From: a virus
Reading direction: 5' to 3' (one strand)
Virus record (IMG/VR): IMGVR_UViG_3300013131_000093
Coordinates: 1-41,939 of that record
DNA: 41,939 nucleotides
Shown: positions 1 to 41,939 of the stretch, piece after piece
Numbering within the stretch: position 1 is the stretch's first letter
How the letters are laid out: the number at the start of each line of letters is the position of its first letter
The notes under the pieces: generated by a model
The model's input: only the letters and a program-made list of their open reading frames with translations
Told to the model about the DNA's origin: nothing
Databases searched by the model: none
Program-made: the position numbers and the translations under genes

Positions 1-132
1 ACATAGTTCATTCTTCACATCATACATTAGTGTAACAGGTAGAGTGAGACCCTCTTGCGAGAGCATGGAGTCTATACCTGATGCGTATATGCTTTTGAGT
101 TCCGCATACGGAATATTAAAACCTTCACTCAT
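1..132 (-). CDS. Partial structural-block protein, N-terminal 44 residues
   Basis: An open frame starts at an ATG whose complement is at 130-132 and runs off the left edge. The visible residues begin MSEGFNIPYAELKSIYASG. It is the most downstream gene seen in the minus-strand virion block and starts 4 nt after the stop of the collagen-like protein gene. Its position suggests a neck or tail protein, but no family is recognised from 44 residues. Confidence 0.6.
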   Translation of the reverse strand, partial: MSEGFNIPYAELKSIYASGIDSMLSQEGLTLPVTLMYDVKNELC

Positions 133-136
133 TGCT

Positions 137-643
137 TTATACTCCTAATCCTACGGAAATAACTCTCCATTTTTGTGCTGTCTGATCATATATCAAATTA
201 ATTGAATTGTTAGGATTAAGGGTAATATTTTGACTACTATTAGTTAGAATTCTTTGATCTGTACTTATAGATGTATCATTATGTTTTATAACTATATTAT
301 TTGATCCTATATTAGTTAATATTCTAAGCTCTCCCTCTGTTCCGGCTCCTATACCTATAATATTATTTGTTGAGCTTGATGATAATTTTATCCATGTCGC
401 ATTTATAACTGGTATGCTGTTGTTCTCAATATCTAAAGATAAAGAAGACGAGGCGAATACTGTTCTTGGAAAGAATGGTGCCGCTCTACCTCTAGGTCCT
501 CTTGGTCCCGGAGGCCCTGGCGGACCTTCTGGCCCAGTTTTTCCCTCTGGACCAACCAAAGCCTGAATAATAGTATTAGTATAATTATTATCAGATATAT
601 TTAATATCTCTGTTTCATTCACAAATATAGTTTGTTCTGCCAT
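137..643 (-). CDS. Collagen-like fibre or tail protein
   Basis: A 168-residue protein with about seven Gly-X-Y triplets at residues 31-52, rich in Pro at X, followed by a beta-rich C-terminal part with many Asn, Ser, Thr and Ile. Short collagen-like repeats are common in phage tail fibres, where they form triple-helical stalks. The polar beta-type C-terminus fits a trimerising tip (inference). It begins 2 nt downstream of the stop of the 489-residue structural gene, so the two are probably co-transcribed. The exact position in the virion cannot be read from the sequence. Confidence 0.7.
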   Translation of the reverse strand: MAEQTIFVNETEILNISDNNYTNTIIQALVGPEGKTGPEGPPGPPGPRGPRGRAAPFFPRTVFASSSLSLDIENNSIPVINATWIKLSSSSTNNIIGIGAGTEGELRILTNIGSNNIVIKHNDTSISTDQRILTNSSQNITLNPNNSINLIYDQTAQKWRVISVGLGV

Positions 644-645
644 AT

Positions 646-2115
646 TTATACTGCACTTTCTGGATTATATCTGTCTATTTCTATAGAAACTCCACTAATG
701 CCATCTATAGCATTATTAACACTAAATACAGTTACATCGTCGGTGGTATCATAAGACGGACTAGTAGAAATAGTTCTTATTGTAAAAGCTTCACCAAAAC
801 CAGTATTATATTTAATAACAACAAAATCGTTTATACTAAATTCTGTTGTTTTATCTCCGGAAAGGGTGACGCCGGTACCGCTAATCTCTCCTGCTCGTGT
901 TACTCCTCCACAATACAAGCTATTTGATAACTCATTGGATTGTTCATTCTTGAAGTAAATAATAAGTTTTACTGCTCCTATAGATCCAGAATTCTTTCTT
1001 TCAGTATCTAATCCATATATTCTCCATTCTCCTTGAGCATTAGTATTCTCAAAAGTAGACAGAGTATAGCCATATACGTTTATATTTTTAGTAGAATCAG
1101 TTTCATCAAAAGCTCCTTCTGGAAAAATATCTTTCGTAATTGGTTTTGGTCTTGCTGCTCCTAAATTTTTATTTGTTAATAAGGAGCTAAAATAGTGATT
1201 AACATTACCAACAGTGGGTTCTGAATCTGTTGGGTCAGCTCTTAAAGGAGTATAATCTGAAAGTATAAAAGATAAATTTCTTAATTTATTGTCAAAATTA
1301 AACTTATTGTTACTTACTAGTAATACTCCGCTACCAGCATGAGTAAGCAATAGTCTAACGTCTTGTGCAAAGTTATGGGACATGTTCTCTATCATTATGT
1401 CTATTCTTTCTATTACTTTAGATTCTGGAACATTGAATGATAGATACTTAGGATAAGAATTACCATAAGGATTTTCTAACACGTCTAAATCCTTAAGAAT
1501 TAAAGATGTGTCACCATAAAAAGAAGGATCTGGATTAGTAAGAGAATAAATATTGGCATTACCTCCTATAAACTCACATGGCGAACCAATACAACTATCC
1601 AAAGCGGAAAAAGACACCTGTTCTTCTGTTACTATTGCTGCGTTACTTCCTGTTGACAAAGAAGCTCCACATCCTGGTATATTTACAGCTGGAATAAGTC
1701 TTCTCGTTAAATTTATATCTCCTTGTAATAATCTTTTGATTGTTTTCATACTTCCTTGAAAAAAATTGTCTGGTGTTAGTATTTCCAATTCATATTTAGC
1801 GTTAGACCATTCTATTGGAGGAGATGCTCCTGGTTGTAAAAATAGATTAGTCATTTCTGCTGATAGCTTTAAAGAAATAATCCCCTCTTCTGGACTAATA
1901 GAAAATGAGTAAAAAGGAGTAACTGTTTGTGCAACAGTTGTAAAAGTTATAACAGATAGATTCTGTGTCTCATTGTCTGGCGCTGGCAATATTCTTAATG
2001 TAACACAGTGATTAGACAGGTTTATGGGGGAGGCTGTCTCTGCGGTTAGGTATGTAAACTGAATAGAAAAAGATGTACCTTGTTCAATTGAAAAATTATA
2101 TGTTGTTGCTGCCAT
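646..2115 (-). CDS. Baseplate/fibre-like protein with a proprotein-convertase P-like domain
   Basis: A 489-residue protein. Residues 1-140 form a beta-rich module (FSIEQGTSFSIQFTYLT start) resembling the N-terminal module of phage baseplate upper proteins. Residues of about 220-390 resemble a P-type jelly-roll: an early NVPESKVIERIDIMI strand, then VRLLLTHAGSGVLL, and a closing GEWRIYGLD ... GAVKLIIYF. That GxWxL/I plus final strand pattern is typical of convertase P domains and related phage adhesins. It is likely an exposed virion protein, possibly in surface binding. The P-domain call rests on pattern memory and needs a profile search. Confidence 0.55.
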   Translation of the reverse strand: MAATTYNFSIEQGTSFSIQFTYLTAETASPINLSNHCVTLRILPAPDNETQNLSVITFTTVAQTVTPFYSFSISPEEGIISLKLSAEMTNLFLQPGASPPIEWSNAKYELEILTPDNFFQGSMKTIKRLLQGDINLTRRLIPAVNIPGCGASLSTGSNAAIVTEEQVSFSALDSCIGSPCEFIGGNANIYSLTNPDPSFYGDTSLILKDLDVLENPYGNSYPKYLSFNVPESKVIERIDIMIENMSHNFAQDVRLLLTHAGSGVLLVSNNKFNFDNKLRNLSFILSDYTPLRADPTDSEPTVGNVNHYFSSLLTNKNLGAARPKPITKDIFPEGAFDETDSTKNINVYGYTLSTFENTNAQGEWRIYGLDTERKNSGSIGAVKLIIYFKNEQSNELSNSLYCGGVTRAGEISGTGVTLSGDKTTEFSINDFVVIKYNTGFGEAFTIRTISTSPSYDTTDDVTVFSVNNAIDGISGVSIEIDRYNPESAV

Positions 2116-2124
2116 GTTATTTCC

Positions 2125-2640
2125 TTATGTATACATTCGTCTATAATATGCATTATTTGTACTAATCATTCTAGGATCAAAATTATTACCGACGAAAGGA
2201 CTAAGAATAGCTCTAACTGATGTTGCATCTTGTACATTCCAATGAGATGTTAATTCTTCATAGGTTGCACACGCTCCTTTTTCAATAACCATTTTCCATC
2301 CAGTTAAACTATTGGCTATACTTAAGCTGGCTGGGCCAAGCACGGTCTTAATTCCTTCTAGTGCTGCTTTGGTTCTTAGTGTGCTTTGATCTATAATACA
2401 AGCTGTTTTAAGGCTAACTAAACTAATAAATATATCATCTTGGCTAACAGTAGGATCCGGAGTAATATTTGGATTTACTACATTTATATTATAGCTATTC
2501 TCTAAAGAAACATCAAATTGAACATATTTTGCTGCGACAGAGATAACTTGTAACAATCTCTCTTCACTATATGTTGGTGGATCGGACCAATCATTTATTA
2601 ATGTTCGCACAATAATGGGTATCTCGGTTTGCCAGCTCAT
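2125..2640 (-). CDS. Putative neck / head-tail connector protein
   Basis: A 171-residue mostly helical protein (MSWQTEIPIIVRTLINDWSD start) next to the major capsid gene on the downstream side. A helical protein of 100-180 residues beginning with a helix that indexes sequence positions (TYSEERLLQVISVAAKYV) is typical of head-completion or adaptor proteins in this place. There is no decisive motif, so the call rests on size, predicted helicity and gene order. The start codon follows a terminator-bearing gap after the capsid gene. Confidence 0.45.
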   Translation of the reverse strand: MSWQTEIPIIVRTLINDWSDPPTYSEERLLQVISVAAKYVQFDVSLENSYNINVVNPNITPDPTVSQDDIFISLVSLKTACIIDQSTLRTKAALEGIKTVLGPASLSIANSLTGWKMVIEKGACATYEELTSHWNVQDATSVRAILSPFVGNNFDPRMISTNNAYYRRMYT

Positions 2641-2687
2641 ATTTTGACCCTCGTGCCTTTTTTGGTTATATCAATATTAAATACACC

Positions 2688-2718
2688 TAAAAAAAAAGGC
2701 CGGCGCAAGGCCAGCCTT
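2688..2718 (-). terminator. Intrinsic terminator after the major capsid gene
   Basis: Read on the minus strand, AAGGCTGGC, a 5-nt loop and GCCGGCCTT form a 9-bp stem with one G-U pair, followed by a run of at least six T. It lies 30 nt after the capsid stop and would end or reduce transcription into the neck and fibre genes, a common way to overproduce capsid protein. Confidence 0.85.
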
Positions 2719-2747
2719 ATTTTCGCTAACGAATTAGCTAATTAAAA

Positions 2748-3761
2748 TTAGAGAGCACCAAGAAGAACTCTGCGGTTGTCTAGAACAGCAAAGCCTTGCT
2801 CTGCCCAGCCGTAGAAACCGGCTCTCTTCTGACGATGTAGCGACTCGTCTTCGAAGATCTGAACCTGTTCACGAACTGGCATTATGAAGCTGTCTCTCTT
2901 GCGGAGGTCTAGACCAACTACAACCTCTGACTTACCAGATGGTAGAGTACCATTTAGTAGGTTGCTATAGAATAGTTGGTATTCTTGACCTTCACCAAGC
3001 TCATCAACATCATGTAGATTGATGCCGAATACACGGTTGAGGGTACCGTCAGCGGCGGTATAGATCTCACGACGAGTTACTTCGTCAACTTGATCTAGAC
3101 CCCAGCTACGAATATCCTCCATAGCCTCGGGAGAAACATAAAGATCAGTCAACATACCACGGTTTGTTGAGGCAGAGTTACCGCCACCGTTTCTACGCAT
3201 AACTGTCTTCATAAGGCTAACCAAACGCTTGGTGAATAGACCATTTGCAGCATCGTTGTCAAATACAACGATATTGCGATCTACACCGGCGGCTAATAGA
3301 GTGTGCCAACCGTCGTCATTTAGCTTCTTAACGAACGAAGCCTCTAGAACCTCCATAGCACGACCAACAACATCCCAACGAGCATCGCGGGCATACTTTA
3401 AGAGATAGTCGATTGAAGAACCAACGTCGTAGGTTGGGACCATGACGTAATCGCCTTCAACGTGTCTCTCTGGAATATATCCATGATTTGGAACAGTATA
3501 GGCTACGAAGTCTTTTTCTGTGCCAGGAGCAAGAAAATCTAGTGGGAACTCTGGAGTGGCGCCTTGTGCCAAAGTAATAGGCTCGAAGATGCCATCTAGA
3601 ATATCTCCACTAAGAATACCTTGTCTTAGCGGTAGCTCTAGGGCTTTTGCAATTTGAGCATTAGCTTCTAGAGAGACTTCTCTTACGGGTGAACCAGAAC
3701 GCACAAGAAGATCTGTAAGTTCTGTTGAGGGTTGAAACTTATTTACTTTGGCTGATGACAT
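2748..3761 (-). CDS. Major capsid protein, HK97-fold type
   Basis: A 337-residue protein between the putative decoration/protease genes and the terminator. Its features fit a phage major capsid protein: an N-terminal helical arm, an E-loop-like region with aromatic/acidic turns (residues 80-115), a long spine-helix region near 120-160 (SSIDYLLKYARDARWDVV), and a C-terminal beta-rich P/A-domain part ending FAVLDNRRVLLG. The start is backed by an AAGGGAG Shine-Dalgarno. Codons are more C-ending and regular than in the flanking AT-rich genes, as expected for a very abundant protein. It assembles the icosahedral shell. The fold is inferred from gene order and general pattern, not from a profile hit. 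Confidence 0.85.
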   Translation of the reverse strand: MSSAKVNKFQPSTELTDLLVRSGSPVREVSLEANAQIAKALELPLRQGILSGDILDGIFEPITLAQGATPEFPLDFLAPGTEKDFVAYTVPNHGYIPERHVEGDYVMVPTYDVGSSIDYLLKYARDARWDVVGRAMEVLEASFVKKLNDDGWHTLLAAGVDRNIVVFDNDAANGLFTKRLVSLMKTVMRRNGGGNSASTNRGMLTDLYVSPEAMEDIRSWGLDQVDEVTRREIYTAADGTLNRVFGINLHDVDELGEGQEYQLFYSNLLNGTLPSGKSEVVVGLDLRKRDSFIMPVREQVQIFEDESLHRQKRAGFYGWAEQGFAVLDNRRVLLGAL

Positions 3762-3775
3762 TTTTTTCTCCCTTA

Positions 3776-4234
3776 TCAGGTAATATTGATATCTACTTTG
3801 ACATAACCATCGGAATCTTTACTACTGAGGAATCTTCCAACCTTAGTACTGTTGGTACTAACTGTTGTTAGATGCCCAGCTACGTCGTAGTAAGCATCAA
3901 CGCCAGCCGATGGTGTTTGACCAGAGGCTACCATGTTGGTTACAACTTGACCCTGACGTAGAAGAGTGACTTTGCCGCCCTTTTGGACTTCATCACGATG
4001 CCAGTTGATGTGCTGTCTTGTTAGATCAAGATCAACAACATCGTTTAACAATAGACCGGCGGGTTTTGTACCAGCGTTGACGCCTGTTGGATACATAACA
4101 ACAGCACCAGCATCATCCATAGATGCGCCGGCACCCGAAGTATTATGAACAACGATGCCTCCACGCTCGGCAACTGTATTCATGAAGAATGAAACATCTG
4201 TGTACTTTTCGATACGATCTGGTTTAAGAGCCAT
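3776..4234 (-). CDS. Putative capsid decoration / head-stabilising protein
   Basis: A 152-residue, Gly/Val/Thr-rich beta protein (MALKPDRIEKYTDVSFFMNT) directly upstream of the capsid gene and downstream of the protease-scaffold gene. Small beta proteins in this position commonly decorate capsid three-fold axes. It shares the C-ending codon pattern of the capsid gene, suggesting high expression. It contains AERGGIVVHNTSGAGASMDD and a GGKVTLLRQGQVVTN turn, reminiscent of DUF2190-type head proteins, but I cannot confirm the family. Confidence 0.55.
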   Translation of the reverse strand: MALKPDRIEKYTDVSFFMNTVAERGGIVVHNTSGAGASMDDAGAVVMYPTGVNAGTKPAGLLLNDVVDLDLTRQHINWHRDEVQKGGKVTLLRQGQVVTNMVASGQTPSAGVDAYYDVAGHLTTVSTNSTKVGRFLSSKDSDGYVKVDINIT

Positions 4235-4249
4235 TTCTGTTCTCCCTTA

Positions 4250-4948
4250 TTAGTTTTTTAGAGTTTTACCTAGTCTGGAATAAACGAATTCAACCAAAGC
4301 TGCGCGAGTGTTCTCAGCAGACGAGTCTACCTCTCCGCCTACACCAAGATTTACTTCTTCTTCAACTTCGGCTGTCTCAAGAATAGCTGGATCAGCAGCT
4401 TCGGCTTCAGAAGCTTTCTTCTTATCTTTCATTTCTTCCTCTTTGTCTTCTTCGTCTTTTTTAAGCCAAGGAGGCATTTTACCAGCAAAAAGACTGGTCA
4501 TAGCTGCAAAAGCTTCGTCATCTAATGACTCAAATTTATCTACTGTGGCCGAGGCCGTATCATTATCAATGCCTGCTTCGATTAGAGAAGCCATTCTTTT
4601 CATCTTCTTCTCTTTCTTGGCCATTTCTTCTTCTTTGTTCTTGTAAGCTGCAATGGTCTCATTAGCAGCATCAAGCTCACTTTTTACCTTCTTCATCTCT
4701 TCTTCTTTGAGCATTTCTTCTTCTGACTTTTTCTTAGCTGCTTCTTCTTTTTCAGTAGCGGCTAATTCAAGAGCAGAAGTTAGTTCTGTAATTTTGTCCT
4801 CGTGAGCTTTTATTGTGCCTTCGAGTTCGACTGTTTTATCTTTTAGAGTAGTAGCAGCTGTAAAGGCTTCTGACAAACCTTGTAAAGCTTCTAGCTTATT
4901 TTTGATTTCTGCTACTTCTGTCATAATAGGTTCAAGATCTAAACTCAT
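4250..4948 (-). CDS. Nested internal-start scaffold protein
   Basis: Inside the protease gene, codon 277 is an ATG (complement of 4946-4948) preceded by GGAGAA seven bases upstream, a better ribosome site than most starts in the window. In-frame initiation there would give a 232-residue protein MSLDLEPIMTEVAEIKNKLE... made only of the coiled-coil scaffold and acidic tail. This copies the lambda C/Nu3 arrangement, where the scaffold is made separately in excess of the protease. Seen: the site and frame. Inferred: its use. Confidence 0.6.
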   Translation of the reverse strand: MSLDLEPIMTEVAEIKNKLEALQGLSEAFTAATTLKDKTVELEGTIKAHEDKITELTSALELAATEKEEAAKKKSEEEMLKEEEMKKVKSELDAANETIAAYKNKEEEMAKKEKKMKRMASLIEAGIDNDTASATVDKFESLDDEAFAAMTSLFAGKMPPWLKKDEEDKEEEMKDKKKASEAEAADPAILETAEVEEEVNLGVGGEVDSSAENTRAALVEFVYSRLGKTLKN

Positions 4949-5776
4949 AGTATTGTTCTCCACATTATTGGTTAACTGATCATTAGATACACCTGCTGTT
5001 GATAAATCTTCGCTTTTTTCCGTAAAAATTTTAGAACCCTCAGAAATTAGCTCTTTTGTAAAAATAATACTATCAGGATTTGCGGGCTTATTGACAAAAC
5101 CCTTGCCTGAAAAAGTGATATTTCTAAGGACTCTACCAATTTTATAGTTCTGATGTTCGCCAACTCCACCGTAGGCTCTAAGGTGTTTTGTTAAGTATGC
5201 TGTTTCATTATTCCTGGCTAATATTTTATATTCTCCAGTACTTTTATTAATTAAACCATAATCAAAACCATTAAAGAAACACTCCATACTAACGTATTTG
5301 GTTCCGTCTTCTATTTCTGCTATAAGTTTAGCAGCTCTCTCCTTAAGCTCTGGATTGCTAAAACCCTTATAAATTACAGAACCTGTTAAAATATGATATT
5401 TATCTGGTAAATTTTCTATTGGAGTATTTTCATTAATTAATATTCCATCTTCTGTGATTGGCCAATTAGATATGATATGACCAATAATAACACTCTCATC
5501 ATGCTCTAGATTGGTTGGCTTATGTTCTGGGGTATGTTTAGCCGCCCAAACTTCATTCTTATCAAATATATCGTCATTTTTATTCCATGACGAGCTAACT
5601 AAAATAGATTGGACATAATATAAATCACTATCACTATAAAAAGCTAAACTCTTGATATGCTTAATATCAACAGGAGTATTAGAGCATGGAGAAGCTTCGG
5701 TGGCATATGATATAGCGGCCGAAGCTTTAATTTTTTCTTCTAGACCATCGGCTATTTCTTGCTCAAAGATTTGCAT
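4250..5776 (-). CDS. Prohead protease fused to scaffold
   Basis: A 508-residue protein. The N-terminal 240 residues resemble a prohead serine protease: candidate catalytic His92 in the NLEHDES segment, candidate nucleophile Ser163 in KYVSMECFF, and a conserved-looking GKGFVNKPANP turn near 225-234 where such proteases hold their C-terminal strand. Residues of about 285-395 form a long Glu/Lys/Ala coiled coil, typical of scaffold, then a charged low-complexity tail. Protease-scaffold fusions are well known (lambda C and herpesvirus assemblin). The C-terminal part also has its own internal start at 4948. Confidence 0.7.
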   Translation of the reverse strand: MQIFEQEIADGLEEKIKASAAISYATEASPCSNTPVDIKHIKSLAFYSDSDLYYVQSILVSSSWNKNDDIFDKNEVWAAKHTPEHKPTNLEHDESVIIGHIISNWPITEDGILINENTPIENLPDKYHILTGSVIYKGFSNPELKERAAKLIAEIEDGTKYVSMECFFNGFDYGLINKSTGEYKILARNNETAYLTKHLRAYGGVGEHQNYKIGRVLRNITFSGKGFVNKPANPDSIIFTKELISEGSKIFTEKSEDLSTAGVSNDQLTNNVENNTMSLDLEPIMTEVAEIKNKLEALQGLSEAFTAATTLKDKTVELEGTIKAHEDKITELTSALELAATEKEEAAKKKSEEEMLKEEEMKKVKSELDAANETIAAYKNKEEEMAKKEKKMKRMASLIEAGIDNDTASATVDKFESLDDEAFAAMTSLFAGKMPPWLKKDEEDKEEEMKDKKKASEAEAADPAILETAEVEEEVNLGVGGEVDSSAENTRAALVEFVYSRLGKTLKN

Positions 5777-5795
5777 ATAATGCCCCTTTACTAAA

Positions 5796-7991
5796 TTATG
5801 ATTCTAGTTTCGAATACACCATAGAATAAAAAGAAGCTTTAGCCTGTTTCTGTTCTTCTACTGATAAATCTTTATTTAGATCATTTTTAATATTTTTTAT
5901 CCAAACATTATAACCATTGATAATATTATTAAAATCTTTTTCATTAGAAGTTACATTACTGAAAGAGTCTAATACTTTAGTTTCATCAATAATAGAAAAA
6001 GGATTAAAGCTAAATAATATCTTTGTTTTAACTAGATCTGCTTCTTTAGTTTCTGTACTAGATAAGCTTCTCCAGTTTTTCTTTTTGTAGAAATCTAAAA
6101 ATACAGGATTTAAAACTTCACTAATTTTATCTTGAGCATTATTTGCCCAAATTTCTAAGCTAGCACCAGTTTGAGGACTAAATTCTTTGGTTTTTCTTTT
6201 TTCTGTATCTTTAGAAAGTTTAGGACGCCCCTGCTGAGGAACGCCTTTGTTACCTTGAGGAACAGGTTGACCTCCTCCGGGTGGAGATGCGGGAACTTTC
6301 ATTTCCAAAGCTGACTTCTCTCCGCTCTTTTTCTTATCTAGTTCCAGCCCAACTTGACTGGGAGCAACCGATCCGTTCTGTAGTGCTATCTTCTTTAAAG
6401 AATTTTCAAACTGAGGATCAAACCATGGACCAGCTTTATTAACCATTCTTTCTGATTTCCTATCTCTATTTTCTCTATTAAGTCTTGTTTTTTCCATATC
6501 TGGATCTATGCCAAATCTAGTTTGTAACAACTCATCACTGATTAGATTTCTATCAACAAGCTGAACTAGTAGTGCTTTCTCTGCGTCCTCATTACTCAAG
6601 TCCATTCTATCAAATTCTATTTTTGCAGCGTACTTGAAACCCATAGTTTTTTGTACGATTGCTATCTCTTTTTCCCAAAACTCTACAAGTATATCTCTTC
6701 CATACTGTAATCTTTGTGTGAGTGTTTTTAGACTAATAAAATTATTAGTAGTTCCTGCTGCCCCGAATGTTCCTGTAAGAGTTGGAGGAATACCTAATCC
6801 AGCATAGACACTATTAAGATGTGGTATATATTTACCTTCTCCTAAAAATTGATGAACATTAGTTTTACTTTCAATAAGTTCTATATCAGGCCCCCATACT
6901 AAATCCATAGTACCACCGCCCATATTATTCCCTAAAATCTGTGCTAGTTTTGCGGTGGCTGCTTTTGTTGGGGCAATTTTATGTTCTAGGCTTCCTAGCT
7001 TAAAAATTCTAATATTACTAATTGCACCATCTAATGCTGCTGTATCTGCTAATTTTAGTTTTTCTATTAATACAATATCATCCATGATAGCATATATCAT
7101 AGGAAAAGCCCATGTTTGCCAATCATCTTTTTTGTAATGATATACTAGTGTTTTTTCTGGATCTAAAGGGTATGCTTTTTTTGTTTTTGCTGCTTCTATA
7201 ATAGGGGATGGTAATTGTGCTATAACTTCTTTTTCAGCATCAGTCTTAGGAGTGTTGATAATTTTTCTAAGAGCGGCTGGTAAAACCAATTCATATTTCT
7301 TATTTGAAACGAATGATGATAAAGGCCCAGCTGCAACATCAACGAAAACAGGATCTATAAAAGTATATCTCCAAGGAACTTCTCTTTTTTCTAGATTATT
7401 ATTCTCTAGTTCATTGATCTGAAGATCGGATCCTGCAACAGCTTTATATAGCTGATCAGCGACTTTAAGATTTAGCTTTGCTGTTTGCCTATTGATAACA
7501 ACATTACCTGTTTTGTAAATGTTATTTAGGAATCTCTCTGATCTGTCTCTTCCTTTTACCTTTTTAAACCATTGTCTATAAAATCTCTCTATTCTTTTAT
7601 TTTTATGAGATAATCTTATTCCTTGTGCTGCGAAATCTCCCATAAGATCTATTACATTCTTAACTAATCCCACTCTCTGGTAAACGTCCTCTGCTTTGGC
7701 TATTATCCTTTTTATTTCAGTAGGAATACTCTCTTGAGGTCTAAAGAAATCATAATCGGATCTTGTTAATCCGGGTCGGCCGCCAGTATTAGTATCTAGT
7801 CTAGAAAAATCTACATTATATCTACGATTACCTACTGCTCTATCTATTAACGTATATTCGTCCAGTGACTGAGAAGCTGTTTTTAAGGCTTTTTGCTTAC
7901 TATCCAAATCATCGCCCCAAGAAACATAAGCCTCTTCTGACAATGGTTGAGCGTTTTTTATAGAGCTATTTCTTGTAGTTTTTTTGGCCAT
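5796..7991 (-). CDS. Portal protein
   Basis: A 731-residue protein located between large terminase and prohead protease, the standard place for the portal. The middle part (residues 270-480) has typical portal features: KTLVYHYKKDDW, a helical WAFPMIYAIMDDIVLIEKLKLAD segment, NSVYAGLGIPPTLTGT and a TTNNFISLKTLTQRL stem/crown transition. The C-terminal 250 residues are proline/glycine-rich, then helical. It forms the dodecameric ring through which DNA enters the head. It is longer than the usual 450-600 residues because of the C-terminal extension. Confidence 0.8.
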   Translation of the reverse strand: MAKKTTRNSSIKNAQPLSEEAYVSWGDDLDSKQKALKTASQSLDEYTLIDRAVGNRRYNVDFSRLDTNTGGRPGLTRSDYDFFRPQESIPTEIKRIIAKAEDVYQRVGLVKNVIDLMGDFAAQGIRLSHKNKRIERFYRQWFKKVKGRDRSERFLNNIYKTGNVVINRQTAKLNLKVADQLYKAVAGSDLQINELENNNLEKREVPWRYTFIDPVFVDVAAGPLSSFVSNKKYELVLPAALRKIINTPKTDAEKEVIAQLPSPIIEAAKTKKAYPLDPEKTLVYHYKKDDWQTWAFPMIYAIMDDIVLIEKLKLADTAALDGAISNIRIFKLGSLEHKIAPTKAATAKLAQILGNNMGGGTMDLVWGPDIELIESKTNVHQFLGEGKYIPHLNSVYAGLGIPPTLTGTFGAAGTTNNFISLKTLTQRLQYGRDILVEFWEKEIAIVQKTMGFKYAAKIEFDRMDLSNEDAEKALLVQLVDRNLISDELLQTRFGIDPDMEKTRLNRENRDRKSERMVNKAGPWFDPQFENSLKKIALQNGSVAPSQVGLELDKKKSGEKSALEMKVPASPPGGGQPVPQGNKGVPQQGRPKLSKDTEKRKTKEFSPQTGASLEIWANNAQDKISEVLNPVFLDFYKKKNWRSLSSTETKEADLVKTKILFSFNPFSIIDETKVLDSFSNVTSNEKDFNNIINGYNVWIKNIKNDLNKDLSVEEQKQAKASFYSMVYSKLES

Positions 7992-8040
7992 AATTATAAT
8001 AGTATTACATTAGGATTGAATTGCTATTAATTATACACTG

Positions 8041-10071
8041 TTATCTATGATAAACACCAAAGAAGTCAGCGTCATTAGCTCCAGAGGTAAACCACTCTGG
8101 TCCTTTATACATATCTCCTTTATTTTCTACCATATCCCTAGTATTTCCTCCCACAATATCATAGCTCATAGGTTGCAAAGATATTCTTGCTTGCCTAGCC
8201 ATCATGTTAGCTATGAGTAAAGCGCTATATCGGTCTTTTCTAAGTCTTCCCTTTTTACCATTTTGTAATTTTACTTCCGGAGTATCCCATCTGTCTCTGG
8301 CATTAGGACCCGTGCTAGTCTGAGTCATAACAATTGTGGTCAATTCGTTTTTTAGTTCTTCTATTTCTAAAATACATTCACTTAAATTATCATATATCGG
8401 AGTAAGATCAGATTCAAGTATATCTTTTCCTTCTTTATCTAGAGCTAAACCTAACGTTAAACTATCAAATCTAGGGAATAGTACTGTTTTATCTTCTAAA
8501 TCTTTTCTTAATCCATGATTAGCTTGGGCTGTCCAGTCTGCTTTAGCAAATTGTACCAATTCTAATATGTGTTGTCCCGGTTGATTATCTGTATCTTTTG
8601 ATTTATCATAATTAATTATTGGCCAAATTAATTGCTCTCCATCTTCTAGTTTAGACGGATCGTGCAAAGCTTCTTCTATTGCTACTCCTCCTCCCTGAGC
8701 ATCCAACCCTATTTTTACACACGGAAAAACTTTCATCAGATTACGTATCTTTCTAGTGCAAAACCCATAAAAATCATATTCTTTAACTAGGCCGGTTTTT
8801 TGTCTTTCTTTAAAATTGCTTCTATTAGTTGTCCAACAGTATACTACTCTAGCATGTGTTGGATGAACCTCTAAAACAACAATACTAAAGTTATCTTTCT
8901 CTGAGGCCGGGTCTATTCCAAACACATATTGTGCAGATGAGTTTCCGATTGTCTGTGCGTCAAAAATTATTGGTTTTTCATCAAAAATTATAGGGTTAGC
9001 ATCATTTACTACACAGCTTTCTATTAAACTTCTCTTAAAGAAGCCTTGACTATCTGTTACGAAACACGCTGCATATTCCATATTGTATATGCCAGTATGA
9101 ATTGTAGCTTTAGCTCTTGCTACTTGTTTATCATCCATGAATCCTTTAGGAATTAATTCATAAGGCATTCTTACTATAGAATAGTCTTTCCAATTAAACG
9201 TTTGAGGTACTTCTCCTTTAAAAATATTTTCTAGTTTTGTAGGATCTCCTTTGCTTTCTATAATAGCTTTATATCTTCTCCAATAGCTAGCAAAATGCTT
9301 AAAAGCATAGTCTGCTGTTCCAGCTATAATAGCTTGATTTCCCATTTTATAATCTAGTGCTTCTAACTGCTCATTCCATATTCCAGCTTCTGCCATTGCT
9401 TGTTTTTTAGCTTGTTCTTTAACATTCTGAATAGGACTGGCACTAACGGCGGCGAATCCAGAAACCACAGTCTCATAAATATCTGGTGATATCGATGCAA
9501 ATTCGTCTGCTATAATTATATGCGCTCTTAAACCTCTGATTTTAGATCCATCACCCATGGGAATAGCTATAACCCAGCTATCTCCTAATCTTAATGTACA
9601 ACGATCAACGTCTCTTCTTGGTCCGTCATCATTACCTGAAAATATGCTTCTTAAAACAGGGCTGGTTCTCCAGATGTTTTCCATATATTCGAAAAGAATT
9701 TTACTCTGTCTAAATGCAGCTCCAACTACAACGATTTTTGTGCCCGGCTTAAATACGCAGCGTAATATACAATATAATGACATGATAAAGCTTTTACCAA
9801 AACCACGACTAGCTATAAACATAGGGAATGACCTAATCCAAAATTCTTGTAATATTGCGATTTGAATAGGATGCAATTCGATACCGAATAATAATTTACA
9901 TGTAACACCAAAATATTTAGGATTGCAAAGCAATCTCATAAGATGCAAGTCGGGATTTTCTATATCCTCTTTGCTTCTATGAATCATTAAGTTTTGAGTA
10001 GTAGGTATTAGAGATAAGTCTCCAAGACCTAACCACGCATCTTCAAATATCTTTTTGTTGATCTTTTGCAT
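8041..10071 (-). CDS. Terminase large subunit
   Basis: A 676-residue packaging motor. The ATPase domain has a Walker A-like ASRGFGKS at 87-94 and Walker B IIIADE at 185-190, with GTKIVVVGAAFRQSK after motif Q. The RNase-H-like nuclease domain begins at FGIDPAS (384-390, catalytic Asp387), continues with a VKIGLDAQGGG segment and ends with a DRYSALLIANMMAR helix carrying the third acidic position. It drives ATP-dependent DNA packaging and cuts the concatemer. The gene overlaps the ERCC4-type nuclease gene by 29 nt, consistent with one operon. Confidence 0.92.
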   Translation of the reverse strand: MQKINKKIFEDAWLGLGDLSLIPTTQNLMIHRSKEDIENPDLHLMRLLCNPKYFGVTCKLLFGIELHPIQIAILQEFWIRSFPMFIASRGFGKSFIMSLYCILRCVFKPGTKIVVVGAAFRQSKILFEYMENIWRTSPVLRSIFSGNDDGPRRDVDRCTLRLGDSWVIAIPMGDGSKIRGLRAHIIIADEFASISPDIYETVVSGFAAVSASPIQNVKEQAKKQAMAEAGIWNEQLEALDYKMGNQAIIAGTADYAFKHFASYWRRYKAIIESKGDPTKLENIFKGEVPQTFNWKDYSIVRMPYELIPKGFMDDKQVARAKATIHTGIYNMEYAACFVTDSQGFFKRSLIESCVVNDANPIIFDEKPIIFDAQTIGNSSAQYVFGIDPASEKDNFSIVVLEVHPTHARVVYCWTTNRSNFKERQKTGLVKEYDFYGFCTRKIRNLMKVFPCVKIGLDAQGGGVAIEEALHDPSKLEDGEQLIWPIINYDKSKDTDNQPGQHILELVQFAKADWTAQANHGLRKDLEDKTVLFPRFDSLTLGLALDKEGKDILESDLTPIYDNLSECILEIEELKNELTTIVMTQTSTGPNARDRWDTPEVKLQNGKKGRLRKDRYSALLIANMMARQARISLQPMSYDIVGGNTRDMVENKGDMYKGPEWFTSGANDADFFGVYHR

Positions 10072-10531
10072 GTTTTGTATGTACTCTTTTCATAATCGAC
10101 ATGGCTGTTTTTTCTGCCCAACTAGGACAACCGCAAAAGATAACATGTATACCATAATACATTTGTAACTCTACTAAATATTTTAGTATATATGCTGGTT
10201 GTATTTTAATATTCTTCCATAGTTTTTGAGGAACATCCGAGCCTATGGGGTAATTCATCAATTGATCATAATCACATTCAATCAAGATAAAAGCATACTT
10301 ATAACCAGACATTCTTTCTATTACATCTTTAAATCTTTTTTCCGTAATATTATTAGCAATTTCTGCTATGCCCTTTTTTCGCTCAATGCATAAAAGATGC
10401 TCTAATCCTTCTATAGAATAATCTCCGGTATCTAGTTTACGATTAGCTATAGAATGGTACGGAAACTCCCAAGGTTGTTGTTCTCTTGTATCTATAATAA
10501 CGGTAAATTCTGAGTTTTCTTGATTATTCAT
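10043..10531 (-). CDS. ERCC4/XPF-type nuclease domain protein
   Basis: A 162-residue stand-alone nuclease of the ERCC4 fold. Visible motifs are IIDTREQQPW (12-21, with Asp14), KLDTGDYSI (32-40, with Asp37) and CIERKK (48-53), matching the GDX-n-ERKX3D core of XPF/Mus81 nucleases. No helix-hairpin-helix or helicase part is present. Such enzymes cut branched or flap DNA; in this packaging operon it could debranch replicative DNA before packaging (inference). It overlaps both neighbours by a few bases. Confidence 0.8.
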   Translation of the reverse strand: MNNQENSEFTVIIDTREQQPWEFPYHSIANRKLDTGDYSIEGLEHLLCIERKKGIAEIANNITEKRFKDVIERMSGYKYAFILIECDYDQLMNYPIGSDVPQKLWKNIKIQPAYILKYLVELQMYYGIHVIFCGCPSWAEKTAMSIMKRVHTKHAKDQQKDI

Positions 10532-10796
10532 AATTTTTTTTATTATCTAGTAATCTTAATAACGTTCCAGCATAAATTTCTTCCATACCTTTAATGCTAT
10601 CGTGATGATATTTACACAGTGTTATACCGTTATTGATATCAAATCTTAATCCTGGATATTGTGACCAAGATTTAATATGATGAGCATTTAGTTTTTTCTT
10701 TTGTAAACATCCAGGCCACTGGCATTGATGCTTATCTCTCGTATAAACCCGTTTTCTCCATTCTTTATAAATTGGATCTTTGAAATTTCTAAACAT
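10524..10796 (-). CDS. HNH endonuclease
   Basis: A 90-residue HNH nuclease: a zinc-type pair CQWPGC, then LNAHHIKSWSQYP with the catalytic His pair, then NNGITLCKYHHD. HNH proteins next to the large terminase are frequent and in several phages are needed for packaging cleavage. An upstream TTG (10808) and ATG (10802) are in frame; the ATG at 10796 was chosen because GAGAA lies 6 nt before it. It overlaps the GDP-mannose dehydratase gene by 8 nt. Confidence 0.8.
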   Translation of the reverse strand: MFRNFKDPIYKEWRKRVYTRDKHQCQWPGCLQKKKLNAHHIKSWSQYPGLRFDINNGITLCKYHHDSIKGMEEIYAGTLLRLLDNKKNYE

Positions 10797-11781
10797 GTTC
10801 ATTCTCAATATCGAATTTTACCATTTCTTCTACTAATTGATCAAATGTATATTCTGGTTTCCATCCTAGTGTTTTTCTGATTTTAGAGCTATCACCATTA
10901 AGATAATCTACTTCTGCTGGTCTATACAGATTAGGATCGACTATAACGTAATCTTTCCAGTTTAAATTAACGATACCAAAAGCTTTCATTAAAAATTCTT
11001 CTACAGAATGTACTTCTCCTGTGGATACTATATAATCATTTGGTTTTTCAGTTTGTAGCATTAAGTACATAGCTTTTACATAGTCCTTAGCGTGACCCCA
11101 ATCTCTTTTTGCAGATAGGTTTCCTAGACTTAATTTATCTCTCGTTTTTCCATTGATTACTTGGCCTATATACTTAGTAATTTTTTTAGTTACAAAGCTT
11201 TCTCCTCTTCTTGGACTCTCATGATTAAAAAGAATACCACAAGAACCATACATATCGTATGACGATCTATAAATTCTAACCAAATTATGTGATGCTAATT
11301 TTGCTGCTCCGTACGGACTTTGCGGAAACATTTGGGTTTCTTCATTTTGGTATTTTATACCTGTGTTATTTATGCTAAAATTATATCCGAACATTTCGCT
11401 GGTGCTTGCTTGGTATAATCGTGTTGCAGGAGAGGAGACTCTGATGCTCTCTAGTATGTTTACAACACCTAGAGTATTAACATTAAGCGTAAGACTAGGC
11501 TGACTAAAAGATGTACCCACATGACTCTGTGCTGCTAAGTTATAGAATTCGTCTGGTTGATATTTCTGAATCATACAAGAGCAGGAAACAGGATCCGTTA
11601 AGTCAAATTCTTCTAATTTGAACTCGGGGACATTTAAAATATTAGATATTCTATTAGTATTTAAATTACTTGACCTCCTAACGAGGCCCACGACGGTATA
11701 ATCATGGTTTAATAAAAATTCTGCTAGGTAGGAACCATCCTGCCCAGTTACTCCTGTTACTAGTGCAACTTTTTTACTCAT
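10789..11781 (-). CDS. gmd: GDP-mannose 4,6-dehydratase
   Basis: A 330-residue short-chain dehydrogenase of the GMD type. It has the Rossmann motif GVTGQDG (10-16), NLAAQSHV (81-88), the catalytic STSEMFG (126-132) and YGAAK (157-161), and the family signature FNHESPRRGESFVTKK (185-200). It converts GDP-D-mannose to GDP-4-keto-6-deoxy-D-mannose, the precursor of fucose and rhamnose-type sugars. It lies inside the packaging operon between small-terminase-like and HNH genes, an unusual place for a sugar gene, and is near full length (family about 320-370). A second sugar-nucleotide module (GlmS/GNA1-like) is on the other strand 2.4 kb away. Confidence 0.93.
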   Translation of the reverse strand: MSKKVALVTGVTGQDGSYLAEFLLNHDYTVVGLVRRSSNLNTNRISNILNVPEFKLEEFDLTDPVSCSCMIQKYQPDEFYNLAAQSHVGTSFSQPSLTLNVNTLGVVNILESIRVSSPATRLYQASTSEMFGYNFSINNTGIKYQNEETQMFPQSPYGAAKLASHNLVRIYRSSYDMYGSCGILFNHESPRRGESFVTKKITKYIGQVINGKTRDKLSLGNLSAKRDWGHAKDYVKAMYLMLQTEKPNDYIVSTGEVHSVEEFLMKAFGIVNLNWKDYVIVDPNLYRPAEVDYLNGDSSKIRKTLGWKPEYTFDQLVEEMVKFDIENEHV

Positions 11782-12598
11782 CTTGTTCTACGCTTTCTGG
11801 TGTTAAGAAAGGTTTATCTAGTGTGCCGTCCTCGAATGTATGGTATTCAAATAGTTTCTCTTTAGCTTTGTTAGTTGCTAAATTAAGAATTTCCATTTCT
11901 CTACCTTCTTTTTCACGAATAGCTTCGTCTTCTAACATACGAATTAATCCTACCCAACTACTTTTACCATCTTCGATTCTTTTAATTCTTTGCTCTCTTG
12001 TGGCTTTTAGATCCTTGCTAATCTTTTGCTGTTCATTTAAAAGCTTAGTATACTCATTAGTATAATTAGCAATACTATTTCGTGCAAAACTTAATTGAGT
12101 TTCTAAATTTGCTAGTTTAGGAATATCTCTTTCTGTTTCTGGTTTAGCATATTGAGCGTCTACTAGTTTCTGAAGTTTTTCAGTATCTGTGATGTGTCTT
12201 TTTCTTTCTTTCATACTTCTGTTAATAAGAATGTCTATGGTGATAAATTGTTTAATCTGTAATTCTTCTGCTGGTAAAACATCTTCACGAAACTGTTTCA
12301 TCAATCCTATCCAAGTATCTTCAAAATATTTTAATTCTCCGCTTTCTTCATCAAACTGCCTGAGAATTTCTGACCAAAAAGTTTTTAGATGTAGTCTTTT
12401 AATCAGATAATCGTCTGTTTTTTTGGTATCATCAGTAACATCCAGATTATTTTCTACTATATATCTTTGTATAGGAGCTGGACTTCTATTAAGCTCCTGA
12501 GCAATAGCTTCTATGCTAATACTGCCAGCATTTTCAGTAATGAATTTTTCTTCATCGAGGCTTAGTTGTCCTCTTTTCTTAGGTGGTTGTTTTTCCAC
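11774..12598 (-). CDS. HTH plus coiled-coil protein, possible terminase small subunit
   Basis: A 274-residue protein starting with GTG (complement of 12596-12598), with GGAG about 9 nt upstream. Residues 12-48 form a helix-turn-helix (FITENAGSISIEAIAQELNR). The rest is almost entirely charged coiled coil. An N-terminal HTH with an oligomerising helical body in the operon of the large terminase fits a DNA-recognising small terminase, although it is longer than usual (about 150-200). It overlaps the sigma-like gene by 37 nt and gmd by 8 nt. A structural or regulatory DNA-binding role remains possible. Confidence 0.5.
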   Translation of the reverse strand: MEKQPPKKRGQLSLDEEKFITENAGSISIEAIAQELNRSPAPIQRYIVENNLDVTDDTKKTDDYLIKRLHLKTFWSEILRQFDEESGELKYFEDTWIGLMKQFREDVLPAEELQIKQFITIDILINRSMKERKRHITDTEKLQKLVDAQYAKPETERDIPKLANLETQLSFARNSIANYTNEYTKLLNEQQKISKDLKATREQRIKRIEDGKSSWVGLIRMLEDEAIREKEGREMEILNLATNKAKEKLFEYHTFEDGTLDKPFLTPESVEQDE

Positions 12599-13260
12599 TC
12601 TGTTGTCTCCATTAGATTAGCAATATGCTGTTGTAGTTTAACTAAATGATGTTTAGGCACTTTTGTTCCGTGTTTTATTTTTAAATAAAATTCTCTATAT
12701 TCAATACCTATATTATTATCTAAAAACTCGATAATCTCTTTGCTCTGTACCCAATTTTGAAGATCACCCTTAGCGTGACTAATATCAAAACCATTATCCA
12801 TATGACTTGGTTGCATAATATTTTTCTTAGCACTATTTCTAGTATTCCAACTAGCATATAGTTCGCATTCATTCTTGTTTAAGAACTTAGAACATTGATT
12901 AGTCGAACACTGAAAATTTTTATCAAAAAAGGGACAAGTCAAACAAGGTTTATCTGGTCTTTGATAGTTGTCTCTTTTGTAATTAAAAAGCCTGTTACGA
13001 ACATGAGTCCATAAGAAATTTTCTAAAGGTCTGCTTCTGTCGTATTTTTCTAGTCCCTCTAATGCAAAAATAGCTGCTTGCTGTTTCATATCGTCAAAAT
13101 CATGATATCCAAATTTAAATTTATGACCTAATCTCTTAGATATATTATCTAAAACGGTCAAAAACTCTTGTTCACTAACATTATTGGGTAAATTATTTTT
13201 GACTACTTTTTTCGGTTTCTTTTTCTTCACTATTTTCGGACGGATTTTCTTTTTGCTCAT
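12562..13260 (-). CDS. Sigma-70-like factor with a cysteine-rich insert
   Basis: A 232-residue protein. Residues 55-101 match sigma-70 region 2: DFDDMKQQAAIFALEGLEKYD, then a PLENFLWTHVRNRLFNYKRDNYQRP helix with the aromatic/basic -10-melting face. After this come cysteines at 106, 109, 118, 123 and 132, looking like a metal site, and an unassigned C-terminal domain in place of a clear region 4. The N-terminus is Lys-rich and probably flexible. It sits at the head of the virion block and is a good candidate for directing late transcription, as gp55 does in T4 (analogy). The start has no strong Shine-Dalgarno and lies inside the previous small gene, so coupling is likely. Confidence 0.7.
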   Translation of the reverse strand: MSKKKIRPKIVKKKKPKKVVKNNLPNNVSEQEFLTVLDNISKRLGHKFKFGYHDFDDMKQQAAIFALEGLEKYDRSRPLENFLWTHVRNRLFNYKRDNYQRPDKPCLTCPFFDKNFQCSTNQCSKFLNKNECELYASWNTRNSAKKNIMQPSHMDNGFDISHAKGDLQNWVQSKEIIEFLDNNIGIEYREFYLKIKHGTKVPKHHLVKLQQHIANLMETTEWKNNHLRKEDN

Positions 13261-13375
13261 CTAATAATTCCGCTATACTTTTTCCTTCGGGTAAATTTAA
13301 ATCACTTTCTACACTAGCTGCTGCTCCGCATGGATGAACTTCTAAGGTAGATTTGACAATATTAGCATCACTCAT
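13193..13375 (-). CDS. Small acidic protein, first gene of the minus-strand operon
   Basis: 60 residues from the ATG at 13373-13375 (MSDANIVKSTLEVHPCG...), chosen over an upstream in-frame ATG at 13408 because AAGGAG lies 6 nt before it. The C-terminal half is Glu/Ser/Lys-rich and disordered-looking. Its last 68 nt overlap the start of the sigma-like gene in another frame, so it may couple translation of that gene. It is preceded by a clear minus-strand promoter. No family is recognised. Confidence 0.65.
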   Translation of the reverse strand: MSDANIVKSTLEVHPCGAAASVESDLNLPEGKSIAELLDEQKENPSENSEEKETEKSSQK

Positions 13376-13411
13376 AAAAAACTCCTTGCACAAAGTTGTC
13401 AACCACATACT

Positions 13412-13439
13412 ATTATAGTGTTAGTACACTTTTAGTCAA
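13412..13439 (-). promoter_or_regulatory. Promoter of the minus-strand block
   Basis: On the minus strand TTGACT, 16 nt and TATAAT are followed by a leader of about 30 nt to the AAGGAG of the first gene. It is a near-consensus sigma-70 promoter, so the operon carrying the sigma-like gene can be started by host polymerase. Confidence 0.8.
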
Positions 13440-13463
13440 TTTAATTTGTTAAAGGAACACCAA

Positions 13464-13694
13464 ATGGCAACATATAAGAAATGGCTTCAGACCGAACTAG
13501 ACTTTATTAGATCAAATCAGGAACTATATAATGATGAACAACTTAGTGCTAAACTAAGCCAAATGACCGGCCAAAACATTACTACTGCTATGGTTCGCCG
13601 TCAGCGTAGAAAATTGGCCATTAAGAAAAAGAGAGGTCGCCCCAGTAAAAATAAGGTTGTGGTCTCTCCGATTCAGGATAATGTTGTTTCTTGA
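13464..13694 (+). CDS. Small basic putative DNA-binding protein
   Basis: 76 residues from the ATG at 13464 (AAAGGA 7 nt upstream); an in-frame TTG at 13446 is less likely. The body TYKKWLQTELDFIRSNQELY...DEQLSAKLSQMTGQNITTAMVRRQRR reads as a short helical homeodomain-like or HTH unit, ending in KKKRGRPSKNK, an AT-hook-like GRP core. This suggests minor-groove DNA binding. It is the first plus-strand gene, divergent from the virion operon, and could regulate the divergent promoter region (inference). Confidence 0.7.
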   Translation: MATYKKWLQTELDFIRSNQELYNDEQLSAKLSQMTGQNITTAMVRRQRRKLAIKKKRGRPSKNKVVVSPIQDNVVS

Positions 13695-13729
13695 TCTTTT
13701 ATTGTTGTGCAGCATAAAGGTCTAGTGGT

Positions 13730-13770
13730 GGGGGATTTCAGGGTAAAATTTGGAATCCCTCATCTTTTTT
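13730..13770 (+). terminator. Intrinsic terminator
   Basis: GGGATT at 13732-13737 pairs with AATCCC at 13754-13759, followed by T6 at 13765-13770. It ends the transcript of the small AT-hook-like gene, just ahead of the exported-protein gene. Confidence 0.7.
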
Positions 13771-13788
13771 AACCAGGAGATTAATCTA

Positions 13789-14076
13789 ATGAAATTGTTT
13801 AGTTGTATGTTGGTTTTGTTTATGGTCATGATGGTGGGAAATAATAGTTATGCTTGTGAGTGGGTAAGGGCTCGACCAATTCAGACAGTAGTGGTATATG
13901 CTTATCCACCTTCGGTATACAATGTTTATCCCGTTTATATTGCTCCTCAGCCTCAACCAGTAGTAACCTATGAAACGGTTTTGGTTCCTGTGGTGCAGCA
14001 AGGGGTACAGTGGGTTTGGCCAAATTATTATCAGGTACAGCCGGTATATATTAGACCAACATTAATAAGGTACTAA
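13789..14076 (+). CDS. Small secreted Tyr/Pro/Val-rich protein
   Basis: 95 residues from the ATG at 13789 with CAGGAGA 8 nt upstream. It has a signal peptide (MKLFSCMLVLFMVMMVGNNSYA, cleavage probably after SYA at about 22), then a mature part of repeated V-Y-P-V-Y-I/V-x-P motifs. There are no catalytic motifs. Proteins of this style are frequent in the secretomes of some aquatic bacteria including Planctomycetes (recalled, not checked). It stands alone between two terminators. In a phage it could be an envelope-modifying or superinfection factor, but no function is assigned. Confidence 0.7.
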   Translation: MKLFSCMLVLFMVMMVGNNSYACEWVRARPIQTVVVYAYPPSVYNVYPVYIAPQPQPVVTYETVLVPVVQQGVQWVWPNYYQVQPVYIRPTLIRY

Positions 14077-14106
14077 GCTAATTATATAGTATAGGCCACA
14101 AAGAGA

Positions 14107-14133
14107 GACAGGCAGAGATGCTTGTCTTTTTTT
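14107..14133 (+). terminator. Intrinsic terminator
   Basis: GACAGGC (14107-14113) pairs with GCTTGTC (14120-14126, one G-U), followed by T7. Its 3' arm and T-run overlap the -35 region of the glmS promoter, a compact terminator/promoter fusion. Confidence 0.85.
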
Positions 14134-14150
14134 GTATAATTTGGTATAAT
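14122..14150 (+). promoter_or_regulatory. Promoter of glmS
   Basis: TTGTCT (14122-14127), 17 nt, TATAAT (14145-14150). A second TATAAT lies at 14135-14140. The glmS Shine-Dalgarno AAGGAG follows at 14161. Confidence 0.7.
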
Positions 14151-14172
14151 AATGTATATAAAGGAGAATTTT

Positions 14173-15999
14173 ATGTGTGGTATAATGGGTTACAAGGGAA
14201 ACAAGAAGTGTTTGCCAATTATATTAGATGGACTTAAACGACTAGAATATAGAGGATATGATAGTGCTGGAGTATCCTATATAATAGGCAATAAATTAAT
14301 TACATTTAAAAGTCCTGGATGTGTTAATGAGTTAATTAATAATTGGATAGATTTTGATATGCCAAGTAATATTGGTATAGGTCATACTAGATGGGCAACA
14401 CACGGTCAACCATCTCAAAGAAACGCTCACCCTCATACTACTAGCGACGATAGATTAAGCATCGTTCATAATGGAATTGTAGAAAATTATGTAGCATTAC
14501 AAAAAGAATTAATAGATAAAGGTTACTTATTTGTTTCGGAAACAGATACAGAAGTTTTATTATATTTAATATACGATTATTTAGTAATAGAAAATTTACC
14601 ATTATTTGAAGCTGTTAAATTTGCTCTAGAAAGAGTTGTTGGGGCGTATGCTATATGCGTCATAGATAAAAAAGATCCAGAAAATATAGTAGCTGCTAGA
14701 AAAGGAAGTCCTCTTGTTGTAGGTTTGGGCGAACCGGGAGAATTTTATGTTGCTAGTGATCAATTAGCTTTAGTAGGATATACAAATGATATTGTTGTAT
14801 TAGAAGATAATGTTGTTGTGGAACTAAAAGATCAATTAACTTGCTATGATATGAGAAATAAAAAAATATCTCAATGCAATATATCTAAACTATATAATCA
14901 AATATACAATATTGAAAAAAATGGATACGATCATTTTATGATCAAAGAAATATATGAACAGCCTAGAGTTGTAGCAGACTGTTTGAGTGGTAGGATTGAT
15001 GGTTATAGGATAAAACTTGGAGGTTTATTTGGTTATGAAAATATCTTAAGTACTGCGGATCATATTACTATACTTGCATGTGGATCATCGTGGCACGCTG
15101 GATTAATAGCAAAATATTATTTTGAAGAATTTTGTGGAATAAAAACTAGCGTGGAATATGCTAGTGAATTTAGATATAGAAAACCAGTTATTAATGAAGA
15201 CGATATTGTAATAGCTATATCACAAAGTGGCGAAACAGCTGATACTATTAATGCTGCAAATTTAGCAAAATCCAAAGGGGCTATTGTTATTGGAGTTTGT
15301 AATGTAGCAGATTCTTCGTTAGTTAGATTAACAGAGTGCGGAGTATATTGTAGGGCTGGCGCAGAGATAGGGGTGGCCAGTACAAAAGCTTTTATGTCTC
15401 AAGTAATAGTATTATTATTAATAGCACTATGGATAGAACAATATAGAGACTCTAGAATGTTAATAGATTATAGACAAGCTATTATAGATGATTTAAAAAA
15501 ATTACCAATAGTATTAGAAGAAGTATTAAAGTTAAATAAAAATATAAGAAAACTTGGTGCTAAGTTCCATAAATCTAAAAATTGCATTTATCTAGGAAGA
15601 GAATATAATTTTCCTGTAGCCTTAGAAGGAGCATTAAAATTAAAAGAAATATCTTATATTCATGCTGAAGGATATCCTGCTGCCGAAATGAAACATGGTC
15701 CTATAGCTTTAATAGATAAAAATATGCCGGTAATTGTTGTGTCTAACAACAAAAAACAATATAGTAAAATTGCAAATAATATCAAAGAGATACAAGCTAG
15801 GAGCGGAGAAGTTATAGAGGTTTATGCAGAAGATAGGTTTTCTGGTGATTATGGATTAAAAGTTCCTAGTGTGGTTGATCCCGTAAGTCCTTTGATATCT
15901 AGTATGGTATTACAATTATTTGCATATTATTGTGCTATTTTGAGTGGTCACGATGTTGATAAACCAAGAAACCTAGCCAAAAGCGTAACTGTAGAATAA
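14173..15999 (+). CDS. glmS: Glutamine--fructose-6-phosphate aminotransferase (isomerising)
   Basis: 608 residues. The start is the ATG at 14173 so that Cys2 becomes the N-terminal nucleophile; AAGGAG is 6 nt upstream. The N-terminal Ntn amidotransferase domain shows CGIMGY, YRGYDSAG, HTRWATHG (71-78) and HNGIVEN (99-105). Two SIS sugar-isomerase domains follow (ILACGSSWHAG, AISQSGETADT, EGALKLKEISYIHAEGYPAAEMKHGP), and it ends with LAKSVTVE as full-length GlmS does. It makes glucosamine-6-phosphate from fructose-6-phosphate and glutamine. It overlaps the acetyltransferase gene by 1 nt. Codons are AT-rich like the late genes. A complete GlmS is unusual in a phage. Confidence 0.97.
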   Translation: MCGIMGYKGNKKCLPIILDGLKRLEYRGYDSAGVSYIIGNKLITFKSPGCVNELINNWIDFDMPSNIGIGHTRWATHGQPSQRNAHPHTTSDDRLSIVHNGIVENYVALQKELIDKGYLFVSETDTEVLLYLIYDYLVIENLPLFEAVKFALERVVGAYAICVIDKKDPENIVAARKGSPLVVGLGEPGEFYVASDQLALVGYTNDIVVLEDNVVVELKDQLTCYDMRNKKISQCNISKLYNQIYNIEKNGYDHFMIKEIYEQPRVVADCLSGRIDGYRIKLGGLFGYENILSTADHITILACGSSWHAGLIAKYYFEEFCGIKTSVEYASEFRYRKPVINEDDIVIAISQSGETADTINAANLAKSKGAIVIGVCNVADSSLVRLTECGVYCRAGAEIGVASTKAFMSQVIVLLLIALWIEQYRDSRMLIDYRQAIIDDLKKLPIVLEEVLKLNKNIRKLGAKFHKSKNCIYLGREYNFPVALEGALKLKEISYIHAEGYPAAEMKHGPIALIDKNMPVIVVSNNKKQYSKIANNIKEIQARSGEVIEVYAEDRFSGDYGLKVPSVVDPVSPLISSMVLQLFAYYCAILSGHDVDKPRNLAKSVTVE

Positions 16000-16439
16000 T
16001 GTTTTATATTAGACCCATATCTATATATGATAATTTAAATGAATATATGAGGTGTGTGGAGGATCTAAACGGTTCTGATGTTAGTGTCAGCAATGAACAA
16101 GAAATGAGGGGATGGTTATTTTCTAGACCAGACAATATTGTAACATATGTATGTGTTTATAATAGAAAAATAGTTGCTACGGCTACTTGTTTGTTTGAAA
16201 GAAAACTAAGATACAATCAGTTGTGCTGTCATTTGGAGGATGTGGGAGTTGTGCAAGAGTGTCGTTCTATGGGTTTGGGGCGATTGATAGTTAACTATTG
16301 TGTGGGCGAAGCAAAATTTAGAGGATGCTATAAGATAAAGCTTCATTGTAGCGATAAGCTTCTTGGTTTCTATGAGCATCTAGGTTTTGTAAAAATTAAT
16401 AATGGAATGGAAAAAAATATCAATAAACTGGCCAATTAG
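15999..16439 (+). CDS. GNAT acetyltransferase, GNA1-like (glucosamine-6-phosphate N-acetyltransferase)
   Basis: A 146-residue GNAT protein. The core CHLEDVGVVQECRSMGLGRLIV (78-98) has the acetyl-CoA pyrophosphate loop RSMGLG, followed by GCYKIKLHCSDKLLGFYEHLGF (109-130). The H-x-E-D-V-x-V, GCYK and C-S-x-x-x-x-x-FYE-x-x-GF spacing is what I recall of GNA1, the eukaryotic-type enzyme that makes GlcNAc-6-P. It is 1-nt coupled to glmS, whose product would be its substrate, which supports the assignment. Bacteria normally use GlmM/GlmU in another order, so this route is notable. Confidence 0.75.
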   Translation: MFYIRPISIYDNLNEYMRCVEDLNGSDVSVSNEQEMRGWLFSRPDNIVTYVCVYNRKIVATATCLFERKLRYNQLCCHLEDVGVVQECRSMGLGRLIVNYCVGEAKFRGCYKIKLHCSDKLLGFYEHLGFVKINNGMEKNINKLAN

Positions 16440-16520
16440 TTTATGGTGTCCCTACTTCTTTTAGACCACCCCCGGTTTTTATGGAAAAAAGTGGCAGTCC
16501 TTTAGAAAATGAAAAAACCC

Positions 16521-16602
16521 CCTAAACCTTTACTCTGCAAGGGTTTACGGCGAATATTTTGGGCCACATTTTTCATAAAGCCTTGAAAATCATAGACTTA
16601 CG
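16521..16602 (+). repeat. Dispersed four-arm intergenic element, copy 1
   Basis: Arms: CTAAACCTTT, GCAAGGGTTTACGG, central GGGCCA, CATAAAGCCTTG and GACTTACG. First copy, after the acetyltransferase gene and ahead of the small-gene region. Confidence 0.8.
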
Positions 16603-16765
16603 TGCATTTTACAAAAATGGCAGGACAAAATGGCAGAAACTGCAAGAATGACATAGTGCCATAATGACAGAATCATCAAAAACGCCGAGAAAATCGTGGA
16701 AAAAATATTTTTCGGCATTTGGCACGGTATCTGCACTATATATTGGTAGAAAAGAAAGGAAAAGA

Positions 16766-16954
16766 ATGAATAAGTACAGCAAAAAGGTGCTTTCCAAGCG
16801 TTTGAACAAGTTGGGCTATACTTTGGGTCGTGATATTTTCGGATGGGTCGTGATTTCCACCCATACAGGCTTCGAATGGAAGTTCCCCACCCTAGGAGGG
16901 GTGAATAGGTTTATTCTTGACACGGAAAGCCTCAAGGCCATGAATACCCCATAG
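16766..16954 (+). CDS. Small protein of the LxKLGYTL paralogue family
   Basis: 62 residues from the ATG at 16766 (AAAGGAAAAGA just upstream); a longer in-frame start at 16664 lacks a ribosome site. The sequence VLSKRLNKLGYTLGRD...W..F..LGGVNRFILD matches the protein at 17561 in length and pattern, so these are paralogues. Function unknown. The gene ends with a CCCC/GGGG hairpin that runs into the next promoter. No convincing promoter was found for it (TTGGCA at 16719 has a poor -10). Confidence 0.7.
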   Translation: MNKYSKKVLSKRLNKLGYTLGRDIFGWVVISTHTGFEWKFPTLGGVNRFILDTESLKAMNTP

Positions 16955-16961
16955 AGGGGGG

Positions 16962-16990
16962 TTGACAAGCGATTTTTTCTAGTGTATAAT
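16962..16990 (+). promoter_or_regulatory. Promoter of the 17021 gene
   Basis: TTGACA (16962-16967), 17 nt, TATAAT (16985-16990). No CGATAA word. Confidence 0.85.
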
Positions 16991-17020
16991 CATTTCATCA
17001 TCACCAAGAGGAAAAAAGAC

Positions 17021-17344
17021 ATGACCAAGTTCGCAATCATCGAAAACGCCAAGCGTCAAGCCCGTATGTGCTTTCTCGGTATCGCTATCCCGTGCGACAA
17101 GACCACTGTTGATGGTAGCGTGATTCGTTCCGAAAAGGTTTTGAAGTTCAACCGTAAGGCTCTGCGTCGAGCCAATAGCGTCAAGATGGAAAAGGTTGAT
17201 CCCCGCGTTGTGGGGGGTGATGATAGCATGATCGTAAAGGTTGGAAAGCCCGGCTCCCCCGAAAGGGTGGAAGCACTCGCTGCTCAATACTCTGCCGTAA
17301 TGGCAGAAGGGATCGAAGTATCCCCCTTTGGGTGGGATGGCTGA
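17021..17344 (+). CDS. Unknown basic protein
   Basis: 107 residues from the ATG at 17021 with AAGAGG 9 nt upstream (an in-frame ATG at 16982 lies in the -10 box and is rejected). Starts MTKFAIIENAKRQARMCFLG; Lys/Arg-rich in the middle (KFNRKALRRANSVKMEK). No recognised family. Expressed from its own near-consensus promoter, so probably an early protein. Confidence 0.7.
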   Translation: MTKFAIIENAKRQARMCFLGIAIPCDKTTVDGSVIRSEKVLKFNRKALRRANSVKMEKVDPRVVGGDDSMIVKVGKPGSPERVEALAAQYSAVMAEGIEVSPFGWDG

Positions 17345-17427
17345 CGTAACCCGTTGAGACGCAAGGCTTTGCGTTCGACGGGGCCACAGAGGCTTGACGT
17401 AAACCCTTGCAAATCAACAACATAGCA
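17344..17427 (+). repeat. Dispersed four-arm element, copy 2
   Basis: CGTAACCCGTTG, CGCAAGGCTTTGCG, GGGGCCA centre, ACGTAAACCCTTGC, then a degenerate fourth arm CAACAACATAG. It starts at the stop codon of the 17021 gene. Confidence 0.8.
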
Positions 17428-17503
17428 AATACCATGCCAAACAAAGGTAAAACCGTAAAAAGTTTTGTCAAAATCTCTTGACAGAAAAATCCAAAGATTT
17501 TGC

Positions 17504-17532
17504 TTGCAACCTAAAGAATCGCCCTGTATAAT
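17504..17532 (+). promoter_or_regulatory. Promoter of the 17561 gene, class A
   Basis: TTGCAA, 17 nt, TATAAT, immediately followed by GTCGATATA: the CGATA word lies downstream of the -10. Confidence 0.8.
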
Positions 17533-17560
17533 GTCGATATAAGAAAAGAGGAGAAAAAAG

Positions 17561-17770
17561 ATGAACAGCAAAACGATTGCCAAAGAGTTGCAGAAGATGG
17601 GTTACACACTCAAGCGGACTTCCGATGTTGAAGCCCGATGGATGGTTCGCTCGGATGTGCTAACCTACCATTGGAACTTCAAGGACTTGAAGGGTGTGGA
17701 GCGTTTCATGGTTGACGAACGGGCTATGTATCGGTATGCTAAGGCGAACGGTGCTACGCTTCGCAAGTAG
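17561..17770 (+). CDS. Small protein of the LxKLGYTL paralogue family
   Basis: 69 residues, ATG 17561 with GAGGAG upstream. KELQKMGYTLKRT...W....LTYHWNFKDLKGVERFMVDE aligns with the 16766 product: same LxKxGYTL start, Trp in mid-strand and GVxRFxxD near the end. A one-helix/beta-hairpin/helix layout is likely. Function unknown. It heads a three-gene unit with 17783 and 17969. Confidence 0.75.
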   Translation: MNSKTIAKELQKMGYTLKRTSDVEARWMVRSDVLTYHWNFKDLKGVERFMVDERAMYRYAKANGATLRK

Positions 17771-17782
17771 AAAGGAAATGAT

Positions 17783-17965
17783 ATGATGTTTTCGGATTGC
17801 TGTGGTGTTCAGATTGTAGACGATATTGCAGGATTGGAACTCTGCCCGCGTTGCTGGGAGCATTGTGAGGTTATCGTCGAAGATGAGGATATGGCCGCTG
17901 CTCGGGAAGAGATTGAAAATATGTCCGTCGAAGAGTATAATAGCCTTCCTCTCTATAAGGGCTGA
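17783..17965 (+). CDS. Small putative zinc-binding protein
   Basis: 60 residues. It begins MMFSDCCGVQ; a second Cys pair CPRC and a final CE give a C-C...C-x-x-C-x-x-x-C arrangement within residues 6-28 that looks like a zinc ribbon, followed by an acidic helix (EVIVEDEDMAAAREEIENMS). AAAGGA precedes the start. This type of tiny Cys4 protein is common in phages but has no assigned function. Confidence 0.7.
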   Translation: MMFSDCCGVQIVDDIAGLELCPRCWEHCEVIVEDEDMAAAREEIENMSVEEYNSLPLYKG

Positions 17966-17968
17966 ACA

Positions 17969-18178
17969 ATGCAAGTTTTCGATCATAGACTTTTGGTTGC
18001 TGTGCCTGCGAATAAGTGGATCGGGGAATGGATTCAGCGTGACCCATCCCCCATATACAGAGGTACACTTGCTGCACAGTTGCGACTGATCCGCAAGAGG
18101 CACGGTACCCCCTATGCGAGGGAGTGGCGTGACCATATGGTGTGGCTTGGCAGTTATCCTCCCAAATATAAGTACTAA
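17969..18178 (+). CDS. Small basic unknown protein
   Basis: 69 residues, begins 3 nt after the previous stop (MQVFDHRLLVAVPANKWIGE). Basic, aromatic-rich end (WRDHMVWLGSYPPKYKY). No family recognised. Last gene of the 17504 transcription unit. Confidence 0.65.
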   Translation: MQVFDHRLLVAVPANKWIGEWIQRDPSPIYRGTLAAQLRLIRKRHGTPYAREWRDHMVWLGSYPPKYKY

Positions 18179-18180
18179 TC

Positions 18181-18260
18181 CTAAATCGTTGGCCCATAAG
18201 GCTTTGCGACTTGGGCCCTCGGCCTAGGTTGACGCAAACCCTTGGGAAACAATACGTTGC
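18181..18260 (+). repeat. Dispersed four-arm element, copy 3
   Basis: CTAAATCGTTGG, CATAAGGCTTTGCG, GGGCCC/GGCC centre, GACGCAAACCCTTGG and a degraded last arm. Begins 2 nt after the stop of the 17969 gene. Confidence 0.75.
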
Positions 18261-18313
18261 AGATTTTTTCGATTTGGCACGAAATTATATTTGAAATTTT
18301 CCAAAGATTTCGC

Positions 18314-18341
18314 TTGCAATCTAAAGAAAACTCTGTATAAT
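18314..18341 (+). promoter_or_regulatory. Promoter of the 18381 gene, class A
   Basis: TTGCAA, 16 nt, TATAAT followed by GTCGATATA. It shares about 30 nt of near-identity with the promoter at 17504, so the pair is a recent duplication. Confidence 0.8.
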
Positions 18342-18380
18342 GTCGATATAAGAAGTAGGAAAGAAAAAGGAGACGATAAA

Positions 18381-18620
18381 ATGGTTACCTTGAGCACCCG
18401 AGACGAGTTGGTTGAGTTCCTGTATGGTGCGGACAGCACTTCTCCCGATACGTTGGTTGGGGTTGCCACCATCGGTGGAGAGTTGCTGGCTGAGGCTCTT
18501 ACCCACGATCTGCGGGATGGCACCTTCCATATTGGGGATTTCTTCCCGATGGGTGATGAGGGTGAGGGAATCACCGTTGACCGTGATGGACGCATTCTGG
18601 AAGACTATCTGTACTATTGA
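18381..18620 (+). CDS. Acidic unknown protein
   Basis: 79 residues from the ATG at 18381 with AAGGAG 9 nt upstream (MVTLSTRDELVEFLYG...). Acidic, with a terminal EGITVDRDGRILEDYLYY beta-type end. No family recognised. Confidence 0.7.
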   Translation: MVTLSTRDELVEFLYGADSTSPDTLVGVATIGGELLAEALTHDLRDGTFHIGDFFPMGDEGEGITVDRDGRILEDYLYY

Positions 18621-18626
18621 TCAGTA

Positions 18627-18654
18627 TTGACAGCATAAAAATCTGTAGTATAAT
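18627..18654 (+). promoter_or_regulatory. Promoter of the 18678 gene
   Basis: TTGACA, 16 nt, TATAAT; starts 7 nt after the preceding stop, with no four-arm element between. Confidence 0.85.
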
Positions 18655-18677
18655 AGTAGAAAAGAAAGAGAGAAAAG

Positions 18678-18902
18678 ATGCAATCCTCGATGAGCGTAAA
18701 CGGTTTTCTTGCTAGCCTTCCTAGGATCGTACAGAAGAAGGTGTGGAAGGTTACGGATAAGGATGGTACGGTTGTTCAGTATGTTGGTGCTACGGATAAC
18801 CGAAAGACTACTGCACAAAAGTATATCGACACCAAGTATCCCGATAAGGTACTGGTATTGACATTTTCACATTTCAATGGTATGATTACACTTCCTCGCT
18901 AA
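18678..18902 (+). CDS. Small basic unknown protein
   Basis: 74 residues (MQSSMSVNGFLASLPRIVQ). The middle KKVWKVTDKDGTVVQYVGATDNRKTTAQKYIDTKYPDK looks like a small beta-beta-alpha domain. Function not recognised. Confidence 0.65.
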   Translation: MQSSMSVNGFLASLPRIVQKKVWKVTDKDGTVVQYVGATDNRKTTAQKYIDTKYPDKVLVLTFSHFNGMITLPR

Positions 18903-18923
18903 CCCTTATGCAAGAAAGAAATA

Positions 18924-19088
18924 ATGAATCCTCAAGCAATCAATGATTCTCGGCCTCTCGTGTGGACGGTTTCGGAGAATGTTCCCGATACTTACTGCCT
19001 GTATATTGATGGTATTCTTATGCACGAAAACCTCTCGTTCGAGGAGTTTTACCCCCTGTATAAGGGGTATATTTCTAATAAGACGTAA
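18924..19088 (+). CDS. Small unknown protein
   Basis: 54 residues from the ATG at 18924, just downstream of the 18678 gene: MNPQAINDSRPLVWTVSENV, continuing through IDGILMHENLSFEEFYPLYKGY. A CCCC...GGGG hairpin lies in its last codons near 19049-19066, a feature seen at several gene ends here. No family recognised. Confidence 0.55.
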   Translation: MNPQAINDSRPLVWTVSENVPDTYCLYIDGILMHENLSFEEFYPLYKGYISNKT

Positions 19089-19090
19089 AA

Positions 19091-19165
19091 CATGAAGCCA
19101 CAAGGGTTTACAACACTTGTGAGTATAGAGGGACGATGTAAAGCCTTGTGCGACATAGACTTAGG
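19091..19165 (+). repeat. Dispersed four-arm element, copy 4
   Basis: CATGAAGCCA, CAAGGGTTTACAA, a 30-nt centre, GATGTAAAGCCTTGTG and GACTTAGG. Arms 2 and 3 form a long inverted repeat. Confidence 0.8.
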
Positions 19166-19276
19166 AATTGTGCTCTTTTGGCATGGCTTTTGCTCTAGCA
19201 TACTCTGTGCCAAACAGCGTCAAAATGAGAAAAAGTTTTGTCAAAATCTCTTGACATAAAAAATCCAAAAAATCTC

Positions 19277-19304
19277 TTGACTTTCAAGTTTTAGCCTGTA
19301 TAAT
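19277..19304 (+). promoter_or_regulatory. Promoter of the 19343 gene, class A
   Basis: TTGACT, 16 nt, TATAAT followed by GTCGATAATA. Confidence 0.8.
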
Positions 19305-19342
19305 GTCGATAATAGAAGAGAGAGAAAGAAAGAGAGAACTAA

Positions 19343-19597
19343 ATGCTTCGCAAGATTCCAAAGACTGAAACGATTCGCAAGAGTATCCGCCGGTATGCGT
19401 ATATTGCTGGCTTTACGCTCCATCCCCATAGCGTTGGGTCTATTCCTTCTGGTGTTCCCGGTACGTATAGTCTTTTCGATATCAAGATGGGCTACTATAC
19501 TCATCGTAGTATTCCGATGGATACGGTCGTTCGCGTTATAGTAGACGAACTGTATGCTATAAAGTATCGACTCGGCCCCTCTCTTGTGAGGGGTTGA
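19343..19597 (+). CDS. Small basic unknown protein
   Basis: 84 residues (MLRKIPKTETIRKSIRRYAY). Basic helix, then a beta-rich middle (GFTLHPHS...YSLFDIKMGYYTHR) and helix DTVVRVIVDELYAIKY. It is loosely like the GYTL family in layout but cannot be aligned surely. Its TGA stop lies inside the TTGACA of the next promoter, preceded by a CCCCTC/GAGGGG hairpin. Confidence 0.65.
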   Translation: MLRKIPKTETIRKSIRRYAYIAGFTLHPHSVGSIPSGVPGTYSLFDIKMGYYTHRSIPMDTVVRVIVDELYAIKYRLGPSLVRG

Positions 19598-19621
19598 CAA
19601 GGTAAAATAGTTTAGTATAAT
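19594..19621 (+). promoter_or_regulatory. Promoter of the 19650 gene
   Basis: TTGACA, 16 nt, TATAAT. The -35 contains the stop codon of the 19343 gene. Confidence 0.85.
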
Positions 19622-19649
19622 ACCTAAATCAAGAAAGAAAGAGATAAAA

Positions 19650-19826
19650 ATGAGTTGCCCTGACCCGCTTTATGATTACGAGGATTGGAACGACGAGGAT
19701 TCGTCCGACGATGGATATGATGCCATGAAGGATAACTATCTCACTAATGGTGGGTATGGTTACAATGAGCGTACCCGGCGTGAGGATCAAGAATGGGCCG
19801 ATGAGTGCCGCCGTAATAAGTGGTGA
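19650..19826 (+). CDS. Small very acidic protein, MSxPDPLYD family
   Basis: 58 residues from the ATG at 19650: MSCPDPLYDYEDWNDEDSSD and so on, about one-third Asp/Glu. It shares the MS-x-PDPLYD start and acidic composition with the larger protein at 22234, so they are related. Acidic phage proteins of this kind often mimic DNA or bind basic host proteins; that is only a possibility here. Confidence 0.65.
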   Translation: MSCPDPLYDYEDWNDEDSSDDGYDAMKDNYLTNGGYGYNERTRREDQEWADECRRNKW

Positions 19827-19830
19827 ATCA

Positions 19831-19902
19831 CATCTCTATGCTCGACAAGGCTTTGCATCGAGCAGCCCCGGCCACGCTTGACGTAAACCCTTGTGGCATA
19901 AG
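19831..19902 (+). repeat. Dispersed four-arm element, copy 5
   Basis: CGACAAGGCTTTGCATCG, CCCCGGCCACG centre and GACGTAAACCCTTGTGG. The first arm is reduced and the fourth absent. The AAAAAAGATTTTTT tract follows. Confidence 0.75.
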
Positions 19903-19918
19903 AAAAAAGATTTTTTGC

Positions 19919-19947
19919 TTGACAACCTAAAGACTGGCCTGTAAAAT
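19919..19947 (+). promoter_or_regulatory. Promoter of the 19980 gene, class A
   Basis: TTGACA, 17 nt, TAAAAT followed by ACCGATATA; preceded by an A6/T6 tract. Confidence 0.8.
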
Positions 19948-19979
19948 ACCGATATAAGAGAAAGAGAAAGGAACCCAAA

Positions 19980-20207
19980 ATGAAACTTTCCGGAATGTTG
20001 GTTGAGAATCGTCGGCCTGTTTATTCGTATTCTTGGCTTTGCGAAAAGATGGCTGATCGTTCGCGTGTTTTGCTCAAAACTGGAGACGGAAAAAACCATT
20101 TTGGTCTAATCAATGGTATCCGTCCCGAGGATGGTAGCGGTCGATGCTGGCTGGTGACTCTCACCGAAAACGGAAAGAATGAAACGGTTTTTATGAGAAC
20201 CTCTTGA
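19980..20207 (+). CDS. Small unknown protein
   Basis: 75 residues with AAAGGA upstream (MKLSGMLVENRRPVYSYSWL). Basic, beta-rich: VLLKTGDGKNHFGLINGIRPED...CWLVTLTENGKNETVFM suggests a small OB/SH3-like barrel. Function unknown. Confidence 0.65.
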   Translation: MKLSGMLVENRRPVYSYSWLCEKMADRSRVLLKTGDGKNHFGLINGIRPEDGSGRCWLVTLTENGKNETVFMRTS

Positions 20208-20232
20208 TTTTCTAAAGTGTAGACTGTAGAAT
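20204..20232 (+). promoter_or_regulatory. Promoter of the 20260 gene, class A
   Basis: TTGATT, 17 nt, TAGAAT followed by ACCGATAAC. The -35 overlaps the end of the 19980 gene. Confidence 0.75.
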
Positions 20233-20259
20233 ACCGATAACACTAGAAAAGGAAATAGA

Positions 20260-20571
20260 ATGACTCACAGCGAAGCGATTAGCATGGTTCATGGTAAGCG
20301 TAATGCGAAGCGACGTAAGGTTGGAAATAACACCTACGCTGAAATCCTGCATGATAATAGTGTAGGGATTATGCTTCACAGCACCTATGTTGTGAAGATT
20401 CATCCGGACGATACATACACCCTGCAAACAGGGGGATGGCAAACGGTAACGACCAAGGATAGAATCAATCAATATAGTCCGGTTCGCGTGTATCAGCGAA
20501 AGTATGAGTGGTTTGTAAAGATACACGGAAAGGAATACCCCTTTATGGAGGGGATGGTAGTGGGAGGTTGA
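20260..20571 (+). CDS. Conserved phage protein of unknown function
   Basis: 103 residues with AAAAGGAAA upstream. The block NNTYAEILHDNSVGIMLHST, then TLQTGGWQTVTTKDRINQY and PVRVYQRKYEWFV resembles a short beta-rich protein I recall from phages of unrelated hosts. Role unknown. The TGA stop opens the next four-arm element. Confidence 0.7.
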   Translation: MTHSEAISMVHGKRNAKRRKVGNNTYAEILHDNSVGIMLHSTYVVKIHPDDTYTLQTGGWQTVTTKDRINQYSPVRVYQRKYEWFVKIHGKEYPFMEGMVVGG

Positions 20572-20653
20572 CGTAAACCACGGTGCCGCAAGGATTTGCG
20601 GAAACTGTGGCCGGACTCATTTTTCATAAAGCCTTATCGTGTAAGGTTTTAGG
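20571..20653 (+). repeat. Dispersed four-arm element, copy 6
   Basis: CGTAAACCACGGTG, CGCAAGGATTTGCGG, TGTGGCCGG centre, CATAAAGCCTTATC and GTAAGGTTTTAGG. Begins at the stop codon. Confidence 0.8.
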
Positions 20654-20673
20654 ATTTTCTTCAGTTTTGGCTA

Positions 20674-20702
20674 TTGACAAGCCGATAATATCTTTGTAGA
20701 AT
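20674..20702 (+). promoter_or_regulatory. Promoter of the HU-like gene, class B
   Basis: TTGACA, 17-nt spacer containing CCGATAATA, TAGAAT. Confidence 0.85.
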
Positions 20703-20722
20703 GATCCCATAAGGAGAAAACG

Positions 20723-21016
20723 ATGCTTGCAACCAAAAGAGACATGGCCGAGCGGATCGCTGAGAAGGTTGGTGTTACTGGAGCCCAAGCCAAGGAGATT
20801 GTACAGGCAACTCTTGATGATTTGGTGTTGACTCTTGCCAGTACGGGCAGAATCGAACTGAGGAACTTTGGTGTTTTTACGGTGAAAGTTCGGGCCGCTC
20901 GTAAGGCTAGGAATCCTCGCAGTGGTGCAACCGTTATGATTGGCGAGCGTCGTACCGTTAAGTTCAAGCCAGGAAAGGCTATGGAACAGGCTGTACAGAA
21001 TCCTCTCCCCTCTTGA
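20723..21016 (+). CDS. HU/IHF-family DNA-binding protein
   Basis: 97 residues, full length for the family (about 90). N-terminal dimerising helices (TKRDMAERIAEKVGVTGAQAKEIVQATLDDLV), then GRIELRNFGVFTVKVRAARKARNPRSGATV: the GxF core and the RxxRNPxTG-type arm that inserts a proline into the minor groove, ending VKFKPGKAM. It bends and compacts DNA; in phages it can organise the genome or replace host HU. Start with AAGGAG. A CTCCCC/GGGGAG hairpin overlaps the stop codon. Confidence 0.93.
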   Translation: MLATKRDMAERIAEKVGVTGAQAKEIVQATLDDLVLTLASTGRIELRNFGVFTVKVRAARKARNPRSGATVMIGERRTVKFKPGKAMEQAVQNPLPS

Positions 21017-21026
21017 GGGGGAGCCT
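21003..21026 (+). terminator. GC hairpin at the end of the HU-like gene
   Basis: CTCCCC, short loop and GGGGGAG overlap the last codons and stop. There is no T-run, so it is more likely an mRNA 3'-end stabiliser or weak terminator. Confidence 0.4.
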
Positions 21027-21030
21027 CTAC

Positions 21031-21110
21031 ATAAATCCAATAGACACAAGGGTTTATGCTAGGTGGCTTCGGGAGCCAAAATCGTAAAGCCTTGTGTGCA
21101 TTGAACTTAG
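21031..21110 (+). repeat. Dispersed four-arm element, copy 7
   Basis: ATAAATCCAATAG, CACAAGGGTTTATG, GGCTTCGGGAGCC centre (its own small hairpin), CGTAAAGCCTTGTG and GAACTTAG, then AT7. Confidence 0.8.
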
Positions 21111-21129
21111 ATTTTTTTAAAGAATACGC

Positions 21130-21158
21130 TTGACAAATGACGATAATAGATGTAGAAT
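21130..21158 (+). promoter_or_regulatory. Promoter of the 21185 unit, class B
   Basis: TTGACA, 17 nt with ACGATAATA, TAGAAT; a T7 tract lies 12 nt upstream. Confidence 0.85.
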
Positions 21159-21184
21159 GGATCAGAAACCTATTGGAGAGTAAA

Positions 21185-21376
21185 ATGGAAACCTTGTTTG
21201 TTCCTGTTCGTCATGATGTTGTTTCTTTCGCCTATAAGGGTAAGTCCTATACCGGGGAAGTTCGTAGAGTTTATGAAAAGCCCAAGGGTCATCTGATGAT
21301 CGTGAAGATTGCGGAAGGTAAGTATCGCTCCTGCTATCTGGAAAACTGCGAAAACTTTTCATTCATTAATAAGTGA
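21185..21376 (+). CDS. Small basic beta-rich protein
   Basis: 63 residues from the ATG at 21185 (GGAGAG 4-8 nt upstream); the longer frame starting at 21137 contains the -10 box. METLFVPVRHDVVSFAYKGK, then YTGEVRRVYEKPKGHLMIVKI suggests a small SH3/WYL-like barrel. First of four genes in one unit. Function unknown. Confidence 0.65.
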   Translation: METLFVPVRHDVVSFAYKGKSYTGEVRRVYEKPKGHLMIVKIAEGKYRSCYLENCENFSFINK

Positions 21377-21382
21377 GGAAAA

Positions 21383-21601
21383 ATGTCTACAATCTCTGTC
21401 TGGTTGGCTGGGGTTTCTGTAGTTTTTCTTGTAGGAGGCTTTGCCTGTTGGGCTATTGAGTCTTGTAAGAATAACTGGAGAAATAGAATCACAGTAGAGG
21501 ATCTGGAAGAACTTGGTCGATTATTTGAGCAGGAAGGCTCTTTCATTGGTTTTAATGATCGTGGGGAAAAGTTTTTAGTTGGTTTCACAAAGGATAAATA
21601 A
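21383..21601 (+). CDS. Small single-pass membrane protein
   Basis: 72 residues. One transmembrane helix (VWLAGVSVVFLVGGFACWAI, residues 6-25), then a charged cytoplasmic or periplasmic tail. GAGGAAAA precedes the ATG. Early inner-membrane peptides of this type may act in superinfection exclusion, but nothing specific is seen. Confidence 0.65.
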   Translation: MSTISVWLAGVSVVFLVGGFACWAIESCKNNWRNRITVEDLEELGRLFEQEGSFIGFNDRGEKFLVGFTKDK

Positions 21602-21615
21602 ACAAAGGAAAAAGG

Positions 21616-21723
21616 ATGTTCGGTATTAATATAGACTGGATGTGGATGGGTGTGGGATTTATTGTGGGTATTGGTTGTTCTTGGGCTGTTTGCGATCTTG
21701 TTTTTCCGATAAAGAGGCAATAA
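21616..21723 (+). CDS. Tiny membrane peptide
   Basis: 35 residues from ATG 21616 with AAAGGAAAAAGG upstream. Hydrophobic span MWMGVGFIVGIGCSWAVCDLVF. Its stop TAA overlaps the next ATG by one base (TAATG). Confidence 0.6.
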   Translation: MFGINIDWMWMGVGFIVGIGCSWAVCDLVFPIKRQ

Positions 21724-21800
21724 TGAATCTTTACGATAAGATTATCTTGTCGAGTTCTTTTATCCTTGGCTGTGTGGTGAGCTGGATTATTAATCACTAA
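21723..21800 (+). CDS. Tiny membrane peptide
   Basis: 25 residues, coupled to the previous gene by TAATG. MNLYDKIILSSSFILGCVVS... has one hydrophobic helix. With 21383 and 21616 it makes three membrane peptides in a row. Unknown role. Confidence 0.5.
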   Translation: MNLYDKIILSSSFILGCVVSWIINH

Positions 21801-21882
21801 ACATAAGTCCTTGTCTAGCAAAGATTTGCGGCAAGGCTATGCGGCCACGAAAATCATAAACCGTTGCCAATAAAAGACTTAG
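21801..21882 (+). repeat. Dispersed four-arm element, copy 8
   Basis: CATAAGTCCTTGTC, GCAAAGATTTGCGG, GCGGCCACG centre, CATAAACCGTTGCC and AAGACTTAGG: all four arms present. Confidence 0.85.
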
Positions 21883-21911
21883 GCAAAATCCGATTTTTTC
21901 AAGAACCCCTC

Positions 21912-21939
21912 TTGCATTAGCCGATAATGACTGTATAAT
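21912..21939 (+). promoter_or_regulatory. Promoter of the 21962 gene, class B
   Basis: TTGCAT, 16 nt with CCGATAATG, TATAAT; GATTTTTTC tract upstream. Confidence 0.85.
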
Positions 21940-21961
21940 CGGTGCAACACTAGGGAGAAAA

Positions 21962-22150
21962 ATGATGAGCATCTTCGAAGATACAGATACGATCAACGCT
22001 ATCCTCTCCGATCTTGCGGAGCGTGAGATTCTTGAACCTATGGCTGAACCGATTGACGATCCCGACTGTCATCCTCTGGATTGGGCGGAAGTTGTTGGGG
22101 TTGCCGATGAGATTTTCGATGAAATCTACCCAGAATCAAACAGGAGTTGA
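21962..22150 (+). CDS. Small acidic protein
   Basis: 62 residues (MMSIFEDTDTINAILSDLAE), strongly acidic, mostly helical. GGGAGAAA upstream of the ATG. Its stop TGA is part of the TTGACA of the next promoter. No family recognised. Confidence 0.65.
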   Translation: MMSIFEDTDTINAILSDLAEREILEPMAEPIDDPDCHPLDWAEVVGVADEIFDEIYPESNRS

Positions 22151-22175
22151 CAAATAAAATGTTGAACGGTATACT
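22147..22175 (+). promoter_or_regulatory. Promoter of the 22234 gene
   Basis: TTGACA, 17 nt, TATACT, then TGTCGGATATATCGG downstream (class A-like). The -35 contains the stop codon of the 21962 gene. Confidence 0.75.
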
Positions 22176-22233
22176 CTTTATTGTCGGATATATCGGTTTG
22201 TTCTATATCGCTGTAACCTTGAAGGACTGAAAG

Positions 22234-22593
22234 ATGAGCCATCCTGACCCGTTGTATGATCCCGAAAACTCTTATGAGGATGATGATATGGACGCAAACT
22301 ATGACGATTACAATGATTTCCATGATGGCGTTGATGGTGATGATCGTACTAATGAGTATTGGCCCAACCTAACTACCGGCGGTGATGACGATGAGGATGG
22401 CTGGAATGAATTTGATAGTTGGGATGAGGATTATGATGATAGTATGGACGGCGACCATGATAGCGGTATGGCTTCTGCAGGATGGGGAACCGACGAGGAT
22501 TACGGTTATTACGGGGACGATGTAGAAGATTTTCATACAGATGAGGCTGTGGGTTTTGTAGATTACGACGAAGACGGCCCATATTACGATTGA
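22234..22593 (+). CDS. Extremely acidic protein, possible DNA mimic
   Basis: 119 residues with about 40 percent Asp/Glu and many Tyr and Gly: MSHPDPLYDPENSYEDDDMD and repeated DDYDD-type stretches. It shares the MS-x-PDPLYD start with the 58-residue 19650 product. Such extreme acidity is typical of DNA-mimic or histone/HU-binding antagonists such as anti-restriction proteins; this is inference only. AAGGA lies upstream of the ATG. Confidence 0.7.
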   Translation: MSHPDPLYDPENSYEDDDMDANYDDYNDFHDGVDGDDRTNEYWPNLTTGGDDDEDGWNEFDSWDEDYDDSMDGDHDSGMASAGWGTDEDYGYYGDDVEDFHTDEAVGFVDYDEDGPYYD

Positions 22594-22594
22594 A

Positions 22595-22675
22595 CCTAAA
22601 GCCTTATCGCACAATGGTTTGCGATTAGGCTCTCCGAGAGCATATGTCTTAAACCCTTGTGAGGCAACGCTTTAG
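22595..22675 (+). repeat. Dispersed four-arm element, copy 9
   Basis: CCTAAAGCCTTATCG, CACAATGGTTTGCG, GGCTCTCCGAGAGC centre hairpin, CTTAAACCCTTGTG and GCTTTAG. Confidence 0.8.
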
Positions 22676-22694
22676 AAAAAATAAAGATTTGCTA

Positions 22695-22722
22695 TTGCAA
22701 AAGCCGATTATAGTGGTAGGAT
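22695..22722 (+). promoter_or_regulatory. Promoter giving a predicted leaderless mRNA (22729 gene)
   Basis: TTGCAA, 16 nt with CCGATTATA, TAGGAT; only 6 nt separate the -10 from the ATG. Confidence 0.75.
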
Positions 22723-22728
22723 ACGAGT

Positions 22729-22908
22729 ATGAGCAAGCGAAACAGCAAAAAGACGATCACGATTAGCCTGAATCTAAAAAAGGTTTGGGAGGTTCCTCGC
22801 GGACATTGTGAACATATTAGTGGTACCGGTGTCCACGATAATAGGGCTAGGCGTGAGCGTACCCGTGGTACTGCTAACCGTAAGGCTTTTAGAGACTATG
22901 AGGACTGA
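22729..22908 (+). CDS. Small basic protein, predicted leaderless
   Basis: 59 residues (MSKRNSKKTITISLNLKKVW), very basic, ending RARRERTRGTANRKAFRDYED. No Shine-Dalgarno can exist because the ATG is at the expected transcription start. After its TGA the same frame continues through a copy of the 45-bp GTAGTCAGC element for another 27 codons. Likely nucleic-acid binding by composition only. Confidence 0.65.
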   Translation: MSKRNSKKTITISLNLKKVWEVPRGHCEHISGTGVHDNRARRERTRGTANRKAFRDYED

Positions 22909-22915
22909 GTCTCTG

Positions 22916-22965
22916 CTAATCCTAAAGGATTGACTAGAGTGGCTGTAGTCAGCGAGAATTTCTTG
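22916..22965 (+). repeat. GTAGTCAGC element, copy 1
   Basis: CTAATCCTAAAGGATTGA (a small AATCC/GGATT hairpin) followed by AGAGTGGCTGTAGTCAGCGA. Lies between the 22729 and 22994 genes. Confidence 0.75.
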
Positions 22966-22993
22966 TATAGACATTATCAACATAAAGGATAAA

Positions 22994-23164
22994 ATGCTAA
23001 AATCTTCTAATGTTTTGATTTCTTTGTCTGAGATCGAAGTTTGTTTGATTATTGCTGGTTTGTATACTGTAAAGGGTAAACAGGCTGATGAATCTTATAA
23101 GATTTTTGTCCAACAACTAATCGACAAGGTATCGAAGACTCAACCGGAAACATCGATTTGCTAG
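22994..23164 (+). CDS. Small unknown protein
   Basis: 56 residues from ATG 22994, AAAGGAT upstream: MLKSSNVLISLSEIEVCLII..., helical. No family recognised. No clear promoter; the GTAGTCAGC element sits directly upstream, so it may be co-transcribed with 22729. Confidence 0.55.
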   Translation: MLKSSNVLISLSEIEVCLIIAGLYTVKGKQADESYKIFVQQLIDKVSKTQPETSIC

Positions 23165-23193
23165 TTGACAAACTCTTACAAGAAAGGTAGAAT
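23165..23193 (+). promoter_or_regulatory. Promoter giving a predicted leaderless mRNA (23200 gene)
   Basis: TTGACA, 17 nt, TAGAAT, GTTGCT, ATG: exactly 6 nt between -10 and start codon. Confidence 0.8.
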
Positions 23194-23199
23194 GTTGCT

Positions 23200-23499
23200 A
23201 TGACTGGTATGACGCTTAAGGATTGGATTAACGCTTATATTCCAAAAGGAAAGACTGAGGATAATATGGTAAAAGTGGTGGTTACGCAAACTGATACGTT
23301 CTGTGGTGAGCCTAACTATGGCTGGGCTAACCGATATGAGTTTATTATTCACAAACAGGCATCTCAGCGTAATGTGGTGCGTAAGGCTAAGGCTTTGGCC
23401 GGAATGACTGGTGTTAAGGCCGATACCTACGATTATGGTGATGGTTATACTGTAAAGCCTCGTGGATATAATCAGGTTATTTTTGTGGATTTTGAATAA
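23200..23499 (+). CDS. Unknown protein, predicted leaderless
   Basis: 99 residues (MTGMTLKDWINAYIPKGKTE). Alternating beta pattern MVKVVVTQTDTFCGEPNYGW, then YEFIIHKQASQRNVVRKAKALAG and a closing YNQVIFVDFE, a compact alpha/beta domain. I recall similar short proteins in phages but no function. TAATG overlap joins it to the 23499 gene. Confidence 0.65.
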   Translation: MTGMTLKDWINAYIPKGKTEDNMVKVVVTQTDTFCGEPNYGWANRYEFIIHKQASQRNVVRKAKALAGMTGVKADTYDYGDGYTVKPRGYNQVIFVDFE

Positions 23500-23633
23500 T
23501 GAAACTTTTTAAAAAGAAAAACCCATATGAAAAAGCTAGAGAAAGAATGGAGCGTGAAACAGCTAGGGCTCTTGCTCATGTTCAGAATCTAGAAAAAATG
23601 TATCAAGAAATGAAAAAGAAGCATAAGACGTAA
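23499..23633 (+). CDS. Tiny highly charged helical protein
   Basis: 44 residues, ATG overlapping the previous TAA (TAATG). MKLFKKKNPYEKARERMERE... is one long amphipathic Lys/Glu helix. No family. Confidence 0.55.
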   Translation: MKLFKKKNPYEKARERMERETARALAHVQNLEKMYQEMKKKHKT

Positions 23634-23709
23634 CCTCTTGATAATCAAGGCTTTGCAAAAAGCCTCATCAATAGAAGAACTCATAAACCATTGTCCAGAA
23701 AGGACTTAA
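23634..23709 (+). repeat. Dispersed four-arm element, copy 10
   Basis: CCTCTTGATAAT, CAAGGCTTTGCAA, AGCCTCATC centre, CATAAACCATTGTC and AAGGACTTAAAG. Confidence 0.75.
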
Positions 23710-23739
23710 AGATTTTTGAAAAATCACTACAGAGACCCC

Positions 23740-23768
23740 TTGACAGATACCGATAAAGATAGTAGAAT
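23740..23768 (+). promoter_or_regulatory. Promoter of the 23794 gene, class B
   Basis: TTGACA, 17 nt with CCGATAAAG, TAGAAT. Confidence 0.85.
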
Positions 23769-23793
23769 ACGACAACAACAGGAAAGGAAGTTT

Positions 23794-23991
23794 ATGCTCT
23801 ACCGTTTTTATGATATTGTGGCCGAAAACGATGAAACCGAATACTCTTTGGATAAGGAATACACTCTAGATATTCCAGAACATGATATGTCTACCGCTGT
23901 TGAGCGGCAAGAATACCTCGGTAAGATGTTTGATGCTCTGATTGCTGCTACTGGTTGCAATATTTCCTCTTTTAGTTGCGACCCATCGTAA
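23794..23991 (+). CDS. Small acidic unknown protein
   Basis: 65 residues from the ATG at 23794 (GGAAG upstream; the longer frame from 23716 covers the promoter). MLYRFYDIVAENDETEYSLD then a helix and SSFSCDPS tail. Strand-turn-helix type, no family recognised. Confidence 0.6.
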   Translation: MLYRFYDIVAENDETEYSLDKEYTLDIPEHDMSTAVERQEYLGKMFDALIAATGCNISSFSCDPS

Positions 23992-24004
23992 GCAGACACC
24001 CGTT

Positions 24005-24087
24005 TTCATAAATCCTTACCAGATAAGGGTTTGTGAACTTCGGGACCGGCATAGATATGCGTAAAGCCTTGCAACGTAAGAACTTGC
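24005..24087 (+). repeat. Dispersed four-arm element, copy 11
   Basis: CATAAATCCTTACC, GATAAGGGTTTGTG, CGGGACCGG centre, GCGTAAAGCCTTGC and GTAAGAACTTG; then A7-GATTTTTT. Confidence 0.8.
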
Positions 24088-24117
24088 ATCAAAAAAAGAT
24101 TTTTTCAAGATTTGCTC

Positions 24118-24145
24118 TTGCTTTTGTCGATAATAGAGGTATACT
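24118..24145 (+). promoter_or_regulatory. Promoter of the 24176 gene, class B
   Basis: TTGCTT, 16 nt with TCGATAATA, TATACT; A/T tract upstream. Confidence 0.8.
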
Positions 24146-24175
24146 TAGAGAATACCACTCGAAGGAGATGCTAAA

Positions 24176-24439
24176 ATGAGTCCTGACGGAACCTACAACG
24201 GATATGCGAATCGTGAGACTTGGAATGTTTGTCTTTGGATTTCTAATGATGAAGGTCTGAACGAGTTTGCGGCCGTTTGCCAAAACTACAATGATTTCAA
24301 GGCTAGGCTTCGTGAAGTTGATCCCGATTCGGCTATCGCATATGAAACGCCCGACAATGTGGCTTGGAACGATAGTGCCGTGAATCTTGCAGAAATGCAG
24401 GACTATTGGGAAGAAAACTTTTCTAAGGTTTGGGGTTGA
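24176..24439 (+). CDS. Conserved phage protein with YNGxxNxETWNVxLWI motif
   Basis: 87 residues with AAGGAG upstream. The motif TYNGYANRETWNVCLWISND at residues 6-25 is the hallmark of a small protein family that recurs across phages (DUF7249-like, from memory); the remaining helices are acidic. Function unknown. The stop TGA lies within the next TTGACA. Confidence 0.75.
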   Translation: MSPDGTYNGYANRETWNVCLWISNDEGLNEFAAVCQNYNDFKARLREVDPDSAIAYETPDNVAWNDSAVNLAEMQDYWEENFSKVWG

Positions 24440-24464
24440 CAAACGACGATACAGAGTGTAAACT
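24436..24464 (+). promoter_or_regulatory. Promoter of the 24504 gene, class B
   Basis: TTGACA, 17 nt with ACGATACAG, TAAACT. A further GTGACGATAACA follows downstream, so this promoter carries the CGATA word at both positions. Confidence 0.75.
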
Positions 24465-24503
24465 GTAAGCAAGTGACGATAACAATAGAAGAAAGGGAAT
24501 GAT

Positions 24504-24908
24504 ATGAGCGATTGGATTCTGATTGGCGGTGTTTTTACGGCTGTGATGGTGTCTATTATGGCCTTTGTTGTCTATGGTGTTTATGGTGGTGTTCATGCTT
24601 CGCTGTCGAACGCGAAGAAGGGAGAGGTTTACAACTTCCTTTATGAGCAGCCACTTCATGGTGATCCTGAGAGATTTATGGCTAGAGTTCTTACTGTGAA
24701 TATTATGACTGACGAAGACATTCGCCGTCTCAATAGTAAGAGCCGTTATCGTCGTAATGATCCAGAGTTTCACCGAACTAGGCATCTTATTACCGCTCAA
24801 ACTGCGGATGGTAAGGTGAGAAACTTTTATGCGGAGCGTACTACGCAGTGCAAGCGACCCCTACTGGCTGGGGCTCTGTTCAAGGCTGGCTTGGCCCATC
24901 TTTTCTAA
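24504..24908 (+). CDS. Membrane-anchored unknown protein
   Basis: 134 residues. One N-terminal transmembrane helix (WILIGGVFTAVMVSIMAFVVY, residues 4-24), then a soluble domain EVYNFLYEQPLHGDPERFMA...VLTVNIMTDEDIRRLN...LITAQTADGKVRNFYAE that looks like a small beta-barrel. AAAGGGAA upstream. Function unknown. Confidence 0.65.
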   Translation: MSDWILIGGVFTAVMVSIMAFVVYGVYGGVHASLSNAKKGEVYNFLYEQPLHGDPERFMARVLTVNIMTDEDIRRLNSKSRYRRNDPEFHRTRHLITAQTADGKVRNFYAERTTQCKRPLLAGALFKAGLAHLF

Positions 24909-24939
24909 ACTTCCTTTCTAGGTTGTCGCGGAACCTTCG

Positions 24940-25020
24940 CTCTAAGTCCTTGTTTACCAAGGGTTTGGGGCGAAGGCCCGCGGTACAACAAGACATAAAC
25001 CCTTGAGAATCAACAAGATA
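24940..25020 (+). repeat. Dispersed four-arm element, copy 12
   Basis: CTAAGTCCTTGTTT, CCAAGGGTTTGGGG, AAGGCCCGCGG centre, CATAAACCCTTGAG and CAACAAGATAG. Confidence 0.8.
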
Positions 25021-25041
25021 GAAAAAATAAAGTTTTGACCG

Positions 25042-25069
25042 TTGACAAGTCGATAATACTTGTTAGAAT
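25042..25069 (+). promoter_or_regulatory. Promoter giving a predicted leaderless mRNA (25076 gene)
   Basis: TTGACA, 16 nt with TCGATAATA, TAGAAT, ACGTTT, ATG. Confidence 0.8.
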
Positions 25070-25075
25070 ACGTTT

Positions 25076-25237
25076 ATGAATACTACAAACTGCTACGCTT
25101 ACCCTACATACGCTTGGAAAGTTTTTAGATTTAGCCACACTTTTGTTGGTGTGATTACTGCAAGTTCGCAATATCAGGCTATCATTCTTGCAAAAGAGAA
25201 ATATGGGGATTTTGTTTGGATTGAAAGAGTTAGGTAG
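25076..25237 (+). CDS. Small unknown protein, predicted leaderless
   Basis: 53 residues: MNTTNCYAYPTYAWKVFRFS... VGVITASSQYQAIILAKEKY: strand-strand-helix layout, as in small ferredoxin-like or dsRBD-like units. It ends 2 nt before tRNA-Glu, so the tRNAs are probably in its transcript. Confidence 0.6.
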   Translation: MNTTNCYAYPTYAWKVFRFSHTFVGVITASSQYQAIILAKEKYGDFVWIERVR

Positions 25238-25239
25238 TT

Positions 25240-25312
25240 GGCCCCATCGTCTAGTGGCCTAGGACAACGGATTTTCGTTCCGTTTACCGGGGTTCGAATC
25301 CCCGTGGGGTCA
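25240..25312 (+). tRNA. tRNA-Glu (UUC)
   Basis: Full cloverleaf: acceptor GGCCCCA/TGGGGTC, anticodon stem ACGGA/TCCGT with loop TTTTCGT giving UUC, T-arm GGTTCGAATCC. CCA is not encoded. Confidence 0.95.
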
Positions 25313-25317
25313 TTTGT

Positions 25318-25390
25318 GGTCCGGTAGCCCAACGGCAGAGGCGATAGACTCAAAATCTATTTGTTGTGGGTTCGAGTCCCACCTGGACTA
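25318..25390 (+). tRNA. tRNA with anticodon CAA (Leu by code) but class I shape
   Basis: Acceptor GGTCCGG/CTGGACT with two G-U pairs, anticodon stem ATAGA/TCTAT and loop CTCAAAA, giving CAA. The variable region is about 5 nt, whereas bacterial tRNA-Leu normally has a long variable arm. T-arm GTGGGTTCGAGTCCCAC. Confidence 0.85.
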
Positions 25391-25440
25391 CCTAAACTGA
25401 TAGGATCGGCACCGTGGCGATAGTCAGTACCATCTGTGGG
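25391..25440 (+). repeat. GTAGTCAGC element, copy 2 (divergent)
   Basis: GATAGGATCGGCACCGTGGC then GATAGTCAGTACC, between tRNA-CAA and the next promoter. Confidence 0.55.
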
Positions 25441-25442
25441 TC

Positions 25443-25470
25443 TTGACAAAAAATAAATATCAGATAGAAT
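25443..25470 (+). promoter_or_regulatory. Promoter of the 25496 unit
   Basis: TTGACA, 16 nt, TAGAAT; no CGATAA word. Confidence 0.8.
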
Positions 25471-25495
25471 ACAACTAAATAGGAGAGTATTGAAT

Positions 25496-25792
25496 ATGAA
25501 ACCAGAAGATGTTATAAATGGTTTGATCGCTGCTGATGATCTTCATTGGTGCGAAGAGGAACAAAAATATATCCTATTGACAATGGATGAGGTCGATGGT
25601 ATACTGCAAGCCTGTGCTGACAACGGTATGACCGAAGAACATATGGAATATGTTATGAATGTTGTCAAGTGGTGTGAACGAGTGCGTGCTGGTCAACTGT
25701 TGTGGAAAAACTTTGTGGCTGGTCATGTATGTGTTGACGGCTTTGATGAAACTGGAGAGCCTTTCTTTGCAAAGTGTCCACCTAATGAGTGA
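25496..25792 (+). CDS. Unknown acidic protein
   Basis: 98 residues from the ATG at 25496 (GGAGAG upstream; a TTG at 25490 is an alternative). MKPEDVINGLIAADDLHWCE... helical, with several Cys and Trp. No family. Overlaps the next gene by 8 nt. Confidence 0.65.
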   Translation: MKPEDVINGLIAADDLHWCEEEQKYILLTMDEVDGILQACADNGMTEEHMEYVMNVVKWCERVRAGQLLWKNFVAGHVCVDGFDETGEPFFAKCPPNE

Positions 25793-25949
25793 TATTACTT
25801 TTAGTGAAGTTGAGCATTTGGCTAATGGAAAGCAACTAGCATTGGTTTGTCATTATCATTATGAACTGAAAAATGGTGATGGTGCGGTAGTTTACTGGTC
25901 TTATTTTTTGGAAGATATCGAAAACTTTTTGAGGACTTATCATGCCTAA
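25785..25949 (+). CDS. Small unknown protein
   Basis: 54 residues: MSDITFSEVEHLANGKQLAL, then VCHYHYELKNGDGAVVYWSYFLEDIENFLRTYH, a beta-hairpin plus helix. Overlaps both neighbours by 8 nt, suggesting coupled translation. Confidence 0.6.
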   Translation: MSDITFSEVEHLANGKQLALVCHYHYELKNGDGAVVYWSYFLEDIENFLRTYHA

Positions 25950-26439
25950 CTGGTGCTTGAACAAGTTGACCGTTTCCCATACCGACAAGGCTGCTATGGA
26001 TCGGTTTGTATCCGCATACAACAAGGGAACTCTGTGCCAAGAGTTTCTTCCTATGCCAGAAGATATTGGTGATGGTTGGTATGATTGGTGCATCAACAAC
26101 TGGGGAACAAAGTGGGATGTGGGTGCTGATGAAGGTACAGAGAAGGAAGAACGATATGGCTTGAAGGCTACTACTGTTGGAAATGAGGCTTGTTGCTCTT
26201 TTGACTCTGCTTGGGCTCCTCCCGTTGGTTTGTACGAAAAACTGGACGAGTTGGGCTATAAGATTCATGCTAGTTATTTTGAGCCGGGTATGGCTTTTTG
26301 TGGAGTGTGGGCTGACGGATTCGACAACTATATCGAGTATAAGAGTAAGGATATGATTCCTATGGGTATCTGGAATGATTTTGGATTGACAGACTTCTTT
26401 CAAGATGAGGAAGAGATCGAATCTTCAGAAAGCGTCTAA
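25942..26439 (+). CDS. Api92/YubB-like ferredoxin-fold protein (DUF1281-like)
   Basis: 165 residues. It begins MPNWCLNKLTVSHTDKAAMD and contains WCINNWGTKWDVG near residue 50-65 and AWAPPVGLYEKLDELGY, the marks of the YubB/DUF1281-type proteins found on phages and plasmids (fold ferredoxin-like; function unknown). GAGGA precedes the ATG. The C-terminus is acidic. Confidence 0.8.
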   Translation: MPNWCLNKLTVSHTDKAAMDRFVSAYNKGTLCQEFLPMPEDIGDGWYDWCINNWGTKWDVGADEGTEKEERYGLKATTVGNEACCSFDSAWAPPVGLYEKLDELGYKIHASYFEPGMAFCGVWADGFDNYIEYKSKDMIPMGIWNDFGLTDFFQDEEEIESSESV

Positions 26440-26453
26440 ATAAGCGGGTTCGC

Positions 26454-26534
26454 TCTAAATCCAAGAATATCAAGGGTTTAGGGCAAACCGGCCCGTGGAG
26501 GCTGAACGCAAACCCTTGTAGAGCATCGACTTAG
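26454..26534 (+). repeat. Dispersed four-arm element, copy 13
   Basis: CTAAATCCAAGAAT, TCAAGGGTTTAGGG, AAACCGGCCCG centre, CGCAAACCCTTGTAG and CGACTTAG. The central AAACCGGCCCG recurs in copy 21 as CAAACCGGCCCGCG. Confidence 0.85.
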
Positions 26535-26553
26535 ATTTTCTGGATTTTGTCTC

Positions 26554-26581
26554 TTGACAAGCCGATAATAGTTGATAGAAT
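26554..26581 (+). promoter_or_regulatory. Promoter of the 26601 gene, class B
   Basis: TTGACA, 16 nt with CCGATAATA, TAGAAT. Confidence 0.85.
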
Positions 26582-26600
26582 GCTGGAAAAGGAGATTCAC

Positions 26601-26855
26601 ATGCTTACGCGATATGCTCTTAGCGATAATGTTGACCGGTGGGTGAGCCATGATGGTGGCACTATCAAGTTTAGTGGCAATACCATGAGCGGCCGTCCGT
26701 TTGAAATCGTAACCTATCTTAATGATGCTAATAGGTGGGCTAACGGCGAATGTATTCAAACCTGTTTTCCTTATCTCTCGTCGGAAGAAAGGGAGATTCT
26801 GATTACTGGGCACGATGATGAATCTTGGGCTTTGCTTTTCGGAGAGGCTGAATAA
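26601..26855 (+). CDS. Small unknown protein
   Basis: 84 residues from the ATG at 26601 with AAAAGGAGA upstream. MLTRYALSDNVDRWVSHDGG, then FEIVTYLNDANRWANGECIQ and SSEEREILITGHDDE: alpha/beta, acidic. No family recognised. Confidence 0.65.
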   Translation: MLTRYALSDNVDRWVSHDGGTIKFSGNTMSGRPFEIVTYLNDANRWANGECIQTCFPYLSSEEREILITGHDDESWALLFGEAE

Positions 26856-26877
26856 AAATATTCTAAAGCAAACCCTA

Positions 26878-26905
26878 TTGACAAGCCGATAATAGAGTGT
26901 AGAAT
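26878..26905 (+). promoter_or_regulatory. Promoter of a candidate non-coding RNA, class B
   Basis: TTGACA, 16 nt with CCGATAATA, TAGAAT. No open frame with a ribosome site follows for 260 nt. Confidence 0.85.
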
Positions 26906-26911
26906 ACAAAA

Positions 26912-27100
26912 AGTAGCGGTGGAGTGCCAGAGATAACTTCATACTAAGCCGTGACAAGATAGAGAAGAAGCACTAAACTTGTCGTACTACTTCAAATATT
27001 CGTGGGTTCATGCCTGGGACTAGATAGGAATAAGCCATTACGATAAACTCGGACTGCGTAAGACGAGTTGACACTGGGCTTATACAGTGTATAGTAATGC
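26912..27100 (+). ncRNA. Candidate structured RNA 1
   Basis: From the predicted start downstream, several long-range pairings can be drawn: AGTAG/CTACT, TGACAAG/CTTGTCG, AACTCG/CGAGTT, TAGATAGG/CCTATCTA, plus CATTAC/GTAATG and ATAAGCC/GGCTTAT, which cross each other and so imply a pseudoknot or alternative fold. A second promoter (27068) lies inside the 3' part. No reading frame of note. 3' end unknown. Confidence 0.55.
27068..27095 (+). promoter_or_regulatory. Promoter of the 27170 unit
   Basis: TTGACA, 16 nt, TATAGT. The leader contains a CTATC/GATAG hairpin. Confidence 0.75.
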
Positions 27101-27169
27101 CTATCTATGAGGGATAGCGTCCTCACCACGACCAATACAACCAGTAACCGTTTTAGCAATGAGGGTATA

Positions 27170-27427
27170 ATGACCGTTAACGAACTTATTGAACAGTTGA
27201 AGAACTATCCCGGTGATACTAGGGTGCTTACTCTTGGTTATGAGGGTGGGTATCACGATATTAGGCTAGATAATAATGATATTGTGTTCGATGTTAAGCG
27301 TGGTGATGGTGCTTGGTATTATGGGCCTCATGAGTGTGTTAAATTTACTGATGAAGAAACTGGGACTCCGTGTTTGATTATTACAAGGGAAATTACTAGG
27401 GTTACTGATAAACATGGATTGGAATAA
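27170..27427 (+). CDS. Small unknown protein
   Basis: 85 residues from the ATG at 27170 (GAGGG 5 nt upstream; an earlier in-frame ATG at 27107 lies close to the predicted start and has no site). MTVNELIEQLKNYPGDTRVL, LGYEGGYHDI... The helix plus strand start is common in phage proteins that regulate or bind small ligands, but no family is assigned. Confidence 0.65.
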   Translation: MTVNELIEQLKNYPGDTRVLTLGYEGGYHDIRLDNNDIVFDVKRGDGAWYYGPHECVKFTDEETGTPCLIITREITRVTDKHGLE

Positions 27428-27683
27428 CTCTCATAAGAATCCGCCAACTGAGGGCCAGAAAGTTTATTATTTTGGAGAAAATATTGGTATAGGTATTGGA
27501 CACTATAGGTATAAAGAAAATAGTGTATACGGTATCGAACTTTGTCCACATCTATTTAAGAATGTTGATTGGGGTTTGGTAGATGCTTGTGATGCTCCTT
27601 ACTGGCTACCATACGATGAGGAGCGAGCAAAAAGTTGGTGTCCTATTATTCCAGAAAAATATACTACAGGATTATACGACTGA
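27414..27683 (+). CDS. Unknown protein, weakly DUF551-like
   Basis: 89 residues overlapping the previous gene by 14 nt. MDWNNSHKNPPTEGQKVYYF ... WLPYDEERAKSWCPIIPEKY has the W-x-x-P...V and closing W-x-P-I/L-P pattern of DUF551-type phage proteins. No Shine-Dalgarno is evident, so translation is probably coupled. Confidence 0.55.
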   Translation: MDWNNSHKNPPTEGQKVYYFGENIGIGIGHYRYKENSVYGIELCPHLFKNVDWGLVDACDAPYWLPYDEERAKSWCPIIPEKYTTGLYD

Positions 27684-27685
27684 TT

Positions 27686-27820
27686 ATGGAACTAAAAACT
27701 CTTAGTGATATTTGTCCATGTGGACTTTGTAGTGTGGCAGCATACACTCTGGATCGTAATGGTATATGGTGGTTCTATTGCGACAAATGCTATTGGTGGT
27801 ATATCGGAAACTCTTACTGA
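27686..27820 (+). CDS. Tiny putative zinc-ribbon protein
   Basis: 44 residues: MELKTLSDICPCGLCSVAAY...WWFYCDKCYWWYIGN. Two Cys knuckles (CPCGLC, CDKC) 20 residues apart. The stop lies at the start of four-arm element copy 14. Confidence 0.6.
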   Translation: MELKTLSDICPCGLCSVAAYTLDRNGIWWFYCDKCYWWYIGNSY

Positions 27821-27886
27821 TAAAGGGTTTGCGACGATCCTGCCCGAGGAGGTTATTCGTAAAACCTTGAGAATACAAGACTTAGG
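27820..27886 (+). repeat. Dispersed four-arm element, copy 14 (first arm missing)
   Basis: ATAAAGGGTTTGCG, CTGCCCGAGG centre, TCGTAAAACCTTGAG and CAAGACTTAGGG, then T6. Confidence 0.75.
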
Positions 27887-27904
27887 GTTTTTTAAAGAAT
27901 ACTC

Positions 27905-27932
27905 TTGACGATACCGATCTATACTGTATACT
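27905..27932 (+). promoter_or_regulatory. Promoter of the 27944 frame, class B-like
   Basis: TTGACG, 16 nt with CCGATCTAT, TATACT. Confidence 0.75.
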
Positions 27933-27943
27933 TAAGGGGAACA

Positions 27944-28099
27944 ATGGACGGGGATAGCCACAATGATATCAAAAGAGGCTATCTGAAATGCTGGTCGAGT
28001 ATGGCGGAAGCCGACATTGTTTTTCCTAATCCTACGGATTTGGCTAGAGTGGCTGTAGTCAGCGAAAGTTTAAAGGTCTTGACAAGTACTGGTCGATAA
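27944..28099 (+). CDS. Small frame containing a GTAGTCAGC element
   Basis: 51 codons from ATG 27944 with AAGGGGA 4 nt upstream and a promoter at the right distance: MDGDSHNDIKRGYLKCWSSM. The C-terminal part is translated from the repeated element (NPTDLARVAVVSE) and the stop lies inside the next promoter. It could be a real small protein, a leader peptide, or chance coding across a regulatory element. Confidence 0.4.
   Translation: MDGDSHNDIKRGYLKCWSSMAEADIVFPNPTDLARVAVVSESLKVLTSTGR
28021..28068 (+). repeat. GTAGTCAGC element, copy 3
   Basis: CCTAATCCTACGGATTTGGC then TAGAGTGGCTGTAGTCAGCG; 11 nt before the next -35. Confidence 0.75.
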
Positions 28100-28107
28100 G
28101 GTATACT
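28079..28107 (+). promoter_or_regulatory. Promoter giving a predicted leaderless mRNA (28114 gene)
   Basis: TTGACA, 17 nt with TCGATAAGG, TATACT, AGCAAC, ATG. Confidence 0.8.
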
Positions 28108-28113
28108 AGCAAC

Positions 28114-28596
28114 ATGAAACAGAACCAACTACATGGCGAAGTAAGGTTTCATCTTGGTGGTGGGGCTCATTATATGCACTGGCAAGTGCGAATCAAGCAG
28201 GGCGGTAAAACTGTTGACGTGTATTATTACGACCCTAATGAATATCAGTTGGAAATGAGGGGCTGTAGGCTGCGTAATCGTCCTAATAAAGCCAAGCAAG
28301 TTTTTGAGGCTGGTGTGCATGATGTGAGCGGGTGGATTCGGTGTGAAGAAACCATGCTTCGCAAAAGTTTTTATCCGGTTTTGCCTGTTGACAATCTTGA
28401 AAAGTTGTATTATAATCCGCTTCGTGATCCACACTGGCGTCGTGAAAGTGATAACAATGAGTTTATCTGGGATGAAACACAATACGCTACACTGATTACA
28501 AGTGGCAAGCAAGTTTATATTCTAGAAGAACGAGATTGTGCATTTGACAATATTAGAGAAATAGACCCAAAGTATTTAGAAGGATTTAATGTATGA
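28114..28596 (+). CDS. Conserved phage-type protein, unknown function, predicted leaderless
   Basis: 160 residues (MKQNQLHGEVRFHLGGGAHY). RFHLGGGAHYMHWQV, VDVYYYDPNEYQLEMRGCRL and QVFEAGVHDVSGWIRCEE resemble a phage protein family I have seen in several phage groups without a function. Ends overlapping the next gene by 4 nt (ATGA). Confidence 0.65.
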   Translation: MKQNQLHGEVRFHLGGGAHYMHWQVRIKQGGKTVDVYYYDPNEYQLEMRGCRLRNRPNKAKQVFEAGVHDVSGWIRCEETMLRKSFYPVLPVDNLEKLYYNPLRDPHWRRESDNNEFIWDETQYATLITSGKQVYILEERDCAFDNIREIDPKYLEGFNV

Positions 28597-28961
28597 TTAG
28601 TATTCAGGTGACGATTGCCGAGGCTATTGCTATTGCTAACACGGCGGGTAACGATCTGCATGATCGTATCGTGAAGGTTATTGAGGTGGCTCTTGGCGTC
28701 AACCAGAGTCGTGATGTGACCATCACCAAGATGCCGGGAGACAATCGTCTCGCTTGTATCAAGAGTATTCGTTTGCACTCTGGCTGGAGTTTGAAAGAGG
28801 CCAAGGAATGGACGGATACTCTGGTGGGGCGATACGACAGCACTTATGGTAAGTGGATTAACGGCGCTAGTAAGAGTACTATCAAGTTGCCTACTCCCGA
28901 TGCAGCCGAGACTCTGTTGCGTGAACTGACCACTTTGGGCTGCGAGGGATACCTCTCTTAA
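28593..28961 (+). CDS. Ribosomal L7/L12 C-terminal-domain-like protein
   Basis: 122 residues. Residues 52-120 have the pattern of the bL12 C-terminal/ClpS-like fold: IKSIRLHSGWSLKEAKEWTD (56-75, as in IKxVRxxTGLGLKEAK) and a final AETLLRELTTLGCEGYL. The N-terminal 50 residues are not the L12 stalk-binding domain. Host bL12 C-termini recruit translation factors, so a free phage copy could compete for or recruit them (inference). Coupled by ATGA to the previous gene. Confidence 0.7.
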   Translation: MISIQVTIAEAIAIANTAGNDLHDRIVKVIEVALGVNQSRDVTITKMPGDNRLACIKSIRLHSGWSLKEAKEWTDTLVGRYDSTYGKWINGASKSTIKLPTPDAAETLLRELTTLGCEGYLS

Positions 28962-29043
28962 ACTAAAGCCTTGCTGCGTAAAGCTTTACGCCAAGGCGAG
29001 ACGGCGACAGAAAACGCAAACCCTTGATACTGCTAAACTTAGG
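28962..29043 (+). repeat. Dispersed four-arm element, copy 15
   Basis: CTAAAGCCTTGCTG, CGTAAAGCTTTACGCC, AAGGCGAGACGGCG centre, CGCAAACCCTTGAT and AAACTTAGG. Confidence 0.8.
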
Positions 29044-29073
29044 AAAAATCAAAGAAAGATTCAATGTAGAGGG

Positions 29074-29101
29074 TTGACAATGACGATAACCATGATATAC
29101 T
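29074..29101 (+). promoter_or_regulatory. Upstream promoter of the 29232 gene, class B
   Basis: TTGACA, 16 nt with ACGATAACC, TATACT; about 85 nt before a second promoter. The segment between has no frame. Confidence 0.8.
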
Positions 29102-29160
29102 GATAGCATCACACGACAAGACGCTAGTTGAGAGCAACCAACAAAGTTTCAACTTAGCAC

Positions 29161-29188
29161 TTGACAGGTGATGTTGACGATGTATAAT
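29161..29188 (+). promoter_or_regulatory. Downstream promoter of the 29232 gene
   Basis: TTGACA, 16 nt, TATAAT; ACGATG just before the -10. Confidence 0.85.
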
Positions 29189-29231
29189 ACGTTTACTTGG
29201 TTTGATAACACTTTTGAGAAAGGTTTTTACA

Positions 29232-29483
29232 ATGAAGAAGTTTTCTTTTGCGGTTGATGTTGTTGGTGATGATGTTGATTCGTCGGCTGTTGTTGATGCT
29301 CTGCGTAAGACGCTTACAAGCGAACTCTCCGACGAGGTGTTTGCTAATGTCAAGCCCGCTGGTGTCAAGGCTTTCAGCGAGCAGGGTTATAAGGTGTGGC
29401 GTGCCCGCGTCACTGGTGTGACTGCCGAGCAGGCCGGTGATGCTCACGATGGCAAGATCGCCAAGGAGGAGGCTACTGCCTGA
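29232..29483 (+). CDS. Small unknown protein
   Basis: 83 residues from the ATG at 29232 (AAAGG about 10 nt upstream): MKKFSFAVDVVGDDVDSSAV, then a helix and WRARVTGVTAEQAGDAHDGK. Strand-helix-strand, Asp-rich start. Codons are GC- and C-richer than the neighbours. Two tandem promoters suggest strong expression. Confidence 0.65.
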   Translation: MKKFSFAVDVVGDDVDSSAVVDALRKTLTSELSDEVFANVKPAGVKAFSEQGYKVWRARVTGVTAEQAGDAHDGKIAKEEATA

Positions 29484-29484
29484 C

Positions 29485-29512
29485 TTGACAAACTGGACTG
29501 TGCCAGTATAAA
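29485..29512 (+). promoter_or_regulatory. Promoter of candidate structured RNA 2
   Basis: TTGACA, 16 nt, TATAAA, starting at the stop codon of the 29232 gene. Confidence 0.8.
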
Positions 29513-29518
29513 TAGGTT

Positions 29519-29709
29519 TTAGGCACAGTGCGGCGGGATAACTTCCCGCGTAATATGCCGGGGATTCAACCGGCCTAGCAGAGTCTAACCAACTAATAAC
29601 CAGCGTGGTTGCTGGGAAGGGGTCTGCTGCTAGTAATATAGCGATGGTAAAGTGATCCCACCATCTAACCGTATAGCCCGCACGGGACGCCGTGACGGGC
29701 TTTCGGCAA
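29519..29709 (+). ncRNA. Candidate structured RNA 2, upstream of tRNA-Arg
   Basis: About 190 nt without a frame and much more GC-rich than its surroundings, packed with clear helices in order: GCGGGA/TCCCGC; GCCGG/CCGGC; CTAGCAGA paired with TCTGCTGCTAG enclosing CCAGC/GCTGG; GATGG/CCATC; and AGCCCGCACGG/CCGTGACGGGCT. It has its own promoter and ends just before tRNA-Arg, so the tRNA-processing machinery may make its 3' end. It does not match RNase P RNA, tmRNA or 6S RNA as I know them. Confidence 0.7.
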
Positions 29710-29713
29710 TAGA

Positions 29714-29785
29714 GGCCCCATAGTTAAATGGATATAACAAGTGCCTTCTAAGCACTGGTTAGAGGTTCGATTCCTCTTGGGGCTA
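29714..29785 (+). tRNA. tRNA-Arg (UCU)
   Basis: Acceptor GGCCCCA/TGGGGCT, anticodon stem AGTGC/GCACT with loop CTTCTAA, giving UCU, and T-arm GAGGTTCGATTCCTC. Decodes AGA. Confidence 0.95.
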
Positions 29786-29789
29786 TTTC

Positions 29790-29872
29790 TCTAAAGCATT
29801 GAAGCGTAAGGCTTTGCGAATATTGTGGGCGGAGGCGAAAATCATAAACCTTTGTGATTCAAGGATTTACGC
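29790..29872 (+). repeat. Dispersed four-arm element, copy 16
   Basis: CTAAAGCATTGAAG, CGTAAGGCTTTGCG, TGTGGGCGG centre, CATAAACCTTTGTG and CAAGGATTTACGC. Confidence 0.85.
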
Positions 29873-29899
29873 ATAAAATCTTTTCTTCAAGAATAGGGC

Positions 29900-29928
29900 T
29901 TGACTGTACCGATAATCTAGTGTAGAAT
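29900..29928 (+). promoter_or_regulatory. Promoter of the 29953 gene, class B
   Basis: TTGACT, 17 nt with CCGATAATC, TAGAAT. Confidence 0.85.
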
Positions 29929-29952
29929 CGAGAGACACGCTAGGAGAAAGTG

Positions 29953-30663
29953 ATGAAAACTGCAAACGGTAATGACAAGTTAGGTAAGGAAAACTGTATC
30001 GTCGTGTCTCGTCCCGTTGGCGATACTTGTCCACCAGACTGTGATTTTTTGGGTAATGGTTGCTATGCCGAGGACTTGGAAAATATCTATCCCGGTGTGC
30101 GTCCTGCTGGTATGCAGAATCTTATCACGGAAAAAAACCGTATCCGTTCGATGTTGGTCGATGCTGTCAAGAAAAATAAAGATGTTCGCTGGCATGAACG
30201 CGGCGACTTTTTCAAGGACGGTCAACTCGACAATGAATATGTCGATAATGTATTGTGGGCTTGTGAGAGTATCGTGGCCGATGGCGGTAGTCTGCCAACA
30301 ATGTGGGCATATACTCATATTTATGATACTAGACTGTCTACTGAACTTGGTAAGTATATAAATATGTATGCTAGTATCCATGATGGCGAAGATATGAAAC
30401 AGGCAAAGGCCGCTGGTTTTAGGCATTTTGCGTGGTGCGATAGTGATACTAAGATTGCCCCTAAGCGTCCGCGTAGTAAGGCTAAAGCCGACGCATGGCG
30501 AGCAGCATTACCGAAACTGGTTGTCTTAGAGGGGGTAAAGTTTATCACTTGCCCGGAAATCCGTCGTGGTCGTGGTGTCGTCACTTGCACGAAAACTAAA
30601 AATAGCGTACACTGTGATTTGTGTCCGCGTGGCTTGGCTAATGTTTTGTTTCCCTCCCACTGA
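29953..30663 (+). CDS. Cysteine-cluster phage protein (GP88/DUF7227-like)
   Basis: 236 residues from ATG 29953 (AGGAGAAA upstream; a GTG at 29950 is equally placed). Early IVVSRPVGDTCPPDCDF...GCYAED gives a C-x3-C-x6-C cluster. WHERGDFFKDG and TMWAYTHIYDTRL follow, with late Cys positions in FITCPEI and HCDLCPRGL. I recall this arrangement from phage proteins of unknown function that may bind a metal or Fe-S cluster. Biochemical role unknown. Confidence 0.7.
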   Translation: MKTANGNDKLGKENCIVVSRPVGDTCPPDCDFLGNGCYAEDLENIYPGVRPAGMQNLITEKNRIRSMLVDAVKKNKDVRWHERGDFFKDGQLDNEYVDNVLWACESIVADGGSLPTMWAYTHIYDTRLSTELGKYINMYASIHDGEDMKQAKAAGFRHFAWCDSDTKIAPKRPRSKAKADAWRAALPKLVVLEGVKFITCPEIRRGRGVVTCTKTKNSVHCDLCPRGLANVLFPSH

Positions 30664-30670
30664 GGATAAG

Positions 30671-30907
30671 ATGAAAAGTTTTACATATGAGTGCGTTACT
30701 CTTGAAGATATTTGTAAGCATAATCATTTGAATCATGCCGAAATAATGGATGCTGTTTCTAATAGTGATGTATCTTTTGGTACTAATGCTGACACTCTAA
30801 TGACTAGAAGTATGTTACAGGACATTGTGGACGATTGGTTTGATAATCCTACACAGTTAGATTGGTGCGGCTACGATGATCGTATCCTCATTAGTCTAGG
30901 AAGTTGA
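30671..30907 (+). CDS. Small acidic protein
   Basis: 78 residues from ATG 30671 with GAGGA upstream. MKSFTYECVTLEDICKHNHL, DAVSNSDVSFGTNADTLMTR: a helix-turn-helix-like first half and an acidic second half. Follows the 29953 gene by 7 nt in the same unit. Confidence 0.65.
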   Translation: MKSFTYECVTLEDICKHNHLNHAEIMDAVSNSDVSFGTNADTLMTRSMLQDIVDDWFDNPTQLDWCGYDDRILISLGS

Positions 30908-30908
30908 T

Positions 30909-30989
30909 CTAAAGCCTTAATACGCAAGGGTTTGCGTCAAGGCGACACGTCAAGAAAAGACATAAACCATTGATACGTAACGACTTAAG
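30909..30989 (+). repeat. Dispersed four-arm element, copy 17
   Basis: CTAAAGCCTTAATA, CGCAAGGGTTTGCG, AAGGCGACACG centre, CATAAACCATTGAT and CGACTTAAG. Confidence 0.85.
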
Positions 30990-31006
30990 ATTCTAAAGAA
31001 TCAGCA

Positions 31007-31034
31007 TTGACAATGCCGATAAATAGTGTAGAAT
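31007..31034 (+). promoter_or_regulatory. Promoter of the kinase-like gene, class B
   Basis: TTGACA, 16 nt with CCGATAAAT, TAGAAT. Confidence 0.85.
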
Positions 31035-31078
31035 ACAAGCAACTAAACGGGTATTTCTTATGTCTAGATGGAGTGAAA

Positions 31079-31678
31079 ATGGCTAAGAATAAGTTTTCTT
31101 ATGTGGGTAAGTATGCTGATGGAGGGAGTCAAAACTCTTTCTACAAAGTAAAGAATACCAAATACGGATTCAAAAGTTTTCCAAATAAAAGTTTAGCAAC
31201 ATTCGCACATAAGGTACAATCTGTATTGTCCCAAGATATTCTTGCTCCAAAAGTTTTTAGTCCCGTTTGCAGGATCAGGATTCCTAACTTCTTTATGGGT
31301 CGTGGAGGTAAAACAGAGACTCACATGATTCTGAGCGATTGGGGTTATCTTACTGAAATCGCTTTACCTTTTAGATGTAAGTCTGATGACTATTGTGATG
31401 GAGACTGTGCTCATAATACAGGGTGTGTGCATCATGATACTATTTGTAATCTTATTGATGATATTGGTGGTTGCGGGCTAGACTACATTGATGCACATGA
31501 GTACAATCTAGGGTATGTCAAAAGAGGAAAGAATAAGTTTTTGGTAGTTATTGATGTCGGTGCCGAGAGCATTAGTCCTCAAGATGATGAGGATTATTAT
31601 CCCGAAGTGTGTTGGGATGGTTCGGAAGATATGGAGTGTTGCTGTGAACAATGTAGGAGCAAATACGCATATGCCTAA
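31079..31678 (+). CDS. Minimal protein-kinase-like protein
   Basis: 199 residues from ATG 31079 (GGAG 6 nt upstream). The order of features follows a small kinase fold: Gly-rich loop GKYADGG (10-16), lysine of the VAIK type in YGFKSF (Lys32), helix C, LAPKVFSPV, hinge THMILSDWGY (81-90), catalytic loop IDAHEYNLG (Asp138, Asn143: the D-x4-N spacing of HRDLKPEN) and IDVG (Asp159) in the DFG place. A Cys-rich insert (100-116) and a Cys-rich tail (178-192) are unusual. All catalytic positions are present, so it may be an active kinase or a pseudokinase-derived binder. Confidence 0.55.
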   Translation: MAKNKFSYVGKYADGGSQNSFYKVKNTKYGFKSFPNKSLATFAHKVQSVLSQDILAPKVFSPVCRIRIPNFFMGRGGKTETHMILSDWGYLTEIALPFRCKSDDYCDGDCAHNTGCVHHDTICNLIDDIGGCGLDYIDAHEYNLGYVKRGKNKFLVVIDVGAESISPQDDEDYYPEVCWDGSEDMECCCEQCRSKYAYA

Positions 31679-31931
31679 GTATTATATTAAGTGTGGTTCT
31701 TTGGAACTCAAGTACAGTACAAATAAAAGCCCTATTGAAGCAGCCGTGGTTGCTATAAATGAAACAAACAAGTTTGATGTTTTAGACGAATATTTTTATA
31801 TTGATGAGCGAGGTTTTAGAGACTATATTAGTGCTGATAAAACTACGCAAGTAATCAAACTAAATAAAGTAGCCAAAATCGCAGGATGGAGAATCAATAA
31901 AGAACAAGATTCTGATTGCGAGGGATTCTGA
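31671..31931 (+). CDS. Small conserved-looking unknown protein
   Basis: 86 residues, overlapping the kinase-like gene by 8 nt. MPKYYIKCGSLELKYSTNKS, PIEAAVVAINETNKFDVLDE and YFYIDERGFRDY suggest a compact alpha/beta domain; I recall related short sequences from environmental bacteria and phages but cannot name the family. Confidence 0.6.
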   Translation: MPKYYIKCGSLELKYSTNKSPIEAAVVAINETNKFDVLDEYFYIDERGFRDYISADKTTQVIKLNKVAKIAGWRINKEQDSDCEGF

Positions 31932-32014
31932 CATAACTCTTTGTGGCGTAAGGCTTTGAGCCTAGCCACTCTGGGCGACATTTTCCACAAACCACTGTCA
32001 ACAAACAACTTAGG
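31932..32014 (+). repeat. Dispersed four-arm element, copy 18
   Basis: CATAACTCTTTGTGG, CGTAAGGCTTTGAG, CTGGGCGACA centre, CACAAACCACTGTC and CAACTTAGG. Confidence 0.75.
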
Positions 32015-32030
32015 AAAACTAAAGAATCGG

Positions 32031-32059
32031 TTGACAGATACCGATAAATATGGTATGCT
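32031..32059 (+). promoter_or_regulatory. Promoter of the 32082 gene, class B
   Basis: TTGACA, 17 nt with CCGATAAAT, TATGCT. Confidence 0.75.
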
Positions 32060-32081
32060 CATCAGAAGAAAAGGAGAAAGG

Positions 32082-32450
32082 ATGATCCAGTGGATTGGGG
32101 TGATTATAGCGTTACTCGGAATGGCCTATAACGGTGTAAAAGACTATCAAAAGGGTGATATTAAACTACCACAACTGCCAGAAAAACAAGTATTGACAAA
32201 ACCCGTTTATCCAGTACAATACTGTCTGATGGCTTATGATCCTAATGTAGATAAGGTTTTTTATCAGCACGAAAATGGACAATGGTATGAGTATGCACCA
32301 CCTCAACGACGATATGCGACCCAAACGCAACCACAACAAAATCAAAATCAAGGTCAAGAAACCTTGGGAGTTGTCTACGGGTCATCGAGAGCATCGGGAT
32401 ACCATTATGGACAACAGGCCCAAGCGTCAGCGAACACGACGAGATATTGA
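32082..32450 (+). CDS. Exported or membrane-anchored Gln-rich protein
   Basis: 122 residues from ATG 32082 with AAGGAGAAAGG upstream. Short N-terminal hydrophobic helix (MIQWIGVIIALLGMAYNGV) without an obvious cleavage site, then a Pro/Gln/Tyr-rich low-complexity tail (QTQPQQNQNQGQE). Probably anchored to the inner membrane with a disordered tail outside. Unknown role. Confidence 0.6.
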   Translation: MIQWIGVIIALLGMAYNGVKDYQKGDIKLPQLPEKQVLTKPVYPVQYCLMAYDPNVDKVFYQHENGQWYEYAPPQRRYATQTQPQQNQNQGQETLGVVYGSSRASGYHYGQQAQASANTTRY

Positions 32451-32478
32451 GCGTGCTTGGCAAGAGGAGTATGAATGA
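32407..32478 (+). CDS. Tiny basic frame overlapping two genes
   Basis: 23 codons (MDNRPKRQRTRRDIERAWQE) within the end of the 32082 gene in another frame, ending at the start of the 32475 gene. Possible coupling frame for 32475; no good ribosome site, low support. Confidence 0.25.
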   Translation: MDNRPKRQRTRRDIERAWQEEYE

Positions 32479-32672
32479 TGTATCACTATATTACAGTACA
32501 GGTTGTTATGCGTGACTGTAAAAATAAAGAGGATGCCGAAGCAAAATGTTCTAGACTTTTACCGTATCATCCAGATGAAAATACAAGACATATGGAATCT
32601 TGGGAGATCGTAAGGGTGGCAGAGGCTAGGCCGTATTATAGCGAACAGTGTGTTGACAATATACAAGATTAG
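32475..32672 (+). CDS. Small unknown protein
   Basis: 65 residues, ATG 32475 with GAGGAG upstream (MMYHYITVQVVMRDCKNKED). First strand plus Asp/Lys-rich helix (AEAKCSRLL) reads like a small ferredoxin-like domain. Ends just before the tRNA-Met promoter's -10. Confidence 0.6.
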   Translation: MMYHYITVQVVMRDCKNKEDAEAKCSRLLPYHPDENTRHMESWEIVRVAEARPYYSEQCVDNIQD

Positions 32673-32680
32673 TATATGAT
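32653..32680 (+). promoter_or_regulatory. Promoter of the tRNA-Met/Thr/Gln cluster
   Basis: TTGACA, 16 nt, TATGAT, overlapping the end of the 32475 gene; the tRNA starts 12 nt after the -10. Confidence 0.8.
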
Positions 32681-32691
32681 ATATAATATGT

Positions 32692-32767
32692 TGGGGAGTA
32701 GAGTAGTCCGGTCTAACTCACTGGTCTCATAAGCCAGTATTCGTTGGTTCAAATCCAACCTCCCCCA
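32692..32767 (+). tRNA. tRNA-Met (CAU)
   Basis: Anticodon stem CTGGT/GCCAG with loop CTCATAA. Acceptor TGGGGAG/CTCCCCC has a U1-C72 mismatch. It may be elongator Met, initiator-like or tRNA-Ile2 (C34 modified); the sequence alone does not decide. Confidence 0.9.
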
Positions 32768-32771
32768 TTTT

Positions 32772-32843
32772 GCCCGCATAGTATAATGGCTATTACAGTT
32801 GATTTGTAATCATCGGATACTAGTTCGATTCTAGTTGTGGGCT
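32772..32843 (+). tRNA. tRNA-Thr (UGU)
   Basis: Acceptor GCCCGCA/TGTGGGC; anticodon loop TTTGTAA, giving UGU; one U-U mismatch in the anticodon stem. Confidence 0.88.
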
Positions 32844-32914
32844 TCCGGGATGGTGAAACGGTATCACAACTGACTTTGGATCAGTTTTTCTACGTTCGAA
32901 TCGTAGTCCCGGAA
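32844..32914 (+). tRNA. tRNA-Gln (UUG)
   Basis: Acceptor TCCGGGA/TCCCGGA; anticodon stem ACTGA/TCAGT, loop CTTTGGA, giving UUG. Starts on the next base after tRNA-Thr. Confidence 0.93.
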
Positions 32915-32929
32915 TATAAAGGAGATATT

Positions 32930-33349
32930 ATGCTTGGCAGTAATGCAATATACTTGGCTCAAGAGATTGGTAGTTGGGGTCTTATTCATATGGATAAAGA
33001 CCAAAAAATAGACACTATTAAAAAGAATGAAGTTATTATTCGTGCATTTAAAAATGCTATTCATGATATGGCAATAATGATGTATGAGTTTATGACTAAT
33101 GATAGACGATCTAATCTATATGGTTATAAGATGAAGTTTGCCGCAATAGAGAATATCTCATCTGAGTTATGCTCTTGTTTGACTTATAATAGTAATGTAG
33201 CATTTGGACCTTGCGATAAAGACTACAATAGAATAGCAGATGACTTGGAGTCTATGGCGAAAATATTAAATTTTGAGATAGATAATAATATGACTAGTAT
33301 CGAAAGTTATAAAAAAACTTATAAAGTAATGGAAAGAGTAACTGTCTGA
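32930..33349 (+). CDS. Unknown helical protein
   Basis: 139 residues from ATG 32930 with AAAGGAG upstream, embedded between tRNA-Gln and tRNA-Asn (MLGSNAIYLAQEIGSWGLIH). Mostly helical with many Asn/Asp/Met. It lies in the tRNA transcription unit, so tRNA cleavage would release its mRNA. No family recognised. Confidence 0.65.
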   Translation: MLGSNAIYLAQEIGSWGLIHMDKDQKIDTIKKNEVIIRAFKNAIHDMAIMMYEFMTNDRRSNLYGYKMKFAAIENISSELCSCLTYNSNVAFGPCDKDYNRIADDLESMAKILNFEIDNNMTSIESYKKTYKVMERVTV

Positions 33350-33353
33350 TTTT

Positions 33354-33426
33354 TGCCTAGTAGCACAATGGTAGTTGCAAGCGGCTGTTAACCGCTGGGT
33401 TGTAGGTTCGAGTCCTACCTAGGCAG
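33354..33426 (+). tRNA. tRNA-Asn (GUU)
   Basis: Acceptor TGCCTAG/CTAGGCA; anticodon stem AGCGG/CCGCT, loop CTGTTAA, giving GUU. Confidence 0.95.
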
Positions 33427-33429
33427 TTT

Positions 33430-33500
33430 ATTGGCGTAGTTCAACGGTAGAATGACGGTCTCCAAAACCGTAGATGAGGGTTCGATTCCCTCCGCCTTTG
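33430..33500 (+). tRNA. tRNA-Trp (CCA) with mismatched acceptor
   Basis: Anticodon stem ACGGT/ACCGT, loop CTCCAAA, giving CCA; good D- and T-arms. Acceptor ATTGGCG/CGCCTTT has two U-U mismatches at positions 2 and 3, unlike normal tRNA-Trp. Confidence 0.85.
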
Positions 33501-33503
33501 TTT

Positions 33504-33590
33504 GGAATCTTGGCCGAGTGGTTTAAGGCAGCGGTTTACTAAACCGCCGAGGGTTAAAATCCTCCACAGGTTCGAATCCTGTAGATTCCG
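33504..33590 (+). tRNA. tRNA-Ser-like, anticodon ACU
   Basis: Class II tRNA with a long variable arm. Acceptor GGAATCT/AGATTCC, anticodon stem GCGGT/ACCGC, loop TTACTAA. Positions 34-36 read ACU, which would decode AGU; bacterial tRNA-Ser for AGY normally has GCU. Confidence 0.85.
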
Positions 33591-33592
33591 TT

Positions 33593-33672
33593 GGTGGGTT
33601 TCCAGAGCGGCAAATGGGCCTGACTGTAGATCAGGTGCTTCGGCTTCGGGGGTTCGAGTCCCTCACTCACCA
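33593..33672 (+). tRNA. tRNA-Tyr (GUA)
   Basis: Class II. Acceptor GGTGGGT/ACTCACC, anticodon stem CCTGA/TCAGG, loop CTGTAGA, giving GUA; variable arm GCTTCGGCTTCG. Confidence 0.95.
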
Positions 33673-33752
33673 CTAAACTGTTTGACCTCAAGGGTTTACG
33701 ACTTTTATTGGCGAGTAATCAGATCGCAAAGTCTTGGTATTGAAGGACTTAA
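33673..33752 (+). repeat. Dispersed four-arm element, copy 19
   Basis: CTAAACTGTTTGAC, CTCAAGGGTTTACG, ATTGGCGAG centre, ATCGCAAAGTCTTGG and GAAGGACTTAAG. Starts at the 3' end of tRNA-Tyr. Confidence 0.75.
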
Positions 33753-33771
33753 GAAAATCTAAAGCATCCCC

Positions 33772-33799
33772 TTGACGCTGGCCGATAAACAGATATAAT
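33772..33799 (+). promoter_or_regulatory. Promoter of candidate leader RNA 3, class B
   Basis: TTGACG, 16 nt with CCGATAAAC, TATAAT. Confidence 0.8.
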
Positions 33800-33805
33800 G
33801 ACCAC

Positions 33806-33903
33806 ACGGAGGCTGACGCAGAGTTACGGACAAGCGAGAATATGGGAAGAAGCAAACCCACCGTATAAAAAACTCAAAGAGTCCAACCAGAGAGTTAACG
33901 GTT
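33806..33903 (+). ncRNA. Candidate structured leader RNA 3 with alternative pairings
   Basis: GAGTT (33821-33825) can pair with AACTC (33871-33875), enclosing ACGG/CCGT and TGGG/CCCA in a nested helix. The same AACTC can instead pair with a second GAGTT (33892-33896). Two exclusive partners for one arm, just before a 30-codon frame, resemble an attenuator or switch. No known riboswitch core is seen. Confidence 0.5.
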
Positions 33904-33996
33904 ATGGCTGCCCCTGTCTCGCCTAATGCTACAAGATTGGCGATGGTGGCTGTAGTCAGCGAGAAAAAAGAGACTATTGACATATTCTTCACCTAA
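33904..33996 (+). CDS. Possible 30-residue leader peptide through a GTAGTCAGC element
   Basis: ATG at 33904: MAAPVSPNATRLAMVAVVSE followed by a Lys/Glu and hydrophobic end; GAGAG lies about 9 nt upstream. Most of it is encoded by the repeated element, with the same translation core (L-x-x-VAVVSE) as at 28021. The stop falls inside the promoter of tRNA-Lys. Confidence 0.3.
   Translation: MAAPVSPNATRLAMVAVVSEKKETIDIFFT
33921..33966 (+). repeat. GTAGTCAGC element, copy 4
   Basis: GCCTAATGCTACAAGATTGG then CGATGGTGGCTGTAGTCAGC; 10-16 nt before the next -35. Confidence 0.75.
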
Positions 33997-34005
33997 CGAT
34001 ACAAT
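33977..34005 (+). promoter_or_regulatory. Promoter of tRNA-Lys
   Basis: TTGACA, 17 nt, TACAAT preceded by ACGA; the tRNA starts 10 nt later. Confidence 0.8.
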
Positions 34006-34014
34006 CGAACGTAT

Positions 34015-34087
34015 GGGCCTCTAGCTCAGTTGGTAGAGCAAGGGTCTTTTAAACCTTTGGTCGTGGGTTCGAGTCCCACGGGGCCCA
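34015..34087 (+). tRNA. tRNA-Lys (UUU)
   Basis: Acceptor GGGCCTC/GGGGCCC (one G-U), anticodon stem AGGGT/ACCTT, loop CTTTTAA, giving UUU. Confidence 0.95.
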
Positions 34088-34088
34088 C

Positions 34089-34117
34089 TTGACAAGTTTC
34101 GTTTATTGGTGTAGAAT
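34089..34117 (+). promoter_or_regulatory. Promoter of the 34137 gene
   Basis: TTGACA, 17 nt, TAGAAT; begins 2 nt after tRNA-Lys. Confidence 0.85.
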
Positions 34118-34136
34118 ACCCTAAAGGGAGTTTTTT

Positions 34137-34280
34137 ATGTATTACGAATATGAATACGAAAACTTGGTCAATAACACAGATGACTTGTATTCTGAACAAA
34201 CAGAGTACGAGTATACTGAAAATATTGAATGGCAAGACTATTACCATAATCTTACAGAAGAACTAGAAATCATCGAATAG
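34137..34280 (+). CDS. Small acidic Tyr-rich protein
   Basis: 47 residues from ATG 34137 (AAAGGGAG upstream): MYYEYEYENLVNNTDDLYSE and so on, about one-third Glu/Asp and one-sixth Tyr. Composition resembles the 22234 and 19650 acidic proteins but the start is different. Unknown role. Confidence 0.6.
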   Translation: MYYEYEYENLVNNTDDLYSEQTEYEYTENIEWQDYYHNLTEELEIIE

Positions 34281-34304
34281 ATATCTTCTATTATCTATTT
34301 ATCA

Positions 34305-34802
34305 ATGTCTAATATATTGAATAGCACGATTGAAAACCATCGTAAAACAGAAGATGGTAAATATATTCAGGGGGCCAGTCACACCTGTCATGTTCTGAAT
34401 CACAAGGAACGAAATAGGATTATTATAAAAGCTGTTTGTGATCTAAGAAAAATCAGTAATACTTTTGATAGTATTGCCTGCTGCGGTGTGAGTGGACTGA
34501 TGGTAGTTCCACAAATCGCAGAGTTACTCAATAAGAATATTATTGTGGTAAGAAAGGGGGAACGATGCTATTCGGAGTTTCGTACCGAGGGAGTGGCCCC
34601 TTTTCAATATATTATATTAGACGATTTAATCTGTTCTGGCTCGACCGTTAAGCATATCAAGAAAGTAATCAAGGATGAATACTCGCGTTCTCATTGTGCT
34701 GGTGTGTATTGCTATCTGCCTAATGAATGTGCTTATAGGGCTGACGAGGATGGCTCTAAACTCTGCAAGCGTGATCTTGGGGTTCCGCTTCTAAATCTAT
34801 AA
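34305..34802 (+). CDS. Type I phosphoribosyltransferase-like protein
   Basis: 165 residues. The PRPP-binding motif YIILDDLICSGSTV at about 102-115 (hydrophobic stretch, two acids, then small/Gly/Thr loop) is diagnostic of type I PRTases; IACCGVSGLMVVPQIAELLN (58-77) is the N-terminal Rossmann part with the PPi loop, and the conserved Arg/Lys pair is in VVRKGER. Possible roles are base salvage or orotate-type transfer; the substrate hood cannot be assigned. The start has little Shine-Dalgarno. Confidence 0.8.
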   Translation: MSNILNSTIENHRKTEDGKYIQGASHTCHVLNHKERNRIIIKAVCDLRKISNTFDSIACCGVSGLMVVPQIAELLNKNIIVVRKGERCYSEFRTEGVAPFQYIILDDLICSGSTVKHIKKVIKDEYSRSHCAGVYCYLPNECAYRADEDGSKLCKRDLGVPLLNL

Positions 34803-34871
34803 GACACAAGGGTTTACGAAAAACCCAAACGCCGCGAAAAATCACAAACCCTTGGCAAATCTAGGCTTACG
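34797..34871 (+). repeat. Dispersed four-arm element, copy 20
   Basis: First arm reduced to CTATAAGA; CACAAGGGTTTACG, AACGCCGCG centre, TCACAAACCCTTGGC and TAGGCTTACG. Overlaps the PRTase stop. Confidence 0.75.
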
Positions 34872-34899
34872 TCAAAAAATTTTTCCACAAGTTTGAGGC

Positions 34900-34927
34900 T
34901 TGACAGACCGATAACATAGTGTAGAAT
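34900..34927 (+). promoter_or_regulatory. Promoter of the DUF932-like gene, class B
   Basis: TTGACA, 16 nt with CCGATAACA, TAGAAT; A6/T5 tract upstream. Confidence 0.85.
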
Positions 34928-34970
34928 CATTGTAGTTGAACGAGAGAACGATAACACGAAAGGATTGGAT

Positions 34971-35915
34971 ATGCCTGCTGCTGTTGAACAGATGATGTTT
35001 GTTGGTGAGACTCCTTGGCACGGCCTTGGTAATCAGGTCGAGGAAGGTGTCAATGTTAGTGACGCTATGACCGCTGCCGGTCTGGATTGGGAAGTCGGTC
35101 TGAAGGATTTGCAGACTGTTGACGGTATTCCTGTTTCGCATCGTGCGACCTATCGCAAGAGCGATGGTAGCATCCTCGGTGTCGTGGGGCCGCGTTACAC
35201 TCCGCTCCAGAATAAGGATGCTTTCGATTGGTTCCAGCCTTTTCTGGATGCTAATGAGTGTTCTATTCATACTGCTGGTGCTTTGCACTACGGTCAAAAG
35301 GTTTGGGTGCTTGCTCAACTGAACCGTGACAATAGCGAGATTGTTCCGGGTGATGAAGTGTGCAAGTTTATTCTGCTTTCTAACTCTCACGATGGTAGTA
35401 CCGCTATTCGTGTCGGATATACTCCGATTCGCGTGGTCTGCGTTAATACGCTGTCTTATGCTCACAAGCACAATGACAGTAAACTGATTCGTATTCGTCA
35501 CACTCGCTCCAGCCAGAAGAATCTGGAAATGGTTCGTGATATTATGGACAATATTAACGCTGGTTTTGAGGCTACTGCGGAACAGTATCGGTTCCTTGCT
35601 AGTAAGACTTTCAATCAGAAGGATATTGATAAGTATGTTAAGATTGTGCTCGATATTAAGGGTGCTGACGAGGACATTAAGACTCGCACCCGTAATATCA
35701 TGGATGATGTTCTTGCTCGTATCGAAGGCCCGAAGCAGTCGGCTACCAATGTCCGTGGTACTTGGTGGGCTGCTTATAACGGCTTCAATGAATATCTAAA
35801 CTATGGTAAGGGTCGCACGACCGATAATCGTCTCGACTCTCTCTGGTTCGGACAAAATGCGAATGACAATATGAAGGCACTTAATACTGCCTTGGAGTTC
35901 GCTAACGCTATCTGA
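34971..35915 (+). CDS. DUF932 (phage/plasmid-like TIGR03299) protein
   Basis: 314 residues from ATG 34971 with AAAGGA 6 nt upstream (a TTG at 34965 is less likely). Family marks: MMFVGETPWHGLG near the start, YTPLQNKDAFDWF (77-89) and GYTPIRVVCVNTLSYA (about 146-161). DUF932 proteins are common on phages and plasmids; their role is not established. Codons are strongly C-ending compared with neighbours, suggesting high expression. It is the largest gene in the small-gene region. Confidence 0.88.
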   Translation: MPAAVEQMMFVGETPWHGLGNQVEEGVNVSDAMTAAGLDWEVGLKDLQTVDGIPVSHRATYRKSDGSILGVVGPRYTPLQNKDAFDWFQPFLDANECSIHTAGALHYGQKVWVLAQLNRDNSEIVPGDEVCKFILLSNSHDGSTAIRVGYTPIRVVCVNTLSYAHKHNDSKLIRIRHTRSSQKNLEMVRDIMDNINAGFEATAEQYRFLASKTFNQKDIDKYVKIVLDIKGADEDIKTRTRNIMDDVLARIEGPKQSATNVRGTWWAAYNGFNEYLNYGKGRTTDNRLDSLWFGQNANDNMKALNTALEFANAI

Positions 35916-35930
35916 CGCGAATCCCGGTAG

Positions 35931-36012
35931 CCGTAAATCCTTTAACCACAAGGGTTTGCGGCAAACCGGCCCGCGAATTTTTGTCGCAAAGCCTTATCAG
36001 TCAAGGACTTAG
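35931..36012 (+). repeat. Dispersed four-arm element, copy 21
   Basis: CGTAAATCCTTTAAC, CACAAGGGTTTGCGG, AAACCGGCCCGCG centre, GTCGCAAAGCCTTATC and CAAGGACTTAG. The last and one of the most complete copies. Confidence 0.88.
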
Positions 36013-36046
36013 TTAAACTTAGCGACTCATTCTTAGACTTACGCTA

Positions 36047-36075
36047 TAGACATTCGACGCAAGTGACGATACAAT
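36047..36075 (+). promoter_or_regulatory. Promoter of candidate small RNA 4
   Basis: TAGACA, 17 nt, TACAAT preceded by GTGACGA. Confidence 0.65.
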
Positions 36076-36081
36076 GGAACG

Positions 36082-36177
36082 TAAGTGTAGGAATACCAAG
36101 GATTTAGGGAAAGTTTATAATCCACTTATGAATCCGTAAAATGATTGTAAGTAGTTAAAATATTCCAAACTTTTTTT
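36082..36177 (+). ncRNA. Candidate small RNA 4 with weak terminator
   Basis: About 95 nt without a frame from the promoter at 36047 to a T7 run. GGAATA near the 5' end can pair with TATTCC near the 3' end, and AGTT/AACT precedes the T-run. Modest support. Confidence 0.4.
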
Positions 36178-36184
36178 GTATTAC

Positions 36185-36230
36185 CTTATCCGGCCCGATT
36201 GGCGGTCTTGGCGATAGTCAGCCAGAATAT
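36185..36230 (+). repeat. GTAGTCAGC element, copy 5
   Basis: TATCCGGCCCGATTGGCGG then TCTTGGCGATAGTCAGCC; immediately before the Shine-Dalgarno of the 36242 gene. Confidence 0.65.
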
Positions 36231-36241
36231 GGAGTCCTTTA

Positions 36242-36400
36242 ATGAAAGTATATGTAGTATTTGATTTTCCTGAAATTGAAGATGCTAATAGTGAGGATGC
36301 TACCTTTACTATTGATAGTCTTAGTAAAGATCTGAAAGATTTTTGTAATGAGGCCGAATATGACTGGTATATTGATGATGCAGAAGGAGAAGTAAAATGA
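36242..36400 (+). CDS. Small acidic protein
   Basis: 52 residues from ATG 36242 with GGAG upstream: MKVYVVFDFPEIEDANSEDA... one strand, then acidic helices. First of three overlapping small genes (ATGA overlap to the next). Confidence 0.6.
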   Translation: MKVYVVFDFPEIEDANSEDATFTIDSLSKDLKDFCNEAEYDWYIDDAEGEVK

Positions 36401-36546
36401 ACGAATATATTCATGCTATTAATAATGCTTTACAATATGCTTCTCTCAGAATGAAATGGTATGAGGACACTAAGGAATCTAGGTATTTGTATGAGGCTTT
36501 GGATTGGATTGATGTTGCTCATATTTATATGAAGGAAATTAAATAA
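36397..36546 (+). CDS. Small helical protein
   Basis: 49 residues, coupled by ATGA overlap: MNEYIHAINNALQYASLRMK, ending in helix YLYEALDWIDVAHIY. No family. Confidence 0.6.
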   Translation: MNEYIHAINNALQYASLRMKWYEDTKESRYLYEALDWIDVAHIYMKEIK

Positions 36547-36746
36547 TGATTAATGTTACCGATAAAAATCGTGACGATATTATTAAAGCATATGCCCACC
36601 GTCTGCTGAACGATATGGATTGTGATACTCTTTATACCTTTGCTTATGAGCAGTTAACTCAAAGTAAGGATTTGATGGATAATATTCCTCTTGAGAATGA
36701 GATTAAGGAATACTATCCTGAACTGCTAGAAGATTTTCCAGTATAG
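36546..36746 (+). CDS. Small acidic helical protein
   Basis: 66 residues, overlapping the previous stop (TAATG). MINVTDKNRDDIIKAYAHRL then ENEIKEYYPELLEDF. This layout (DRxxIxxxYxxxL...YPELL) occurs in many small phage proteins of unknown role. Confidence 0.65.
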   Translation: MINVTDKNRDDIIKAYAHRLLNDMDCDTLYTFAYEQLTQSKDLMDNIPLENEIKEYYPELLEDFPV

Positions 36747-36754
36747 TTCTGCCA

Positions 36755-36782
36755 TTGTGGCAGCCGATAACTATGGTATAAT
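36755..36782 (+). promoter_or_regulatory. Promoter of the 36805 unit, class B
   Basis: TTGTGG, 16 nt with CCGATAACT, TATAAT. Confidence 0.75.
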
Positions 36783-36804
36783 GGCACTAGACACCGGAGG
36801 TACT

Positions 36805-37002
36805 ATGAAAAATATTAACCAGATTATGCGGGAGCTTGAGAAACTTGGTTATAAAATCGAGTATGGCAATGGTAGTATAGCCAAGATTTACCCGGCCGAT
36901 AATAGTCAACCTTTTTACTCTTTACATATTGGTGAGCGTGCTATTCATCCTCTTAGGCGATTTGCTAAGAAAAACTGGAATATAGATTTGAGGAACATTT
37001 AA
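36805..37002 (+). CDS. Small protein of the LxKLGY family, HicA-like layout
   Basis: 65 residues from ATG 36805 with CGGAGG upstream. MRELEKLGYKIEYGNGSIAK...YSLHIGERAIHPLRRFAKKN has the helix-GY-strand-strand-strand-helix order of HicA-type double-stranded-RNA-binding folds; the usual catalytic His in G-S-H is replaced (GNGSIAK). It shares the LxKLGY start with the 16766 and 17561 proteins. Toxin function is not implied. Confidence 0.6.
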   Translation: MKNINQIMRELEKLGYKIEYGNGSIAKIYPADNSQPFYSLHIGERAIHPLRRFAKKNWNIDLRNI

Positions 37003-37166
37003 TGAAACTTGTAAAAGTAGAGATTGAACTAGGTATTGATGACGAGCATTGTGGAGATAGTCACGAAGATATTGCATTCTATTTAAATAAGATGCTTTAT
37101 ACTGATCCAGAATTTTTTGGTGAATTTGGCAAAGAAAACATTGTTAGCGTGGAGGATTTCGAATGA
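37002..37166 (+). CDS. Small acidic protein
   Basis: 54 residues, one-base overlap with the previous stop. MKLVKVEIELGIDDEHCGDS... A strand then helix IAFYLNKML. Coupled by ATGA to the next gene. Confidence 0.6.
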   Translation: MKLVKVEIELGIDDEHCGDSHEDIAFYLNKMLYTDPEFFGEFGKENIVSVEDFE

Positions 37167-37339
37167 AATACGATGAAGAATACGGTACCTATAAATTTAA
37201 TACCAGAGATATGGAGATTATTCTAGATGCACTATCTTACGTTCATTGGAATGACAAGTCCCTTAGTAATTCTGATAGGGATTATATTGACGGCCTATAT
37301 CAGTCTCTGGACAATGCTGGAGTAGTCAATGCAAATTGA
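37163..37339 (+). CDS. Small acidic protein
   Basis: 58 residues: MKYDEEYGTYKFNTRDMEII then helix. Overlaps both neighbours (ATGA and 11 nt). No family. Confidence 0.6.
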   Translation: MKYDEEYGTYKFNTRDMEIILDALSYVHWNDKSLSNSDRDYIDGLYQSLDNAGVVNAN

Positions 37340-37484
37340 TTTGTCTTCTAATGAAGTCTGGAAGATTCTAGACGCTATCGAAACATACAAGAACGATTAT
37401 GCTGTTAGTGTAGCTGTTCAAAAAACCTTTTCTAATATCGAAAAGAAATTGAAACAAGCCGTTGATTCTGCAAATTCTAAGTAG
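37329..37484 (+). CDS. Small helical protein
   Basis: 51 residues: MQIDLSSNEVWKILDAIETY, helix to SANSK end. Last of the 36805 unit. No family. Confidence 0.6.
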   Translation: MQIDLSSNEVWKILDAIETYKNDYAVSVAVQKTFSNIEKKLKQAVDSANSK

Positions 37485-37499
37485 CTGATACGCAAGGAG

Positions 37500-37528
37500 T
37501 TGTGTCAAGGCTCCTCGTAGTGTACAAT
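37500..37528 (+). promoter_or_regulatory. Probable promoter of the 37576 gene
   Basis: TTGTGT, 17 nt, TACAAT; an AGGAG/CTCCT hairpin overlaps it. Confidence 0.45.
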
Positions 37529-37575
37529 GGGCGTGTTCCTGTCTGAGTGTTATCTAACCAAAAGAGGTAGTTTAT

Positions 37576-37659
37576 ATGCTTGCTGTTTTTATTATTGGTG
37601 TTGGTATTGTTGCTGGTTTCTTCAATGGTTACTGTTCAACTGAGGGCTCTCGTAACTAA
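37576..37659 (+). CDS. Tiny membrane peptide
   Basis: 27 residues from ATG 37576 with AGAGGTA upstream: MLAVFIIGVGIVAGFFNGYC..., one transmembrane helix with small residues. Too short to assign. Confidence 0.5.
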   Translation: MLAVFIIGVGIVAGFFNGYCSTEGSRN

Positions 37660-37668
37660 CACCGATAC

Positions 37669-37905
37669 TTGATTATAGACTAATCGCTCTAAAATTGCAA
37701 GAGGCTGTTCTTCAAAAAGTGGTGTGATCACCACAACCTTGTTCTAGGTTATTAATTGGAAGTTAAAAACACCTCATTTCAGAGATTAGAAAAGAACATA
37801 AGGAGAGTAGGATAAAGTAGTACCACCTATATATTAATTGCCCCGTCTGCATAACATATAAGGTAATTCTTGCTTCTGTCAAGAAAGATAATTTTTAAAG
37901 GGTAT
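37669..37905 (+). other. Long untranslated stretch with tandem hairpins before the 37911 gene
   Basis: About 240 nt with no frame of note. It has a possible promoter (TTGATT, 15 nt, TAAAAT) and two adjacent hairpins: GTGGTG/CACCAC and AACCT/AGGTT. It could be a structured leader of the 37911 gene or a small RNA. Nothing else is seen. Confidence 0.35.
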
Positions 37906-37910
37906 TCAAT

Positions 37911-38144
37911 ATGTTTAAACCTCTACTGATTATTAGTAGTCTGTCGATGCCCTCCGTATTTGAGCCAGTTGAAAGTTATAGTATGCCGGGTCATAGGATT
38001 TATATATCGACCCGTACAGATGATCCTGTGCTTCCTAAATGGAAATCTCCGTTCTCAGATACTCCCGAATCAACGCATGACTGGATTCAAGAGAACATAG
38101 ATAAGCAAATGTATAAACCGGTTATTGAAGAACTAGAGCATTAA
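37911..38144 (+). CDS. Unknown, possibly exported protein
   Basis: 77 residues with AAAGGG upstream. MFKPLLIISSLSMPSVFEPV could be a weak signal sequence, followed by a charged body (PKWKSPFSDTPESTHDWIQE). No family recognised. Confidence 0.6.
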   Translation: MFKPLLIISSLSMPSVFEPVESYSMPGHRIYISTRTDDPVLPKWKSPFSDTPESTHDWIQENIDKQMYKPVIEELEH

Positions 38145-38148
38145 TGTT

Positions 38149-38200
38149 TTTCCTAATCCTCTAAGTTTGGTCTGTGTGGTCGTAGTCAGTCAAATTACGA
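38149..38200 (+). repeat. GTAGTCAGC element, copy 6
   Basis: TTCCTAATCCTCTAAGTTTG, GTCTGTGTGGTCGTAGTCAG; after the 37911 gene, 32 nt before the next promoter. Confidence 0.65.
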
Positions 38201-38231
38201 GGTCTCTTTAAAATTTTCTATAACAACCATG

Positions 38232-38259
38232 TAGACACTGAAAACTTTCATGGTATAAT
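38232..38259 (+). promoter_or_regulatory. Promoter of candidate small RNA 5
   Basis: TAGACA, 16 nt, TATAAT. Confidence 0.7.
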
Positions 38260-38265
38260 GCGGCT

Positions 38266-38446
38266 AGTCAACGAAGCCAACAGTCACTCGTAAGTTTTAT
38301 GGTGGACTGTAGGAGTCATGGACAAAAGGTGTTCTTTTAACTTTTGTTTATGAGGCGCTTTATGAAGACTAGATACATTAACGAGTTGTGAAAGATTACA
38401 ACTCAGTCAGCAGAAGTAGCCGGGAGTAATTTCTCGGCTATTTTTG
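38266..38446 (+). ncRNA. Candidate small RNA 5 with its own promoter and terminator
   Basis: About 180 nt with no Shine-Dalgarno-led frame. Hairpins in order: GGCT/AGCC, CAGTC/GACTG, ACAAAAG/CTTTTGT and GAGTTGT/ACAACTC (perfect 7 bp), then a terminator TAGCCG/CGGCTA plus T5. This is the clearest free-standing RNA gene in the window besides the tRNAs. No known family recognised. Confidence 0.7.
38417..38446 (+). terminator. Intrinsic terminator of small RNA 5
   Basis: TAGCCG (38417-38422) pairs with CGGCTA (38435-38440), then TTTTTG. Confidence 0.85.
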
Positions 38447-38462
38447 TTTAAGAACGTAGAGG

Positions 38463-38493
38463 TTGACAAGTTAGCCCTTTTTCTTACTATAAC
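38463..38493 (+). promoter_or_regulatory. Promoter of the exported-protein pair
   Basis: TTGACA with ACTATA or TATAAC 17-19 nt downstream. Confidence 0.65.
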
Positions 38494-38552
38494 CACACGA
38501 ACCATATGCCAACGGACTGGTATATATTTTTAAACCTTTTTAGGAGATTATT

Positions 38553-38771
38553 ATGAAGAATCTTGTAATTGCTACTATGCTCGTATTAGGTGTTGTTGGC
38601 TCAAGTTATGGCGGCGAATGTGTTAATGGTAGTTGTTTACTAAGAAGTCGTGTTGTTAATGTAACACGCGAAGTAATTAGCGTACCAGTAACAGTAACAC
38701 GTAGAACTGTTGAGGCTACTCGTAATGTTGGTCGTAAAACAGTAAACCGTGTTCGTAATATTGTTCGTTGA
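38553..38771 (+). CDS. Small secreted basic protein
   Basis: 72 residues. Signal peptide MKNLVIATMLVLGVVGSSYG (cleavage after about 20), then CVNGSC and a Val/Arg/Thr-rich basic mature part (RSRVVNVTREV...VRNIVR) with alternating V and R. AGGAG upstream. Such short C-x-x-x-x-C plus basic helix proteins recall planctomycete secreted peptides (memory only). Co-transcribed with 38806. Confidence 0.65.
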   Translation: MKNLVIATMLVLGVVGSSYGGECVNGSCLLRSRVVNVTREVISVPVTVTRRTVEATRNVGRKTVNRVRNIVR

Positions 38772-38805
38772 TATTTTTTAACTCACATTTTCAAGGAGGA
38801 AAGTA

Positions 38806-39150
38806 ATGAAATTATTAATAGCAATTATGTTTTTGGCTCTCTCTATCACTAATGTTCAGGCCGCAAGACCACGATACTATAGTAATAGTCAGCCAAATAC
38901 TAAGACCTATTCATATGCCGTGAACCAAAGCGGAAGCGATCAAGAACGATGTCAAGCGGAAGCTAATTATATGGCCTCTAATAATATTACTGGTCATGTA
39001 TGGGGAACAATAGGAAGTTTTGAAGGTGTGGGTTATGGAGGTAATCCTAATTGTAACACTTGTATTCCTAGTAGTAACTTGAGACTAACAGGAGATGCTA
39101 GCGCTCAAGGTAGGAACGGAATGTGGTATAGGGTTAGGTCGTGGAGATAA
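38806..39150 (+). CDS. Secreted protein with planctomycete-type EGVG motif
   Basis: 114 residues with a strong AAGGAGG site. Signal peptide (residues 1-19, ending VQA). The mature part has AEANYMA (51-57), GHVWG (63-67), FEGVG (72-76), a C-x-x-C pair (83, 86), GDASAQG (96-102) and WYRVRSW (107-113). I recall the same order, E-A-x-x-M-A / GH / EGVG / C / G-A-x-G / WY-x-VR, in small exported proteins of Planctomycetes, of unknown function. It is the best host hint in the window. Confidence 0.7.
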   Translation: MKLLIAIMFLALSITNVQAARPRYYSNSQPNTKTYSYAVNQSGSDQERCQAEANYMASNNITGHVWGTIGSFEGVGYGGNPNCNTCIPSSNLRLTGDASAQGRNGMWYRVRSWR

Positions 39151-39160
39151 AAGTCTCTAA

Positions 39161-39233
39161 GCAAGAGTAGCTCAATTGGCAGAGCGTCAGGTTTCCAACC
39201 TGAATGTTGAGGGTTCGATTCCCTTCTCTTGCT
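39161..39233 (+). tRNA. tRNA-Gly (UCC)
   Basis: Acceptor GCAAGAG/CTCTTGC, anticodon stem TCAGG/CCTGA, loop TTTCCAA, giving UCC; T-arm GAGGG/CCCTT with one G-U. Confidence 0.93.
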
Positions 39234-39254
39234 TTTAAGAACTTAAAAATTTGT

Positions 39255-39302
39255 ACTACTTAATGTAGTCGGATCGCTCTTAATGATAATAGTCAGCGAG
39301 AT
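39255..39302 (+). repeat. GTAGTCAGC element, copy 7 (divergent)
   Basis: CTTAATGTAGTCGGATCGCT then AATGATAATAGTCAGCGAGA, about 50 nt before the 39348 gene. Confidence 0.55.
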
Positions 39303-39347
39303 TTCATAACTCTTACTGTTTCACCTAAACAATTCGAGTCGATTTTT

Positions 39348-39554
39348 ATGGATGCAGTTAGTCAAAAGTATTATATTAAACTAGATAAACAAATAACATG
39401 TGAATTTATCTGTCAACAAGCACAAAAGATTGTGACTCAATTTCAACAAACCAACGGTCAGGATTTGTCCGATGCTCTTCTAATATTGGAAGTTAAGAAC
39501 ATATCTCATACAGCAGAAGCTAATCCTATTTGTAAGTTAGAATTTAAAAACTAA
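39348..39554 (+). CDS. Small unknown protein
   Basis: 68 residues: MDAVSQKYYIKLDKQITCEF, helix, then SDALLILEVKNISH. Strand-helix-strand. No clear Shine-Dalgarno. Confidence 0.55.
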   Translation: MDAVSQKYYIKLDKQITCEFICQQAQKIVTQFQQTNGQDLSDALLILEVKNISHTAEANPICKLEFKN

Positions 39555-39582
39555 AGGTTGCCAAATTTGTTCACGGTCTTAC

Positions 39583-39588
39583 TATAAT
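39583..39588 (+). promoter_or_regulatory. Probable -10 box upstream of the 39646 gene
   Basis: TATAAT with a poorly spaced TTGCCA 19 nt upstream (39558-39563). Confidence 0.4.
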
Positions 39589-39602
39589 AGTGTTATAGTC
39601 TC

Positions 39603-39647
39603 ACCTAATGTTCTAGACTCGGAATTATGGGAACAGTCAGTCAAAAT
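39603..39647 (+). repeat. GTAGTCAGC element, copy 8 (divergent)
   Basis: CACCTAATGTTCTAGACTCG then GGGAACAGTCAGTCAAAA, ending at the ATG of the 39646 gene. Confidence 0.5.
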
Positions 39648-40062
39648 GAAAATAGATACCAATCAATTTATTGTTGAGAAACAAGTGGCCGGTGAAGAAA
39701 CTCTTTACTTTACTAGTAGAGGAAATGAAACATTCTTAGATGATATGGATAATCCAAGATTGGAAAAAGACGGCCCCACAGTATACGCTAAAGCTATTAA
39801 GGATAAGAAATCTAGGCAGCTAACTAAGGATGTCCCAATAGGCTATAGTTATTTTATCAAGACAGAACCCAACAAAAAGATTTATGATCCTACGGTTCTT
39901 CATAGCGTAGAATCAAAGGTTCAAAAGTCTTTTATCAATAAGACCTGTAAGAATGAATTAGTTTTTACAGAGGTCACACAAAGCGTGTTCGATCAGTATG
40001 TATCATTTTTAAGAACAGGAAATAGTTTATGGCTAAACAAAGCCCAAAGAGACCTACTATAA
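39646..40062 (+). CDS. Unknown protein
   Basis: 138 residues: MKIDTNQFIVEKQVAGEETL. Beta-rich start, then YAKAIKDKKSRQLTKDVPIG and FIKTEPNKKIYDPTVLHSVE. No recognised family. Overlaps the next gene by 34 nt. Confidence 0.65.
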   Translation: MKIDTNQFIVEKQVAGEETLYFTSRGNETFLDDMDNPRLEKDGPTVYAKAIKDKKSRQLTKDVPIGYSYFIKTEPNKKIYDPTVLHSVESKVQKSFINKTCKNELVFTEVTQSVFDQYVSFLRTGNSLWLNKAQRDLL

Positions 40063-40238
40063 AAGCCAAGAAGAAAAAGGCTCCGGCCCGCAAGTCTTGC
40101 TCTAAAACTTGTGACAAAAATAAGGCCAAAGTTTGTCAAGTTGTTCAACCAGAAATTCCCCCGGTCGCACTTGAACCAAAAGTTTCTCTAGTAGCAAAAG
40201 TACTCAACAAGATTAAGAATATTTTTAGACTAGGGTGA
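40029..40238 (+). CDS. Highly basic small protein
   Basis: 69 residues: MAKQSPKRPTIKAKKKKAPA, with Cys residues in KSCSKTCDKNKAKVC and an amphipathic C-terminal helix (VAKVLNKIKNIF). Lys/Ala/Pro composition suggests nucleic-acid binding or membrane-active character; not assignable. Confidence 0.6.
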   Translation: MAKQSPKRPTIKAKKKKAPARKSCSKTCDKNKAKVCQVVQPEIPPVALEPKVSLVAKVLNKIKNIFRLG

Positions 40239-40245
40239 TATATCT

Positions 40246-40401
40246 ATGAGTGGAATTCTCCTAGGAATATTGTGTTCTATTTTATTACTCTCTATTCCCG
40301 TCCTCTCCTATCTGTCTTTTGTCTATAAGGAGTTGGGACGAAATGAAGTATACAGGGAGCAACTCAAAAAGTCAAGACATGACATTAAATATCATCAATA
40401 A
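40246..40401 (+). CDS. Small membrane protein
   Basis: 51 residues from ATG 40246: hydrophobic helix ILLGILCSILLLSIPVLSYL (4-23), then a charged amphipathic tail (YKELGRNEVYREQLKKSR). Overlaps the next frame. Layout fits a holin- or i-spanin-like peptide, without proof. Confidence 0.5.
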   Translation: MSGILLGILCSILLLSIPVLSYLSFVYKELGRNEVYREQLKKSRHDIKYHQ

Positions 40402-40549
40402 TTTGTTGGCACAATCAACCAACATTAATCGCAAACCAATTTGCCCCCAATTGATTCATGATGAACCTACTAGATTATTGGTTATATTAATTCTACTACC
40501 CCTATCACTACTAATAACATACAGAATACTAAGGAGTTTCAATGAGTAG
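40343..40549 (+). CDS. Small membrane protein with C-terminal transmembrane helix
   Basis: 68 residues from ATG 40343 (AAGGAG 10 nt upstream; ATG 40379 is an alternative). Soluble start MKYTGSNSKSQDMTLNII, then a helix LLVILILLPLSLLITYRIL near the C-terminus. It overlaps the 40246 gene in another frame, as overlapping membrane pairs often do in lysis cassettes. Confidence 0.5.
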   Translation: MKYTGSNSKSQDMTLNIINNLLAQSTNINRKPICPQLIHDEPTRLLVILILLPLSLLITYRILRSFNE

Positions 40550-40658
40550 CGATCTGGGGATTATGAAAGATTATGGTGAGTTAATTTTAAGTTTCGCACC
40601 AATATCTTATGGATTATTATTTTTCTTATCTGCAACACCAATTCAACACCGAAAATGA
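40542..40658 (+). CDS. Tiny membrane peptide
   Basis: 38 residues from ATG 40542 with AAGGAG upstream: MSSDLGIMKDYGELILSFAP... one hydrophobic helix (ISYGLLFFLSATP). Overlaps 40343 by 8 nt. Confidence 0.55.
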   Translation: MSSDLGIMKDYGELILSFAPISYGLLFFLSATPIQHRK

Positions 40659-40669
40659 GGAATATTAAA

Positions 40670-40837
40670 ATGATTGAATTTCATAAGCCTTTTATCAAAT
40701 CTTTGGTATTTTGTGCCATAGTTACAATAGTTTCTATGGTTTGTACCAGAATTTTTATTGAAAATTATATGTCTTCAAACAAATCAACCCCCTCTTTTAC
40801 ATCTCAGAAATCCCAGGTTTCGTCCGAAAGCAAGTAA
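40670..40837 (+). CDS. Small membrane protein
   Basis: 55 residues from ATG 40670 (GAGGA 8 nt upstream; ATG 40655 is in frame). Helix IKSLVFCAIVTIVSMVCTRI, then a Ser/Lys-rich tail. Fourth membrane peptide in a row from 40246. Confidence 0.55.
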   Translation: MIEFHKPFIKSLVFCAIVTIVSMVCTRIFIENYMSSNKSTPSFTSQKSQVSSESK

Positions 40838-40909
40838 AAATACTTTATGAAACCTATTTCTCATTAAAATCGAGCAATTTTTACTTATTGATTTTCGCGG
40901 TGGTTAAAT

Positions 40910-40927
40910 TTGACCACATTCTATTTT
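40910..40927 (+). other. Symmetrical hairpin
   Basis: GTGGT...ACCAC with AAATTT centre; followed by a weak T-rich stretch. Possibly ends the membrane-peptide transcript. Confidence 0.35.
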
Positions 40928-40957
40928 GTCTAAAGAAAACAAACCGGCCAACCGATA

Positions 40958-40985
40958 TTGACAAAGCGAGCCTTTGTGGTATACT
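40958..40985 (+). promoter_or_regulatory. Promoter of the 41023 unit
   Basis: TTGACA, 16 nt, TATACT; ACCGATA directly upstream of the -35. Confidence 0.8.
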
Positions 40986-41022
40986 GTCTAATGGTAGGAA
41001 AAGTAAATATTATAGGGGATTT

Positions 41023-41190
41023 ATGTATAAGAATGTATTGTTGACCGATAAAGAAATTGCTCTTCTCAAGACAGTTATTAATCAAACTTTGCACGAAAAA
41101 GTAAGCATTGATCGTAATAACTTGACCATTATTCTTAATCGTCTTAGGGATGTAAAACCCACTAAAACCTATAATCAAACTATCAATTAG
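41023..41190 (+). CDS. Small basic unknown protein
   Basis: 55 residues from ATG 41023 with AGGGGAT upstream: MYKNVLLTDKEIALLKTVIN, two helices (ALLKTVINQTL, LTIILNRLRD). Longer frame from 40888 would include the promoter. No family. Confidence 0.6.
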   Translation: MYKNVLLTDKEIALLKTVINQTLHEKVSIDRNNLTIILNRLRDVKPTKTYNQTIN

Positions 41191-41211
41191 GGTTAATAAC
41201 CCACAAATCAA

Positions 41212-41580
41212 ATGCAAATCAAAACAGCAAAAAAACTATTGGCTAATATTAGATTTAGTCAAGGTAGAAATGTTGCTCGAAACGATAAGGGTCAAAATTT
41301 AACTGTTTGGAACATTGATTTAACAGATGATGATTTGATTAAAAAATATGATGAGCAAAACGGTCAATGTTATTGGAGCAAAAAAACACTAAACGAGGAA
41401 TATAACTATATCAATAAACATCCATTGGCTATTAGTGTTGACCGTATAGATAACAGAATAGGATACGAATATAACAATGTGGTTTTAACTCTTAGGTTAT
41501 TCAACTTGGGTAGAGGTTCGTATGCTGGTAATTTTGCTCCTATTGTAGACTTTATCTATCAAGAAGAAAATAATTTATGA
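41212..41580 (+). CDS. HNH/endonuclease VII-like nuclease
   Basis: 122 residues. GQCYWSKKTLN (Cys knuckle), then LAISVDRIDNRIGYEYNNVVL and LRLFNLGRGSY match the ...SVDRID.x.GY...NVVL... centre of small HNH/Endo-VII-type homing or repair nucleases (D-R-I-D plus downstream Asn). The second Cys pair is missing. It lies at the start of a 42-bp repeat region. Confidence 0.65.
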   Translation: MQIKTAKKLLANIRFSQGRNVARNDKGQNLTVWNIDLTDDDLIKKYDEQNGQCYWSKKTLNEEYNYINKHPLAISVDRIDNRIGYEYNNVVLTLRLFNLGRGSYAGNFAPIVDFIYQEENNL

Positions 41581-41609
41581 ACACAAATTAGTAGAGAAAA
41601 GTTAAAAGC

Positions 41610-41651
41610 GTTGGCCGATTTTATTAATAAGTATTTGGAGAATGAATAATG
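41610..41651 (+). repeat. 42-bp direct repeat, copy a
   Basis: Starts GTTGGCCGATTTTATTAATA and runs to the ATG of the 41649 gene, including its TTTGGAG ribosome site. It differs from copy b at two positions. In one frame it encodes LADFINKYLENE plus stop; here no start codon precedes that frame. Confidence 0.9.
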
Positions 41652-41885
41652 GAAAACTTTGATTTGGATGATTATGTGTCTTTGGCTATCGAGTTTAGAG
41701 AAGATAAAAACTTTGAGGGTGAAAATATTAAAGAAATGAAGTTTCATTTTGCCGATGATAATTTTGGTGTTAAGTGGTATCCTACCAAAAAGAGTATTAT
41801 TAATTTTATTGAGGTTCTCAAAAAGATTGAATCTCAAATGACTGACGATACCAATAGAGATGAAAATGAGGATGAGGATGACTAA
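41649..41885 (+). CDS. Small acidic protein between two direct repeats
   Basis: 78 residues: MENFDLDDYVSLAIEFREDK... WYPTKKSIINFIEVLKK, acidic tail ending DENEDEDD. TTTGGAG upstream, supplied by repeat a. No family. Confidence 0.65.
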   Translation: MENFDLDDYVSLAIEFREDKNFEGENIKEMKFHFADDNFGVKWYPTKKSIINFIEVLKKIESQMTDDTNRDENEDEDD

Positions 41886-41928
41886 GGGGTTGGCCGATTT
41901 TATTAATAACTATTTGGAGAATAAATAA
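41878..41928 (+). CDS. Possible 16-residue frame over repeat b
   Basis: ATG 41878: MTKGLADFINNYLENK. It overlaps the end of the 41649 gene and ends one base into the next ATG. Low support as a protein; it shows that the repeat is translatable in the same frame as copy a. Confidence 0.25.
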   Translation: MTKGLADFINNYLENK

Positions 41929-41930
41929 TG
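41889..41930 (+). repeat. 42-bp direct repeat, copy b
   Basis: Same start and length as copy a with G-to-C and G-to-A differences, also ending exactly at the next gene's ATG (41928). Confidence 0.9.
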
Positions 41931-41939
41931 TATGATATG
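41928..41939 (+). CDS. Start of a further gene, cut by the window edge
   Basis: ATG 41928 with TTTGGAG upstream; only MYDM is visible. Confidence 0.45.

Follow-up and report, generated by a model that had tools for sequence, protein, structure and literature searches.

A conserved glmS–GNA1-type gene pair in tailed phages as a putative virus-encoded UDP-GlcNAc supply

Why should a tailed phage carry, end to end, the genes for a glutamine–fructose-6-phosphate aminotransferase (GlmS) and for an acetyltransferase resembling GNA1, the eukaryotic enzyme that acetylates glucosamine-6-phosphate (GlcN-6-P)? The question is raised by a 41,939 nt IMG/VR fragment, here called the window, which is part of the genome of such a phage. 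The minus strand of the window carries structural genes, the terminase and a small operon that includes gmd, and the plus strand carries the GlmS/GNAT pair, followed by a long stretch in which small ORFs are accompanied by 12 tRNA genes (Table 1). The same sequence is found within an 84.7 kb sister contig (IMGVR_UViG_3300014720_002243), with all three of the stretches compared being identical. A first-pass annotation of the window had read the pair as a eukaryotic-style route to GlcNAc-6-phosphate (GlcNAc-6-P). We judge it to be a real, conserved and virus-encoded supply of UDP-GlcNAc, in which activity on GlcN-6-P is predicted from the protein sequences.

Table 1 Features of the window, in order of position
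Feature	Position	Strand	Evidence
Tail-fibre-like protein, collagen-like Gly-X-Y repeats	137..643	-	PF01391 5.7e-4 and PHROG tail fibre matches
Terminase large subunit, marker for tracing the phage lineage	8041..10071	-	PHROG phrog_2 1.6e-21
gmd, predicted GDP-mannose 4,6-dehydratase, 330 aa	10789..11781	-	PF16363 (GDP_Man_Dehyd) 1e-114
Sigma-70 region-2-like protein, divergent operon, kept in relatives	12562..13260	-	PF04542 1e-4, under cut-off
Small secreted-looking Y/P/V-rich protein, immediately 5' of glmS	13750..14076	+	ORF and neighbour reading
Shine-Dalgarno-like AGGAG, 6 nt 5' of GlmS ATG	14162..14166	+	Sequence read directly
glmS, glutamine--fructose-6-phosphate aminotransferase (isomerizing), 608 aa	14173..15999	+	TIGR01135, PRK00331, PF01380, PF13522, PDB
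GNA1-type (predicted glucosamine-6-phosphate) N-acetyltransferase, GNAT fold, 146 aa	15999..16439	+	PF00583 2e-13, PDB, Foldseek, residues

The first gene of the pair encodes a full-length GlmS, predicted to form GlcN-6-P from fructose-6-phosphate and glutamine. It scores 744.8 bits against TIGR01135 (cut-off 418.05) over positions 1–607 of 607 and 756 bits against PRK00331, and in the PDB it matches the E. coli GlmS structures 4amv/1jxa at ~1e-152 across residues 1–608. An N-terminal Cys2 amidotransferase domain is followed by two SIS domains, and the characteristic motifs are intact: MCGI at residue 1, HTRWATHG at 71, NGIVEN at 100, CGSSW at 303, ISQSGET at 349, ASTKAF at 402 and KSVTVE at the C-terminus. 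The MCGI N-terminus makes the catalytic cysteine residue 1 once the methionine is removed. An in-frame ATG at 14152, present in the ORF list, is unlikely to be the start; the ATG at 14173 lies behind AGGAG.

In Pfam and NCBIfam the second protein finds nothing more specific than generic GNAT families. When its sequence is searched against the PDB, however, the nine best matches are all GNA1 chains, led by yeast at 1e-12 and followed by human, Arabidopsis, T. brucei, A. fumigatus and C. elegans. A profile built from 24 relatives finds GNA1 at 1e-34 to 1e-27, ahead of a next group that reaches 1e-21 at best. For an AlphaFold2 monomer model of the window protein (pLDDT 94.3), GNA1 entries fill the first 23 places among the Foldseek matches. 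Residues E80, D81, V82, K112, C117 and Y125 align to yeast E98, D99, I100, K130, C135 and Y143, and correspond to C. elegans E104, D105, V106, K136, C141 and Y149, which hold GlcN-6-P or line the site (PMC3413214). We take the protein to be of GNA1 type, homology pointing to GlcN-6-P as its substrate. Both identifications made in the first-pass annotation, a phage-encoded GlmS and a GNA1-like acetyltransferase at 14173-16439, are upheld by these results.

Eukaryotic GNA1/GNPNAT1 enzymes (yeast 1i12/1i1d, human 2huz, Arabidopsis 3t90, A. fumigatus 2vez, C. elegans 4ag7) have in common with the phage protein their fold, the E-D-V/I and CYK motifs and the Cys and Tyr residues, but identity is only 26–31% in structure alignments and the two differ at the C-terminus. 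The C. elegans enzyme has a conserved Met (M161) and a C-terminal Arg (R164) that helps in phosphate binding (PMC3413214). The window protein keeps the Met, as M137 in alignment A4 (a pairwise alignment placed it two positions off), but has no Arg at +3; there is instead a Lys at +2, both here and in locus L093, and in T. brucei GNA1 the Arg is at +1 rather than +3. In most phage copies the C-terminal basic residue (yeast Arg158, the M-R of others) is absent or moved, so that substrate specificity could have shifted. The phage clade also has an extra Lys/Arg two residues after K112, at window position 114 within the CYKxKL strand; Lys 114 would lie on the same strand face as K112 and might compensate for the lost residue.

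The two genes overlap by a single nucleotide at position 15999, the last A of the GlmS stop codon TAA being the first A of the GNAT ATG, and are therefore probably translationally coupled. The arrangement is not peculiar to the window. Related phages were gathered by a terminase search of viral contigs that gave 119 related stretches, the best 80 of which were kept as loci, some of them on contigs of up to 233 kb, and a scan for GNA1 identified 28 viral loci. In the window lineage and in L076, L084, L093, L099, L101 and L110–L112 the two genes are directly coupled, overlapping by 1 or 4 nt or separated by a single nucleotide, bearing out in diverged relatives the coupling that the first-pass annotation had claimed. 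Elsewhere a gene lies between glmS and GNA1, encoding a small secreted-type protein in L047/L097 and an S8 protease in L095. In some relatives fcl joins the operon: Fcl, GlmS and GNA1 are consecutive in L099, L101 and L110; Fcl and GNA1 occur without GlmS in L100 and L103–L108; L109 has GNA1 alone, and L009, L010 and L030 have GlmS without GNA1. GNA1 with no GlmS near by is also found in the huge-phage records LR745206 (635 kb) and LR756511 (595 kb) and in two contigs, one of 436 kb and one of 343 kb. In close pairs dN/dS is 0.08–0.17 for GNA1 and 0.03–0.10 for GlmS, and the pair is under purifying selection in phages. Chance, an ORF artefact and an assembly error are excluded by the E-values, the identical 84.7-kb sister, the conserved gene order and the dN/dS values of 0.03–0.17.

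Other neighbours recur around these genes. The small Y/P/V-rich protein encoded just before glmS in the window found no family match, and look-alikes adjoin glmS in L009, L010, L030, L047 and L095. A subtilisin-like S8 protease with an LExRxLLS-like N-terminus adjoins glmS/GNA1 in four loci (L047:2090-3757, L009:4829-6394, L010:7937-9544 and L095:4392-5999) and is not seen beside the window pair. In a 595-kb phage, a nucleotidyltransferase resembling glucose-1-phosphate thymidylyltransferase (L005:14761-15489) is located 6–7 kb from the GNA1-like gene.

How much of the pathway to a finished sugar nucleotide do the phages encode? A phosphohexomutase (PGM/PMM domain, PF02878) was not found in 17 phage records, with 14 of 14 control genomes positive, and when the relatives G015, G016 and G017 were searched with TIGR01173 (GlmU), the one match was weak and partial (E=1e-6), to a 225-aa NTP-transferase-like ORF in G015. 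These results imply that the mutase, and probably also the uridylyltransferase, is supplied by the host. The proposal that the pair bypasses GlmM and GlmU thus needs trimming: only the acetyltransferase step of GlmU would be replaced, with a mutase and a uridylyltransferase still needed. Moreover, should the host be a planctomycete with its own GNA1 and a GlmU reduced to its uridylyltransferase part, the pair would copy the host's order and bypass nothing.

Gmd, encoded on the opposite strand to the pair as first described, scores 391.5 bits against TIGR01472, slightly below the cut-off of 415, over nearly its full length, and most relatives with a locus spanning the region also have gmd. Glycosyltransferases, which the first-pass annotation had proposed to look for, are encoded in the relatives, together with further nucleotide-sugar enzymes, Fcl included. 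The 233-kb relative G015, which has the pair, carries at ~171–191 kb a cluster that encodes a GT60-type 'Glycosyltransferase (GlcNAc)' (9e-75) along with a GT2+GT4 protein, epimerases and an FkbM methyltransferase, and that also contains a weak match to sulfotransferases. We take GT60 to be a family that glycosylates proteins. It is present in three of 22 phage records, most of which are fragments, and was not found in the 84.7-kb sister contig of the window. Besides G015, two members of the lineage carry it, one with GlmS only and the other with neither GlmS nor GNA1 found near its terminase, showing that GT60 is not tightly linked to the pair.

These elements can be assembled into a scheme in which substrate, direction of flux, host and acceptor are all predictions. 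GlmS would convert fructose-6-P and glutamine to GlcN-6-P, which the GNA1-type enzyme would at once acetylate with acetyl-CoA to GlcNAc-6-P, the sequence of steps that animals, fungi and giant viruses follow; the host phosphohexomutase and uridylyltransferase would carry this on to UDP-GlcNAc. Gmd, with Fcl in relatives, would yield a GDP-deoxyhexose, and phage glycosyltransferases would use the sugar nucleotides to decorate virion proteins or surface glycans. We lean towards this reading, that is, a coupled amino-sugar supply module feeding glycan building in a widespread lineage of large, uncultured phages of aquatic type that probably infect Planctomycetota. Decoration of proteins or glycans has some support from the relatives; DNA modification, which had also been suggested, has none in this analysis.

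A different use of the same products is possible, although we consider it the less probable one: in a prolonged infection the pair might, instead of decorating the virion, mainly sustain synthesis of the host envelope (peptidoglycan, lipopolysaccharide or exopolysaccharide) or alter the host surface. UDP-GlcNAc is a standard envelope precursor, and the glycosyltransferase cluster of G015 would suit such a role. The assignment of GT60 to protein glycosylation, a matter of family knowledge, argues against it, as does the fact that none of the genes noticed next to the pair encodes a peptidoglycan enzyme. In its favour, surveys list both glmS and gmd among viral auxiliary genes (PMC10653327).

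Rather unlikely, in our view, is that a GNAT of GNA1 descent has switched to acetylating a different amino sugar, such as a nucleotide-linked 4-amino or 2-amino sugar of the Gmd branch, with GlmS merely adding GlcN-6-P. The loss of the C-terminal basic residue and the lineage-specific gain of Lys/Arg at position 114 would fit such a change, as would the retention of GNA1 with Fcl, but no GlmS, in the seven loci listed above. Set against this, the residues equivalent to yeast E98, D99, K130, C135 and Y143 are all kept, profile and fold searches of the PDB place GNA1 far above other GNATs, the gene is repeatedly coupled to GlmS, whose product is GlcN-6-P, and no aminotransferase for GDP-4-keto sugars was seen near by.

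Cellular relatives of the phage protein bear both on the pathway and on the host. Among 84,980 species genomes, GNA1-like genes were found almost only in Nitrososphaeria and in Planctomycetota, there mostly in Schlesneria and Gemmataceae; the bacterial ones are nearly all planctomycete. With search patterns taken from huge-phage copies, the list is not exhaustive. These are the closest cellular relatives found, with ~25–40% identity to the window protein depending on the stretch aligned, and most keep a C-terminal M-R or L-R. In three planctomycete loci (L140, L144 and L172) GNA1 adjoins glmS. Full-length GlmU was found in none of the 21 GNA1-bearing planctomycetes (the genomes behind L120–L149, L161 and L172) but in 98 of 198 in the rest of a 199-genome Planctomycetota survey (Fisher p=2e-6, uncorrected for shared ancestry). 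In 14 of the 21 a strong GlmU match covers the uridylyltransferase part only (3 to ~300–320 of 452), and the other seven, whose genomes may be incomplete, have no strong match. Five further planctomycetes in the survey (E 1e-16 to 1e-21) were rejected as GNA1 carriers, four being without the GNA1 motif and the fifth (L201) having I-E-N for E-D and no conserved Cys.

The few GNA1-bearing bacteria seem to have given up the usual bacterial enzyme. That they do without a bifunctional GlmU fits the finding that in Planctopirus limnophila the essential part of GlmU is the uridylyltransferase (NTP-transferase) domain only (PMC10632474). The phage pair in this way points to a cellular route, GNA1 planctomycetes probably being an overlooked candidate for a eukaryote-order route to UDP-GlcNAc in bacteria. 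In Nitrososphaeria, GNA1-like genes lie directly 3' of a sugar-nucleotidyltransferase-like gene (e.g. L136:3273-4438, L150:3289-4426), a neighbourhood that suggests the same order of steps in Thaumarchaeota.

In standard bacteria acetylation follows GlmM and GlcNAc-6-P is off the path. Hence GNA1 could be imagined as a sink or takeover device, draining GlcN-6-P into GlcNAc-6-P that a cell with only GlmM and GlmU cannot use, and so starving the wall or triggering NagA/NagB recycling. This strikes us as very improbable: a sink would work without a GlmS of its own, but several diverged phages couple the two genes, and planctomycetes with GNA1 have a GlmU restricted to uridylyltransferase. As for bacterial DNA misassembled into a viral contig, most glmS matches in the GenBank phage collection do look like host DNA, but many independent contigs have the same order next to terminase and portal genes and fall into one phage clade in both trees, and these syntenic relatives refute contamination and leave the idea a negligible chance.

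The likeliest hosts, on indirect signs, are Planctomycetota. Tail proteins carry SHD1 and RCC1 domains, which we counted as a host sign, SHD1 being a domain that we take to be linked to planctomycetes, and the LExRxLLS-like N-terminus of the phage S8 proteases presumably corresponds to the planctomycete LEPR-XLL motif. A DUF1501 protein in G015 (L216:16029-17276) is 51–53% identical to planctomycete copies, of which some genomes hold ~30. Against these hosts speaks the result that no terminase match turned up in 392 Planctomycetota genomes, which also led to the rejection of a planctomycete prophage or binned phage. In the GNA1 tree the phage lineage forms a single clade (support 100) whose long branch sits next to the planctomycete copies, a position with weak support (81–83). 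In the GlmS tree it is again one clade (SH-aLRT 100), outside the sampled planctomycetes and with the root unplaced; as this clade lies to one side and is not nested, recent capture of the phage GlmS from sampled Planctomycetota was rejected. These trees would allow the two genes to have been transferred together from planctomycetes. The Moraphages (PMC12619734) were considered as the window's lineage and set aside, the paper having nothing on GDP-mannose, glucosamine or planctomycetes and giving mostly Bacteroidota as hosts.

The nearest known precedent is Mimivirus, whose UDP-GlcNAc pathway comprises the GFAT L619, the GNA1 L316 and the UAP R689 (Piacente et al. 2014, as reviewed in PMC9614988, PMC10117803); its GFAT and GNA1 have been assayed for activity, and there too no mutase is found (PMC9614988). 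In both cases a virus encodes GlmS/GFAT and GNA1 in the eukaryotic order, without a phosphomutase, with precursors for virus glycans as the product or, in the phage, the predicted product, and the putative phage supply would work as the Mimivirus pathway does. Mimivirus is, however, a giant virus of eukaryotes with scattered genes, its own UAP and assayed activities, whereas the window belongs to a tailed phage, known from sequence alone, with a single operon and no clear UAP. GlmS itself is among the auxiliary genes of phages and chloroviruses (PMC10653327, PMC12927875, PMC9614988). Full-text searches of open-licence PMC papers turned up neither a GNA1 coupled to it nor any phage-encoded GNA1. 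Phage glmS having been reported already, what appears to be new is the coupled phage GNA1, and the pair offers a clear and cheap test, both of a phage with the eukaryotic hexosamine order and of a glycosylation target. Among the bacterial-looking glmS records of the GenBank phage collection (AFYI01000003, CAKLQH020000008 and others) are a contig from a Salmonella genome and a record from Acinetobacter in which glmU, glmS and murI are consecutive.

The tail-fibre-like protein with collagen-like repeats is a possible glycan acceptor. A more specific and, we think, doubtful proposal is that planctomycete phages make GlcNAc-6-P in the eukaryotic manner and spend it, through their own GT60, on virion proteins, whether collagen-like or not, while infecting hosts where GNA1 has replaced the acetyltransferase half of GlmU. 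If true, phages would have their own equivalent of the glycan machinery known from giant viruses.

The plus-strand region beyond the pair has features of its own. The 12 tRNA genes (Glu, Leu, Arg, Met, Thr, Gln, Asn, Trp, Ser, Tyr, Lys and Gly) lie at 25239-39234. At least 11 copies of a 40-nt element (TAAAGCCTTAATACGCAAGGGTTTGCG...) are scattered at a spacing of ~1–2 kb amid small early-type genes between 16519 and 37517, and several copies of a promoter-like motif, TTGACAAGCCGATAATA...TAGAAT, are found between 20671 and 34931 and are perhaps early phage promoters.

Follow-up and report, generated by a model that had tools for sequence, protein, structure and literature searches.

Conserved six-nucleotide spacing between -10 boxes and start codons points to predicted leaderless genes in a group of uncultivated tailed phages

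The mRNA of the lambda cI gene is leaderless, and this phage gene is translated from a 5'-terminal AUG. Lambda has been named as the first leaderless case, and leaderless genes marked by a TANNNT motif account for more than 20% of the genes in Actinobacteria and Deinococcus-Thermus (PMC3160421); such TA-led leaderless genes have been tested in Deinococcus radiodurans (PMC12340547). In the Thermus phage phiYS40, most of the middle and late transcripts are described as leaderless (review PMC3594737). Moreover, virus-encoded forms of the ribosomal protein bL12 have been found in seven cultivated phage genomes of less than 80 kb, which infect proteobacteria (PMC6375957).

The stretch of DNA analysed here as a whole, referred to as the window, is a 41,939-bp record and represents a fragment of an uncultivated tailed phage. 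The terminase and capsid genes lie on the minus strand in its left part, while from about 16.9 kb onwards the plus strand is occupied by numerous small genes, 12 tRNAs, and densely arrayed sigma70-like promoters. In IMG/VR, at least 595 relatives of the capsid protein are recorded, the longest related contigs reach 244 kb, and several of the IMG/VR identifiers presumably stand for samples of freshwater type. A search for a close cultivated relative of the phage found none, and the known-phage relatives of its terminase and capsid are remote only. The capsid also has matches in six MAGs, labelled Flavobacteriales (two), Chitinophagia, Alphaproteobacteria, SAR202, and Omnitrophota; these labels are mutually incompatible and probably reflect binning noise, and a host assignment based on them was rejected. 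Gene 28114 has no relative in the bacterial genomes searched and gives no host clue.

Four genes of the plus strand start directly behind a promoter, as follows.

22695..22722, plus strand: promoter TTGCAA-16-TAGGAT, with the -35 box at 22695-22700 and the -10 box at 22717-22722, 6 nt before ATG 22729
22729..22908, plus strand: gene 22729, small basic protein of 59 aa, predicted leaderless, paralogue of the ORF at 32275
23165..23193, plus strand: promoter TTGACA-17-TAGAAT, with the -10 box at 23188-23193, 6 nt before ATG 23200
23200..23499, plus strand: gene 23200, 99-aa protein, predicted leaderless long form, the weakest of the four cases
23257..23268, plus strand: alternative in-frame Shine-Dalgarno-led start, GAGGA-4-ATG 23266, where most relatives start
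25042..25069, plus strand: promoter TTGACA-16-TAGAAT, with the -10 box at 25064-25069, 6 nt before ATG 25076
25076..25237, plus strand: gene 25076, 53-aa protein, predicted leaderless, upstream of tRNA-Glu and tRNA-Leu
28079..28107, plus strand: promoter TTGACA-17-TATACT, with the -35 box from 28079 and the -10 box at 28102-28107, 6 nt before ATG 28114
28114..28596, plus strand: gene 28114, 160-aa orphan protein, predicted leaderless, first of a two-gene unit

Direct reading of the sequence places all four -10 boxes exactly 6 nt from the ATG, as a preliminary description of this DNA had reported, and confirms each box, start codon, and gap. The -35 box is a perfect TTGACA in three of the four cases, with spacers of 16-17 nt throughout; the TTGCAA of gene 22729 is a poor -35 box. 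The other promoters of the region are followed by leaders of about 20-45 nt with purine-rich AAGGA or GGAG sites, in agreement with the normal leaders ascribed to neighbouring genes in the same description. The predicted transcripts of the four genes have no leader, and hence no Shine-Dalgarno sequence, although gene 23200 also has the internal Shine-Dalgarno-led start. As in TA-led genes, the -10 box of each would set the start of transcription no more than 1-2 nt from the start codon. The window has roughly 40 strong plus-strand promoters, among which about 0.1 such cases would be expected; it contains three, in addition to gene 22729 with its weaker -35 box. The spacing is conserved among relatives for genes 28114, 25076, and 22729.

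The distance between promoter and start codon was counted for the sigma70-like promoters of the window and of 172 fetched loci of relatives (1608 promoters after near-identical ones were collapsed), considering only ATGs that begin a reading frame of 45 aa or longer. Frame-opening ATGs number 78 at 6 nt, 4 at 5 nt, and 14 at 7 nt, with a mean of 5.2 at 14 background distances, and the counted contexts stem from related phages and do not represent independent events; a first version of the count had given 74, 3, and 11, respectively. Distances of 8-17 nt are nearly empty and leadered genes set in from 18 nt, so that the exact 6-nt spacing, kept in dozens of related viruses, stands apart from them. 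The peak is specific to ATG, since GTG and TTG show none at 6 nt in the same promoter scan. Three pairs of scrambled hexamers used as controls gave 1, 0, and 0 cases at this distance, while a fourth, TGTCAA/TATTAT, gave 26 and was set aside because TGTCAA matches a TTGACAA shifted by one base and therefore finds the real promoters again. A 6-nt spacing occurs in at least one member of 26 gene families, 17 of them with at least three members, compared with 12 families at 7 nt and 1-3 at 2-5 nt; the figure of 26 is an upper estimate because some families, such as the 24504-type and MKKFSF families, have an inner Shine-Dalgarno-led ATG. Chance spacing is rejected by the distance distribution and the hexamer controls, and the earlier statement that the spacing is unlikely to arise by chance holds among the promoters of the relatives, with 78 cases at 6 nt against about 5 per background distance.

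The position of the ATG coincides with a signature of the leadered promoters. If bases are numbered from 0 immediately after the -10 box, 79% of 732 leadered promoters have A at position 6 and 62% have C or T at position 5, which corresponds to the +1 A preceded by a pyrimidine at -1 that is expected of a transcription start; in the leaderless set, C or T occupies position 5 in 98% of cases, and position 6 is taken by the A of the ATG. Since the leadered promoters show A at offset 6, the A of the ATG falls on the predicted start of transcription. The same preference for A at this place could also be read as an effect of chance and promoter composition, in which A is favoured at +1, ATGs arise there accidentally, and the real starts lie downstream, as the inner Shine-Dalgarno-led ATGs of some families (23266 in gene 23200, the 24504-type family) would suggest. 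Chance ATGs are indeed commoner at distance 6 because A is favoured there, and the share of ATGs that open a frame is therefore the better measure: it reaches 75% at distance 6 against 21% at background distances. Moreover, relatives of genes 28114 and 25076 use the same start codon with a Shine-Dalgarno sequence. As an account of the whole, composition has a very low probability; it is largely refuted for genes 22729, 25076, and 28114, and it is likely for part of the gene 23200 product.

For gene 28114, 56 distinct upstream contexts were compared: the promoter lies at exactly 6 nt in 31 of them and at 7 nt in one, while 18 lack an adjacent promoter but carry a Shine-Dalgarno sequence at the same start codon (as in loci L062-L070, with GGGAGAGGTAA-ATG). 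The 6-mer between the -10 box and the ATG occurs as 18 different sequences, therefore its length is kept and its sequence is not. The protein itself has no match in Pfam and no fold match in the PDB. At gene 25076, the distance is 6 nt in 24 of 60 contexts and 7 nt in one, and the other 35 are Shine-Dalgarno-led with a longer leader, such as TATAAT-GCGACT-AAGGAG-AAAGTTT-ATG. This alternation between the two types of start is observed directly at the loci, as are the anatomy of the starts, the conserved length, and the start-site signature.

The relatives of gene 22729 were recovered by a profile search of the fetched loci, as the pattern scan returned only its own contig. The TAGGAT box and the 6 nt are kept in two of them (L028, L042), the distance is 7 nt in four (L165, L053, L157, L094) and 9 nt in L091, and L007 carries an ATGATG at 6 and 9 nt; orthologues with an adjacent promoter are thus mostly at 6 or 7 nt, with one possible 9. 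The related 32275-type ORFs of four loci (L094, L040, L011, L048) have their own promoters, also at 6 nt.

Gene 23200 behaves differently. Its case is weak because a Shine-Dalgarno sequence leads the start in 45 of 47 relatives, usually at the codon corresponding to 23266, and because, among the loci that share its 22-residue N-terminal extension (L121, L122, L124-L127, L130, L131), the closest version (L121) has a normal leader with AAAGGA before the start. A leaderless long form may be made from 23200, though it is no more likely than a Shine-Dalgarno-led short form from 23266.

A further reading accepts the promoters as real but has the 6-nt ATGs mostly translated from longer read-through mRNAs, through a weak AAGG or translational coupling. 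The genes do run head to tail on one strand, the relatives placed in operons are Shine-Dalgarno-led, and an AAGG within GATAAGGTATACT, inside the promoter of gene 28114 and 13-16 nt before its ATG, could serve as a weak, badly spaced Shine-Dalgarno sequence on such an mRNA. This reading leaves unexplained why start codons cluster at 6 nt, with few at 7 nt and almost none at 8-17 nt, and why the ATG matches the +1 A of the leadered promoters; it is considered improbable. Conversely, a compact fusion of promoter and start codon, with leaderless and Shine-Dalgarno starts as two interchangeable modes, is very probably the best explanation of the whole, and the leaderless state of genes 22729, 25076, and 28114 is well supported by the comparison of sequences.

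The actual 5' ends, and translation from them, are what we infer. A host RNA polymerase of the sigma70 type would recognise TTGACA-16/17-TANNNT and initiate transcription 7 nt after the -10 box, on an A that follows a pyrimidine; if an ATG lies exactly there, its A would be the first base of the mRNA, and ribosomes would start on the 5'-terminal AUG without a Shine-Dalgarno sequence. Genes 22729, 25076, and 28114 would be made leaderless in this way, the last heading a unit with a gene for a protein similar to the C-terminal domain (CTD) of bL12, while gene 23200 would have a possible leaderless long form beside the Shine-Dalgarno-led short form. In relatives, the same genes would alternate between the fusion and a normal Shine-Dalgarno leader. 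The placement of the transcription start at or next to the ATG in the preliminary description can accordingly be kept as a prediction for three genes, on the basis of the 6-mer of fixed length and variable sequence, the +1 A signature, the trough at 8-17 nt, and the Shine-Dalgarno-led orthologues at the same codon, and is doubtful for gene 23200.

Most genes of the phage depend on Shine-Dalgarno leaders, and only a minority are leaderless. Specifically, 79% of the starts located 18-30 nt behind a promoter have a Shine-Dalgarno sequence of at least 4 nt, and the relatives contain 0-5 strict leaderless matches per contig overall, most of their promoters being Shine-Dalgarno-leadered. Apparent Shine-Dalgarno sequences are also present at 42% of the 6-nt starts; they were rejected as real sites, being at least largely an AAGG inside the promoter, upstream of the predicted start of transcription. 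Ordinary ribosomes translate mRNAs that begin with a 5'-AUG. As leaderless genes are few and the phage is mainly Shine-Dalgarno-led, an adapted ribosome is not required, and the earlier proposal of a host or phage-modified ribosome particularly adept at leaderless mRNAs is not needed. A gene for IF3, considered as a phage-encoded part of a leaderless programme, is absent from 20 relative contigs, which speaks against the same proposal.

The gene following gene 28114 makes a link to the ribosome possible.

28593..28961, plus strand: bL12 C-terminal-domain-like protein, overlapping the 3' end of gene 28114

This gene is next after gene 28114 in 90 of 94 relatives and is present in all 20 large relative contigs tested (up to 244 kb), a constant position downstream of a leaderless gene in large phages for which no earlier description was found in the literature consulted. 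Its product resembles the C-terminal domain of bL12 in both sequence and fold. It matches Pfam PF00542 at 1.6e-4, below the cut-off, and a profile search with it against the PDB retrieves bL12 chains at 8e-8; a Foldseek search with its AlphaFold model (pLDDT 84) places L7/L12 on top with a probability of 1.00, followed by ClpS, which shares the fold. In bL12 itself, an N-terminal dimerisation domain binds uL10; two N-terminal helices are predicted in the model here, and superposition on L7/L12 over the whole length is poor (TM 0.43-0.45, rmsd 9.9-16.9).

The constancy of this neighbour would fit a system specialised for leaderless translation, in which the phage alters the ribosome, by the bL12-like protein or by control of the host IF2 or IF3, and thereby gives preference to leaderless mRNAs during one stage of infection. 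In addition, phage bL12 is able to enter ribosomes (PMC6375957), and phiYS40 is reported to raise IF2 and lower IF3 (PMC3594737). Such a system is regarded as quite improbable here: most genes are Shine-Dalgarno-led, the 20 contigs lack IF3, and the bL12-like gene also lies behind versions of gene 28114 that are not leaderless. A more specific proposal, that the two genes form a translation-takeover unit, has a very low probability; in it, the leaderless start would allow synthesis while Shine-Dalgarno initiation is altered, and the bL12-like product would then change the ribosome stalk in favour of 5'-AUG starts or phage mRNAs, with positive feedback. The interchange of leaderless and Shine-Dalgarno starts as two modes of the same genes is the reading retained.

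These loci provide comparative, sequence-only evidence for leaderless genes in a large, common group of uncultivated phages. The natural pairs of leaderless and Shine-Dalgarno versions of the same gene could reveal what drives the switch of mode, and leaderless starts may be misplaced by gene finders that depend on recognising a ribosome-binding site.

Compared with the TA-led genes (PMC3160421, PMC12340547), the genes described here share a -10 box placed directly before the ATG, the absence of a Shine-Dalgarno sequence, the need for a specific distance, and the switching of related genomes between two modes, whereas they differ in belonging to a phage, in having full TTGACA -35 boxes with spacers of 16-17 nt, and in being a minority of the genes. 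A strict-pattern scan of known phages gave six matches in phiYS40, taken as a positive control, one in T5, and none in T4, SPO1, or P23-45, and the pattern is not a sensitive detector because the last of these, a Thermus phage, gave no strict match. As in phiYS40, phage genes follow TTGACA...TANNNT-6-ATG; in contrast to the majority of middle and late transcripts in that phage, the strict matches here are 0-5 per contig, and no sequence relation to it was seen. Unlike lambda, a temperate phage in which one repressor gene is concerned, several unrelated small genes are involved here. As in the phages with virus-encoded bL12 (PMC6375957), a bL12 C-terminal-domain-like protein is phage-coded, but here it occurs in all 20 large contigs and is fixed behind one orphan, often leaderless gene. 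Leaderless genes of this kind are already known from lambda, phiYS40, and the TA-led systems, while the phage clade and the bL12 partner appear to be new.

Between 16900 and 35000 the window has some 38 strong sigma70-like promoters, almost all of which point along the plus strand; many carry a perfect TTGACA, and each has one or a few small genes behind it. Counted on both strands from 16500 to 36400, such promoter matches number 89 vs 42.5 in shuffled sequence. Further features of the window and of related loci:

17360-17440, 19850-19940, 21804-21930, 22594-22700, 23630-23740, 24940-25040, 30950-31010: recurring intergenic cassette
22900-22960, 28010-28070, 33910-33965, 36175-36230, 39250-39300: copies of an intergenic element of ~46 nt
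22946, 28056, 33953, 36215, 39290: TAGTCAGC within these copies
14152-16439: full-length phage GlmS, then a putative GNAT-type acetyltransferase
28593-28961: phage-encoded bL12 C-terminal-domain-like protein
29492-29555 (+): pistol self-cleaving ribozyme (RF02679, 56.5 bits)
L007 11396-11458, L017 11403-11465, L022 11407-11469: pistol ribozyme in related loci

The cassette, AAGCCTTG...CAAGGnTTTGCG...AAACCCTTG..., sits upstream of many promoters and, judged by eye, forms hairpins; it is perhaps a terminator or processing signal. The ~46-nt element (consensus GTCTCACCTAATCCTNCGGATTTGGCGNNNNTGGCGATAGTCAGCGAGA) recurs in the window, and relatives carry 3-8 copies of it per 20 kb; in 255 of 261 distinct contexts it has coding-strand orientation. 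Its parts include an AATCC/GGATT hairpin and, at a distance of 9 nt from each other, the two copies of a variable direct repeat; the letters of these copies covary, the paired letters being equal in 72/78 cases at -13/-4 (46 expected), 65/78 at -12/-3 (24 expected) and 53/78 at -11/-2 (26 expected). An Rfam search with the element gave no match; a role in RNA processing or in regulation is possible.

The pistol ribozyme, flanked in the window by a small gene and a tRNA-Arg, is kept in relatives ~900 nt downstream of the orphan gene at 28114, and the bL12-like gene occurs in all 20 of the 20 large relative contigs tested. The phage GlmS shares 43% identity with GlmS of bacteria or phage bins.

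Capsid relatives with 42-83% identity (L263-L268) lie inside metagenome-assembled genomes; the mutually conflicting labels of these genomes (Flavobacteriales, Chitinophagia, Alphaproteobacteria, SAR202, Omnitrophota) are probably binning noise.

In L118, a more distant phage contig, several genes on both strands start 6 or 7 nt behind TTGACA...TANNNT, and leaderless genes are perhaps richer there than in the clade of the window.

Follow-up and report, generated by a model that had tools for sequence, protein, structure and literature searches.

A pistol-class ribozyme joined to a conserved structured RNA near tRNA-Arg in large uncultured phages

Two elements in a non-coding stretch

What is encoded in a stretch of phage DNA that has no reading frame and runs up to a tRNA gene? 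The stretch covers positions 29485-29713 (+ strand) of a virus record of 41,939 bases, analysed here over its whole length (the window). An earlier note had described it as a single GC-rich structured RNA with its own promoter, and its composition is as described there. The stretch has 52% GC, compared to 38.5% in the window and about 44% in its surroundings (98th percentile among 229-nt stretches), and ORFs of at least 60 aa are absent over 29484-29713 on both strands. The folding energy is -93.4 kcal/mol (z = -4.5), equalled by none of 200 shuffles, and the part after the ribozyme gave z = -3.5 when folded alone. This is a GC-rich, non-coding and unusually stable stretch. What does not stand is its unity, since we found two elements, a pistol ribozyme at 29492-29555 followed by a separate structured RNA at 29551-29713.

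Upstream, a promoter-like TTGACA-N16-TATAAT (29161-29188, +) matches the consensus at 12 of 12 positions and would serve a small ORF of 83 aa (29232-29483, +). A homologous frame precedes the element in related loci. This ORF had no match in Pfam or PHROGs (for PHROGs the query was the TTG-start form, from 29202). The ribozyme begins 8 nt past its stop codon, and the structured RNA is followed by a tRNA-Arg with anticodon UCU, TCT in the DNA (29714-29785, +). Elsewhere in the window, an ORF of 122 aa (28593-28961) has a weak, below-cut-off match to the C-terminal domain of ribosomal protein L7/L12, and a 615-aa protein (14152-15999) strongly matches phrog_13807 (function unknown) and more weakly resembles glutamine amidotransferase and aminotransferase families. 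The relatives of the terminase and of a DUF932-like protein, used for host inference, were mixed and indicated no host.

The locus is framed by an intergenic two-box element, TAAAnCCTTG-N6-AAGGnTTTnCG, found at about 21 places between 16523 and 36012 of the window (for example 28964, 29792/29845, 30910/30963 and 35934/35987), with 53 bp between the starts of the two boxes in almost all copies. There were 31 matches on the + strand with up to 4 mismatches, compared to 0.2 in shuffles. Most copies begin at most about 20 nt after a gene end, shortly before a TTGACA promoter, and most gene ends in the 16.5-36 kb region have the element within about 20 nt and then such a promoter. Some copies form a long hairpin interrupted only by one mismatch at its centre; RNAalifold applied to the copies returned a consensus without pairs. 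Candidate roles for the element are terminator, operator and integron-like cassette site. The copy after the tRNA (29792-29871, +) is the probable end of the transcription unit. The ORF, the pistol, the structured RNA and tRNA-Arg all lie between the elements at 28964 and 29792, so that the pistol is a boundary within one transcription unit. TTGACA-N16/17-TANAAT sites are also abundant on the + strand, 21 and 16 for the two spacings, compared to about 2.7 for each in shuffles; these roughly 37 promoter-like sites (16962-41000) correspond to about one per small gene.

Pistol ribozyme and overlapping promoter

The search of Rfam that the earlier note had proposed returned the pistol model RF02679 at 29492-29555 (+), with 56.5 bits over a cut-off of 34.5. 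The match is full length (model positions 1-68 of 68), no pair is broken, and P1, the pseudoknot, P2 and P3 are intact; by sequence criteria the element is a pistol self-cleaving ribozyme. The ribozyme suggested earlier is thus correct for the first 64 nt, in a class that had gone unrecognised, and the rest is without Rfam match. Reading the sequences of the window, its relatives and the divergent locus L295, we found compensation in P1, P3 and the pseudoknot, where ACUGG/CCAGU changes to ACUCG/CGAGU, and GACUAUGC/GCAUAGU to GACUGUGC/GCACAGU or GACCCAGC/GCUGGGU. The predicted cut lies at the junction of P3 and P2, between 29550 and 29551, as expected for the class. In the pistol mechanism the upstream product ends in a 2',3'-cyclic phosphate and the downstream product begins with a 5'-OH (PMC4604425).

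When viral contigs were scanned for the pistol core, at least 119 sites matched. Most of the matches listed had no tRNA nearby, and one group among them had a pistol, some 150-190 nt and then tRNA-Arg(TCT). In another setting, L058 and L098 each carry three pistol-core matches within 3.6-4.4 kb in which no tRNA was found, so that pistols recur along a single phage genome.

The promoter proposed in the earlier note is probably right. It reads TTGACA-N16-TATAAA (29485-29512, +) and is probably functional, but the pistol core AGUAUAAAUAG forms its -10 and transcription would be expected to start at about 29519-29522, inside the ribozyme, which again makes the feature two elements and not one. The length of about 190 nt given before agrees with the distance from this expected start near 29520 to the tRNA. 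A transcript from this promoter would lack the ribozyme and could not self-cleave, so that only read-through from upstream would carry the pistol. Among the matches listed, 16 of 24 family loci and 3 of 86 other pistols had the -35 (at least 5 of 6 positions); L295, itself a family member, is among the latter three. A promoter within the ribozyme as a general property of pistols was accordingly rejected.

A separate tRNA promoter between the RNA and the tRNA was found in 18 of 31 loci, indicating that the tRNA does not need the RNA. The perfect TTGACA was present in 10 of the 13 loci without a tRNA-proximal promoter and in 3 of the 18 that have it (Fisher p = 0.0012, an optimistic value, as the sequences are related and no phylogenetic correction was applied). 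At the threshold of 5 of 6 positions this association disappears (p = 0.45).

A structured RNA family and its natural variants

The 22 distinct pistol-to-tRNA sequences among the matches listed were alignable, and a search with a covariance model (R1) found the domain in 37 viral contigs including the window, with 105-171 bits, in contigs of up to 238 kb. In the window the domain (29551-29713, +) scored 152.8 bits; its ends are given as the ribozyme and RNase P would release them. Our 42-pair model contains two pseudoknots, and 94.9% of its cells are paired across 29 distinct homologues, compared to 30-49% in slid controls; the helices are hence not due to chance, although the fold was drawn partly by eye from the same 29 sequences, which favours it over those controls. 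Two-sided changes, the covariation check proposed before, affect 26 of the 42 pairs (shuffle mean 13.6, none of 500 shuffles as high) with a covariation score of 0.368 against 0.146, a significance that shuffles overstate because the sequences are related. The view of real helices in a structured RNA adjoining tRNA-Arg is borne out by this covariation. G-U pairs are frequent on the + strand (they would be A-C on the other), which identifies it as the RNA strand.

The domain opens with hairpin H1 (29557-29561 with 29570-29574, +), replaced in a long subtype by a pseudoknotted hairpin that provides a third covarying pseudoknot (mean helix score 10.3, compared to 7.5 with loops swapped between sequences, 0 of 2000). 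The closing helix P5 (29575-29581 with 29627-29633, +) has two-sided changes in 5 of 7 pairs and is 97.5% paired. Within it, the loop of hairpin H2 (29600-29604 with 29611-29615, +; two-sided changes in 4 of 5 pairs) engages in pseudoknot b, AACCA/UGGUU (29587-29591 with 29606-29610, +; 2 of 5, 93.8% paired), for which AGCCA/UGGCU and AUCA/UGAU also occur. Pseudoknot c is a kissing helix, GGGGUC/GAUCCC (29619-29624 with 29654-29659, +), 93% paired and with two-sided changes in all 6 pairs, for instance GUUAUCG/CGAUAAC in L009, GGUUCG/CGAACC in L085 and GUAUCG/CGAUAC in L041. It involves the loop of hairpin H3 (29643-29648 with 29660-29665, +; 3 of 6, 97.7% paired). The terminal stem H4 (29669-29673 with 29702-29706, and 29675-29685 with 29690-29701, +) has two-sided changes in 6 of 13 modelled pairs and includes the interrupted stem AGCCCGCACGG/CCGTGACGGGCT already seen in the earlier note.

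Two other readings of the domain were rejected: protein coding, as there is no ORF and homologue lengths differ by non-multiples of three, and a T-box-like binding of the tRNA by UGGU, as UGGU pairs with ACCA and both change together. Rfam gave nothing for the domain at E up to 10 in 29100-30000, and in six related loci (E up to 1) the pistol was the sole ribozyme and the domain was again unmatched. It is not a tmRNA, 6S RNA or RNase P RNA, as stated before, with no Rfam or ARAGORN match. In isolate phage genomes, blastn with two RNA subtypes returned short chance or pistol-only matches, and with the whole region tRNA matches. One pattern scan of bacterial genomes gave no match in 100 model-checked loci, a weak test since the pattern fits only the long subtype. 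We consider the domain a previously undescribed structured RNA family, outside Rfam 15 and the isolate phage genomes searched.

The family is modular. Besides the complete arrangement, L337 has lost P1 of the pistol with the RNA intact, and L153, L327 and L339 have pistols with inserted hairpins and RNAs intact at 155-162 bits. In these three, two hairpins stand in place of the variable core nucleotide (AUAAA-N-AG), one being GGGCUAACGCCC and the other varying in length; their pistols score below the pistol cut-off, and the inserts lie just upstream of the R1 match. In L023 the pistol is 6 nt before the tRNA, and the RNA is absent there and across the 62-kb contig. L295 and L308, a single sequence type, have a diverged pistol and the RNA with no tRNA directly downstream, and this is the only exception to the presence of tRNA-Arg(UCU) after the RNA in family loci. 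The RNA described before as ending at tRNA-Arg does so in the window (the tRNA starts at 29714), but the tRNA is not essential to it. This gain and loss of modules indicates that the RNA persists independently of an intact ribozyme and of an adjacent tRNA. A pattern search for H4 gave 17 loci without pistol and RNA, in which a similar upstream ORF is followed by H4 alone, behind a TATAAT- or CATAAT-type promoter, and by tRNA-Arg. Relatives of 114-244 kb have neither pistol nor RNA, with only H4 being picked up. As such relatives exist, the cassette is accessory and these phages do not depend on it. None of the 18 contigs searched over their full length has more than one pistol or more than one RNA. 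In L099 (2782-3063, -) a small ORF lies between two tandem pistols, the second followed by the RNA and tRNA-Arg, an arrangement expected of elements that cut transcripts.

Possible roles and relation to known systems

We give even chances to a model in which read-through transcripts are cleaved by the pistol to release a stable, trans-acting phage RNA, supplemented by the internal promoter and given its 3' end by RNase P. In transcripts from the promoter at 29161 that extend past the small ORF, the pistol would fold and cleave at 29550/29551. The structured RNA would thereby start with a 5'-OH, and the upstream ORF mRNA would have a fixed 3' end protected by a hairpin. The second promoter, with the pistol core as -10, would produce ribozyme-free transcripts of the same RNA plus the tRNA, and RNase P acting at the tRNA 5' end would set the 3' end of the structured RNA. 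From the persistence of the RNA where the adjacent tRNA is missing and where the ribozyme is not intact, we infer that it is most likely a stable phage RNA that works in trans and does more than control the tRNA. Against this, a role in cis would also suit the tRNA-Arg that follows the RNA everywhere but in one sequence type, the internal promoter would yield RNA unable to self-cleave, and some relatives do without the cassette. A more elaborate version, which we regard as possible but doubtful, is a new class of phage RNA with a dual-use gene start, a pistol as RNA and, as DNA, the -10 for ribozyme-free RNA, with two outputs of different fate and a released RNA acting in trans on the host or phage development. 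If so, it would be their ends, 5'-OH and 5'-triphosphate, that distinguish the fates of the two outputs.

The main rival is a role in cis for tRNA-Arg(UCU), somewhat less probable still, with ribozyme and structured leader setting the tRNA level or its 5' processing and the fold shaping or protecting the pre-tRNA. The near-constant tRNA downstream, the pistol 6 nt from the tRNA in L023 and the H4 before tRNA-Arg even where pistol and RNA are missing are all in its favor. However, in L295/L308 the pistol and the RNA occur although no tRNA comes directly after them, a promoter separates the RNA from the tRNA in 18 of 31 loci, and relatives without the RNA have the same tRNA gene. In a riboswitch-like reading, a metabolite or protein bound by the pseudoknotted domain would control read-through to the tRNA or the following gene, with the 5' end set by the pistol. 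This reading would suit the compact multi-pseudoknot fold and its conserved unpaired stretches (GUCUAACCAAC, AAUAA and GAAG). It is improbable, as no conserved expression platform or terminator follows the domain, no terminator-like site was found on the + strand of 29000-30000, the gene downstream of the RNA in L295 is unlike that in the others, and in many loci a promoter lies after the RNA. That the domain is a second catalytic RNA processing the transcript together with the pistol is very hard to credit despite its pseudoknot-rich conserved core beside a known ribozyme, because no Rfam ribozyme matched it at E up to 10, the six related loci gave the pistol only and a conserved cleavage junction is not apparent.

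Turning to the trans-acting model and known systems, we know of no biological role for pistol ribozymes. The locus matches the full RF02679 model above its cut-off and shares a phage setting with the class (PMC4604425), and differs from it in being joined to a conserved structured RNA, in a core that doubles as promoter -10 with a -35 typical of this family only, and in the hairpins inserted at the variable core position in three relatives. In the open-access literature searched, we found nothing on a pistol joined to another conserved RNA. The theta (HDV-like) ribozymes of gut phages are likewise self-cleaving and tied to tRNA genes, but they have an HDV fold and cut at the tRNA 3' end (PMC10879173). 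Here the pistol is upstream, with the cut 163 nt before the tRNA in the window and 6 nt in L023, and the Rfam models of the HDV family gave no match at the locus. GOLLD and ROOL are also RNAs encoded by phages near tRNAs, rich in pseudoknots and of unknown function (PMC12286853); they measure about 660-800 nt or more, as against about 160-190 nt here, and our RNA is without Rfam match and headed by a ribozyme. The GOLLD and ROOL models were unmatched at E up to 10 in 29100-30000 and up to 1 in six related loci. The locus is an example of a promoter sharing its -10 with a ribozyme core. It adds a new structured phage RNA, kept in dozens of uncultured large phages, with an unusual combination of putative ribozyme-based release and transcription. 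With a pistol heading a conserved, covariation-supported phage RNA, and with modules gained, lost and decayed in nature, the question of what pistols are for becomes testable.
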